A DNA stretch of 40,066 bases. It comes from a virus. Made by a program: the position numbers and the translations under genes. The notes beneath the pieces are model-generated. The model was not told where the DNA came from and ran no database searches. It was given only the letters and a program-made list of their open reading frames with translations. The stretch covers positions 1 to 40,066 of the IMG/VR virus record IMGVR_UViG_3300025418_000732; one strand, given 5' to 3'. Of this stretch, positions 1-40,066 are shown piece after piece (position 1 is the stretch's first letter; the number at the start of each line of letters is the position of its first letter).

Positions 1-102
1 CCGCAGACCGCAGACCGCAGACCAGCAGACAATCAGACCGCAGACCGCAGACCGCAGACAATCAGACCGCAGACCGCAGACCGCAGACCGCAGACAATCA
101 GA
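1..102. repeat. CCGCAGA heptamer tandem array with CAATCAGA spacers
   Basis: Ten perfect CCGCAGA heptamers occur in blocks of three, three and four. The blocks are separated by an octamer, CAATCAGA (30-37, 59-66, 95-102), with one CCAGCAGA variant at 22-29. The array is cut by the left edge, so its true length is unknown. It lies just downstream of the terminator of the leftward operon. Function is unknown; a recombination or terminus-associated repeat, or an assembly breakpoint, are possible. Confidence 0.9.
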
Positions 103-110
103 GAAAACAA

Positions 111-157
111 AAAAACCCGATTCACCGCCGTTTTATGGGATTTGAATCGGGATTTTT
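111..157 (-). terminator. Terminator of the leftward operon
   Basis: The arms CCCGATTC (116-123) and GAATCGGG (144-151) pair around a 20-nt loop. Read on the minus strand, the stem is followed by a run of seven T before GTTTTC, as in an intrinsic terminator. The A-run at 111-115 and T-run at 153-157 can extend the stem, so it may work in both directions. The last leftward gene ends at 204. Confidence 0.65.
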
Positions 158-203
158 GGGCCGGCGCTGGCCGGCGTGATACAGCGCGAAAATTAAGGGT
201 TAT

Positions 204-353
204 TTATGCATCATTAGCTCCCCCTAAATAGGCGTCAATGGCGTCGGATATTGTGTATTTATCGATTGTCGCGCCACGCGATATTTCCTCGTTTATGTAA
301 TCGGATAAATATTGCATAAACGCATAAATGTTTTGTATTTCCAATTTTGTCAT
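204..353 (-). CDS. Small hypothetical protein (49 aa)
   Basis: This short leftward ORF starts with ATG at 353-351 and ends with TAA at 206-204. An AAGGG motif lies just upstream, and its start is 2 nt past the stop of the cysteine-rich gene, so it is probably translationally coupled. The product begins MTKLEIQNIYAF and ends YLGGANDA. It looks like a small soluble helical protein with no membrane segment. I do not recognise a family. It is the last gene of the operon before the terminator at 111-157. Confidence 0.55.
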   Translation of the reverse strand: MTKLEIQNIYAFMQYLSDYINEEISRGATIDKYTISDAIDAYLGGANDA

Positions 354-355
354 TT

Positions 356-1036
356 TTAGCCCTTAAAAATTTGAATTGTCTTTTCCACTGATTTTCTACC
401 TGCGCCATGCGCGGGAAAACCGACGATGACGTCGCGTTGACGTGCGCACAATTGGCACGTCGCGCACGATACACCGTCGCGAATAGTGGCAGGGCAAATA
501 ACGACGCGACGGCCCATTGGGGTAAATGTGTTTTCTGTAGAATCGGCAGGTAAAACAGTTACAACGGGCCCGATTTTCAAATTTGCCAATTTATCTGCAT
601 GGTCTAAATTATTGGCGCTTAAATTTACAGTAAAACCCCATTCATTCGCGCCTTTTATAAATTTTGCATTGTCGCCAATAGCGGGCGAATAATGGGTATA
701 TGTAAAACCCCTTAAACCGATATTCGCACGCACTATTTCACCTAATGCGGCGCCGTCGATATGCTCGCCGTCGCCCGATAGGTCTCCCGCTTGCGCATGA
801 CGCCACAATTGACCGGCCGGAAAATTTGAAATTGTCTCAATATAACCGGCCAAGTCAGTGCCACGCGTCCCGTCGTTTACTTTGCCCCAATGCAAGGCCA
901 ACGGCCCTGATTTTGCGTAACATCCACCGGCTTTGAATGGGCACGCATTGGGGCACGTATCGGCCGAGATAGTGCTCACAGGTATCGGGCCGGTTTTGGC
1001 ATTTCCTGATTTTAACGTGATATGGTAAAACGTCAT
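356..1036 (-). CDS. Cysteine-rich conserved phage protein (DUF7227-like)
   Basis: This is a 226-aa product with two cysteine clusters: C28-x3-C32-x6-C39 near the N-terminus (motif CPNACPFKAGGCYA) and C181-x9-C191-x2-C194-x2-C197 near the C-terminus. The pattern suggests zinc or iron-sulfur binding. It recalls a phage family I know as DUF7227 and, more loosely, Gp37/Gp68-type proteins with a CANCYA-like motif; I cannot confirm either. The start is ATG at 1036 behind a GGGGTT motif. It is the largest gene of the leftward operon, 2 nt from both neighbours. No catalytic function can be assigned. Confidence 0.75.
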   Translation of the reverse strand: MTFYHITLKSGNAKTGPIPVSTISADTCPNACPFKAGGCYAKSGPLALHWGKVNDGTRGTDLAGYIETISNFPAGQLWRHAQAGDLSGDGEHIDGAALGEIVRANIGLRGFTYTHYSPAIGDNAKFIKGANEWGFTVNLSANNLDHADKLANLKIGPVVTVLPADSTENTFTPMGRRVVICPATIRDGVSCATCQLCARQRDVIVGFPAHGAGRKSVEKTIQIFKG

Positions 1037-1038
1037 TT

Positions 1039-1254
1039 TTAACCCCGATAAATAATAGTTGAAACGTAAAATATAGAATCGGATATATCACATTTTCCAA
1101 TGTGAGTTGGGGTTTTAAAATCGTCAAATTTGCCACCGTATAACGTGTTCATGTAATCGGTAAGCTGTTCTATTTCAACATCCGATAATCCACTCGTATC
1201 GCCGGCAAATATCGCCGGCAAGAATTTATCGTCAACGTTTATTAAAATTCGCAT
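1039..1254 (-). CDS. Hypothetical protein (71 aa)
   Basis: The 71-aa product begins MRILINVDDKFLPAIFAG and contains an acidic stretch (LSDVEIEQLTDYMNTLYGG). The start is ATG at 1254 preceded by AAGGGGTT, a good ribosome binding site. Its stop lies 2 nt before the start of the cysteine-rich gene, indicating one transcript. It is probably a small soluble cytoplasmic protein; no family is recognised. Confidence 0.65.
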   Translation of the reverse strand: MRILINVDDKFLPAIFAGDTSGLSDVEIEQLTDYMNTLYGGKFDDFKTPTHIGKCDISDSIFYVSTIIYRG

Positions 1255-1298
1255 TATTAACCCCTTACATGAATAATATTGAAATGGTCACGCATAAA

Positions 1299-1607
1299 TT
1301 AATAAGCACAAATTTCCCCCAAAATTTTATTGTAAACGTCACGTTTAGAATGATAATACTCGGAGTTATTTTCACCGGCGCGAAAATTTGACCACTGATT
1401 CTGTTTAGAGAATCGTTCTATATCGCTTTGCAAATTATTATTAGAATAATGGGCTTTGAATCCATTAATATCATAATGCGCGATAAACCCAGAACAATTA
1501 TATAAATAATCGTATCCGGTTTTATTTAGTTTATTAATATCCTTGCAAGCGGCCAAAACGTTTTTAACTATTAGCGCTTGTTTTTTTGTGTCAATTGGTT
1601 TAATCAT
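1299..1607 (-). CDS. Hypothetical protein (102 aa)
   Basis: The 102-aa product is rich in Asn, Lys and Tyr (for example YDYLYNCSGFIAHYDINGFK) and has no membrane segment. The start at 1607 overlaps the stop of the upstream gene in an ATGA arrangement, so translation is likely coupled. No family is recognised. The 44-nt gap to the next gene holds only that gene's ribosome binding site. Confidence 0.6.
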   Translation of the reverse strand: MIKPIDTKKQALIVKNVLAACKDINKLNKTGYDYLYNCSGFIAHYDINGFKAHYSNNNLQSDIERFSKQNQWSNFRAGENNSEYYHSKRDVYNKILGEICAY

Positions 1608-1882
1608 AATTTTCCCGTTTTGACTTTGTTAATTGCTTCAGTGCGAGAATTGGCACGCACATAAACTACACGCGGCTCGCCGTCAACCCAGCCCCACACG
1701 CCCCACACGTTACACGGCGTGCCCCAGTAAGCCCCGCCCTTATCGTATCCGTCGCCCCCGCCTTGGTGGCGTGCATGAAAACACTTTGCACCGGCTAAAT
1801 TTGCGGGGTTATCCCCACGCCGGCCCATTGGTGCACCGCGCCGGCTTGAAACGTCAAAAAATGGGTTAAATTGTTTTCTCAT
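1604..1882 (-). CDS. Gly/Arg-rich hypothetical protein (92 aa)
   Basis: I place the start at ATG 1882 (MRKQFNPFFDVSSRRG) because AAGGGG sits 6 nt upstream. The earlier in-frame ATG at 1915 has no such site and would overlap the previous gene. The middle of the protein is rich in Gly, Trp and His and has two cysteines (AGAKCFHARHQGGG and GTPCNVWGVWGW). The C-terminal EPRVVYVRANSRTEAINK looks like a compact alpha/beta tail. Function is unknown. Confidence 0.6.
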   Translation of the reverse strand: MRKQFNPFFDVSSRRGAPMGRRGDNPANLAGAKCFHARHQGGGDGYDKGGAYWGTPCNVWGVWGWVDGEPRVVYVRANSRTEAINKVKTGKL

Positions 1883-1892
1883 GGTTTGCCCC

Positions 1893-2198
1893 TTATTTGC
1901 TTGTTTTGCGTGCACTGATTCGCACGCTGTAGAACGGATCGCCCGTTGACGTATGCGCGGTTATCAATTGACGCGACGGGTTAAATTTTGCGGCTATGCT
2001 TTGCCAATCAATCACGGCGCGGCCGTCGCTGTAAGTTATAGCGCACCGGTGCAAAGTGCCGTCGATTGTGCCGGCGCCGGTTTCAATTAATAAATCCTTT
2101 AGTTGTTTTTCTTGTTGCATTAAATCGGCAATTTCCGATTTAATAGCGGCCAATTCGTCGACGACATTGGATAAATTTAATTTAGTGATAATTTGCAT
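1893..2198 (-). CDS. Coiled-coil hypothetical protein (101 aa)
   Basis: The N-terminal half (about residues 8-42) is a heptad-like helix (VVDELAAIKSEIADLMQQEK) suggesting a coiled coil. The C-terminal half looks like a small beta domain (GTLHRCAITYSDGRAVIDW). ATG at 2198 is preceded by AAAGGATAG, a strong ribosome binding site that adjoins a TTTAGGG array. This layout is common among phage accessory proteins of unknown role. It is probably soluble. Confidence 0.65.
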   Translation of the reverse strand: MQIITKLNLSNVVDELAAIKSEIADLMQQEKQLKDLLIETGAGTIDGTLHRCAITYSDGRAVIDWQSIAAKFNPSRQLITAHTSTGDPFYSVRISARKTSK

Positions 2199-2207
2199 TT
2201 TCTATCC

Positions 2208-2254
2208 TTTAGGGTTTAGGGTTTAGGGTTTAGGGTTTAAGGGTTTAGGGTTTA
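2208..2254. repeat. TTTAGGG tandem repeat, larger array
   Basis: Four perfect TTTAGGG heptamers are followed by one TTTAAGGG octamer, another TTTAGGG and a final TTTA. The array fills the whole spacer between the 32-aa membrane peptide and the next leftward gene. It runs from the stop codon of the first (TTA at 2252-2254 read in reverse) to the AAAGGATAG ribosome binding site of the second. The unit equals the plant-type telomere heptamer. A role as a spacer, mRNA element or protein site is speculative. Confidence 0.95.
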
Positions 2255-2350
2255 TTTGACCAAAACGTCAAAATATTTCAAAGCAAAAAAGCATAGAACG
2301 GCCGCGATAGCCAATGCTGTTGAAAAATCCAAAAATTTATCCTTAATCAT
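2252..2350 (-). CDS. Single-pass membrane peptide (32 aa)
   Basis: This tiny leftward ORF encodes 32 residues: a short charged N-terminus (MIKDKFLDF), a hydrophobic segment of about 15 residues (STALAIAAVLCFFAL), then KYFDVLVK. It has a strong ribosome binding site (AAAGGATAG, 5 nt before ATG 2350), and its stop merges with the TTTAGGG array. It is probably an inner-membrane microprotein. Small phage membrane peptides can affect lysis timing or superinfection, but nothing here shows which. Confidence 0.6.
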   Translation of the reverse strand: MIKDKFLDFSTALAIAAVLCFFALKYFDVLVK

Positions 2351-2359
2351 TCTCTATCC

Positions 2360-2380
2360 TTTAGGGTTTAGGGTTTAGGG
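2360..2380. repeat. TTTAGGG tandem repeat, smaller array
   Basis: Three perfect TTTAGGG heptamers lie directly upstream of the ribosome binding site of the 32-aa membrane peptide. The arrangement matches the larger array at 2208-2254: CTATCC then (TTTAGGG)n on the plus strand. Confidence 0.95.
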
Positions 2381-2414
2381 TTTGGTTTTCATGCTTCGCG
2401 CTATTGCGTCGCAT
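2361..2414 (-). CDS. Possible leader peptide (17 aa)
   Basis: ATG at 2414-2412 opens a 17-codon frame (MRRNSAKHENQTLNPKP) whose last codons and stop are read from the TTTAGGG repeat. AGGATAG lies 9 nt upstream of the ATG. It would be the first translated unit after the predicted leftward promoter. It may equally be chance; only the ribosome binding site and position support it. Confidence 0.2.
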   Translation of the reverse strand: MRRNSAKHENQTLNPKP

Positions 2415-2423
2415 GGTGTAATT

Positions 2424-2454
2424 CTATCCTATAACGGCTATCATTTAAGGATAG
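2424..2454. promoter_or_regulatory. Inverted repeat, possible operator
   Basis: CTATCCT (2424-2430) and AGGATAG (2448-2454) form a 7-bp inverted repeat with a 17-nt centre, just downstream of the predicted leftward transcription start. It could be a repressor site or an mRNA hairpin. The left arm also doubles as the ribosome binding site of the possible 17-aa leader, so the symmetry may be incidental. Confidence 0.35.
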
Positions 2455-2466
2455 TTGACAAAAAAA

Positions 2467-2495
2467 ACAATAGATTTTTTGTAAAGTTATGTAAA
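2467..2495 (-). promoter_or_regulatory. Leftward promoter candidate
   Basis: On the minus strand TTTACA (2495-2490) is followed after exactly 17 nt by TATTGT (2472-2467), in an AT-rich stretch. Transcription would start near 2460 and enter the leftward operon. A TTGACA on the plus strand at 2455-2460 has only a weak -10 partner (TTTGTA), so I favour the leftward reading. Confidence 0.4.
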
Positions 2496-2508
2496 GTGCA
2501 AAATTAAT

Positions 2509-2690
2509 TTAGCGGCCCAGCACTTAGCGGCCCATGCACAATGCGGCCCATGCACTTAGCACAATGCACTTAGCGGCCCAGCACTCAGCGGCCCATGCAC
2601 TTAGCGGCCCATGCACTTAGCGGCCCATGCACTTAGCGGCCCATGCACTTAGCGGCCCATGCGCTTAGCGGCCCATGCAACAATGCACCG
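2509..2690. repeat. 16-bp iteron-like direct repeats
   Basis: Ten copies of the core GCGGCCC lie mostly 15-16 nt apart (cores starting near 2512, 2527, 2543, 2573, 2588, 2604, 2620, 2636, 2652 and 2668). Each is within a unit close to TTAGCGGCCCATGCAC. The array has an AT-rich flank on its left (2461-2510). A partial unit (TTAGCACAATGCAC) replaces one core near 2556-2569. Direct repeats beside an AT-rich tract resemble a replication origin or a protein-binding array near the packaging genes, but function is not shown. Confidence 0.85.
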
Positions 2691-3100
2691 ATAAAGCTAA
2701 GGGCCGTTAACAATGGCCGCTTATCCATCTACGCGCGAATCGGCCAAGATTAAGAAAAACCGATATACAATTCATCGATTCGGACATCATTTCACGCATG
2801 GGTTATGCGCTAAAGCACTGATTTAACATAATGACAGTTGTATCAAATGGGTTTTCCCCTATGCGGCTCGATTCGCTGCACCGATCCGGCCCGATCCGGC
2901 TTCGGCTTTGCACTTTTTGCGCCGGTTTAGGGTAAAAAGGGACTCTAGGCTCCCCCCCACCCTAAAAAAGCCCCTCCACCCTACCGCATTTTTCGCCTAC
3001 CAATCTAAAAATCATTTCCGCAATCGCCCAAAATTTTTTTTATTTTCTAATCTATTAGAGGTGCGAAATAGTTTCGCATCCATCCCCATGAGCATAATGC
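2691..3100. other. Gene-free stretch upstream of the terminase
   Basis: No convincing gene is seen on either strand here; with the iteron array and promoter elements, 2415-3136 is the longest gene-free interval in the window. It holds one DnaA-box-like 9-mer (TTATCCATC, 2721-2729), a repeated GATCCGGC (from about 2882), and a stretch rich in C-runs and AAAA near 2945-2980. The position just upstream of the small terminase is where a cos or pac site would be expected, but no such site can be identified by eye. Confidence 0.5.
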
Positions 3101-3130
3101 TTGCCTTGCAACTGGTGCCCGTGATATAAA
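3101..3130 (+). promoter_or_regulatory. Promoter candidate for the terminase/head operon
   Basis: TTGCCT (3101-3106), an 18-nt spacer and TATAAA (3125-3130) precede the small terminase ATG at 3137 by 6 nt. No ribosome binding site is seen between them, so this would give a leaderless or nearly leaderless transcript. The same arrangement recurs at three other late genes (7125, 11895, 16781). Confidence 0.45.
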
Positions 3131-3136
3131 CGGCGC

Positions 3137-3574
3137 ATGAGAAAGCCACCCCGACCAGCAGTTCGTTATAGTGAGGCCGTTGCGAATCAAATCTTGGATT
3201 TGATGATGCAAGGCCATTCTGTTCACGAAATCGGCAAAATGCCTGGTATGCCGTCTGATTTTGTGATTCGCAAATGGGCGATGGATAACCACAGTGGATT
3301 TGGTGACAGGTACTGGGACATTCGCAGGGCCATTTATGATGGTTTGTTGGAAGAGATTCTGGAAATTGCGGATGACAGTAGTGGGGATGCGTTTATTGAC
3401 CAAGAGGGTAATCGCAAGATGGACAATGAGTTTGTCCAGCGGTCACGTTTGAGGGTTGATACAAGAAAGTGGATTTTGTGCAAGGTGTTGCCAAAAATTT
3501 ATAACAGTCCTGCCAATGGCACTGCCGAAGTAGATACGAAGGTAGTTGTTGAGGGCGGGTTGCCTGATGCCTAA
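3137..3574 (+). CDS. terS: Terminase small subunit
   Basis: The 145-aa product has an N-terminal helix-turn-helix-like part (about residues 12-50, EAVANQILDLMMQGHSVHEI then a second helix). Its C-terminal motif RSRLRVDTRKWILCKVLPKIY is characteristic of the Sf6-type small terminase family as I recall it. The protein recognises phage DNA and hands it to the large subunit. ATG 3137 has no ribosome binding site and sits 6 nt after a TATAAA hexamer. The gene overlaps the large terminase by 8 nt. Confidence 0.85.
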   Translation: MRKPPRPAVRYSEAVANQILDLMMQGHSVHEIGKMPGMPSDFVIRKWAMDNHSGFGDRYWDIRRAIYDGLLEEILEIADDSSGDAFIDQEGNRKMDNEFVQRSRLRVDTRKWILCKVLPKIYNSPANGTAEVDTKVVVEGGLPDA

Positions 3575-4844
3575 GGTTACGTTACCTACTCTTCATTCTG
3601 GTCAGGTGGAGATATGGCAAAACAAGAGTCGATTTAATGTAGTTTGCTGTGGTCGCCGTTGGGGTAAAACCAAGATGATGGTGACGATTGCGGCGGATAC
3701 GGCTTTGAAGGGTTTTCAGGCGGGGTTATTTACGCCTGAGTGGCGTCAGTTGGCGGAGCCGCAGACAGAGTTGCTGGATATATTGAAGCCGGTGACTAAG
3801 TCGGCCAGTAAGACTGAGGGGGTTATTCGCTGCACGACTGGTGGGGTGAATGATTTTTGGGTGGTGAATGACAACCCTTTGGCTGGGCGCGGGAGGACGT
3901 ACAAGGTTGGGTTTTTGGATGAAGCGGCTTTTACGAAGCCCGACATGATTGATATTTGGTCAAAGTCTATTAAGCCGACATTATTGACAACCAAAGGGTC
4001 GTTTTGGTTGTTTTCTACGCCCAATGGGGTGGACCCAGATAATTTCTTTTACCGTGCTTGGCATGATGAGGAGTTGGGGTTTAAGCAGTTTTATGCACCC
4101 ACAAGCACTAATCCTTATGTGCCTTTGGAGGAGCTGGAAAGTCTGAAGAGGACTGAGCATCCTTTGGTGTATCAGCAGGAGTATGAGGCCAAGTTCATTT
4201 CATGGGCCAATTCCACGTTTTTTAGGCTTGAGTATCTTTTAGAAAATGACCAGCCAGTAGAACCTGTCATGAAGTGTGATGGGGTCTATGCGGTGATGGA
4301 CTGCTCGGTGAAGAGTGGTAGTGAACATGATGCCACTGCCGTTGTTTATTATGGGTTTTCTAAGTATTACGGCCATAAGTTGGTGGTGTTGGATTGGGAG
4401 ATGTACTCGATTGATGCGGCGTCATTGGAGCATCTGGCCCCCAAGGTGATTGAGAAATGCGAGATGCTGGCGAGTACTTACCAGGCTCGGAGTGGCTCAA
4501 TGGGGTTGTTTGTTGAGGATGCTGCGGGTGGCAGTGTATTGATCCAACAGGCGAGGACTCGTGGATGGCCTGTTCGGGCGTTGTCCAGTCGTTTGATGAG
4601 TAAAGGTAAGGATGACCGAGCCTTTATTGTTGGGGGGCCAGTGGCAAGTGGTTTGTGTAAGATCAGTCGATATGCTTATGAAAAGGTATTGAGTTGGAAA
4701 GGAAGGTCGATGAATCACTTCCTGCATCAAGTAACTACCTTTAGAATTGGGGATAAAGAGGCTGCAAAGAGGGCAGATGACTTGCTGGACTGCTTTACTT
4801 ATGGTGTAGCGGTGGCGCTGACTGATTATTCGATGATGATTTGA
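3567..4844 (+). CDS. terL: Terminase large subunit
   Basis: The 425-aa packaging motor and nuclease has Walker A GRRWGKTK (residues 29-36), Walker B VGFLDEA (114-120) and a coupling motif around FWLFSTPNG (146-154). In the C-terminal nuclease the likely metal ligands are D245 (VMDCSV), D318 (FVEDAAGG) and the acidic cluster RADDLLD (402-408). The start is set at ATG 3567, behind GAGGGCGGG and overlapping terS by 8 nt; a TTG at 3546 is less likely. The length is normal for a one-piece large terminase and all key motifs are intact. Confidence 0.95.
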   Translation: MPKVTLPTLHSGQVEIWQNKSRFNVVCCGRRWGKTKMMVTIAADTALKGFQAGLFTPEWRQLAEPQTELLDILKPVTKSASKTEGVIRCTTGGVNDFWVVNDNPLAGRGRTYKVGFLDEAAFTKPDMIDIWSKSIKPTLLTTKGSFWLFSTPNGVDPDNFFYRAWHDEELGFKQFYAPTSTNPYVPLEELESLKRTEHPLVYQQEYEAKFISWANSTFFRLEYLLENDQPVEPVMKCDGVYAVMDCSVKSGSEHDATAVVYYGFSKYYGHKLVVLDWEMYSIDAASLEHLAPKVIEKCEMLASTYQARSGSMGLFVEDAAGGSVLIQQARTRGWPVRALSSRLMSKGKDDRAFIVGGPVASGLCKISRYAYEKVLSWKGRSMNHFLHQVTTFRIGDKEAAKRADDLLDCFTYGVAVALTDYSMMI

Positions 4845-4863
4845 TTATCGAGCAAGGGATGAT

Positions 4864-6285
4864 ATGAGCAACATAACCATTAACGGCACGGGGTATCCGA
4901 GTCCTTTGATGAACATTCTGAATATGGATGTGCAGCCAGGGGCGCAGTTGTCCTATGAGGACGCAAAAACTTTGTGGATATACCACCCTCTGGCCGCAAA
5001 GGTTGTGGAAAAGCCTGTTCGATTGGCGTTGTCTAAGCCACGGCAAATCAGCATTGGTTCTCCTGTTGAAGATTTGCTGATCAAGGCGTTCATGAAGGAA
5101 TGGAATGAGTTGGATTGCACCAACCACATTCGTGATTTGTTCCAGATTAGTCGGGTTTATGGTGTTGGGGCGGTTGTGGTGAATGCGCCTGATATGCCGA
5201 CCGATGCGCCGATTGATTTTTGGAAATTGGGTGAAGTAAGTGATTTGTATGTGAACGTGCTGGATGCTTTGAATCTGGCGGGTTCTGTGGTGACGAATCA
5301 GACGCCTAATGCGCCGGATTTCCAAAAGCCATTGAAATACATCACGGCTGCGGGTCAGCCTTATCACCCCAGCAAAAGCGTGACTGTGTTTCATGGCACG
5401 CCCATTTATTTGGATTTTCAAAGTTCGTCACTGAGCTTTTCTGGACGTAGTATTTTCCTTCGGGCTTTATACCCACTGAAGTCGTTTGTGCAGTCAATGC
5501 AGGTGGACGATTTGGTGTCGTTAAAGGCTGGGTTGTTGGTTGCGAAGATTCAGCAACCTGGCTCCATCATCAATAACCTGATGGAAAAAGCGGCTGGTTA
5601 CAAGCGTCAGTTGCTGCAAGAGGCGTCTACTGGAAATGTGTTGAGCATTCAGCCTGAGGAGAATATTGAGAGCATTGACCTTAATAATACCGATAAGGCG
5701 ATGACGGTGGCACGGGACAACATCATTGCCAATATTGCTGCGGCCAGTGATGTGCCAGCGATGTTGATCAAGGATGAGGCGTTCACCAAAGGGTTTGGTG
5801 AGGGCACTGAGGACACCAAGCAGATTGTGCAATACATTGATGGTTTGAGACATGAAATGCGACCTGCATTTGAGTTTTTTGATCGCATTGTGATGCACAG
5901 GGCTTGGAACCGTAACTTCTTTGAGGCTTTGAAGAATGAGTATCCTGAGTTGTACTCGGATGCGACTTATGAGAAGTTTTTCTTTGAGAGCAAAGATGCT
6001 TTTGAGGCCAAATGGCCCTCATTGATGGAAGAGCCTCACAGTGAGGTGATTAAGGGCGAAGAGGCCAAGCTGCACGGCATTACCGAGATATTGCGGACAT
6101 TGATGCCAGCGGTTGACCCTGAGAACCGTTCTAAATTAATTGAATGGGCTGAGAACAATATCAACAACATTCCTGAAATTTTCTCCAGTGAGTTGCGGTT
6201 GAATATTGATAATTTGAGGGATTATGAGCCGCCAGTGGCTCCGATGCCTGATGTTAAATTGCCGCCCCCATCCAGAGGGACGTAA
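4864..6285 (+). CDS. Portal protein (DUF1073 type)
   Basis: The 473-aa product lies directly after the large terminase, where the portal is expected. The motifs fit the DUF1073 portal family as I recall it: an early YHPLAAKVVEKP, then DLFQISRVYGVGAVVV, SIFLRALYPLKSF and the later DVPAMLIKDEAFTKGFGEG. It should form the dodecameric ring at the capsid vertex for DNA passage. ATG 4864 is preceded by AAGGGATGAT. The end overlaps the next ATG as TAATG. No extra C-terminal enzymatic domain is visible. Confidence 0.88.
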   Translation: MSNITINGTGYPSPLMNILNMDVQPGAQLSYEDAKTLWIYHPLAAKVVEKPVRLALSKPRQISIGSPVEDLLIKAFMKEWNELDCTNHIRDLFQISRVYGVGAVVVNAPDMPTDAPIDFWKLGEVSDLYVNVLDALNLAGSVVTNQTPNAPDFQKPLKYITAAGQPYHPSKSVTVFHGTPIYLDFQSSSLSFSGRSIFLRALYPLKSFVQSMQVDDLVSLKAGLLVAKIQQPGSIINNLMEKAAGYKRQLLQEASTGNVLSIQPEENIESIDLNNTDKAMTVARDNIIANIAAASDVPAMLIKDEAFTKGFGEGTEDTKQIVQYIDGLRHEMRPAFEFFDRIVMHRAWNRNFFEALKNEYPELYSDATYEKFFFESKDAFEAKWPSLMEEPHSEVIKGEEAKLHGITEILRTLMPAVDPENRSKLIEWAENNINNIPEIFSSELRLNIDNLRDYEPPVAPMPDVKLPPPSRGT

Positions 6286-7109
6286 TGGCTAAAGAGCGGT
6301 CATTTTCGACAGTTTTAGGCTTGGCAGTGGGGGCCATTGCATTGTATGGATTGCTGTCGAGTAAGCAGTTGAAGGACTGGGAAAAGGCTTTGATTGCGGC
6401 GGCGCTCTTTACGTTCATGCAGCCCAAGGAAATGAACGTGGTGCTTTATAAGCGCCTAGACGGCATTTATAAGGACATGGTGACAGATAAGAAGCTGCTG
6501 AAAAAGTATCCCAATATGGACCGTGGGGCGTTTGACAGGGCCAAGGACAAGATACTGCACCGACTGGCGCTGCGTAAGTTTTTGGGAGCGGATTTAATTG
6601 AAAAAAATTACAGAGAGTCAATTGACACCGTGGTTAGGCGTTTTATTGGATGGGCCAGCAGCGTACCTGCGGGTGGCATCAAAGAACTCGATAGGGAAGT
6701 CGAAAAACGCAAAATCCAAAAGGCTATCTCGAGCGTGGACGCAGAAGGCAAGTTTATTGTTCGAGATCAGATGCACAAATTCCAGACTGAGATTGAGGAA
6801 ATACTCAGCGTAGATGGACAGGCGATTGCGGCCAAGTGGCACTCACAGTGGCGAGTGCCAGGTTACAACTACCGTGAAAAGCACAAGCACATTGATGTGA
6901 GTGGTGAGGTGTTTGTGATTCGGGACAACTGGGCATTGCAGGGTAGGCTGATGAAGTTATCGGGCAGGAAGTATACGGATTCGATTATTCGCCCAGGCAT
7001 GGAGCCGAATTGCAAATGCGTTTATGAGTACATTTATTCATTATCTGACTTGCCTGATGATATGTTGACGGCCAAAGGTCGTGCAGCTATTGCGGCAAAG
7101 CTAAAATAG
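6285..7109 (+). CDS. MuF-like minor head protein
   Basis: The 274-aa protein follows the portal, as MuF-type head morphogenesis proteins usually do. Its C-terminal part carries the family's hallmarks: KWHSQWRVPGYNYREKHKHID (about residues 186-206), then FVIRDNWA, IRPGMEPNCKCVYEYIY. The N-terminus has a hydrophobic segment (about residues 8-25, VLGLAVGAIALYGLLSS) that is unusual for the family and could be a membrane-active or buried helix. It is probably incorporated into the prohead. Translation is coupled to the portal by TAATG. Confidence 0.75.
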   Translation: MAKERSFSTVLGLAVGAIALYGLLSSKQLKDWEKALIAAALFTFMQPKEMNVVLYKRLDGIYKDMVTDKKLLKKYPNMDRGAFDRAKDKILHRLALRKFLGADLIEKNYRESIDTVVRRFIGWASSVPAGGIKELDREVEKRKIQKAISSVDAEGKFIVRDQMHKFQTEIEEILSVDGQAIAAKWHSQWRVPGYNYREKHKHIDVSGEVFVIRDNWALQGRLMKLSGRKYTDSIIRPGMEPNCKCVYEYIYSLSDLPDDMLTAKGRAAIAAKLK

Positions 7110-7119
7110 GTCATACAAT
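7090..7119 (+). promoter_or_regulatory. Promoter-like element before the protease/scaffold gene
   Basis: TTGCGG (7090-7095), an 18-nt spacer and TACAAT (7114-7119) lie 5 nt before ATG 7125, and no ribosome binding site is seen. The -35 is weak. The case rests on its similarity to the elements at 3101, 11861 and 16746. Confidence 0.3.
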
Positions 7120-7124
7120 AAGAT

Positions 7125-9452
7125 ATGCCAACAGTAAGTCCAGCTCAAGAACGCTTAATGCAGGGCGTTGCACACAATCCCGCTTTCGCTAAGAAAGTGG
7201 GCATTCCCCAATCTGTTGGTAAAGAATTTGTTGGTGCTGATGAAGTGCCAGAAATTACTGACGATCCGATTCACGCATTGGTTCACCCAGATGATGGTGA
7301 CCCATGCTGGGAAGGTTACAAACAAGTGGGCATGAAGGAAAAGGGCGGCAAGCCCGTTCCTAATTGTGTGCCAGAAGATGATTCTGAAGCGTGGCAGAAA
7401 AAAGAAGGTAAGAACAAAAACGGCGGCTTGAATGAAAAAGGCCGTGAGTCTTACAACAAAGAGCATGGCGCTCATCTTAAAGCGCCCCAGCCCGAAGGCG
7501 GTCCGAGAAAAGAATCTTTTTGCGCTCGGATGCAGGGCATGAAAGAAAAGCTCACATCTGAAGAAACCAAACACGACCCAGATTCTAGGATTAATAAATC
7601 GCTTAGAAAATGGAAATGCAATGATGATGGTTTGGAGTCTGAAGTCATGCTGAATGATGAGGCTCAATTCCAATCTGCTGACACGTTACCCAAAGACCCT
7701 CAAGGTGGTCCTTTCACACGGGCAGCGGGGATTATGTTTGTCACGAATGACGGCGAAATCCTATTGATTCGGCGCGGTAATGGTGGAGATTATCCTGGCA
7801 CTTGGGCTGTTCCTGGGGGCCACCTCTGTGAGGGTGAATCCGATGAGCAAGCTGCAAGACGCGAGTGCAAAGAGGAAACGGGCATCGACTTCCAAGGCCC
7901 ACTGGAACGATTGCATGATGACGGGCAATTTGTCACGTTTCTTGCAAGAGGTGTGGAGAAGTTCCCCGTGCGACTCAACTATGAGTCAACCGGATACGAC
8001 TGGTGCAATCCAGATAACGCCCCCTCGCCCCTTCACCCAGGCCAAGCAGTTGCATTTCGAGTGGCCGGAGCTGGAACAGAATTAGATATTGCCCAGTTGA
8101 TGATGGAAGATATTCTTCCTAGTCCACAGCCCTATGCGAATATGCACTTGCTGAATATTCGCATTACGGGTACTGGTTTGGCGTATCGCAGCAAAATTGG
8201 TGAACACGTTTGGCGAGATGCCAGCTTGTATTTGAATCAAGAATTTGTTGACCGTTGTAATGGTTTGATGGTGATCATGGATCACCCAGACGGTTCTGTT
8301 TTGGATACAAAAGAATTTAAGGATCGAGCAATTGGCTCCATCATGTTGCCCTATATCAAGGGTGATGAGGTGTGGGGTATTGCGAAGATTTATGATGACA
8401 AGGCGATGGCTGAAATTTGCGAAGGCGATATTTCAACAAGTCCTGCGGTAGTATTTGACGAATTCAGTGGAAATACTACACTACGCACTGAGACTGGTGA
8501 GCCATTGCTTATAGAAGGTACTCCATTTCTTTTGGACCATATTGCGATTGTTACTAAATCGCATGGATCAAAAGGAGTGTGGGACAAAGGTGGCGATCCA
8601 GCCGGAGTTTTATTAACCAACCCTGAGGTGTCTGATATGACAGAGAAACTTGAGCCGAAGGCAGATGCCGCAGGCGATGCGTTTAGCACCATCCTGACCG
8701 AATTGAAAAAACTTTCAGTTCGCATGGATGCTATGGAAAATATGCCAGCTCCCCCGCTGGTGTCTGCCGCTGATAAAAAGCGTAAAGACGATGACGAATC
8801 CAAAATGGATGACGATGAGTCCAAAATGGACGATGACGATTCCAAAATGGATGATGACGACAAATATGTTGCTCGCAAAGGCGATGACGACATGAAGAAA
8901 AAAGACGATGACATGAAGAAAAAGAAGCGTAAAGACGCTGAAGGTTCTAATCCCCATGTTCATGGTCCTGCTGGCGAAATCAAGCCTGATGATGACGAAG
9001 ACATGAAGATGGACGATGACGAAGAAGAAGCAATGAAAGCTGACGAAGAAGAAGCCGCTATGGCTGATGCTCAAGCTCATTGCGACAGCGTCATGGCTGC
9101 ATTTGGCAAGTCTGCTGGCCGTCCTTTGAAGGGCGAAAACCTGATGGCTTATCGCAAGCGTCTGCTGCGCGGTGTTCAAGGCTATTCGGATAGCTGGAAG
9201 AATGTCGATCTGAAGTCCATCAAAGACAACGCCATGTTGGCTATTGCTGAAAAGCAAATCTACGCTGAAGCCTTGGCTGCTAGCAAAGCACCTGGCGCTT
9301 ATGCCGATGGTCAATTGATTGAGATGACTGAGCGTGATCGCGCTGGTCGTACCATCACCAAGTTCAAAGGTTCTATCTCTGCATGGCTGGATGACTTCAA
9401 GTTGCCCTCAATGCGTGTGACTGCCTTTAACCTCCCTAACAACCAACGCTAA
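7125..9452 (+). CDS. Fused Nudix / prohead protease (DUF2213) / scaffold
   Basis: The 775-aa multidomain protein begins with a motif common at the start of phage proteins (SPAQERLMQGVAHNPAFAKK). Residues about 55-170 are a basic region with FCARMQGMKEK and LRKWKC, recalling DUF6321. Next is a Nudix hydrolase domain (about 200-330) with a perfect Nudix box: G, then E after five residues, REC, EETG. A DUF2213-type prohead protease follows (about 345-485: VWRDASLYLNQEF, VIMDHPDG, STSPAVVFDEF, LDHIAIVTKSHG). The tail (505-775) carries alternating Asp and Lys runs and looks like scaffold. It should direct capsid assembly and maturation; the Nudix role is unknown. Confidence 0.8.
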   Translation: MPTVSPAQERLMQGVAHNPAFAKKVGIPQSVGKEFVGADEVPEITDDPIHALVHPDDGDPCWEGYKQVGMKEKGGKPVPNCVPEDDSEAWQKKEGKNKNGGLNEKGRESYNKEHGAHLKAPQPEGGPRKESFCARMQGMKEKLTSEETKHDPDSRINKSLRKWKCNDDGLESEVMLNDEAQFQSADTLPKDPQGGPFTRAAGIMFVTNDGEILLIRRGNGGDYPGTWAVPGGHLCEGESDEQAARRECKEETGIDFQGPLERLHDDGQFVTFLARGVEKFPVRLNYESTGYDWCNPDNAPSPLHPGQAVAFRVAGAGTELDIAQLMMEDILPSPQPYANMHLLNIRITGTGLAYRSKIGEHVWRDASLYLNQEFVDRCNGLMVIMDHPDGSVLDTKEFKDRAIGSIMLPYIKGDEVWGIAKIYDDKAMAEICEGDISTSPAVVFDEFSGNTTLRTETGEPLLIEGTPFLLDHIAIVTKSHGSKGVWDKGGDPAGVLLTNPEVSDMTEKLEPKADAAGDAFSTILTELKKLSVRMDAMENMPAPPLVSAADKKRKDDDESKMDDDESKMDDDDSKMDDDDKYVARKGDDDMKKKDDDMKKKKRKDAEGSNPHVHGPAGEIKPDDDEDMKMDDDEEEAMKADEEEAAMADAQAHCDSVMAAFGKSAGRPLKGENLMAYRKRLLRGVQGYSDSWKNVDLKSIKDNAMLAIAEKQIYAEALAASKAPGAYADGQLIEMTERDRAGRTITKFKGSISAWLDDFKLPSMRVTAFNLPNNQR
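8637..9452 (+). CDS. Possible nested in-frame scaffold protein
   Basis: Inside the fusion gene an in-frame ATG at 8637 (MTEKLEPKADAAGDAF) is preceded by a strong GAGGTG ribosome binding site 6 nt upstream. Initiation here would give a separate 271-aa scaffold: helix (NMPAPPLV region upstream), acidic and lysine-rich linker, and the conserved C-terminal part. The layout matches lambda C/Nu3, where the scaffold is made from an internal start of the protease gene. Whether the internal start is used is inferred. Confidence 0.45.
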   Translation: MTEKLEPKADAAGDAFSTILTELKKLSVRMDAMENMPAPPLVSAADKKRKDDDESKMDDDESKMDDDDSKMDDDDKYVARKGDDDMKKKDDDMKKKKRKDAEGSNPHVHGPAGEIKPDDDEDMKMDDDEEEAMKADEEEAAMADAQAHCDSVMAAFGKSAGRPLKGENLMAYRKRLLRGVQGYSDSWKNVDLKSIKDNAMLAIAEKQIYAEALAASKAPGAYADGQLIEMTERDRAGRTITKFKGSISAWLDDFKLPSMRVTAFNLPNNQR

Positions 9453-9462
9453 GAGGTAAACC

Positions 9463-10077
9463 ATGTCAGGTTCTATTGCTTTTAATCCGATGTTGACGAC
9501 CAACGCACAAGGTCTGTTCAACACCAACTCGGCTGGCTTCACTCAAGGTGATGCTCAAGACGATCCCGCAGTCAAGTTCTTCTTGGCTGGTGGTATTGTT
9601 ACTTCCTCGGCTTCTACTCCTTTGTGGGGCGGTCTGCCAATTTCGGAAGACATTCCTGCTGCTGCTACTCAACCTGGTACTAACACTTTAGGTTCCACCA
9701 TTGCGTTGGCTACTAATTTGGCTAACACCACAGGTATCTCGGTGTTCAACCAAGCCTACGGCGGCGTTACAACTCCTACCAGCACTGCTCCTCAGTTTGC
9801 TGCTGGTTCGAGCATTAACTACTACCGTTTCGGTTCTGGCGCTCGTATTCCTTTGCGAATCAACCCCGCATTGGTTTCTTTGGACGGTGGTCTGATTACA
9901 CAACAAGTGTCTTGGGACTACACCGCTCAATGGATTACCACCTATGATGGTACTAACGCATTCCCTGTGCGTATCCTGAACATCAGCACTACCGGCAATA
10001 AGACTGTTAGCTATAACAGTGGCACTGGTGCTGTGAACTGGATTTACACAGAAGCTGTGGCTGTGTGCCTGATCTAA
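9463..10077 (+). CDS. Probable head decoration or stabilisation protein
   Basis: The 204-aa product is rich in Thr, Ser, Gly and Ala, with few charged residues and no transmembrane segment, and looks mainly beta. It sits between the protease/scaffold and the major capsid protein, where decoration (cement) proteins often lie. RBS AAGAGGTAAACC precedes ATG 9463. High-GC, regular codon use matches the adjacent capsid gene, consistent with high expression. No motif fixes the assignment; it is positional. Confidence 0.5.
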   Translation: MSGSIAFNPMLTTNAQGLFNTNSAGFTQGDAQDDPAVKFFLAGGIVTSSASTPLWGGLPISEDIPAAATQPGTNTLGSTIALATNLANTTGISVFNQAYGGVTTPTSTAPQFAAGSSINYYRFGSGARIPLRINPALVSLDGGLITQQVSWDYTAQWITTYDGTNAFPVRILNISTTGNKTVSYNSGTGAVNWIYTEAVAVCLI

Positions 10078-10100
10078 TTAACTAAGAAAGGAACACAATC

Positions 10101-11126
10101 ATGTCCGGATTTGCACCGTCATTCATTACCGCCAACCCCCACTTCATGATGCCTGAACTCATCATGCAGTACAGCTTGGCATCTGGCGCTTTCACAACCT
10201 TGGCTGGTGAAAACCCCATGCCTCGTTTGGGCGAAAGCGATCTGTACGTCTATGCGAAAAAGATTCAACTGACCACTCAAGTTCAGGCAAATCAATCGCA
10301 AGTCAACCAACTGCCTAGCGCATCGGTCATCCCTTCGATGATCAGCACTGCTACTTACCGTATGCAGACTCGCGCTCAGTACGATGGTTTCGATGAAGCT
10401 GCAACCTCGCACTGGGGTTACTCTTTGCCCGAAGCCATGCGTCTGGCTGCTCGTCAAGGTATTGCTCAACAAATGCGTAATGCTTTGTTGTACGGCTTTA
10501 ACCCTGCCAACGGCGAAGGCTTGATCAACACTTCCGGCGCTACAACCGCTTCGCTGGGTGCTGACTCTAACGGCAACACTGGTTACAGCACATGGGATTC
10601 GGGCCAACTGGCTCAGTTCTTGTTGAACCTGATTGGTGCTTTGAAGGTTCGTACCCTGCAAATCGGCCAACCTTTGCGTTTGGTGTTCTTGGCTCCTCAA
10701 CGCTTCATTAGCCAAATTTCTTATTCTGGCGTGGTGTCTTTGACTCAGTTCCAACGTATTGGTGCTGGTGTTGAAACCGCTGCTGGTTTGGTTGAAACTG
10801 TGGCTAAATGGGCGGGTGGTGATGACATCAGCTTCGCTGCTGATGACACACTGATCGGCCAAGGCGCTGGTGGTACTGATGCTATCTTGTTGATCGCTCC
10901 CGAACTCAAGATTCCTAAGGCCAACAACAAGATCAACACCAACGTGTTTGCTCAATTGACGCCTAACCAAACTGCTACTTCTTTGATGTTGACAGACGTT
11001 TCGGCTCCTACCGAAATTCCTACTCCCATCCCTGATGGCGGCATCACTACGCTGTACACAATGCGTTCGACTTCTGGCTGGGGTATCCGCCCTGAAGCAC
11101 TGACCATTTTGTCTGCTGCATATTGA
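10101..11126 (+). CDS. Major capsid protein (DUF2184 type)
   Basis: The 341-aa product resembles the DUF2184 capsid family as I recall it: N-terminal FMMPELIMQYSLASGAF, then RTRAQ-like MQTRAQYDGFDEA, LPEAMRLAARQGIAQQMR and a later RFISQISYSGVVSL. It should build the HK97-fold shell. RBS AAAGGAAC lies upstream of ATG 10101, and a strong terminator follows its stop at 11144, as expected for a heavily expressed structural gene. The protease in the upstream fusion gene probably matures it. Confidence 0.85.
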   Translation: MSGFAPSFITANPHFMMPELIMQYSLASGAFTTLAGENPMPRLGESDLYVYAKKIQLTTQVQANQSQVNQLPSASVIPSMISTATYRMQTRAQYDGFDEAATSHWGYSLPEAMRLAARQGIAQQMRNALLYGFNPANGEGLINTSGATTASLGADSNGNTGYSTWDSGQLAQFLLNLIGALKVRTLQIGQPLRLVFLAPQRFISQISYSGVVSLTQFQRIGAGVETAAGLVETVAKWAGGDDISFAADDTLIGQGAGGTDAILLIAPELKIPKANNKINTNVFAQLTPNQTATSLMLTDVSAPTEIPTPIPDGGITTLYTMRSTSGWGIRPEALTILSAAY

Positions 11127-11143
11127 TTTTTTAATCAATATAG

Positions 11144-11171
11144 AAAAAGCCCACTTCGGTGGGCTTTTTTT
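11144..11171 (+). terminator. Intrinsic terminator after the capsid gene
   Basis: The stem GCCCAC/GTGGGC (11149-11154 and 11159-11164) closes a TTCG tetraloop and is extended by A-T pairs. It is followed by seven T. This is a textbook intrinsic terminator. Confidence 0.92.
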
Positions 11172-11215
11172 ACGCCATAATATATCCGCTCAAGTGATGC
11201 TGAGTGCGTTTTTAA

Positions 11216-11265
11216 GAAGACCTCGGGCCAATCCCAAAAGGATTGGCGCATCACCCGAGGTCTTC
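11216..11265 (+). promoter_or_regulatory. Nested double hairpin in a 5' leader
   Basis: A 12-bp outer stem (GAAGACCTCGGG 11216-11227 with CCCGAGGTCTTC 11254-11265) encloses a 7-bp inner hairpin (CCAATCC 11228-11234 with GGATTGG 11240-11246). It lies between the capsid terminator and the start of the next gene and has no T-run, so it is not a terminator. It may be a structured leader or a processing or regulatory RNA. Confidence 0.75.
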
Positions 11266-11282
11266 ACCCAATGGGGAAAATC

Positions 11283-11798
11283 ATGCCTAAACTGTATATT
11301 GCCAATTGCTCTAAGCAAGAGTTCCACTTCACCTATATGTTGCCCGAAAATGCTCGTCCTTTTTCGCATCATATTCGTGCAGGTAGCCAAATCGAGCTGA
11401 ACCATAACCAAGATGAAACTGACCGAATCATCCAACAACACGCTGTGTATGGAATGATGGAAGTTGGTAAAGTTAAGAAAGGTTTTGGTGGTTTGGTTTA
11501 TCGTATGGATAAGCCAATTAGCGTTGAAGCCATTCAAAATGGATTTACTCAAAGTGAGCAAGAGCAGATTGACCGTGCGTTGCAAGCCCGTACTGTGACG
11601 GCGGTTGTGGCTGATAAGATGATGTCTGATCGGGCGCAAGAGCTGGGTCTGCGTCAAAAGGCAGCGTTGGAAGTTGAAGTTGTTGAAGAGTCAAAAGGTA
11701 TTACTGATACCAATGAGAATAAGTTCAACGAAACAATCACGGTTGTGAAAGACGGTGGCGCAGAACCCGCTAGACGTGGTCGCCCCCGTAAGTCATAA
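11283..11798 (+). CDS. Conserved head-region protein with basic tail
   Basis: I start the gene at ATG 11283 (MPKLYIANCSKQEFHF) because GGGGA lies 6 nt upstream; the in-frame ATG at 11271 overlaps that site. The protein is 171 aa and soluble, with a helical middle (SEQEQIDRALQARTVTAVVADKM). Its C-terminus is RRGRPRKS, which resembles an AT-hook and could bind DNA. It lies in its own transcription unit behind a structured leader and before another terminator. I know no function; a head-completion or DNA-contacting virion protein is possible. Confidence 0.6.
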   Translation: MPKLYIANCSKQEFHFTYMLPENARPFSHHIRAGSQIELNHNQDETDRIIQQHAVYGMMEVGKVKKGFGGLVYRMDKPISVEAIQNGFTQSEQEQIDRALQARTVTAVVADKMMSDRAQELGLRQKAALEVEVVEESKGITDTNENKFNETITVVKDGGAEPARRGRPRKS

Positions 11799-11841
11799 TC
11801 AAACTCTCCATTCCTTAAGGGTGATTCGCAGTTGCCCCTTT

Positions 11842-11872
11842 AAGCCCCACTCGTTGGGGCTTTCTTTTTTTT
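11842..11872 (+). terminator. Intrinsic terminator
   Basis: AAGCCCCA (11842-11849) pairs with TGGGGCTT (11855-11862) around CTCGT, followed by a T-rich run to 11872. It ends the transcript of the 11283 gene. Confidence 0.92.
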
Positions 11873-11888
11873 AAGTTGTGCCTACAAT
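11861..11888 (+). promoter_or_regulatory. Promoter-like element overlapping the terminator tail
   Basis: TACAAT (11883-11888) lies 6 nt before ATG 11895 with no ribosome binding site. TTTCTT (11861-11866) at 16-nt spacing is a weak -35. It follows the same pattern as the elements at 3101, 7090 and 16746. Confidence 0.3.
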
Positions 11889-11894
11889 AGCAAT

Positions 11895-12350
11895 ATGCCA
11901 GATTCAACACCAACTCTTACAGGCTTTGAAGCATGGGTATATGCCGTGATGGGTATACCTACTGCGGCGATGCCAGCAAATGACCCAGGCTTTGCGAATG
12001 CGTTTGCATTTGCTATGGCGTTGGTTCCAACAGAGATGGCGGCTATTGATACCAGCGGCATTATTTATACGGCCACTGTGTACAACTGGGGCGGCAGCCA
12101 AATCCTGCAATATCAGCAGGACCAAGGTGGTCAGACTTACTTTAGCAAGGCCAGAACGGCATACGGCATCAATAACTTTGTGGCCGGTGTGATTTCTGAG
12201 GCCAGCGACACGGGAACAAGCCAATCGTTGCAAATCGGCAAGGGATTGTCGAATATGGACTTGTTGAGCTTGCAGCGAGTCAAAGACCCGTATGGACGCC
12301 AAGCATTGGCGTATATGCAGTCTTTGGGTACTTTGTGGGGATTGACTTGA
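11895..12350 (+). CDS. Probable neck or head-completion protein
   Basis: The 151-aa product lacks charged clusters or membrane segments and reads as an alpha-rich soluble protein (FEAWVYAVMGIP, ANAFAFAMALVP, NMDLLSLQRVKDPYGRQALAYMQSLG). It starts the block between capsid and sheath genes, where neck and tail-completion proteins are encoded. ATG 11895 has no ribosome binding site and follows TACAAT by 6 nt. It overlaps the next gene by 16 nt. The assignment is positional. Confidence 0.5.
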   Translation: MPDSTPTLTGFEAWVYAVMGIPTAAMPANDPGFANAFAFAMALVPTEMAAIDTSGIIYTATVYNWGGSQILQYQQDQGGQTYFSKARTAYGINNFVAGVISEASDTGTSQSLQIGKGLSNMDLLSLQRVKDPYGRQALAYMQSLGTLWGLT

Positions 12351-12775
12351 CCAAGGTAAATATTGGCGTTGCATCAGATGCCGTATATCCGGATGGTAAG
12401 TCGTTGGTGAATGTTGCTAAAGAATTAGAGTCCAATTACGCTCTTTTTACTGCATTCGCATTGGATAATATGGGTTTGATCGCTGAAAGCGTTAGCCAAA
12501 GTTATGCCAAATCACTATTTTCTAATGATCGCCCTGATTTTTTGGGTGCTGATGTGGTGCTGAGTGACGAATTCCAGACGTATTTGCTGGAAGGAAAAGT
12601 CGAAACCAGCGGCAATGCCAAGGGCGATGTCCCTACAAAAGCGGCTTTGAAGGGTATTTACACCCAATATCAGAACGGTGAGCCTTTCTCTGTGGAGACT
12701 GGTGTACGCCGTGAATCGTTTATGGATACCTTGACGCTGTTCAAGAATTTGGCTGTTGAGGTGGATTATCAATAA
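12335..12775 (+). CDS. Probable neck or tail-completion protein
   Basis: The 146-aa protein probably starts at GTG 12335 (MGIDLTKVNIGVASDAVYPDGK), overlapping the previous gene by 16 nt; a TTG at 12347 is an alternative. Its position between capsid and sheath genes suggests a head-tail joining role. The motif SVETGVRRESFMDTLTLFKNLAVEVDY shows a conserved-looking charged end. It ends in TAATG overlapping the next start. I do not recognise a family. Confidence 0.5.
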   Translation: MGIDLTKVNIGVASDAVYPDGKSLVNVAKELESNYALFTAFALDNMGLIAESVSQSYAKSLFSNDRPDFLGADVVLSDEFQTYLLEGKVETSGNAKGDVPTKAALKGIYTQYQNGEPFSVETGVRRESFMDTLTLFKNLAVEVDYQ

Positions 12776-13773
12776 TGGCAACCGTATCTGAAACGATTGG
12801 CGCACCACAAGAGCTTGCTTCTGGCTTACAGCTCGGAACGACTACGCTCAGTCAAAATCAGACGTTGTCGTTTGTTTTGTATAGGCGATTGGTCCTGCCA
12901 GTAGATGGGTTTGTGTTTTGGGTCAAAGCCAGTTCTTTGAAGAAGAATCCTGAAGCTCTATACGACTTTACGACTTTTAATACGGGCAGCTTTAACTCGC
13001 CAGGCCAAAAGGTAAGGGCGTCTGATTCGTTTTCTATTCTTGGTAGTTTGCACTATTTCCAAGAAATTCATCAGGAAGAAGACACAACGTATACACGGCA
13101 ACTGGGGCTGTTCACATCGACTCAAGAGGTCAATGACTTTGCTCGTTTAATGCCGGATGAGTTGTACATCACCAATTTGCCGAATGGCACTAGAATTGCT
13201 TTCAATGGTCAAATTGGGCGTTATGACCAGGCGGGTCTGTGGCACTACAACGGCAGGGCTTTGTACAGCACTGAAGCCACTCAGATTTTAGACAGCCCAT
13301 CGCAGCTCAATACGCAGTTGCAGATTGTGAGCAACAGCTTGCCGATCTGGTTGTCGATGAGTACAGAGAGTTTGCCAATTTATCCAAGCTATCTGTCTGG
13401 CTTGAATATTTACCCGCCTTATGTGACGGCTGACATTACGGGGACCACGGCGATGGGGCAGTCGCCTGTTTATGGACCGTTATCAAGCCAATCACAATTA
13501 GTGACTGAGCAGATTAAATTTACTTTTTATGGTCTGAACAACAATGCGGTTTTGGATTTCCAGACCATGTTGTTGAACAACTCTTTGCCGGAAGATGCGG
13601 CGTATGGCGTGATGAATATGCCTGTGCCCATTGATGATAAGAAAGTGCAATCAGAGTTCCAAATCATTGCTCAGAAAAAGACAATGATCTTGCAGGTGAA
13701 CTATTACCAGTCACGGGCAAGGAACATCGCTAGACAATTAATTGAATACGCAGGAATTACTTTAACGCCGTAG
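12775..13773 (+). CDS. Structural protein of the neck/tail region (332 aa)
   Basis: The 332-aa product looks largely beta (GRALYSTEATQILDSPSQL, LSTSTE-like runs) with several aromatic residues (LHYFQEIHQEEDTTYTRQLG). The C-terminal part MTKTMILQVNYYQSRARNIARQ-like region (about 300-325) may form an interface helix. It is translationally coupled to the previous gene and precedes a strong promoter. Phages of this type have a protein of similar size here, but I cannot name its function; a tail-terminator or neck role is plausible. Confidence 0.5.
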   Translation: MATVSETIGAPQELASGLQLGTTTLSQNQTLSFVLYRRLVLPVDGFVFWVKASSLKKNPEALYDFTTFNTGSFNSPGQKVRASDSFSILGSLHYFQEIHQEEDTTYTRQLGLFTSTQEVNDFARLMPDELYITNLPNGTRIAFNGQIGRYDQAGLWHYNGRALYSTEATQILDSPSQLNTQLQIVSNSLPIWLSMSTESLPIYPSYLSGLNIYPPYVTADITGTTAMGQSPVYGPLSSQSQLVTEQIKFTFYGLNNNAVLDFQTMLLNNSLPEDAAYGVMNMPVPIDDKKVQSEFQIIAQKKTMILQVNYYQSRARNIARQLIEYAGITLTP

Positions 13774-13776
13774 TCT

Positions 13777-13804
13777 TTGACATAAGCGTAATAAGCCCTA
13801 AAAT
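13777..13804 (+). promoter_or_regulatory. Sigma70-like promoter before the sheath operon
   Basis: TTGACA (13777-13782), a 16-nt spacer and TAAAAT (13799-13804) match the consensus well, just downstream of the 12775 gene. It would produce a leader of about 27 nt carrying GGAG before ATG 13838. Confidence 0.6.
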
Positions 13805-13837
13805 CTCTATACCCAACCTTTTATCTGGAGTTCTATC

Positions 13838-14206
13838 ATGTCCATTGGTCCACTTGCAGCGACAGTAGCCGTTTATAACAACGGCACAGCATCTGTTCAA
13901 AAACCCGCACAACTTGACGTAGCAGGTAACTTAATTGTTGGTAAAGGTCTGAAGACCGCCAAGAATTTGACCACCAGCACTGTGGTTAAAGCCTCCGCTG
14001 GTCGTGTTGCTCGTATCAGCGTTATTGTTGCTGGTAGCACCACTGGCACTATCAATGACGTTGCCACCACTGGCGGCGCAGCTACTGCCAATGAAATCGC
14101 AGTGGTTGCTAACACTGTTGGCGTTTATGATATTGATATGCCTTGCGCTACTGGCATCGTGTTTGTGCCTGGCACTGGCATGACCGCTGTTGTCTCTTAC
14201 TCTTAA
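13838..14206 (+). CDS. Small beta-rich virion protein
   Basis: The 122-aa product is rich in Val, Thr, Gly and Ala, alternating beta-strand segments (VVKASAGRVARISVIVAGST), and lacks a membrane segment. It is preceded by the best promoter in the window and by GGAG, so it is probably abundant. It resembles the 36054-36398 protein in overall type (small, ANA-rich, Val/Thr repeats), suggesting an Ig-like or cement-type fold. Whether it decorates the head or the tail cannot be told. Confidence 0.5.
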   Translation: MSIGPLAATVAVYNNGTASVQKPAQLDVAGNLIVGKGLKTAKNLTTSTVVKASAGRVARISVIVAGSTTGTINDVATTGGAATANEIAVVANTVGVYDIDMPCATGIVFVPGTGMTAVVSYS

Positions 14207-14225
14207 TCTTATCTAGGGGGCTTTC

Positions 14226-15521
14226 ATGCCGAATATCGTTACCGTATCGGTGAGCCAGCAGGTGGCGTCAGCCCCCTCTATGCTCCAACAAACTGGTGCG
14301 TTGATCTCTCAAGGGGCAACCACCTTGGCAAATGGCGGTACACAATTGCTGACTCAAATCAGCGATTTGACTGCCATCTTGAAGACGCCAATTAATATTG
14401 CCAGCATTAGCTGGTCTGCTGGGGTTGTGACCGTTAATACGGTTTCTGCTCACACAATCCCTACTGGTCAAGTTGTTCAAGGAACAATCGCTGGCGCTGC
14501 GCCAAGCGGTTATGACGGCACATTCGCTTGTACTGGTGTTACAACGACTCAGTTTACTTATCCTTTGGCAAGTAACCCTGGTTCGGAAACAAATCTGGGT
14601 ACATTTATTTTGGCCGATGTCGCCATGCTGACCGCAATGGCAACCACTTATTTCGGCCAAGGCGGAAATAACGGCGTTTATGTTTTAGAATTGGGTACAG
14701 GTGGTACGGCTGCTGGCGTATCGTCTCTGTCAACTTATTTGCAAAACCCCAGCATTAAGTTTTATAGCTATCTGTTCCCCTCGAATTGGGACACTGAAAC
14801 AACAGCTCCGACTCTTACCAAGCAGTACTCAAATACAACTTCGCAAACTTACTTCTTTGTTACCACGACCACGGCGACTTACTCAAACTGGATTAATATC
14901 AAGTCTGTTTTTGCGATGTTGCAAAGCCCTTCGGCTCCAAGCACTGAATTTAGTGCTGCTGCGGTATTCCAAGCTACTTTGGCTTATAACCCCAGCGCAT
15001 CTAATCTGGCTTCGCCTTTGGCATTTAGCTATCTGTATGGTGTAACGCCTTATGTGTTGACCAACTCCTTGCAGACTACACTGAAGGCTGCTGGCGTTAA
15101 CTGGGTGAGTACTGGCGCTCAAGGTGGTATTAGCAATACGTTGGTTCTGTGGGGAACCACAATGGATGTGAATCCTTGGAACTACTGGTACTCTGTGGAC
15201 TGGACAGCTATTAATGTGGCCGAGTTTTTGGCTGCTGCTGTGATCAACGGCTCCAATAGTCCTACCAATCCTTTGTATTACAACCAAGCTGGTATCAATA
15301 CTTTGCAAAAGGTTGCTCAAGCTACTGTCAACAATGGCATCAGCTTTGGCTTGATCTTGTCTCCCGCCAAAGTTGTTGCAGTTCCATTTAGCACATACGT
15401 TAAACAGCACCCAGGCGATTATTCCACTGGTACTTATAACGGTTTGTCTTGCACTTTTGTTCCATTGCGTGGGTTCGAGTCGATCACGATCTATCTCACC
15501 GCCTCGAACATCCCCGCTTAA
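14226..15521 (+). CDS. Contractile tail sheath protein (DUF3383 type)
   Basis: The 431-aa product has sheath features as I recall for the DUF3383 family: N-terminal VTVSVSQQVASAPSMLQQTGALIS, mid AMLTAMATTYFGQGGNNGVYVLELG, and C-terminal FEAITIYLTASNIPA-like closing strand. Residues about 57-110 (SISWSAGVVTVNTVSAHTIPTGQ, AGAAPSGYDGTF) look like an Ig-like or beta insertion found in many phage structural proteins. The sheath contracts to drive the tube through the envelope. It is paired with the tube gene 12 nt downstream. Confidence 0.85.
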   Translation: MPNIVTVSVSQQVASAPSMLQQTGALISQGATTLANGGTQLLTQISDLTAILKTPINIASISWSAGVVTVNTVSAHTIPTGQVVQGTIAGAAPSGYDGTFACTGVTTTQFTYPLASNPGSETNLGTFILADVAMLTAMATTYFGQGGNNGVYVLELGTGGTAAGVSSLSTYLQNPSIKFYSYLFPSNWDTETTAPTLTKQYSNTTSQTYFFVTTTTATYSNWINIKSVFAMLQSPSAPSTEFSAAAVFQATLAYNPSASNLASPLAFSYLYGVTPYVLTNSLQTTLKAAGVNWVSTGAQGGISNTLVLWGTTMDVNPWNYWYSVDWTAINVAEFLAAAVINGSNSPTNPLYYNQAGINTLQKVAQATVNNGISFGLILSPAKVVAVPFSTYVKQHPGDYSTGTYNGLSCTFVPLRGFESITIYLTASNIPA

Positions 15522-15533
15522 GGAGAATAAGAA

Positions 15534-15980
15534 ATGGCATCAAATCCACAAGTCGTACAAGGTACGCTTAATAGACTGCGGGGATCGGTGGTATTTGCCG
15601 ATTACCCCGATTTGCAAGTTACATCTGCCTATTTGGCTAAAGAAGCTATTTCCATCAGTTTTGATGGCGATACCTCTTTGCTGATTGGCACTTTGACTGG
15701 CGCTGTCACCTCACCCGAACCCTATACATATGGCACAGTAACCATCCACTTGCTGCGTACTCAGGATTTGGCTAATGCGTTCAAGAACCAAATTGAAATT
15801 AATACGACAATGGGTTCTGTGAATATCATTGGTGACTCGACTGCTTTGGATAACTTCCAACTCGAAAACTGCATTTTGATGAGCTTGCAAGAAATCACTT
15901 TTGACGGCAACCAGGCTGGCCTGATTGTTCGTCTGCGTGGCGTCTACAACATCAATAGCGATCTGTTCGCAGACTCTTAA
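15534..15980 (+). CDS. Tail tube protein
   Basis: The 148-aa product follows the sheath gene by 12 nt, the usual order, with RBS AAGGAG before ATG 15534. It is a beta-rich small protein (VVFADYPDLQVTSAYLAKEAISISFDGD, TYGTVTIHLLRTQDLANAF), consistent with the tube fold, and polymerises inside the sheath. A long hairpin terminator follows its stop at 15994. Confidence 0.78.
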   Translation: MASNPQVVQGTLNRLRGSVVFADYPDLQVTSAYLAKEAISISFDGDTSLLIGTLTGAVTSPEPYTYGTVTIHLLRTQDLANAFKNQIEINTTMGSVNIIGDSTALDNFQLENCILMSLQEITFDGNQAGLIVRLRGVYNINSDLFADS

Positions 15981-15993
15981 GCCTATAATGGCG

Positions 15994-16027
15994 AAACCCC
16001 AGAAAGCGGTCAGGCTTTTTGGGGTTT
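15994..16027 (+). terminator. Hairpin terminator after the tube gene
   Basis: A 14-bp stem pairs AAACCCCAGAAAGC (15994-16007) with GCTTTTTGGGGTTT (16014-16027) around a 6-nt loop; one pair is G-T. The 3' tail is only TCTAATC, so it may terminate partially or protect the 3' end. A TATAAT at 15984-15989 lies just upstream with no clear -35. Confidence 0.6.
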
Positions 16028-16054
16028 CTAATCAATTGACAACAGAGGTGTCGC

Positions 16055-16642
16055 ATGACTTCTAAGATTTTAATCAATAAGCGCCTGAACTTGGTAGTGT
16101 CTACCGAAGTATCTATTGGGCCAATTCGCATTCATTCGGTTCCAGTCAGTCGTGATGTCTTTGAGACATTCTATGAAGAACTGGGCGAAGTCTTCACAAA
16201 ATCATTTGGTGAGAGCAGTAGTGCCCACATGGCACTATCGGCTCCACAATTGGCCTATGCTGCTTTAAAGAAGTCTGCCAGAGCCAAAGGAACATGGGAC
16301 ACGGTTAAGAGCGGTTTAATTAATGAGATTGTGCGTTTAAGCAATGTGGCGTTTATTGGCAATAAAGGTTGGGAATCCTTGCCGATGGATATTGCTGTGA
16401 AGCGTGGCATCTTGGATGAGGATGCAGAAAGCGAGGTGCTTTCTGCTCTCATTTTTTTTACGGCAATTACTTTTGTTTCTCCGAAAAGCATGGCGCAGGG
16501 TTTCTTGGACATGGCGTCAGCTTTAAGGAGCTGGGAACTTACTTCGTCCAATTTTACGGAATTCAAAAATGGATTGCCGACATTGACCGAGGAAGAGATT
16601 TTGGTGACGACAACATCATCGCGTGTGCCCTCAGTTACTTAA
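16055..16642 (+). CDS. Tail assembly chaperone (short form)
   Basis: The 195-aa protein sits between tube and tape measure, where tail assembly chaperones (lambda G analogues) are found. The zero-frame reading ends FTEFKNGLPTLTEEEILVTTTSSRVPSVT. RBS AGAGGTG lies upstream of ATG 16055. The last third contains a T-TTT-TTT heptamer (16453-16459) and a CAAAAAT stretch (16564-16570), and an open -1 frame continues past the stop. It should bind the tape measure protein during tail assembly. Confidence 0.75.
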   Translation: MTSKILINKRLNLVVSTEVSIGPIRIHSVPVSRDVFETFYEELGEVFTKSFGESSSAHMALSAPQLAYAALKKSARAKGTWDTVKSGLINEIVRLSNVAFIGNKGWESLPMDIAVKRGILDEDAESEVLSALIFFTAITFVSPKSMAQGFLDMASALRSWELTSSNFTEFKNGLPTLTEEEILVTTTSSRVPSVT

Positions 16643-16755
16643 CAGATGAGGGGTTCAAAGACTTTATGTCGGAGAACGGTGGTGAGTGGATGGATGTCCA
16701 TGAATTTAGGCAAAGGCATCTTATCAGCGCATTGAAATCTAGGGCTTTCATTTAA
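16055..16755 (+). CDS. Predicted -1 frameshift product of the tail chaperone
   Basis: The -1 frame is open beyond the short form's stop to TAA at 16753-16755, adding about 60 residues that read like real protein: WIADIDRGRDFGDDNIIACA, then YLTDEGFKDFMSENGGEWMD and FRQRHLISALKSRAFI. This matches the lambda G/GT arrangement, conserved across tailed phages. The best location for the shift is around CAAAAAT (16564-16570), where the fusion would read FTEFKKWIADIDRG, 33 nt downstream of an AAGGAG stimulator-like motif (16525-16530); T-TTT-TTT (16453-16459) is an alternative. Confidence 0.65.
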
Positions 16756-16774
16756 CAGCGATGACCCCTAAAAT
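16746..16774 (+). promoter_or_regulatory. Promoter-like element before the tape measure
   Basis: TTTCAT (16746-16751), a 17-nt spacer and TAAAAT (16769-16774) lie 6 nt before ATG 16781. No ribosome binding site is seen for the tape measure. The element overlaps the end of the chaperone frameshift extension. Confidence 0.35.
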
Positions 16775-16780
16775 CAAGAT

Positions 16781-18430
16781 ATGGCAAACACCACACCCAT
16801 TATCACGATTGATGTCAATGATGATGCCTTTAAGGCGTTCCAAGCATCATTTGATAAGTTCAAAAAGGTTGTTGATAACTTCTCTAGCAGCTTCAAAGCT
16901 GTCGGTGACGCTGCGGCAAAAGCTGTTGATACAGCTACATCTGCTGTAGAAAAGGCTGCTGAGAAGTCTGCAAATGCCAAAGTGTCTGCCGAGCAACGTG
17001 CAGCAGACAAGATCAACAAGATCAATGAAGCAAAAGCGCAGAAGGATTTTCAGCGTCAGTTGCGTAACCTGCAAAAAATGCAGGATGCTGAAGTCAAAGC
17101 CGAGCAAAAACGCCTAGAGACTTCAAAGAAGAACTTAGAAGCTGCCAACAAAAAGCGAATTAACCAAGAGCAATCGGAAGAAGAAAAGATTGCCCGTCAG
17201 AAAAAAGACCTGTTTAAAAAGGTTTTGGGCGATAACTTGGTTAGCTTTTATGACTTTGCGTCCAAGGTCAAAGATGTTGGAATGAGTACCGTTGGTGCTG
17301 CCCTGGGTACGGCAGCACTGGCAATTGCTGGATTTGAGTCTGCTGGTCCATTGGCTGCATTGAGAAAGCAGTCTGGTGGCGCTGGTGTGGCCGCTGGCAA
17401 CTTCTTGTCATTTGGCCCATCATTTGAACGGTTCTTGAACGATCCTAGTGGCACTCTGCAAGGCATTGCCAATATGCAGTTGAACCTTGCACAACGGGGT
17501 CAACTGCAAGCACTGACAGGGCTGACTGGGGCGCAAGTACAGAATAGATCGGCGGATCAGTTGGCTCCAGATGTGTTGAGAGCCATTCAACGCCGCTATC
17601 AAGAAAATCCTAGTTTGCAGTATGCCCAAGCGTTTGGCATCGACAAATTGGTCAGCGAAGATGAGCGCCGCCGAATTGGCACAATGAGCAAGTCTGAGCT
17701 GGAATCCTCGATTATCAGCAGCCAGCAACAAGGTGCATTCAACCGAATCAACCCTGATTCCTTGAAATCTTGGACCGATCTCTATCAAGCCATTCAAGAG
17801 GCCAGTGCGGCAGGTAAGGCATTGATGGGGTCTATGGGTGCTTTGGCTGATGTATTGGGATTTGTAACCAAGGCATTTACCGAAGCATTCCAAGTGCTAA
17901 AGTTCATCGTTGATAAGTTATCCATTCCATTTAGCCAATGGTTCTCATCACCATCAAAAGACACGCCTCAGACCAATGCGGCCAATGTTAGCGGTCAATC
18001 GGCTGGTGGAGCGCCAGGTACTGGTACTGCTGCTGACAGGCGCAATAACCCAGGCAATTTGAGAAATGTTGGCGGCAGAGGGTTCCAGCAGTTTGGTTCT
18101 ACTGAAGAGGGCTTTAGGGCTATGGCCCATCAGCTTCAGTTGTACGGCCAAAGACATAATGACACCCTTCAAGGCATCATTTCCAAATGGGCACCCAGCA
18201 GCGAAAACAATACGGCTGCTTATATTGCCAATGTTGCCAAAAAAACAGGGTTCTCCTCGACTGAGCATTTGAATTTGAATGATCCAACTGTGCTGTCCAA
18301 ATTGATGGTTGCAATGGCGCAGCAAGAGGGAACAAAGAATAAATATACGCCTGAGGGAGTTAAATTGATGATTCAAAATAACACAGGCGGCAGCGCAGTT
18401 GTCTCTGCAAGTGCGATGGGAGCTTCATAA
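16781..18430 (+). CDS. Tape measure protein with C-terminal lytic-type domain
   Basis: The 549-aa protein starts with a long helical region (about 5-150, rich in Ala, Lys, Glu, with many coiled-coil heptads), then hydrophobic segments (about 165-200, GAALGTAALAIAGF), and a C-terminal domain (about 419-545) with RRNNPGNLRNVGGRGFQQFG and WAPSSENNTAAYIANVAKKT. That domain resembles a peptidoglycan-acting module of phage virion proteins. It sets tail length and may help DNA entry by nicking the cell wall. It is short for a tape measure, implying a short tail. Catalytic residues cannot be named with confidence. Confidence 0.8.
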   Translation: MANTTPIITIDVNDDAFKAFQASFDKFKKVVDNFSSSFKAVGDAAAKAVDTATSAVEKAAEKSANAKVSAEQRAADKINKINEAKAQKDFQRQLRNLQKMQDAEVKAEQKRLETSKKNLEAANKKRINQEQSEEEKIARQKKDLFKKVLGDNLVSFYDFASKVKDVGMSTVGAALGTAALAIAGFESAGPLAALRKQSGGAGVAAGNFLSFGPSFERFLNDPSGTLQGIANMQLNLAQRGQLQALTGLTGAQVQNRSADQLAPDVLRAIQRRYQENPSLQYAQAFGIDKLVSEDERRRIGTMSKSELESSIISSQQQGAFNRINPDSLKSWTDLYQAIQEASAAGKALMGSMGALADVLGFVTKAFTEAFQVLKFIVDKLSIPFSQWFSSPSKDTPQTNAANVSGQSAGGAPGTGTAADRRNNPGNLRNVGGRGFQQFGSTEEGFRAMAHQLQLYGQRHNDTLQGIISKWAPSSENNTAAYIANVAKKTGFSSTEHLNLNDPTVLSKLMVAMAQQEGTKNKYTPEGVKLMIQNNTGGSAVVSASAMGAS

Positions 18431-19035
18431 TGGTTACGACAGGCTTAAGCACTTTTCAGCAGCTCTATGAACTCAGTCCAATTTTCTTGGTGGGTGGAGT
18501 TGCTGGCAGCGGCGAACCCATACCAATTACTCAAATCTTACAAAATGGTGTGACGCCAAATAATCCCAATGACTATTTTGCTCACTTCAAACCATTACCT
18601 GGTGGGACCATTGAGTCTTGGGGTGTTGCTCAATATCCATTGGCAGCTCTGACAACTGCGGCCAATGCCGTGGTCCAGCAGCCTATTTCCATCAGCCTGT
18701 TGATGCAATGTCCCGCACAAAATGTTGCTGGGAATAATTACTACAACAAGCTGTCCATCATTTCTTCGCTTAAAAGCACTTTGGACAATCACATCTTGCA
18801 GGGCGGTTGGTTCAGTGTATATACGCCTGCTTTTGTTTATTCTGGATGCCTTTTGACATCATTGAAGGATGTTTCTGGCGCTGAAAACAAACAAGTCCAG
18901 TTGATGTATCAGTGGGATTTTGTTCAGCCTTTGATTACTGAAGAACAAGCGGCTACGACTCAAACAGCGTTCATGAACAAGGTTACTCAAGGATTTAAAG
19001 TCATTGGTCAGCCAGCATACTCTGGAGCGCAATAA
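18430..19035 (+). CDS. Baseplate or distal tail component
   Basis: The 201-aa product directly follows the tape measure with a TAATG overlap, a position usually held by a tube-initiator, LysM-type or hub-associated protein. It is soluble, contains FSVYTPAFVYSGCLLTSLKDVSG and lacks obvious domains I can name. The gene is tightly coupled to the plug-like gene that follows. Its role is inferred from position. Confidence 0.55.
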   Translation: MVTTGLSTFQQLYELSPIFLVGGVAGSGEPIPITQILQNGVTPNNPNDYFAHFKPLPGGTIESWGVAQYPLAALTTAANAVVQQPISISLLMQCPAQNVAGNNYYNKLSIISSLKSTLDNHILQGGWFSVYTPAFVYSGCLLTSLKDVSGAENKQVQLMYQWDFVQPLITEEQAATTQTAFMNKVTQGFKVIGQPAYSGAQ

Positions 19036-19301
19036 TGACTACTTATGTAACCTTTGTTGAAAGACCAAATCAGAATTTCCAATTTTCAGCGAATTTGGAC
19101 AATGCGACCTATACGCTGATTGTCACTTGGAATTTGTTTGGTCAACGGTATTACTTGACTTGCTACACGTTGCAGGGAAATGTTGTATTCAATGTTCCAT
19201 TGATTGCTTCACCTGACGATTACAACATTAATTTGGCAGCAGGATATTTTAAAACTTCAATTGTTTTTAGGGCCAGCACACAGAATTTTGAGGTGGGCTG
19301 A
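19035..19301 (+). CDS. Baseplate plug-like protein (DUF6983 type)
   Basis: The 88-aa product (VERPNQNFQFSANLDNATYT, LFGQRYYLTCYTLQG) resembles the small DUF6983 proteins I recall as baseplate plugs in Pam3-type cyanophages. It should sit at the tube's lower end or between hub subunits. It is coupled to both neighbours by overlapping stop/start codons (TAATG and TGATG). Confidence 0.6.
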   Translation: MTTYVTFVERPNQNFQFSANLDNATYTLIVTWNLFGQRYYLTCYTLQGNVVFNVPLIASPDDYNINLAAGYFKTSIVFRASTQNFEVG

Positions 19302-20296
19302 TGCGGTATTACAACCTAATGATCACAGATGCCGCATCTGGGGCATTGATCAAACAATACACCAGCACCTCAAATGGAACGCCAAGCGGCACTAATAATG
19401 GTGCTGCTTTAAACATTGAATTTGATTTGCCCGTGGCGTCTTATGACGCCCCAATGGGTAACTCTTATGTTCGGGTTTGGGGAATTCCTTTTGCTGACAT
19501 TTCTCAATCGGCCAACTTTACAAATCAAAACATTACGCTTGAAATTGGTTTGACGGCTGGTCTGCCATTGGCAAATCCAAGTCAAGCCGGATTGGTGCTG
19601 TCTGGCACGGTGTTTCAGGCTTTTGGCAATTGGCAGGGTACGCTTTTGACCTTGGATTTGATCATTGCGCCAGCGACTGGAACTCCGGCCAATCCAGTTA
19701 ACTTAAGTTTTAATTGGCCCAAGAATACCCAGTTGTCCAAGGCCATAGCCCAGTCTTTATCCACAGCTTATCCAACTTATCAACAGAGCATCAACATCAG
19801 TTCAGAGTTGGTTTATACCGAAGACCAAAATGGGTTTTATGCCGACTTGAACCAGTTCGGCAATTATTTGTTTCAGACTTCTAAGAACATCATCAAAACT
19901 CAAGGTTATGCTGGCGTTAGGTTGTCTGTTCAAAATAATGTGATCACGGTGACTGATAACAGCAACGCTGGCGCTAGTACCAGCACCAGCACGGGAGCTG
20001 CTGTTAGTTCTGCGCCGATCACATTGAACTTAAATGATTTTATGTCTCAACCGACATGGATTGACATTGCTACGGTTCAAATTGATTTGGTGGCAAGGCA
20101 TGATCTGTCTTTGGGCCAAGTGGTCAATTTGCCTAAATTTATTGCATCTAGCACCCAAGCATCATTCTCGCCATTTAGAAATGATTCTGCCTTTACGGGT
20201 ACTGGGACCATCATCCAAATTCGTCATGTGGGCAATTTGCGTCAACTTGATGGTGATAGCTGGAAGACGGTTGTTAACGTCTTAACTGGAGCTTGA
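19301..20296 (+). CDS. Baseplate hub protein
   Basis: The 331-aa product lies between the plug and the spike, where the hub (gp27/gp44-like) is encoded. It has a beta-rich N-terminal domain (PMGNSYVRVWGIPFADISQS) and a C-terminal part with IATVQIDLVARHDLSLGQVVNLP and GTIIQIRHVGNLRQLDGDSW, typical of hub beta-barrel domains. A Ser/Thr/Gly-rich linker (SNAGASTSTSTGAAVS) separates the parts. The hub connects tube to spike. GAGGTGG precedes ATG 19301. Confidence 0.7.
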   Translation: MRYYNLMITDAASGALIKQYTSTSNGTPSGTNNGAALNIEFDLPVASYDAPMGNSYVRVWGIPFADISQSANFTNQNITLEIGLTAGLPLANPSQAGLVLSGTVFQAFGNWQGTLLTLDLIIAPATGTPANPVNLSFNWPKNTQLSKAIAQSLSTAYPTYQQSINISSELVYTEDQNGFYADLNQFGNYLFQTSKNIIKTQGYAGVRLSVQNNVITVTDNSNAGASTSTSTGAAVSSAPITLNLNDFMSQPTWIDIATVQIDLVARHDLSLGQVVNLPKFIASSTQASFSPFRNDSAFTGTGTIIQIRHVGNLRQLDGDSWKTVVNVLTGA

Positions 20297-20297
20297 G

Positions 20298-20948
20298 ATG
20301 AGTGGCGGTAATGTAACCAAGACCCCTTTTGCTCAAACAATGAATACTTTCGCCCAGCGAAAGGTTCAGGACAATTTACAGCAGCAAGGTCAAGTATTGC
20401 CTTGTTCAGTGGTTGCTGTTTTGCATAACGGCACGGCTGTCACGGTTGCCTTCCAAGTTGATCAAAGTTTGGGGTACACCATTCCGCAGGTCACAATGCC
20501 TGTGGCTATTTCTCAATACGTTCGGATTCCAATTCAGGTTGGCGATACAGGTATTGCTTTGTCGGCCAGCACCAGGTTGGGTGGCATTTCTGGGCTTGGA
20601 TCGGGATTGGCTCCATTGAACACGCCCAGCAATTTGGGTGCTTTGGTGTTCATGCCCATCAGCAATATTAGCTGGTCATCCATCGACTCTACAGCCGTTG
20701 TCATCAGCTCTGCTCATAGTGATTCTGTAGTAACAATTAGTGATACCGAGATCGTTTCCACCAGAGGCAATTCTGTCGTGACGATTACTGATACCGAAGT
20801 CAGTTTGGTGCAAGGTTCCACATCAATTGTTTTGTCTGGCAATAACGTCAACATCAATGGAACACTTATTATTAATGGACAACCATACTTGTCTCACAAA
20901 CATACTGGCGTCAAGGCTGGTACTGATACCAGCGGAGGAGTAGCGTAA
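20298..20948 (+). CDS. Baseplate spike protein (Mu gp45/P2 gpV-like)
   Basis: The 216-aa product has an N-terminal OB-fold-like domain (about 35-90), then repetitive beta-helix strands (VVTISDTEIVSTRGNSVVTI, TEVSLVQGSTSIVLSGNNVN) and a C-terminal tip YLSHKHTGVKAGTDTSGGVA. The HxH pair (SHKH) matches the metal-coordinating apex of gpV/gp45 spikes. This trimeric needle pierces the outer membrane. RBS GGAG precedes ATG 20298; TAATG couples it to the next gene. Confidence 0.85.
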   Translation: MSGGNVTKTPFAQTMNTFAQRKVQDNLQQQGQVLPCSVVAVLHNGTAVTVAFQVDQSLGYTIPQVTMPVAISQYVRIPIQVGDTGIALSASTRLGGISGLGSGLAPLNTPSNLGALVFMPISNISWSSIDSTAVVISSAHSDSVVTISDTEIVSTRGNSVVTITDTEVSLVQGSTSIVLSGNNVNINGTLIINGQPYLSHKHTGVKAGTDTSGGVA

Positions 20949-21283
20949 TGCGTACTTATGGAACAGATAAAAATGGCAATTGGGTTGAGGTAGATACTCA
21001 GCCCAATGGCGAAAATGGCTATGTTTGGTTGACAACCTTAATTCAGACTTTGTTGATGAATTCTGGTGAAAATCCTTTGTATGCCAATTACGGTTTACCT
21101 GCGATTCAATCGGTTCAGACTCAAGTTGCACCTGATGCGGCAGTGGCTAGAACACAAAGCCAATTCTCTCAATATTTTGCAAGTTTGGTGGTTACTAAAA
21201 TAGCAAGTGTCCTTAACCCGACTTACCAAATTAACGCAATTTTCTTGTCAGGAACTGTGTATCAAGCCACAATAGCCACTTAG
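20948..21283 (+). CDS. Baseplate wedge protein (Mu gp46/gp25-like)
   Basis: The 111-aa product is placed after the spike and before the gpJ-like protein, as in the Mu gp45-46-47-48 order. It contains VWLTTLIQTLLMNSGENPLYANYG, whose NP and GL residues fit the small gp25-like fold. It should join wedge subunits. A very strong ribosome binding site (GGAGGAG) lies upstream of ATG 20948. Confidence 0.65.
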   Translation: MRTYGTDKNGNWVEVDTQPNGENGYVWLTTLIQTLLMNSGENPLYANYGLPAIQSVQTQVAPDAAVARTQSQFSQYFASLVVTKIASVLNPTYQINAIFLSGTVYQATIAT

Positions 21284-21292
21284 GATTAGCCC

Positions 21293-22687
21293 ATGACAAC
21301 TGCACTTACTGCGCCCTATACCGTCACGCCTCCAGCCACACTGGCGGCTGAAGCATTTGCTATTGCTCAAGGGTTAGCCCCAGGCATCACCAGCTTGCCA
21401 GCCAATTTGATTGGCGACATGAATGCCACATCTGCTGGTTCTTTATCGGTGGCTCAACAAGCCTTGGTTGATCTGGTCAATTCAGTATCACCCTATACAG
21501 CCAATGCACCCATTCTTTATCAACTCGGTAATGTCTATGGGGTGCAACAAGGTGTTGGCTCCAATACTTCTGTCTACGTTACCTTTTCTGGTACACCAGG
21601 CTTTGTCGTAAACATTGGCTTTACGGTGTCTGATGGCACTTACCAGTACACGGTTCAGGACGGCGGTATTGTTGAGTCGGGCGGTGTGTCCTCACCTCTG
21701 TATTGTTTGGCTACGACTGCTGGCTCTTGGGCGGTTCCAGTTGGGGCAGTGACCCAATTGATTACATCTGTTCCATTGGGCGTCACTTTGAGCTGCACCA
21801 ATACAACTGCTGGGTTGCCTGGGGCTGCTGCACAAAGTCTGCAATCTTATCAATCTCAAGTCATTCAGGCTGGTTTGGCTACAGGCCAAGGCATGGCGAC
21901 TTACTTAAAAACCCAGTTGCAAAATGTCAGCGGTGTGCAGTCCAATTTGATTGCTGTCCAACAGGTAACAGCGCCAACTGCTGGCTGGAAAGTCATTGTT
22001 GGCGGTGGTGATCCTTATGCTGTGGCCCAAGCCATTTATACCGGCTTGTTTAATATTTTGGATTTGGTCGGCGCAAATGGCTTTATTGGCACTGGCTCGA
22101 TCTCTGGAACCACACTGACCATTACTTCAGTTACTGCTGGCGCTATCACTTTGGGTTGCCCCATTAGAGGAACTGGTGTTACGGCCAATACGATTGTGAC
22201 CGCACTCGGTTCAGGTTCAGGTGGCACTGGGACCTATTCGGTCAACAATTCTCAATCGGTGTCTTCTGAAACATTGACCAGTGGCGGCAGCACAGAAACG
22301 ATTGCCATTCAAGATTTTCCCAATACTTACACGATTCTTTTTGTTGTGCCATTACAGCAAAGCGTCAATGTGGGGATTAATTGGACAACCATTGCGGGTA
22401 CTAATTTTGTAAGCAATACGGTTGTGGCTTCAGCAGTTCAACCGGCTATTGTGAATTACATTAATTCACTTTATGTTGGTCAGCCCATCAGCATTTTGGA
22501 AATGCAGCAAGTATTTCAAACCGCAACGGCAAACATCATTCCTCAAGCCAACATCAATAAATTGACCTTTGCGGTTCAGATTAATGGTGTAAATGCTCCA
22601 CCTGACGCCAATGGAATTTTGATTCGTGGCAGCTCAGAAGGCTATTTCTATACAACAACGGCCAACATTACGGTAACAAATTCCTAA
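21293..22687 (+). CDS. Baseplate J-like protein (Mu gp47) with Ig-like insertion
   Basis: The 464-aa wedge component has the N-terminal pattern of gpJ/gp47 (LAAEAFAIAQGLAPG, PILYQLGNVYG) and conserved YQSQVIQAGLATGQGMATYLKT. Residues about 265-330 (FIGTGSISGTTLTITSVTA, GTGVTANTIVTALGSGSGG) form a Ser/Thr/Gly beta domain that I recognise as a widespread mobile Ig-like module of phage structural proteins, inserted mid-protein. The wedge holds the fibre anchors. It follows gp46-like by 9 nt. Confidence 0.8.
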   Translation: MTTALTAPYTVTPPATLAAEAFAIAQGLAPGITSLPANLIGDMNATSAGSLSVAQQALVDLVNSVSPYTANAPILYQLGNVYGVQQGVGSNTSVYVTFSGTPGFVVNIGFTVSDGTYQYTVQDGGIVESGGVSSPLYCLATTAGSWAVPVGAVTQLITSVPLGVTLSCTNTTAGLPGAAAQSLQSYQSQVIQAGLATGQGMATYLKTQLQNVSGVQSNLIAVQQVTAPTAGWKVIVGGGDPYAVAQAIYTGLFNILDLVGANGFIGTGSISGTTLTITSVTAGAITLGCPIRGTGVTANTIVTALGSGSGGTGTYSVNNSQSVSSETLTSGGSTETIAIQDFPNTYTILFVVPLQQSVNVGINWTTIAGTNFVSNTVVASAVQPAIVNYINSLYVGQPISILEMQQVFQTATANIIPQANINKLTFAVQINGVNAPPDANGILIRGSSEGYFYTTTANITVTNS

Positions 22688-22688
22688 T

Positions 22689-23390
22689 ATGTTGACCCAA
22701 CAAATACCATCCTATCCATATCAGCAGTATGCGTCTGATGACAGAATCAGCGCATTCTTCACTGCTTACAATGAATTGAGTCAAATCAATTTGAACACCA
22801 TCAATGCTGTTCAATTGCCAATTTATTTGAATCAGTCTGGCGATCTATTGGATTGGTGTGCTGCTGGTATTTATGGTCTGTATAGAACCTCTTTGCCTGT
22901 TGGCGGTTTTATTGAAAAAGGTCCAGTTAACACTTTTGAGTTAAATACCGAACAGCCAAACGAATCGCAACTGATAGCAAATACAGCAAGCTATACGGTT
23001 AATGATCTGGTGTTCCAACGCATCATTCAATGGAACACATTCAAAGGTGATGGCTATCAATTCAACATTCGATGGTTAAAACGCAGAGTTCAAAGATTTT
23101 TAAGTGGTGCAATTTTCCCAGATCAGACTTACCAAATTAGCGTCACATTTACTGGTGAGAATGCTGTTTTGATTAGTTTGTTGCCACCAACATCAGTAAC
23201 CCCATCATCTGCTGAATACAACGTAGCGGCTTATGACACGGTTCAATACAACCAGAACCCAATTATTAATGGGTCGAGTCAATCGGTTAACTATATCAAT
23301 TTAGCCTTGGCTCCTTATCTGCAAGCGGGAATTAACGCTGGTGCGCTACAGCTTCCATTTCAATATACATACACGGTGCAATACTCATGA
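22689..23390 (+). CDS. Tail fibre-attachment protein (Mu gp48/DUF2612-like)
   Basis: The 233-aa product follows the gp47-like gene by 1 nt. It contains ISAFFTAYNELSQINLNTI, GDLLDWCAAGIYGLYRTSL and VFQRIIQWNTFKGDGYQFN. This is the gp48/DUF2612-type adaptor that joins fibres to the baseplate. Its stop overlaps the first fibre ATG as ATGA. A Mu-like order and the ensuing three fibre genes support the role. Confidence 0.72.
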   Translation: MLTQQIPSYPYQQYASDDRISAFFTAYNELSQINLNTINAVQLPIYLNQSGDLLDWCAAGIYGLYRTSLPVGGFIEKGPVNTFELNTEQPNESQLIANTASYTVNDLVFQRIIQWNTFKGDGYQFNIRWLKRRVQRFLSGAIFPDQTYQISVTFTGENAVLISLLPPTSVTPSSAEYNVAAYDTVQYNQNPIINGSSQSVNYINLALAPYLQAGINAGALQLPFQYTYTVQYS

Positions 23391-25957
23391 CAACATTTAT
23401 TTTTGCCAATAATGCCAAATCTACTTTGGCGTCTGGGATTTCATCAACTGCTACTTCGGTGACGTTGGCAACAGGCAGCGGTTCTTTGTTTCCAAGTCCA
23501 ACATCTGGTCAGCAATTTACTTTGACATTGACCGATTCGGCTACTGGCTTAATTAATGAAATCTGCTATTGCACAGCACGCTCTAGCGACACGTTGACAA
23601 TTGTGCGTGGTCAAGAGGGAACCACTGCTAGGGCTTGGTCAACAGGCGATATTGCTTCCAACAAAATTACTGCTGGCACAGCGGCATCATTTGCTCAAGG
23701 TGGCTCGGGCGGTACTGCAACCAATCTGGCAGGTGGTGCGGCCAATCAAATCGCATATCAAACAGCGGCCAACACAACCAGTTTTATTACTGCACCCACT
23801 ACTTCTAGCACTTATCTGCAATGGACTGGTAGCGGATTTGCTTGGAGTAACAGCACATCCAGCGGTCCCACATTGTCAAGCAACAATGCTTGGACTGGCA
23901 CAAATACATTTACCACTATTGGCCCATCATCTGCTGGTGGTGCATCTCTTGGTTCTGCATCTTCTTATTGGAACACTACTTATTCAACCGTCTTCCAATG
24001 CGTGACGCCAGGCAGCATTCCGACAACAGGCGCTGTATTTTTTGAAGAAATCTATGGCGGCTCAAATTATGGATGGGTTGGCGGCAATTATGGTCAAATC
24101 CTTGGATATGGTGGACTTGGCGGTAGTCCCAATTATGTCAATGTTGCAATTGCAGACGCTAATGGTTTCTATCCAGCATCAAGTGGAACCGCTCTAGGTA
24201 CATCTGGTTTGCCTTGGGGAACCATTACGGCAACGACTGGTTCTTTTAGCGGCAACGTATCTGGAACATGGAATGGCAGCACAATTTCAGTTTCCAAAGG
24301 CGGCACAGGAGTCAATACAACTCCTTCAAATGGTCAGCTATTAATTGGCAATGGCTCTGGTTATTCTGTTGCAAATTTGACGGCGGGTAGCAATGTAACC
24401 ATTACGAACAGTTCTGGGAACATTACCATTAGCTCAAGTGGATCAGGCGGCGGCGGTCCTTCATTGTCAAGCAATAACGCTTGGACTGGCACGAATACAT
24501 TTACCACAATTGGCCCATCATCTGCTGGTGGTGCATCGCTTGGTTCTGCATCTTCTTATTGGAATACTGTTTATTCAACAGTCTTTCAATGCGTTACGCC
24601 AAGTGGAAGCCCAACAACAGGTGCGGTGTTTTTTGAGGAAGTTCTTGGCGGCTCCAATTATGGATGGGTTGGCGGCAGTACTGGTCAAATCCTTGGATAT
24701 GGTGCAAGTCCTACTTACACAAATGTTGCAATTGCAGATGCCAATGGTTTCTATCCAAGCACCACTGGGACTGCATTAGGACTATCTGGTTCGCCTTGGG
24801 GTACTGTTACTGCAACGACTGGTGCGTTTAGCGGCAACGTATCTGGCACATGGAATGGAAATAACATTTCAACTGCCAAAGGCGGCACAGGTTTAAGCAC
24901 AACACCTACAAACGGCCAATTGTTGATTGGCAATGGCTCTGGGTATTCGCTTGGTACTCTGACAGCAGGAAGTAATGTCACCATTACAAATAATGCTGGC
25001 AGCATTATTATTAGTTCTAGTGGATCAGGTAGCGGCCCCACATTGTCAAGCAATAATGCTTGGACTGGTATCAATACGTTTACCAATATTGGGCCATCAT
25101 CTGCTGCTGGCGCATCTCTTGGTTCTTCTTCCTTGTATTGGAATACTGTTTATTCAACGGTCTTCCAATGCGTTACCCCAAGTGGAAGCCCAACAACTGG
25201 TGCAGTGTTCTTTGAGGAAATTTATTACGGTTCCAATTATGGATGGGTTGGTGGAACTGTTGGTCAAATTCTTGGATATGGTAGTAGCGGTAGTTATACA
25301 AATGTTGCGCTTGCCGATGCGAATGGTGTTTACCCAGCCACAAGTGGAACAGCATTAGGCACATCTACTTTGCCTTGGGGAATCCTTACTGCAAAGAATG
25401 GGTTCTTTGGTTCTGGTTCCACAGGATATGTTCCTCCTTCTGGAGCGTACATTGGCACGATCTATTCAAACGCCACCACCACAAATGGCAGCGCATTAAT
25501 TACTACTGCTTACAACAATAGTCAATATAACTGGAGCGCAGTTGTTCAGACCACTTCGCAGTACATAGCTTATTTCAGCCAAGGGTCTTCTGGTGGCGGT
25601 TTGACTGGTATTGGTTCCATTACCTATAACGGCACTGGTACTACTTACGGCACTTCGTCAGATCGCCGACTCAAAGAAAATATTGCTGCATTGCCAGCAG
25701 GTACTGGTTTGGCAAAGATTGCAGAAATGCAACCCCGATCTTTTACCTGGAAGCAAAATGGCACAGAGGATATGGGCTTTATTGCCGATGAGTTGCAAGC
25801 TGTGGTTCCTGCGGCTGTTAGCGGAAGCCCAACAGATGTGCATGAAGATGGCTCAATTAAGCCCCAAGCCATTGATACATCATTCTTGGTGGTCTATTTG
25901 GTTCAAGCAATTCAAGAATTGGCCGCTGAAGTTGCAGCACTTAAAGGAAAAGCATGA
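23387..25957 (+). CDS. Tail fibre with three internal repeats and S74 chaperone domain
   Basis: The 856-aa protein begins with an anchor domain shared with the next two genes (MTTFIFANNAKSTLASGISS, then GSGSLFP and IVRGQEGTTARAW). Residues about 160-670 contain three repeats of about 195 residues (motifs NAWTGTNTFT, SYWNT-YSTVFQCVTP, GSNYGWVGG). It ends in a Peptidase_S74-type intramolecular chaperone (SSDRRLKENIAALPAG, then FIADELQAVVPAAV and a C-terminal coiled coil). The chaperone should trimerise the fibre and cleave itself off before the Ser of SDRRLKEN. The repeats form the shaft or binding region. Confidence 0.88.
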   Translation: MTTFIFANNAKSTLASGISSTATSVTLATGSGSLFPSPTSGQQFTLTLTDSATGLINEICYCTARSSDTLTIVRGQEGTTARAWSTGDIASNKITAGTAASFAQGGSGGTATNLAGGAANQIAYQTAANTTSFITAPTTSSTYLQWTGSGFAWSNSTSSGPTLSSNNAWTGTNTFTTIGPSSAGGASLGSASSYWNTTYSTVFQCVTPGSIPTTGAVFFEEIYGGSNYGWVGGNYGQILGYGGLGGSPNYVNVAIADANGFYPASSGTALGTSGLPWGTITATTGSFSGNVSGTWNGSTISVSKGGTGVNTTPSNGQLLIGNGSGYSVANLTAGSNVTITNSSGNITISSSGSGGGGPSLSSNNAWTGTNTFTTIGPSSAGGASLGSASSYWNTVYSTVFQCVTPSGSPTTGAVFFEEVLGGSNYGWVGGSTGQILGYGASPTYTNVAIADANGFYPSTTGTALGLSGSPWGTVTATTGAFSGNVSGTWNGNNISTAKGGTGLSTTPTNGQLLIGNGSGYSLGTLTAGSNVTITNNAGSIIISSSGSGSGPTLSSNNAWTGINTFTNIGPSSAAGASLGSSSLYWNTVYSTVFQCVTPSGSPTTGAVFFEEIYYGSNYGWVGGTVGQILGYGSSGSYTNVALADANGVYPATSGTALGTSTLPWGILTAKNGFFGSGSTGYVPPSGAYIGTIYSNATTTNGSALITTAYNNSQYNWSAVVQTTSQYIAYFSQGSSGGGLTGIGSITYNGTGTTYGTSSDRRLKENIAALPAGTGLAKIAEMQPRSFTWKQNGTEDMGFIADELQAVVPAAVSGSPTDVHEDGSIKPQAIDTSFLVVYLVQAIQELAAEVAALKGKA
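23864..25395 (+). repeat. Three in-frame repeats of about 585 bp in the fibre gene
   Basis: Repeats start at about 23864, 24455 and 25034, i.e. periods of 591 and 579 nt (197 and 193 codons). They retain the same protein order (TLSSNNAWTG, GASLGS, NTVYSTVFQCVTP, GNVSGTWNG) with many silent and some replacement differences. They probably arose by tandem duplication and could promote unequal recombination. Confidence 0.92.
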
Positions 25958-27075
25958 CTATTTTAAATTTCACCAATAACGCTGCCTCTACTTTGGCTGC
26001 GGGAGTTGGCCCTTCGGCTACGACAATTGTCTTGGCAACGGGCACTGGCGCATTATTCCCAGCCAACAACTTCAAAATGACTTTGTTGAATGCCTCAAAT
26101 CAGGCAATCAATGAAATTGTTTTTGTGAATTCGGTCACGGGTGACACTTTAAATGTTGTTCGCGCTCAAGAAGGCACAACTGCACTGACTTGGAATGCGG
26201 GTGACTTGGCTCAACTTTTGGTGACCGCTGGCGGCTTAAGGGCATTTGTTCAATCTGATCAATTGCAAGCCTCAACTTATACCAGCGCCACCGCTGGTGG
26301 TTCAGCCAATTCTTTGACAGCCACTTTGACATCAGGTCTGACAACATTGCCCAACAATTTGTCATTCTTCATTCTTGCCGAAGCGGCCAATACAGGTGCG
26401 GCCACATTGACTTTGACGCTTGGCTCCAATGTGCAGCCAGCCTATTCAATCGTTAAATACGGCAATGTGGCATTGGCTGCTGGCGACATTCCTGCTGCTG
26501 GGTATCCAATTCAACTGGTTTTCTCCACAGCTTATAACGCATTTGTTATGACCAATCCGGCCACCGGATCAGTCGGCTCTTTGTCTGGCGGCGGTACAAA
26601 CACAATCGTTTATCAATCCAGCACAGGTGTAACAAGCTATGTGTCCCCTGGACCCAATGCCGCAGGTGAGGTGTTGGAGTGGAATGGTTCCAACTTTACT
26701 TGGGCCAACATTTCTGGCGCTGTTGCCAGCTTCAATGGTCGCACTGGTATTGTTATTCCTCAAGCGGGTGACTACACAGCAGCGCAAGTTGGTGCTGTTA
26801 GTTTGTCCAGCACAACGGGGTCTAATCAACAACTGTCCAACCCTGGCTATCAAGTGTTGCCTGGCGGCGTCATCATTCAATGGGGCAGCATAAGTGGAGC
26901 CACCTCCCCTGGGACAATTACATTCCCCAAAGCATTCCCCAATGCTTGCTTTATGGTGATTGGCGGAAATACGCTGGAACGAAATTCTGTGACGTCATCA
27001 GTTTTCAACTGGACTCAAACCAGTTTTGGATTTGACCAAACTGGTTATTTGAGCTGGATTGCTATTGGTTATTGA
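25954..27075 (+). CDS. Tail fibre with gp53-like C-terminal domain
   Basis: The 373-aa protein begins with the shared anchor (ILNFTNNAASTLAAGVGPSA, GTGALFP, VVRAQEGTTALTW). After a beta-rich middle comes FNGRTGIVIPQAGDYTAAQVGAV, a trimerisation-type motif. The C-terminal gp53-like domain has QVLPGGVIIQWGSI, then FPKAFPNACFMVIGG and a closing SWIAIGY, typical of tail fibre tips of this class. The ATG overlaps the first fibre's stop. It is probably a second receptor-binding fibre. Confidence 0.8.
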   Translation: MTILNFTNNAASTLAAGVGPSATTIVLATGTGALFPANNFKMTLLNASNQAINEIVFVNSVTGDTLNVVRAQEGTTALTWNAGDLAQLLVTAGGLRAFVQSDQLQASTYTSATAGGSANSLTATLTSGLTTLPNNLSFFILAEAANTGAATLTLTLGSNVQPAYSIVKYGNVALAAGDIPAAGYPIQLVFSTAYNAFVMTNPATGSVGSLSGGGTNTIVYQSSTGVTSYVSPGPNAAGEVLEWNGSNFTWANISGAVASFNGRTGIVIPQAGDYTAAQVGAVSLSSTTGSNQQLSNPGYQVLPGGVIIQWGSISGATSPGTITFPKAFPNACFMVIGGNTLERNSVTSSVFNWTQTSFGFDQTGYLSWIAIGY

Positions 27076-27080
27076 GTTAG

Positions 27081-27112
27081 AGGGGATGTGTCGTTAGAAT
27101 CGACCATCCCCT
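27081..27112 (+). promoter_or_regulatory. Hairpin between fibre genes
   Basis: AGGGGATG (27081-27088) pairs with CATCCCCT (27105-27112) and GTCG with CGAC inside, leaving a loop of 7 nt and one bulge. No T-run follows, so it is a processing or regulatory hairpin rather than a terminator. It lies just before the collagen-like fibre's GAGG ribosome binding site. Confidence 0.6.
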
Positions 27113-27124
27113 AATGAGGCGCAC

Positions 27125-30100
27125 ATGATCAATATTATTTACGCAAATAACGCCCAGTCTACTCTTGCAGAGCCTCTCATTTCATCGGCAACTGTTGCCT
27201 ATTTAGCCCCAGGCACTGGCTCGTTGTTTCCGCAAATTTCTGGAAATCAATACTTTTGGTTGACATTCAGTGATGCGTCAACAGGGATGCTGACAGAAAT
27301 TGTCAAAGTTGTGTCTCTGTCTGGTGATGTTGCTAGTATTGTTCGCGCTCAACAAGGCACAACTGCTTTGAGTTGGAATGTTGGCGACTATGCAGCCAAC
27401 CTCTATACAGCCGCTGACGCCACCAATTTCGTTCAGACTACTGAACTTCAAGCCAATTCATACGCTTATTCTGCCGATACAGGCACAGCTAACAACTATG
27501 TTCTGAACTACAACCCTCCCATCACTCAAGTCAATGATGGGATGTCTTTGACGTTCAAACCAGCCAACTCCAATACTGGTGCTAGTTATGTAACTATCAA
27601 TGGCTTGCCTCCTGCTCAAATTATTTCTGAGCAAGGATTTTCGCTGCCATCCGGACAATTGTATGCTGGTGGTATGTATTTCATTACCCGTAGCGGCTCT
27701 TATTGGGTGTTAAGCGGTGCTGGTGGTGGTATTGGTCCTCAAGGTCCTCAAGGCCCAACGGGTCCAGTTGGCGCTCAAGGCAATACTGGTGCGACTGGCC
27801 CTACTGGATTGCAAGGCCCAACGGGTAGCCAAGGTGCTACTGGGTTGACAGGCCCAACTGGCGCACAAGGTAATGTTGGGCCTACTGGCCCTCAAGGTAT
27901 TCAGGGCGTTCAAGGTATTCAGGGCGTTCAAGGTAATACTGGCCCAACAGGCGCTCAAGGCAATACAGGTCCAACAGGCCCAACGGGATCAACCGGAGCC
28001 ACTGGTGCTACAGGCCCAACAGGGCCTACTGGCGCACAAGGTATTCAAGGCAATACTGGCCCAACAGGTTCTACTGGTGCAGTTGGCCCCACTGGCCCAA
28101 CAGGCGCTCAAGGCATTCAGGGCAATACTGGGCCAACAGGCCCAACTGGCGCACAGGGCATTCAAGGTAATGTTGGCCCAACAGGACCAACAGGTTCGCA
28201 GGGCAGCACTGGTAATACTGGGCCAACAGGTCCCACTGGTTCGCAGGGCAGCACTGGTAATACTGGGCCTACTGGCCCAACAGGCTCTCAAGGTACTATT
28301 GGTAATACTGGCCCAACCGGCCCGACAGGTACTTCTGGTAACTTGTATGCCACTACCAGTACAACGTCTTTAGCGATTCAGACGGGGAATATTACTTTAA
28401 CTGTTGGCACAAATCTGTCCTATACAGTTGCCCAGCCTGTCATTGTTGCCAATAGCTCTAGCAACTACATGGTGGGTGTCATTATTAGCTATTCGGCTAG
28501 TACTGGCGTCATGGTGGTTAATGTCGGCAGCAGTGTTGGTGGCGGCACATTTACCTCTTGGAATGTTAACTTAAACGGTGCATCTGGCCCTCAAGGCCCA
28601 ACTGGTGCAACTGGCCCTACAGGTGCGGCATCTAATGTTGCTGGACCTACTGGCCCAACAGGTGCGACAGGTGCAGCCTCCACAGTCGCTGGTCCGACAG
28701 GCCCAACTGGAACAACAGGCGCTGTTGGTCCGACAGGCCCAACGGGCGCACAGGGCAATGTTGGCCCGACAGGCCCAACGGGGACTACTGGCGTTCAAGG
28801 CCCAACTGGCCCGACAGGTGCAGCCTCTACAGTTGCTGGCCCGACAGGCCCGACTGGTGCAACAGGTGCTGCCTCTACTGTGCCTGGACCGACTGGCTCG
28901 ACTGGTCCTACAGGCCCAACGGGAACGACTGGTGCTGGTGGCCCGACTGGCCCGACTGGTGCTGGTGGCTTTACTGGCCCAACTGGCCCAACGGGTGCGA
29001 CTGGCGATACAGGCCCTACAGGCCCACAAGGTATTCAGGGCATTCAGGGTATTCAAGGCGTAGCAGGTCCCACAGGCCCGACAGGCGCTCAAGGCAATGC
29101 AGGTTCTAATGGCCCAACAGGTCCAACAGGAACTGCGGGTTCTGCTGGGCCAACGGGTTCAAATGGGCCAACCGGCCCGACAGGGTCTAATGGTGCGACA
29201 GGCCCAACTGGCCCTCAGGGTACTCAAGGTATTCAAGGTAATGCTGGCCCGACAGGTTCAAATGGTCCAACAGGCCCAACGGGTTCAACTGGTTCTACAG
29301 GCCCAACTGGCCCTCAGGGTATTCAAGGTAATACTGGACCTACAGGATCAACTGGTGCTACAGGCCCAACGGGTGCTACAGGTCCCACGACTTACCCTGG
29401 CGCTGGTATTGCTAATTCAACTGGTACAGCTTGGGGTACAAGTTACTCTATAAATGTAGCTAATGGCATTCCAGTATTTGATGCCAATAAAAACCTAACA
29501 ACAAATTGTTTGTTTGAAGGTTATACAAGCCAAGCTGCAAGCGGCACAACAATAACGCTTACTGCTGGCTCTGTCCAAAATTGGGCCATTACGGGTTCTG
29601 GTGGGCAAACTATTAAATTGCCCGATGCAACTACATTGCCAAATGGCGCTACGTTTACTTTTAATAACAATCAATCTAGCGGCACAATTGTTATTCAAAA
29701 CAATTCCGCAACAACGATTGCAACTGTTCAAACAGGTTCTTACATAACAGTTGTTTTGTTGAGCAACTCTATTGCAGCAGGTTCGTGGGATTTTCACAAT
29801 TCCGCTCCTTCTAATGTTAGCTGGTCAACCAACACGCTGAATTGGGCTGGTTCATACACAAACGGCACATGGAATGGTAATGCTATTGGTATAGCTTATG
29901 GCGGCACAGGCCAGACAACGGCTTCTGCTGCTTTTAATGCTTTGTCGCCCATCACATCAACGGGTGACTTGATTCTTGGCAACGGCAGCAATAGCGCCAC
30001 ACGTTTGGGTATTGGTACAAATGGTTATGTTCTGACAAGTAACGGCACGACCGCATCATGGGCGGCAGCTAGTGGTGTGAGTTTGTCAACTGCTAACACT

Positions 30101-30538
30101 TGGACAGCCACACAGACGTTTAACGGCTCTACAAGCACGTTTGGCACTACTCTGCTGGACAGCAACGAAACGGTCAACGTGGTGGCTGCTGCGCCCTCTA
30201 GCACGACTAACTTCTACGTTCAAAGCGGCTCGGTTCAATATTACACAACCAGCGCTGCTAACAACTGGACGCTAAATATCGCATTCAGTTCTGGCACAAG
30301 CATGAACACGGCTTTGTCAACAGGCCAATCGGTGACCTTCACGTTGATTACTACGCAAGGTTCTACGGCTTACTACAACAACGCTGTGACGATTGACGGC
30401 ACATCGGTGACGCCTAAGTGGATTGGTGGCGCACCTAGTGCTGGTAATGCGTCTGGACTTGATGTTTACCGCTATGCCGTTGTAAAAACAGGAAGTGCCA
30501 CATACACAGTTTTGGCAAGCCTTACACAATACAAATAA
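27125..30538 (+). CDS. Collagen-like tail fibre
   Basis: The 1137-aa product begins with the shared anchor ([38 protein letters not shown]). Residues about 201-405 and 487-755 are Gly-X-Y collagen repeats dominated by GPT and GXQ triplets. Residues about 406-486 are a globular break. The C-terminal third has small beta domains ([25 protein letters not shown]) and ends [25 protein letters not shown], a likely tip. The triple helix should give a long rigid or jointed shaft. The many Thr in Y positions are potential glycosylation sites. Confidence 0.88.
27725..29390 (+). repeat. Gly-X-Y collagen-like coding repeats in two blocks
   Basis: Two blocks (about 27725-28340 and 28583-29390) encode tandem 9-bp triplets such as GGC-CCA-ACA (GPT), with several silent variants of Gly, Pro and Thr codons. 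A non-repeat domain of about 80 residues separates them. Such low-complexity DNA can change length by recombination. Confidence 0.9.
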
Positions 30539-30547
30539 GGATTAGCA

Positions 30548-33500
30548 ATGCCACTTCAGCAAACTTCAGGTAATGTAACGCAAGATGCCTATGGTGGTGG
30601 TGCATCTGCGCCAGCACCTTTGTATGTAGAAAATGTTTTTAGCACTTATTTGTATAGCGGAACTGGTTCAAATCAAGCAATACCAAACGGAATTCCATTG
30701 GCATCAACTTCAACATGGAATACTATTCAATACGGCATCAATTTTCCTTATGGGCAAACATATTTTTCTACAACTGATAGTAGTGGAAATATTTATGTTT
30801 GCGGACAAACATCTCCTGATTCCAGTAATTTTTATGCTTTTATAGCAAAATTTAATTCTTCAAACGTTTTGCAATGGCAAAATTTTTTAATATCTAGCAC
30901 AGTTGGTATTTTTTCGGGAATTTGCTTAGATTCTTCCGGTAATTCTTATGTTGCCGGTTATGCAAGTGATGGAACTAATAACTTTGGAATTATTGCAAAA
31001 TATAATAGTAGTGGCACTATTCAATGGCAAAGAAAATTAACATATTCTTCAGGATGTACATACAATAATATTGCAATTGATTCATCAAATAATTTGTATG
31101 TTGCAGGACAAGGTTACGATGGAACAAATTATTACGGAATAATTGCAAAATATAACAGTAGTGGGTCATTGCAATGGCAACGAAAAATAGTTGAAGAAGG
31201 AAATGCACAATTCAACGGAATAGCCGTTGATTCAAGTAATAATGTTTATGTTACTGGTGGTGCAGTTAATTCAGGGAATAACTATACTTTAACCGTTAAA
31301 TATAATTCTTCAGGTTCATTGCAATGGGCAAGAAAGTATACAAATGTAAACGCGTCTAGAGCAACAGGATTGGTATTAGATAGTTCTTCTAATGTATATA
31401 TTGCAACATTTGGAGGTAGTTCTAATAATGTTGTTTATCTTCAATACAATTCATCGGGAACATTGCAATGGCAATATATTTTAAGTAATACAGGCCCATA
31501 TGGAAATTTGTGTTTAGATTCATCAAATAATATTTATATAACAGGCGCACAATCAAACGGTGGAAAATTTATATTAAAAACCAATTCTTCTGGTGTTATA
31601 TCTTGGGCTTTAAACGCATATACATTTGAATCTAATGTAAGCGTGCAATTTTTGTCTACTGACACATCTGGAAATCTTTATGTAAATGGCACTGGTGGTA
31701 TTGGATTAAATGATATTGCTGTAACTGCAATCATAAAACAAGATGGTTCAATTTCTAATGGTGGATATTCATTAGTTTTATCTTCAAATAATACTATTGC
31801 TTCATCATCAACATCTGGAACTGATTCTTCATCAAGTGCAACGGATTCCGCAGGAAGTGGAACAGATGCGGCAAGCACGGCAACAACCTCAAGTGGCACG
31901 GCACTTTATAGTATCTATAACCAACCTGCTGTTTCAACAACTGGTGGAATGGTTTGGATTAAAGATAGAAGTGCAACTAATTCAAATGTTGTTTTTGATA
32001 CTGTTCGTGGTGCAACTAAGTATTTAGTTACTAATTCAACAGTTGGGCAAACTACGGATGCAGCAACATTAACATCATTTACTGCGGATGGTTTTAATTT
32101 AGGTACTGATACTACTAATCTTGTTAATGGTTCTGATAATTATGCTTCATGGACATTCCGTAAAGCACCTAATTTTTTTGATATTGTGACGTATACGGGT
32201 ACAGGTTCTGTTCAAAACATTGCACATAATCTTGGCTCAACACCGGGGTGCATGATTATCAAAAAAACAAGTAGCACAGGAACTTGGATTATTTATTTTG
32301 CTGATAACGGTTCTGGATGGGGTGGTAATAGTTATTATTTGGGTTTAAATCTTACTGCCGCAGCAACAAGCACAGGATACCCCGGAGTTTGGGGGGCAAC
32401 AGACCCTACATCAACCCAATTTACTGTTGGTACAGATACAAACGTAAATGCGTCTGGTCAAACATACATTGCTTATTTGTTTGGTAATGGCGGTACAGGC
32501 GGTTTTGGATTGTCTGGAACTCAAGATATTATTAAATGTGGATATTACACGGGTAATGGAAGCACAAGTGGGCCATCTATAACTTTAGGATTTGAGCCTC
32601 AATGGGTTTTGACAAAAGCAGCATCACGAACTGGAGCATGGGCTATTAGTGATGTTATGCGACAAATGTCTCAAACAAATGATGCAGTTTTAAATCCCAA
32701 TACTACTGGTGCTGAAGCCGTTTTAGGCGCGCCTTTAATTATTCCAAGTGCAACAGGTTTTAAAGTAAGTTCAACTGACCAAAATTACAATAATTCTGGC
32801 GATACATATATGTATATAGCCATACGCAGAGGCCCAATGGCCATACCTACATCCGGAAATAGTGTTTTTACTCCTGTTGTGGATTTTTTATATGGCAGTT
32901 CTGCCGCAATCACTACCGGTTTTACAGAAGATTTATTAATACAAAATGAAAATAATGCTGCAAAAACAGGAAATATTTTTGATTGGGATAGATTAAGAGG
33001 GTCATCAAGTGCAAAAGGTGTTTATCTATTAACTAATAGCGCATCAGCGGAAACTTCACAATCAACATATGCAATAGGATTTGATATAAACGCTGGAATT
33101 TTTGATAATTTTATGGGTTCAAACTTTGGCATTAATGACAATGTAACTTATTGGAATTTTGCTAGAGCACCTGGATTTTTTGATATTGTTTGTTACATTG
33201 GAACAGGAAGCGTTACTACAATTAATCACAATTTGAATGCTGTTCCTGAACTAATGATTGGTAAAAGGCGTGGTGGAAATGCTGGATGGGGTGTCTATTC
33301 TGCGCCAACAGGTAATGCCAACAGATTAGTTTTGAATATTAATGCGGCAGTTGCAAGTGACACAAATTTATTAAATAGCACCAATCCAACAAGCACAATT
33401 GTTACTTTAGGTAATTCAGCTTATTTAAATGCTTTTTCACAAACACAAGTTTTATATTTATTTGCTAGTCTTTCAGGTGTATCTAAAGTTGGTTCCTATA

Positions 33501-33784
33501 CAGGAAACGGAACAGGGCAATCAATAGCTTGCGGGTTTGGTGCAAATGGGGCAAGATTCATTCTTATTAAGCGCACAGATTCAACGGGTGATTGGTATTG
33601 TTTTGATAGTGCAAATGGGCTTACATCAACTTCTAGCCCTTACACAAAATGGAATGCCGGTGGCGCACAAACCACAGGCAACAATGGAACATACGCATCT
33701 AGCGGTGGATTTACATTGGGGTCAACCGCTTCAACAACTACAAACATTTCATCAGCAAGTTATATTTTCTTAGCAATCGCATAA
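30548..33784 (+). CDS. AT-rich adhesin: seven-repeat beta-propeller in a DUF7483-like scaffold
   Basis: The 1078-aa protein begins MPLQQTSGNVTQDAYGGGAS and FSTYLYSGTGSNQAIPNG, which resembles the start of DUF7483-type phage fibres. Residues about 71-415 hold seven repeats of about 50 aa with DSSGNxYVxG and KYNSSGxLQW, a seven-bladed propeller pattern. A Ser/Thr linker follows (about 415-460). Then two DUF7483-like modules (GGMVWIKDRSATNSNVVFD, FFDIVTYTGTGSVQNIAHN, and FFDIVCYIGTGSVTTINHN). It lacks the anchor of the three fibres before it. Its DNA is much more AT-rich than the rest (15 G/C in 30841-30900). Confidence 0.78.
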   Translation: MPLQQTSGNVTQDAYGGGASAPAPLYVENVFSTYLYSGTGSNQAIPNGIPLASTSTWNTIQYGINFPYGQTYFSTTDSSGNIYVCGQTSPDSSNFYAFIAKFNSSNVLQWQNFLISSTVGIFSGICLDSSGNSYVAGYASDGTNNFGIIAKYNSSGTIQWQRKLTYSSGCTYNNIAIDSSNNLYVAGQGYDGTNYYGIIAKYNSSGSLQWQRKIVEEGNAQFNGIAVDSSNNVYVTGGAVNSGNNYTLTVKYNSSGSLQWARKYTNVNASRATGLVLDSSSNVYIATFGGSSNNVVYLQYNSSGTLQWQYILSNTGPYGNLCLDSSNNIYITGAQSNGGKFILKTNSSGVISWALNAYTFESNVSVQFLSTDTSGNLYVNGTGGIGLNDIAVTAIIKQDGSISNGGYSLVLSSNNTIASSSTSGTDSSSSATDSAGSGTDAASTATTSSGTALYSIYNQPAVSTTGGMVWIKDRSATNSNVVFDTVRGATKYLVTNSTVGQTTDAATLTSFTADGFNLGTDTTNLVNGSDNYASWTFRKAPNFFDIVTYTGTGSVQNIAHNLGSTPGCMIIKKTSSTGTWIIYFADNGSGWGGNSYYLGLNLTAAATSTGYPGVWGATDPTSTQFTVGTDTNVNASGQTYIAYLFGNGGTGGFGLSGTQDIIKCGYYTGNGSTSGPSITLGFEPQWVLTKAASRTGAWAISDVMRQMSQTNDAVLNPNTTGAEAVLGAPLIIPSATGFKVSSTDQNYNNSGDTYMYIAIRRGPMAIPTSGNSVFTPVVDFLYGSSAAITTGFTEDLLIQNENNAAKTGNIFDWDRLRGSSSAKGVYLLTNSASAETSQSTYAIGFDINAGIFDNFMGSNFGINDNVTYWNFARAPGFFDIVCYIGTGSVTTINHNLNAVPELMIGKRRGGNAGWGVYSAPTGNANRLVLNINAAVASDTNLLNSTNPTSTIVTLGNSAYLNAFSQTQVLYLFASLSGVSKVGSYTGNGTGQSIACGFGANGARFILIKRTDSTGDWYCFDSANGLTSTSSPYTKWNAGGAQTTGNNGTYASSGGFTLGSTASTTTNISSASYIFLAIA

Positions 33785-33793
33785 GGACAAATC

Positions 33794-34243
33794 ATGCAAA
33801 TTCGACTACGCTCAAATGGACAAGTAATGTTTGAGGAGGCTTTTCGTCAACACATTGCTTCCAACGGTGGCCCTACATGGGGTCAAACCACGACTGAAAT
33901 TCTTAACAAACTGCAAGCCGATGTGGTGTTTGATGGGCCTAGTCCTACGCTGACACACTACCAAGTCGCTAGTGCTGGCCCTGCTGTTGAAGAAAACGGT
34001 CAATGGTACACATCGTTTGTCGTGACCGACATGGACGCTGACGCCAAAGCAGCAACTGACGCAGCCCAAGCAACATCGGTACGCCAACAACGTGACGATA
34101 AGCTGTCTAAATGCGATTGGACACAAGTTGCTGATGCGCCAGTAGATAAAGCAGCATGGGCAACATATCGTCAAGCCTTGCGTGACTTGCCTAAAGAAGC
34201 TGGCTTTCCTTGGACAATCACATGGCCTACTGAACCCACCTAA
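33794..34243 (+). CDS. Tail fibre assembly chaperone-like protein
   Basis: The 149-aa product has an N-terminal globular part (IRLRSNGQVMFEEAFRQHI, LTHYQVASAGPAVEENGQW). Its C-terminal motif RQQRDDKLSKCDWTQVADAP with AWATYRQALRDLP and FPWTITWP is that of the phage tail assembly chaperone family (PF16778). These proteins help fold or attach fibres and usually follow the fibre genes, as here. It probably acts on the adhesin or the collagen-like fibre. RBS AAGGAC precedes ATG 33794. Confidence 0.82.
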   Translation: MQIRLRSNGQVMFEEAFRQHIASNGGPTWGQTTTEILNKLQADVVFDGPSPTLTHYQVASAGPAVEENGQWYTSFVVTDMDADAKAATDAAQATSVRQQRDDKLSKCDWTQVADAPVDKAAWATYRQALRDLPKEAGFPWTITWPTEPT

Positions 34244-34287
34244 AATTGTGCAATAATTTATTTCCCTTTAACTCTTTAGGATTGATG

Positions 34288-34455
34288 ATGGCTGATGCAC
34301 CAACTTCGATTAATGTTCCCAAAACAACTTTTGACATGATCATGAACTACTTGGCAGAACGTCCTGTCAAAGAAGTTTATGGTTTGGTCACTGACTTGAT
34401 TAAACTTGCCAATGAGCAAGTTCCTGTTGAAGTTCCTGCTGAACCCCAAGCATAA
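34288..34455 (+). CDS. Small hypothetical protein (55 aa)
   Basis: The start is set at ATG 34288 (MADAPTSINVPKTTFDMIMN) because AGGA lies 6 nt upstream; the adjacent ATG 34285 and a TTG at 34246 are less likely. The product is a short helix pair (YLAERPVKEVYGLVTDLIKLANEQ) with a Pro/Glu tail. No membrane segment or family is recognised. It is 2 nt before the methyltransferase fusion and likely cotranscribed with it. Confidence 0.55.
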   Translation: MADAPTSINVPKTTFDMIMNYLAERPVKEVYGLVTDLIKLANEQVPVEVPAEPQA

Positions 34456-34457
34456 AT

Positions 34458-36032
34458 ATGCCGTTCAGCTCGGCATCGGGCAAAGACTACATTAAGTCTT
34501 TGCGTCTGGCAGGGAAAAGAATTGTAGACATTGGTGCTGGTAGTGGCACATACAAAAAACTTCTCCCCGAACTATCAAGTCACTGGACCGCCGTAGAAAT
34601 TTGGCAACCCTATATTGAAAAGTATGGGCTTCATGATCTATACGATGAAGTCATTTGCGCCGATGCCAGGACAATTGACTATACAAATTTTGATATGGCT
34701 TTTGTTGGCGATGTGCTGGAACACATGACATCTGATGATGCCAAAGCACTGCTAACAAATCTCAAGTCATCATGCCGAACAGTCATTGTCAGCATTCCCT
34801 TGGGCTACTATCCCCAAGATGAATACGACAACAATCCTTATGAAAAGCACATAGTGGATAACTATTCACACGAACAAGTTATTGAACTGTTTGGCAAGCC
34901 CACAGAGTACCAGATTGATCAAGAAATCGGGGTTTATGTGTACCGCAAACTAAAGATTGCCATCTCGGCCATCAGCAAAAACGAATCACAATTTGTTCAG
35001 CGTTTTTGCGAATCTGCAAAAGACGCTGACCTGATTCAAATTGCTGATACTGGTTCCACAGACGACACCGTTAATGTTGCTGAAGAATGCGGTGCAACCG
35101 TCCATCACATCTGCATTTCCCCTTGGCGCTTTGACCATGCGAGAAATGCCGCTATTGCACTCCTCCCCAAAGACATTGATGTTGTTATTGCTCTGGACCT
35201 AGATGAAGTCATGGAGCCAGGTTGGCGAGAAGAAATAGAACGTGTCTGGGTTGAAGGTACAACTCGTCTGCGCTATCAGTTTGACTGGGGTGCTGGCATC
35301 AGGTTCTATTACGAAAAAATCTTTGCCCGTCATGGCTATCATTGGCATCACCCTGTCCATGAGTATCCTGTACCGGACAAGCGCATACAAGAAGTCTACG
35401 CTCATACCGACAAGTTATTGGTCAGCCATTACCCTGACCCTACCAAGTCCAGAGGGCAATACTTGCCTCTCCTACGCATGGCCGTAGAAGAAGACCCACA
35501 TTGCCCAAGGAATGCTTTTTACTTTGCCCGTGAACTGACGTTCTACCAATTGTGGGAAGAGGCTGTTGACCGCCTGAAGTATTACCTCAATATGCCTGAG
35601 GCGACTTGGGTCAATGAACGTGGTTATGCCATGCGTTTACTCGGCCAAGCCTATGACAATTTAAATCAATATGATGAGGCGATGGCTTGGTATCGCAGAG
35701 CTGTTGCAGAGTCTCCCAATACCCGTGAGGTATGGGTTGATTTGGCAATGGCTTGTTATATGCGTAAAGACTGGGAGAGTTGCCGGTATGCGGCCAAACA
35801 GGCTTTGAATATCAAAGACAAGGCTTTGGTCTATACCTGCGATCCAGCGGTATGGGGCGGTAAACCCCATGATCTTTTGGCAATAGCTGCTTGGAATTTG
35901 GGTGATGTAGAAACAGCTATTGAGCAAGGGCAATTGGCGGTTGATTTGGAGCCGTATGATTTAAGGTTAAAAACCAATCTGGATCATTACTTGGCAGCAA
36001 ATCAAGATGAGGGTAAACTCGCTGTAGATTAA
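34458..36032 (+). CDS. Methyltransferase - GT2 glycosyltransferase - TPR fusion
   Basis: The 524-aa protein has three parts. Residues 1-165 are a SAM methyltransferase (motif I VDIGAGSG 23-30, later GDVLEHM). Residues about 166-350 are a GT2 glycosyltransferase (AISKNESQFVQRF, ADTGSTDDT, DLDEV as the DxD metal/sugar site, and WRFDHARNAAIALL as in TPR-associated GT2 enzymes such as SunS). Residues about 355-514 are TPR-like helical repeats (GYAMRLLGQAYDNLNQYDEA, VWVDLAMACYMRKDW). It would transfer, and perhaps methylate, a sugar on a protein substrate. Position after the fibre genes suggests a virion substrate. Confidence 0.82.
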   Translation: MPFSSASGKDYIKSLRLAGKRIVDIGAGSGTYKKLLPELSSHWTAVEIWQPYIEKYGLHDLYDEVICADARTIDYTNFDMAFVGDVLEHMTSDDAKALLTNLKSSCRTVIVSIPLGYYPQDEYDNNPYEKHIVDNYSHEQVIELFGKPTEYQIDQEIGVYVYRKLKIAISAISKNESQFVQRFCESAKDADLIQIADTGSTDDTVNVAEECGATVHHICISPWRFDHARNAAIALLPKDIDVVIALDLDEVMEPGWREEIERVWVEGTTRLRYQFDWGAGIRFYYEKIFARHGYHWHHPVHEYPVPDKRIQEVYAHTDKLLVSHYPDPTKSRGQYLPLLRMAVEEDPHCPRNAFYFARELTFYQLWEEAVDRLKYYLNMPEATWVNERGYAMRLLGQAYDNLNQYDEAMAWYRRAVAESPNTREVWVDLAMACYMRKDWESCRYAAKQALNIKDKALVYTCDPAVWGGKPHDLLAIAAWNLGDVETAIEQGQLAVDLEPYDLRLKTNLDHYLAANQDEGKLAVD

Positions 36033-36053
36033 CTTTCTATCTTAAGGATAGCT

Positions 36054-36398
36054 ATGGCGACTTCTGGCAATAACCCACCCAATTACGTTACCAATCCTGC
36101 TGCGGCTATCCCTGTTTATGTTGCCAGCAATGCAGCGGTAACTTCAATTGTTACTGGTCAGCAAACGGCCACCACGACAGCAACCGCTTTGGCTAATCAC
36201 GCTTTGAGTTCTAGCGTGACTTTGTCTGCACCTAGCACCAATGCTGCTGTTTTGTATGTGGGCACTGCTGGCGTGACATCTTCTACTGGCTTTGCACTGG
36301 GTGCAGGTCAATCGGTTAATCTGCCCATTTCTAACACCAACCTCATCTACATTGTTGCCCCCACTGGTTCCCCTGTGGTTACTTACCTAGGTGCATAA
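36054..36398 (+). CDS. Small beta-rich virion/decoration-like protein
   Basis: The 114-aa product (NPPNYVTNPAAAIPVYVAS, NHALSSSVTLSAPSTNAAVL, LGAGQSVNLPISNTN) is rich in Ala, Thr, Ser, Val and has no charged patches, resembling small Ig-like or cement-type phage proteins. A good AAGGATAG site precedes ATG 36054. The fold seems similar in style to the 13838 protein. Structural role is inferred. Confidence 0.55.
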   Translation: MATSGNNPPNYVTNPAAAIPVYVASNAAVTSIVTGQQTATTTATALANHALSSSVTLSAPSTNAAVLYVGTAGVTSSTGFALGAGQSVNLPISNTNLIYIVAPTGSPVVTYLGA

Positions 36399-36614
36399 AT
36401 GGATGCTGTGGAGAAGCAAGTGCTTGCGACTGATGCGCGGTTGAACACGCATGAGGCGATTTGTGCTGCTCGATACCAAGCCATTCAAGAGCGTTTTGAT
36501 GATGGTTCCAAGAGGATGCAAAGGATTGAATACATCCTTTATCTTTTGATTGCGGTGTCATTGTTCGGTCCCAAATATCTGGAACAATTGTTTAAACACC
36601 TGATGGGAGTTTGA
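36399..36614 (+). CDS. Small single-TM protein, lysis cassette
   Basis: The 71-aa product has a charged N-terminal helix (AICAARYQAIQERFDDGSKR) and a C-terminal hydrophobic segment (YILYLLIAVSLFGPKYL). This resembles XhlA-like or accessory holin proteins. Its ATG abuts the preceding stop. It opens the lysis cluster of membrane proteins. Direct evidence of lysis function is lacking. Confidence 0.55.
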   Translation: MDAVEKQVLATDARLNTHEAICAARYQAIQERFDDGSKRMQRIEYILYLLIAVSLFGPKYLEQLFKHLMGV

Positions 36615-36615
36615 A

Positions 36616-37131
36616 ATGATTGATCCGGTCAGCATTGGTTTAGCCCTAACGGGAATTCAAAAAGCGGTATCGCTTGTTAAACACGCAGCCAAGACGGCTC
36701 AAGACGTTCAATCTTTAGGGCCAGCACTAGGCAGTCTTTTTTCGTCAGCATCCAATGCTGAAAAAGCGGTTGCTGAAGCCAAGTCATCGGGCAACGCATC
36801 CAATATGCAGATTGCCATGCAGATTGAGCTGGAGCTGGATAAGGTTCGGGAAATCAAAGCTCACTACCAGCTTGAATTCATGAAGGTCGGCAAGGTTGAT
36901 GTCTGGAACAAGATTATTGAGCGTGCCGGAAAAATGGATGCAGCCGATAAGTTTGCTGCAAAGGCCGCAGAAGACCGAGCCAAGGCCAAGAAAAAAGAGC
37001 AAGAAGAGTTTTTTGTTATTGCTTTAATTGCAGTCTTAGTGGTTGTTCTTGGCTACGTTGGCTATCTGTTTGTTCAAGAATCTGTTGATTATGCTAAAAA
37101 GAATAGCCATTCTGTGCATCATCGTTCTTAG
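36616..37131 (+). CDS. Helical membrane protein, lysis cassette
   Basis: The 171-aa product has a long amphipathic helical N-terminal part (KAVSLVKHAAKTAQDVQSLG, MQIELELDKVREIKAHYQLE) and a C-terminal TM segment (FFVIALIAVLVVVLGYVGYL, about 133-153). It could be a holin partner or a tail-tip membrane protein. It lies among small membrane proteins before the spanin genes. The 37091 lipoprotein starts inside its 3' end. Confidence 0.5.
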   Translation: MIDPVSIGLALTGIQKAVSLVKHAAKTAQDVQSLGPALGSLFSSASNAEKAVAEAKSSGNASNMQIAMQIELELDKVREIKAHYQLEFMKVGKVDVWNKIIERAGKMDAADKFAAKAAEDRAKAKKKEQEEFFVIALIAVLVVVLGYVGYLFVQESVDYAKKNSHSVHHRS

Positions 37132-37309
37132 TGGCTGCTCTGATAGGTATCGTTATACCTGCCAAGATTTTGACCACTTTCAAGACCCTGAATGTCAGCG
37201 CCCAAGGTGCTTGTTTACGCAAACCTGCCCTGACTACTTAGTTGCCCCTGTTTTGGAGAAACAAGTTGAATCTACTCAGCAACAACCCAGAACACAAACT
37301 AACCGCTGA
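37091..37309 (+). CDS. Small lipoprotein, Cys-rich
   Basis: ATG 37091 starts a 72-aa protein with a signal peptide and lipobox (MLKRIAILCIIVLSGC), followed by a cysteine-containing mature part (CQDFDHFQDPECQRPRCLFTQ split by charged residues). It should be anchored to the inner or outer membrane. It overlaps the 36616 gene's 3' end in another frame. I know no function; similar small Cys-rich phage lipoproteins occur in lysis regions. Confidence 0.6.
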   Translation: MLKRIAILCIIVLSGCSDRYRYTCQDFDHFQDPECQRPRCLFTQTCPDYLVAPVLEKQVESTQQQPRTQTNR

Positions 37310-37781
37310 AGAAATCGAAGTTCGTATCTGGGCTATTGTGGTGCTTGCCATCACGGGTATTCTGTTCTTTATCGTTATTTGCTTGCTGTATTCGGTCACG
37401 TTTGTTGTCCAGCCTATCAAGGCTATGGCTCCAATCGATCAGGCTTACACCAAGATGCTGAACGACATTGTTTTGCTATTGGTAGGTGGTATCGGTGGCA
37501 TCGTTGGTAAGCGGGTCGCTGGTGGGGTTGCTGGTACTTTGGCTGGTGTTAAAGCTGCAACCAATACGCCAGCACCTTGCTACGGTCAGCCCATGCAGCA
37601 GCCTATTGGTATTTATCCACAGCAACAAAGCCAAGCCTTTGGAGCCATGCCCACGTTTGTGAATCCTGAGTTGGATGAATCGTGGCGTCCTCCACCACCG
37701 CCCACGACACCGCCGGATCATTTACATCCGGAGCGGGAAGAAATTGCTGCTGAACGTGCTGCTGCGAAGGAAGAAGAATGA
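37266..37781 (+). CDS. Holin-like membrane protein
   Basis: The 171-aa product is best started at TTG 37266 (MNLLSNNPEHKLTAEEIEVR), 7 nt after GGAG. It has TM segments at about residues 21-47 (WAIVVLAITGILFFIVICLL) and 69-95 (IVLLLVGGIGGIVGKRVAGG). A proline-rich and charged C-terminus follows (RPPPPPTTPPDHLH). This is holin-like in size and topology, placed before spanin and endolysin genes. It overlaps the lipoprotein by 44 nt. Confidence 0.55.
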   Translation: MNLLSNNPEHKLTAEEIEVRIWAIVVLAITGILFFIVICLLYSVTFVVQPIKAMAPIDQAYTKMLNDIVLLLVGGIGGIVGKRVAGGVAGTLAGVKAATNTPAPCYGQPMQQPIGIYPQQQSQAFGAMPTFVNPELDESWRPPPPPTTPPDHLHPEREEIAAERAAAKEEE

Positions 37782-38359
37782 CTTGGTTTTTAACTTTCTT
37801 CAGTGATCTGTTTTACGTCATTGCCTGTGCGGCCATGATCGCCGGTGTTGCAATGTATGGCGTCAGCTACTTTGTGAAGCTGCTGCCTATGATTGCAACT
37901 TACGCTTTATTGATGCAAATTGGCGGTGTGGTTTTAGCTTTAGGTGGGGGTTACTATGTGGCCGACCATAAAGGTTATGAGCGAAGAGTCGCCGAAGACA
38001 AAGCAGAAATCGAACGATTGAACGCTGAAGCAAGGGCTAAAGAAGAAGAACTTGCCCAGACGTTAAAAGACAAGACAGCAGCACTTAGAAAGGCATCCAA
38101 TGCTATTAAGCAAAAACAGATTAGTATTGTTCAGCGCATTGACTCTGGCGAGTTGCACATCCCAAATTCCTGTGGTTTACAAGCCAGTTCAGATGCCGGA
38201 GCTGCCGGAGGAAATCCAAAAGATGGAGCCGAATCTGAGCGACAGGCTCTTAAAGATATTGCAGCCATCGCAGCCGACGGCGACCTCGCCATCACCCGCC
38301 TCAACGCCTGCATCGACACCTACAACGCAGTAAAGGACAAGGTCAATGTTAAACAGTGA
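37778..38359 (+). CDS. Rz: Inner-membrane spanin (Rz)
   Basis: The 193-aa product has two N-terminal hydrophobic segments (FLTFFSDLFYVIACAAMIAG and IATYALLMQIGGVVLALGGG). A long charged coiled coil follows (KAEIERLNAEARAKEEELAQ). This matches an i-spanin, though with an unusual second hydrophobic stretch and extra length. It contains the whole Rz1 gene in the +1 frame. Together they fuse inner and outer membranes at lysis. Starts ATG 37778 overlapping the previous stop as ATGA. Confidence 0.8.
   Translation: MTWFLTFFSDLFYVIACAAMIAGVAMYGVSYFVKLLPMIATYALLMQIGGVVLALGGGYYVADHKGYERRVAEDKAEIERLNAEARAKEEELAQTLKDKTAALRKASNAIKQKQISIVQRIDSGELHIPNSCGLQASSDAGAAGGNPKDGAESERQALKDIAAIAADGDLAITRLNACIDTYNAVKDKVNVKQ
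38100..38333 (+). CDS. Rz1: Outer-membrane spanin lipoprotein (Rz1), nested in Rz
   Basis: The 77-aa product lies entirely inside Rz in the +1 frame. It has a lipoprotein signal peptide with lipobox ALTLASC (acylated Cys at residue 19), then a Pro-rich mature part (VYKPVQMPELPEEIQKM). This is the classic nested o-spanin layout of lambda. An AAGG motif lies 7 nt before ATG 38100. It shows that the host has an outer membrane. Confidence 0.88.
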   Translation: MLLSKNRLVLFSALTLASCTSQIPVVYKPVQMPELPEEIQKMEPNLSDRLLKILQPSQPTATSPSPASTPASTPTTQ

Positions 38360-38942
38360 TCAACTCCACAAACTTGGCATCAGCGCCGACTGGGTTGATG
38401 GGCTGAACAAGACCTTCGAGCGGTTCCACATCGACACGCCTAAGAAACAGGCCATGTTCCTTGGTCAGTGCGGCCATGAATGTGCCAATTTCAAAATCCT
38501 AGAAGAGAACCTAAACTACAAAGCGGCAACGTTGATGCGGTTGTGGCCCAAACGCTTCCCGACTCAAGAGATTGCTAACCAGTATGCAGGAAACCCCAAA
38601 AAAATTGCCAACATGGTATACGCGAATCGAATGGGGAACCGCGAGGAGGCTTCTGGAGATGGGTATAGATTTAGAGGCAGGGGGTGTGTTCAGCTTACCG
38701 GACACTCAAATTATTATCACGCCGGACAAGCCCTTGGCGTTGACTTTGTGATGCACCCAGAGCTTGTTGCCACTCCAGAATATGCTGCACTGACTGCTGG
38801 CTGGTTCTGGGATACGCACAAGTTGAACGCCTCGGCCGAAGCCTGGGACTTCATCAAATGCACCAAGATCATCAATGGTGGAACTATTGGTTTAGAGGAA
38901 CGGCGTAATCACGCCGAACACGCACTACAAGTGCTGGCATAA
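38346..38942 (+). CDS. Endolysin, GH19 chitinase-like
   Basis: The 198-aa product has the GH19 lysozyme pattern: QCGHECANFKILEENLNY with catalytic Glu (about residues 39-56), ANMVYANRMGN, GDGYRFRGRGCVQLTGHSNY and TKIINGG. It has no signal peptide, so it is released by a holin. It cleaves peptidoglycan for lysis. The ATG overlaps the end of Rz by 14 nt. The length is normal for a single-domain GH19 endolysin. Confidence 0.93.
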   Translation: MLNSDQLHKLGISADWVDGLNKTFERFHIDTPKKQAMFLGQCGHECANFKILEENLNYKAATLMRLWPKRFPTQEIANQYAGNPKKIANMVYANRMGNREEASGDGYRFRGRGCVQLTGHSNYYHAGQALGVDFVMHPELVATPEYAALTAGWFWDTHKLNASAEAWDFIKCTKIINGGTIGLEERRNHAEHALQVLA

Positions 38943-38943
38943 A

Positions 38944-38970
38944 AAAGGGGCTTATAGCCCCTTTTATTTT
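38944..38970. terminator. Bidirectional terminator between convergent genes
   Basis: AAAAGGGGC (38944-38952) pairs with GCCCCTTTT (38958-38966) around TTATA, flanked by A- and T-rich runs on both sides. It lies between the endolysin stop and the leftward gene's stop, ending transcripts from both directions. Confidence 0.9.
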
Positions 38971-39334
38971 AGAACATTGATCGCAAGGATTTGATCAAGT
39001 CACCCACTTTGCTACGCACATCATTTGTCGCTTCAGCAATGGCATCTTCAATTTTGTCCAAATATGAATGTGGGGTATCAACGTCAGCGGGTGCGTCTTC
39101 AGTTACCTCTGCGTCCACAGGAACGCTGCTATCAGTATCAACTGAAGCAGCAGCAGGAACGGCGACAGGATCAGAATGATCGCCAGCAGTATTGGTATCC
39201 ACAGGAGCAGCCGCAGCGACAGCGTCAGCAGTTCCGGTATCAGCCACAGGAACCACAGCAGGTGCTGTAGTGTTTGCTGCATCAGTTGTTTGAGTAGTTG
39301 CATCGGTGTTTGGGGTTGCATTTTGATCAGTCAT
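38969..39334 (-). CDS. Acidic low-complexity protein (121 aa)
   Basis: I start at ATG 39334 (MTDQNATPN), because AAGGA lies 8 nt upstream; the ATG at 39343 leaves no room. The product is mainly Ala, Thr, Asp and Val, likely disordered (residues 1-85), with a helical amphipathic end (SYLDKIEDAIAEATNDVRSK). It could be a scaffold-like or DNA mimic-like protein, but this is unsupported. It overlaps the HTH gene by 8 nt. Confidence 0.6.
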   Translation of the reverse strand: MTDQNATPNTDATTQTTDAANTTAPAVVPVADTGTADAVAAAAPVDTNTAGDHSDPVAVPAAASVDTDSSVPVDAEVTEDAPADVDTPHSYLDKIEDAIAEATNDVRSKVGDLIKSLRSMF

Positions 39335-39521
39335 TTGATTCATCCTTAATTAAATTACGAGCTGGTCTACCACGGCGAACTTTGATGATACTGAAATCGT
39401 CAGGAAGTAGCCACACACCGCCGAGTTGTTTGGCTCCAGGTATTCTGCCCGATTTCGCCATCAGTCTAATTTGCCTCGATGACAGATTTATTTTCTGGGA
39501 TGCTTCTTCAGTGGTTATCAT
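39327..39521 (-). CDS. Helix-turn-helix DNA-binding protein (excisionase/MerR-like)
   Basis: The 64-aa product has the small HTH_17 pattern: ITTEEASQKINLSSRQIRLM, then KSGRIPGAKQLGGVWLLPDD, a winged helix. A basic RRGRPARNL follows. Such proteins act as excisionases or regulators. It starts in an ATGA overlap with the next upstream gene. It is probably a regulator of the leftward early genes. Confidence 0.72.
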   Translation of the reverse strand: MITTEEASQKINLSSRQIRLMAKSGRIPGAKQLGGVWLLPDDFSIIKVRRGRPARNLIKDESND

Positions 39522-39691
39522 TTTTTCAGTTCAATTTCTTTTTCTAACAATTTAACTTTTAGATCAATGGCTTTCATTTTTTTGTGAATTTCTTTGCCCA
39601 AGAACATGAACGAATCCAATTTCAAAAAAGCCGAACCCAAAGTTTCCTTTAGGTCATCCATTTCTTTTTTCAGTTCTTTATTGGTTGTCAT
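39518..39691 (-). CDS. Coiled-coil hypothetical protein (57 aa)
   Basis: ATG 39691 opens a 57-aa frame (MTTNKELKKEMDDLKETLGS and LDLKVKLLEKEIELKK-like end) that is strongly charged and helical. It ends in an ATGA overlap with the HTH gene and starts inside the previous gene's 3' end. I do not recognise a family. The coupling on both sides supports it. Confidence 0.55.
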   Translation of the reverse strand: MTTNKELKKEMDDLKETLGSAFLKLDSFMFLGKEIHKKMKAIDLKVKLLEKEIELKK

Positions 39692-39845
39692 GCTTTTTTT
39701 CTCGAAGTTCTTTTAGTTGGTCCCTTAACCGTGAGTAACCTGCGTAATGCAAAGCCATTTCGTAAGAACCATCTTGAGCGCTTTTCCAATGCGCTTGGGC
39801 TTCTAAAATCTTTTTCATCTCAGCGAGTATTTGTTCTTCAGTCAT
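39678..39845 (-). CDS. Hypothetical protein (55 aa)
   Basis: ATG 39845, after a strong AGAGGTGA site, starts a 55-aa product (MTEEQILAEMKKILEAQAHW, YEMALHYAGYSRLRDQLKEL). It is helical and soluble. The start overlaps the preceding gene's stop as ATGA, and its 3' end overlaps the next gene by 14 nt. Function is unknown; it belongs to the leftward early operon. Confidence 0.6.
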   Translation of the reverse strand: MTEEQILAEMKKILEAQAHWKSAQDGSYEMALHYAGYSRLRDQLKELREKKHDNQ

Positions 39846-40066
39846 GCTTCACCTCTTGCTCGGATTGCTTGTGCGCAAATTAATTCAACCCGTAATGTGT
39901 AGTAATCACTTATGCTGTCCATGTCATCACACACCCTTGCACACGCCTCACGCTCATGCTGTGCTACCAGTTTGGCAAAGGCTTTAAGAAAATCACGCAC
40001 TTCGCCGACAGTAATTTGGTCGCTGTAAATATCAACCCATGTTTTGCTGCCAACATGAGCCTGTTT
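39842..40066 (-). CDS. Conserved hypothetical, 3' end only
   Basis: This leftward gene runs off the right edge; only the last 74 residues are visible (QAHVGSKTWVDIYSDQ, FAKLVAQHEREACARVCDDM, RVELICAQAIRARGEA). The REACARVC end is common in small phage proteins of unknown role. Its stop overlaps the next ATG as ATGA. The beginning and any upstream promoter lie outside the window. Confidence 0.7.
   Translation of the reverse strand, partial: KQAHVGSKTWVDIYSDQITVGEVRDFLKAFAKLVAQHEREACARVCDDMDSISDYYTLRVELICAQAIRARGEA

Follow-up and report, generated by a model that had tools for sequence, protein, structure and literature searches.

How does a complete beta-propeller come to lie within a phage tail-fibre gene, and what is it likely to do there? 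The question is raised by a gene at positions 30548 to 33784 of IMG/VR record IMGVR_UViG_3300025418_000732, a stretch of 40,066 bases that is referred to here as the window. An earlier note on this DNA proposed that the start of the protein and its part after about residue 465 are contiguous pieces of a DUF7483-type fibre, that an entire seven-bladed propeller was inserted between them, and that the repeats may bind a host surface carbohydrate or protein. Homologous loci are cited below by number (L003, L005 and so on).

The Fibre Gene and Its Surroundings

The window matches terminase, portal, tail sheath, baseplate wedge and tail-fibre families. Because it encodes tail sheath and baseplate wedge matches, it belongs to a contractile-tailed phage, presumably a freshwater one judging from the metagenome names. 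The 1078-aa reading frame at 30548-33784 contains no internal stop. Pfam DUF7483 (PF24299) matched the protein in two stretches (E=3.1e-88; 296.5 bits against a cut-off of 27), the best of which covers residues 461-760 at profile positions 22-327. Pfam SBBP matched in four stretches (E=7.7e-16; 58.2 bits against a cut-off of 20.5). The features of the gene and its two neighbors are as follows.

27125..30538, + strand: collagen-like fibre gene directly upstream (Pfam Collagen, E=1.5e-59)
30548..33784, + strand: DUF7483 tail-fibre gene with inserted propeller, 1078 aa (open frame; Pfam DUF7483 and SBBP)
30548..30625, + strand: N-terminal module, residues 1-26 (MPLQQTSGN...), common to L005, L006, L012 and L003; residues 1-20 have low pLDDT
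30626..30685, + strand: first two beta-strands of DUF7483 unit 1, 5' of the insert, residues 27-46; the strands match those of insert-free L006
30686..31936, + strand: inserted cassette, residues 47-463, bounded by the break and resumption of DNA homology with L005, L006 and L012
30716..31735, + strand: seven-bladed beta-propeller, residues 57-396 (28 predicted strands, PDB matches, seven blade repeats)
31745..31936, + strand: heptad-repeat stalk and linker, residues 400-463 (seven-residue strand spacing at 418-449; resembles the C-terminal heptads of free-standing propellers)
31937..32842, + strand: remainder of the first DUF7483 copy, residues 464-765 (best Pfam stretch, 461-760)
32843..33781, + strand: second DUF7483 copy without insert, residues 766-1078 (second Pfam stretch; homologues)
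33794..34243, + strand: phage tail assembly chaperone gene directly downstream (Pfam Phage_tail_APC, E=1.8e-22)

Residues 1-26 are a probable virion attachment module. The upstream collagen-like protein has 1137 aa with long GPTGPTG-type repeats. Near the fibre gene, one protein (34458-36032; 98.8% identical in L005) carries methyltransferase, family-2 glycosyltransferase and TPR matches. Tandem arrays occur in a spacer (2208-2254, 2360-2383 and 2509-2679) and at 1-95; they consist of TTTAGGG heptamers, a 16-bp unit (TTAGCGGCCCATGCAC) present about 11 times, and CCGCAGA heptamers at the end of the record.

Boundaries of the Insert

A whole-protein scan of viral contigs provided 44 loci. Many homologues are only about 640-680 aa long; they match window residues 1-51 and 464-1078 and have no residues, or just a few, between these two parts. 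DNA homology with the window extends to 30666 in L005, 30686 in L006 and 30688 in L012, and begins again at 31936, 31932 and 31937, respectively. The insert therefore occupies approximately 30686-31936, or residues 47-463. Its GC content is 33%, compared with 38-42% in the remainder of the gene and 46% in the window.

The insert-free protein of L006 covers DUF7483 profile positions 6-327 unbroken, and its N-terminal residues align with residues 1-53 of the window protein. Residues 27-46 of the window protein align with L006 sequence that matches the profile from position 6 onward, so the start of the profile is retained and has been split off by the insert. Thus, the two flanks are contiguous pieces of DUF7483, as had been proposed. 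Between them are seven repeats, each beginning with DSS or DTS (residues 77, 128, 178, 228, 278, 324 and 372), which align as seven blades of 46-51 aa starting at about 69, 120, 170, 220, 270, 316 and 364. The propeller is an insertion at this site: insert-free homologues read through it, and DNA homology is present on both sides. Two refinements to the earlier note are that the cassette includes a heptad stalk (about 400-463) and that a second, uninterrupted DUF7483 copy reaches the C-terminus. A Pfam scan of the whole window protein with E up to 1 identified no Intein/Hint domain. The LamG profile matched none of the window ORFs of at least 60 aa, and the propeller occupies the site instead.

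Structural Models of the Insert and the Fibre

The AlphaFold2 model of the window protein (mean pLDDT 85.1, pTM 0.70) was calculated from a 44-sequence alignment in which 23 insert-free rows had about 15 N-side residues set on the far side of the insert. It predicts 28 strands at residues 57-396, seven sets of four, beginning with a single N-terminal strand, continuing with six groups of four and ending with three strands. This is the usual closure of a seven-bladed propeller, read here from the strand order of a monomer model. Structure prediction, which the earlier note had suggested, therefore yielded a propeller of 7 x 4 strands and not a set of blades that fails to close. When the propeller was compared with VIA-align, it matched CylK (7ron; Z 44.0 over 344 residues) and a designed seven-bladed propeller (7bie; Z 31.8 over 275 residues). 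Short strands recur every seven residues at 418-449, in the predicted stalk.

The insert-free model of L006 (pLDDT 90.3, pTM 0.88) has strands at 30-36 and 42-45 before the site and at 55-61 after it. The window model has strands at 31-37 and 43-45 before the insert and at 467-473 after it. Since these flanking strands correspond, the insert is predicted to lie within one beta-beta loop. A solved relative was also sought for the DUF7483 fold, and the candidates were too weak to adopt: Foldseek gave one PDB match at E<=0.001 with TM below 0.2, and the best VIA-align Z was 5.8. The DUF7483 units matched SPP1 Dit weakly (Z 3.8), and the Dit family was absent among the Pfam matches.

Occupancy of the Site in Related Fibres

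The same site has been used repeatedly and by alternative cargos. When all scans were pooled, 259 unique DUF7483 ORFs were obtained: 213 were contiguous through the site, 12 carried a propeller, 14 carried a LamG domain and 20 were unreadable. Three of these scans were aimed at carriers, so that 26 of 259 overstates the carrier share and is not a prevalence. The suggested search for homologues without a propeller thus found them in the majority; a propeller present in all homologues, the outcome that would have spoken against an insertion, was not seen. When the query was restricted to the sequence preceding the site, which made the scan blind to inserts, carriers were present at six of 80 loci. 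Two of these (L149 and L003) belong to the window's own group, and four (L154, L162, L167 and L201) carry Laminin_G_3; L222, from the same scan, has no DUF7483 match. None of the 259 ORFs contained an insert of at least 25 aa inside a single DUF7483 profile match. LamG was found elsewhere, between units, in two ORFs (L040 and L425). One additional partial ORF with LamG at the site (L044) falls outside both the census and the DUF7483 trees.

The LamG carrier L148 was recovered in a bacterial genome bin; its contig is probably of phage origin. Among cultured phages, Roseobacter phage CRP-603 has a gp52 of 902 aa that carries 241 inserted residues at the site, although the profile match that precedes it is weak (0.8 bits). 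Neither the LamG profile nor Pfam identified LamG in this insert, which is LamG-like by eye. In CRP-1 and CRP-4, two phages of host FZCC0023, DUF7483 is contiguous through the site.

Several other arrangements were observed. L227 has two DUF7483 fibre genes (1125-3071 and 4276-7458), one without propeller blades and one with a propeller. The propeller carrier at L304:4357-8628 is 1424 aa long and extends about 290 residues beyond its DUF7483 part. L019:682-2997 shows another module combination, with a fibronectin type III domain ahead of DUF7483. The DUF7483 genes on Candidatus Gracilibacteria contigs (L130, L137, L139 and L141) are fragmented when translated with table 11, the pattern expected if TGA encodes a residue.

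Exchange at the Locus in Close Relatives

Cargos are exchanged between close relatives, and one locus is found in three states: empty, LamG and propeller. In L005 the downstream proteins are 95.4%, 94.4% and 98.8% identical to those of the window and the end of the upstream collagen-like gene is 85% identical, while the fibre is 56% identical and has Laminin_G_3 (E=4e-17) at the same junction. L006 and L039 have an empty fibre between flanking proteins 91-96% identical to the window's.

L003 carries a cassette 96% identical to the window's, with a first DUF7483 body 58% identical and a second copy 98% identical. Between the two genes, synonymous divergence (dS) is low in the insert (0.041) and in the second DUF7483 copy (0.081) but reaches 0.841 in the first copy. 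This contrast along a single gene is strong evidence for intragenic recombination. The insert has a dN/dS of 0.44 on 29 differences, which is consistent with maintained function. In addition, L304 (propeller) and L380 (LamG) have mutually nearest cores (54% identical, and 64% in the second half); as judged from these identities, the pair is a cargo swap between related backbones.

Phylogenetic History of the Cassette

Trees of the DUF7483 core were calculated first for 219 rows with enough columns and then for 95 selected rows (all 26 carriers and 69 empties). All trees were quick searches with weak inner support (40 of 75 propeller-tree branches are open), and recombination breaks the assumption of a tree; the change counts below should be read accordingly. 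The core tree required 10 changes for the 12 propeller carriers and 14 for the 14 LamG carriers, of which well-supported branches forced at least 7 and at least 9, respectively. A single clade of propeller carriers on the core was rejected (lnL difference 361.8, p-AU 1.77e-14). The propeller tree (78 rows) required 5 changes for the fused forms, compared with 11.3 when labels were shuffled, and a single clade of fused propellers was compatible with the AU test (lnL difference 2.07, p-AU 0.475). In these analyses L309, with only five blades, was used in the core trees and left out of the propeller tree, and L289, a near copy of L261, was counted in the propeller tree. L281, truncated at its contig end, received no state when changes were counted and was grouped with the fused forms, 13 in all, for the AU test. 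Two alignments (A4 and A6), built from propeller pieces that overlap, yielded self-identity only and were discarded. The LamG domains at the site required 12 changes for 14 rows in a 301-row FastTree tree of low resolution, with starred branches forcing 5.

The DUF7483 backbones of the carriers are not one clade and their propellers possibly are, which suggests that recombination probably carried the cassette from one backbone to another. The simplest reading of these sequences is a single capture of the cassette, or a small number of captures, with later transfer between backbones. The alternative, that each carrier lineage acquired its propeller by a separate insertion, appears somewhat doubtful to us. 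The 10 changes on the core tree, at least 7 of them forced, are what it predicts, and even the best propeller tree retains 5. However, fused propellers cluster well beyond shuffled labels and fit one clade at p=0.475, and L003 is a direct case of a backbone exchanged under a kept cassette. A domain ancestral to the site and deleted in most homologues is very unlikely. The change counts give no direction and so leave room for it, but the many empty forms make gain likelier than loss: the site is empty in 213 of 259 ORFs, with near-constant spacing in those read for spacing. Moreover, two unrelated folds occupy the same point, and their carriers are scattered over the core tree. Scarcely probable at all is a gene fusion, in which a propeller protein gained a C-terminal DUF7483 and the N-terminal strand segment is a generic attachment motif. 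Free propellers do stop at the heptads, where fused ones run into DUF7483. Nevertheless, residues 27-46 correspond to a segment within the Pfam DUF7483 profile (in L006, which covers 6-327) and to the first two strands of the insert-free model, DNA homology lies on both sides of the insert, and the segment also remains with LamG inserts. Capture followed by recombinational spread is thus the history that we prefer.

Free-standing Propellers and Possible Donors

A scan with three blades, followed by blade profiles, identified 99 ORFs with at least four blades, of which 17 (duplicates included) are fused to DUF7483. Most unfused ORFs are about 420-550 aa and contain a short N-terminal module and five to seven detected blades; those examined mostly have C-terminal heptads of the (SLTDAAS)n kind. 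In the fused proteins the heptads continue through a short linker into a GG-M/L-VWIK motif, whereas free propellers end at the heptads. The N-terminal modules of the free propellers resemble those of DUF7483 fibres by eye (the MSKRYPGG type; also L231 and the fusion L235), and a separate DUF7483 gene lies near some of them (L068/L287, L265, L267, L270, L286 and L291). Twelve loci (L236, L240, L244, L250, L255, L257, L259, L260, L262, L269, L272 and L301) have two free-standing propeller genes each, possibly a duplicated fibre pair. Beyond what the earlier note described, therefore, are a recurrent site that also takes LamG, a heptad stalk within the cassette and a free-standing phage version of the propeller.

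Bacterial donors were also sought. A tblastn search of plasmids with the propeller gave only distant matches (18 records, all below 60% identity). Bacterial genomes matched at E<=1e-10 in 1 of 299 in one phylum sample and 18 of 296 in another. Within the fetched loci, the best blastp matches after the window's own group and L003 were phage proteins at about 36-45% identity. Thus, for the bacterial donors that the earlier note had suggested looking for, these matches speak neither for nor against. Cultured phages gave 74 matching records, all below 60% identity, including Nitratiruptor phage NrS-2, a Leptospira phage and cyanophages. In the tail fibre of NrS-2 (L048), seven blades were matched and DUF7483 was not.

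Proposed Function of the Inserted Module

The reading favored here, at a probability of roughly 0.8, is that the propeller and its heptad stalk form an exchangeable receptor-binding head, held in a loop socket of the DUF7483 tail fibre. The fibre body would be a row of about six beta-sandwich units of some 100 residues, making up two DUF7483 copies (a count from predicted strands and sequence). In the first unit, the loop between strands 2 and 3 has received a complete module, namely a propeller predicted to close with seven blades and, after it, a heptad-repeat stalk; in related phages the loop is mostly empty or filled with LamG. The ends of LamG and of the propeller lie close together, so that both would suit a loop. 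The propeller module, which also stands free in phages behind similar N-terminal modules, has probably moved among DUF7483 backbones by recombination. The genomic setting and the neighboring chaperone gene suggest a virion fibre, which would be carried on the contractile tail. The DUF7483 units would then serve as the shaft, and the propeller as a laterally displayed head that recognizes a host surface glycan or protein and may influence host range. A swappable receptor-binding head is likely because both cargos are common recognition folds, phage propellers with known or proposed receptor roles are described, and evolved Dit proteins have comparable insertions.

It is unlikely that the propeller is instead an enzyme, for example one acting on host surface glycans. 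The best structural match, CylK, is an enzyme (Z 44.0), and polysaccharide lyases are among the Foldseek matches. But the CylK match begins at chain residue 250, which places Y37, the residue that a CylK mutant entry gives in its title, outside the aligned part; the lectin propellers PLL2, PLL3 and PHL were also matched by Foldseek, and LamG, the other cargo found at the site, is of a lectin-like type. A binding head is thus retained as the preferred reading. A broader proposal, to which we would give even odds, is that freshwater and marine phages use the loop between strands 2 and 3 in DUF7483 unit 1 as an all-purpose socket. Unrelated folds (propeller, LamG and possibly others) would be swapped there by recombination at one fixed junction, with host recognition changed inside the fibre and not at its tip, and free-standing propeller genes would act as a reservoir.

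These results provide a natural series of three states, in which one fibre gene of closely related phages is empty, holds LamG or holds a propeller, and they point to a natural site for insertions in a fibre family that is widespread and uncharacterised. They also bring to light a family of free-standing phage propeller proteins. Since a cultured relative with an insert exists (CRP-603), the role of the internal loop in host recognition is directly testable.

Comparison with Known Phage Systems

No paper that mentions DUF7483 was found in the open-access literature searched. In the open-access titles and opening lines of abstracts searched for propellers, lectins or inserted domains in tail fibres, this arrangement was not reported. 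The evolved Dit of 936 lactococcal phages, in which a BppA-type CBM is inserted in a tail protein (PMC6669499), is similar in being a structural tail protein with an internal host-binding module present in some phages only. It differs in that a Dit scaffold carries a BppA CBM, whereas here a multi-unit DUF7483 fibre carries a propeller or LamG.

Two phage propellers are also comparable. Gp45 of Staphylococcus phage phi11 is a receptor-binding protein with a five-bladed propeller (PMC4901313); like the cassette, it is a beta-propeller in a tail receptor-binding protein and has an N-terminal strand that completes the last blade. Its five blades, however, lie between stem and tower domains, and the available text of that source reports no loop insertion or fold exchange (PMC4901313). 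PhiKZ gp131C, which has a seven-bladed propeller and lies peripherally in a contractile-tail baseplate, has been speculated to be a receptor binder or an enzyme (PMC4901313). It shares the blade number and the contractile tail; its propeller is a C-terminal domain and not an insert. The free-standing SBBP propellers share the seven-bladed module and the heptad tail with the window cassette, at about 36-45% identity, but lie outside DUF7483 behind an N-terminal module alone.

Lastly, fragment shuffling is common in tail fibres and spikes (PMC10684548), and the available parts of that source make no mention of propellers, lectins or one loop reused by unrelated folds. Fibre mosaicism is thus an established principle, and the DUF7483 loop with its propeller or LamG is a new variant of phage-fibre modularity.
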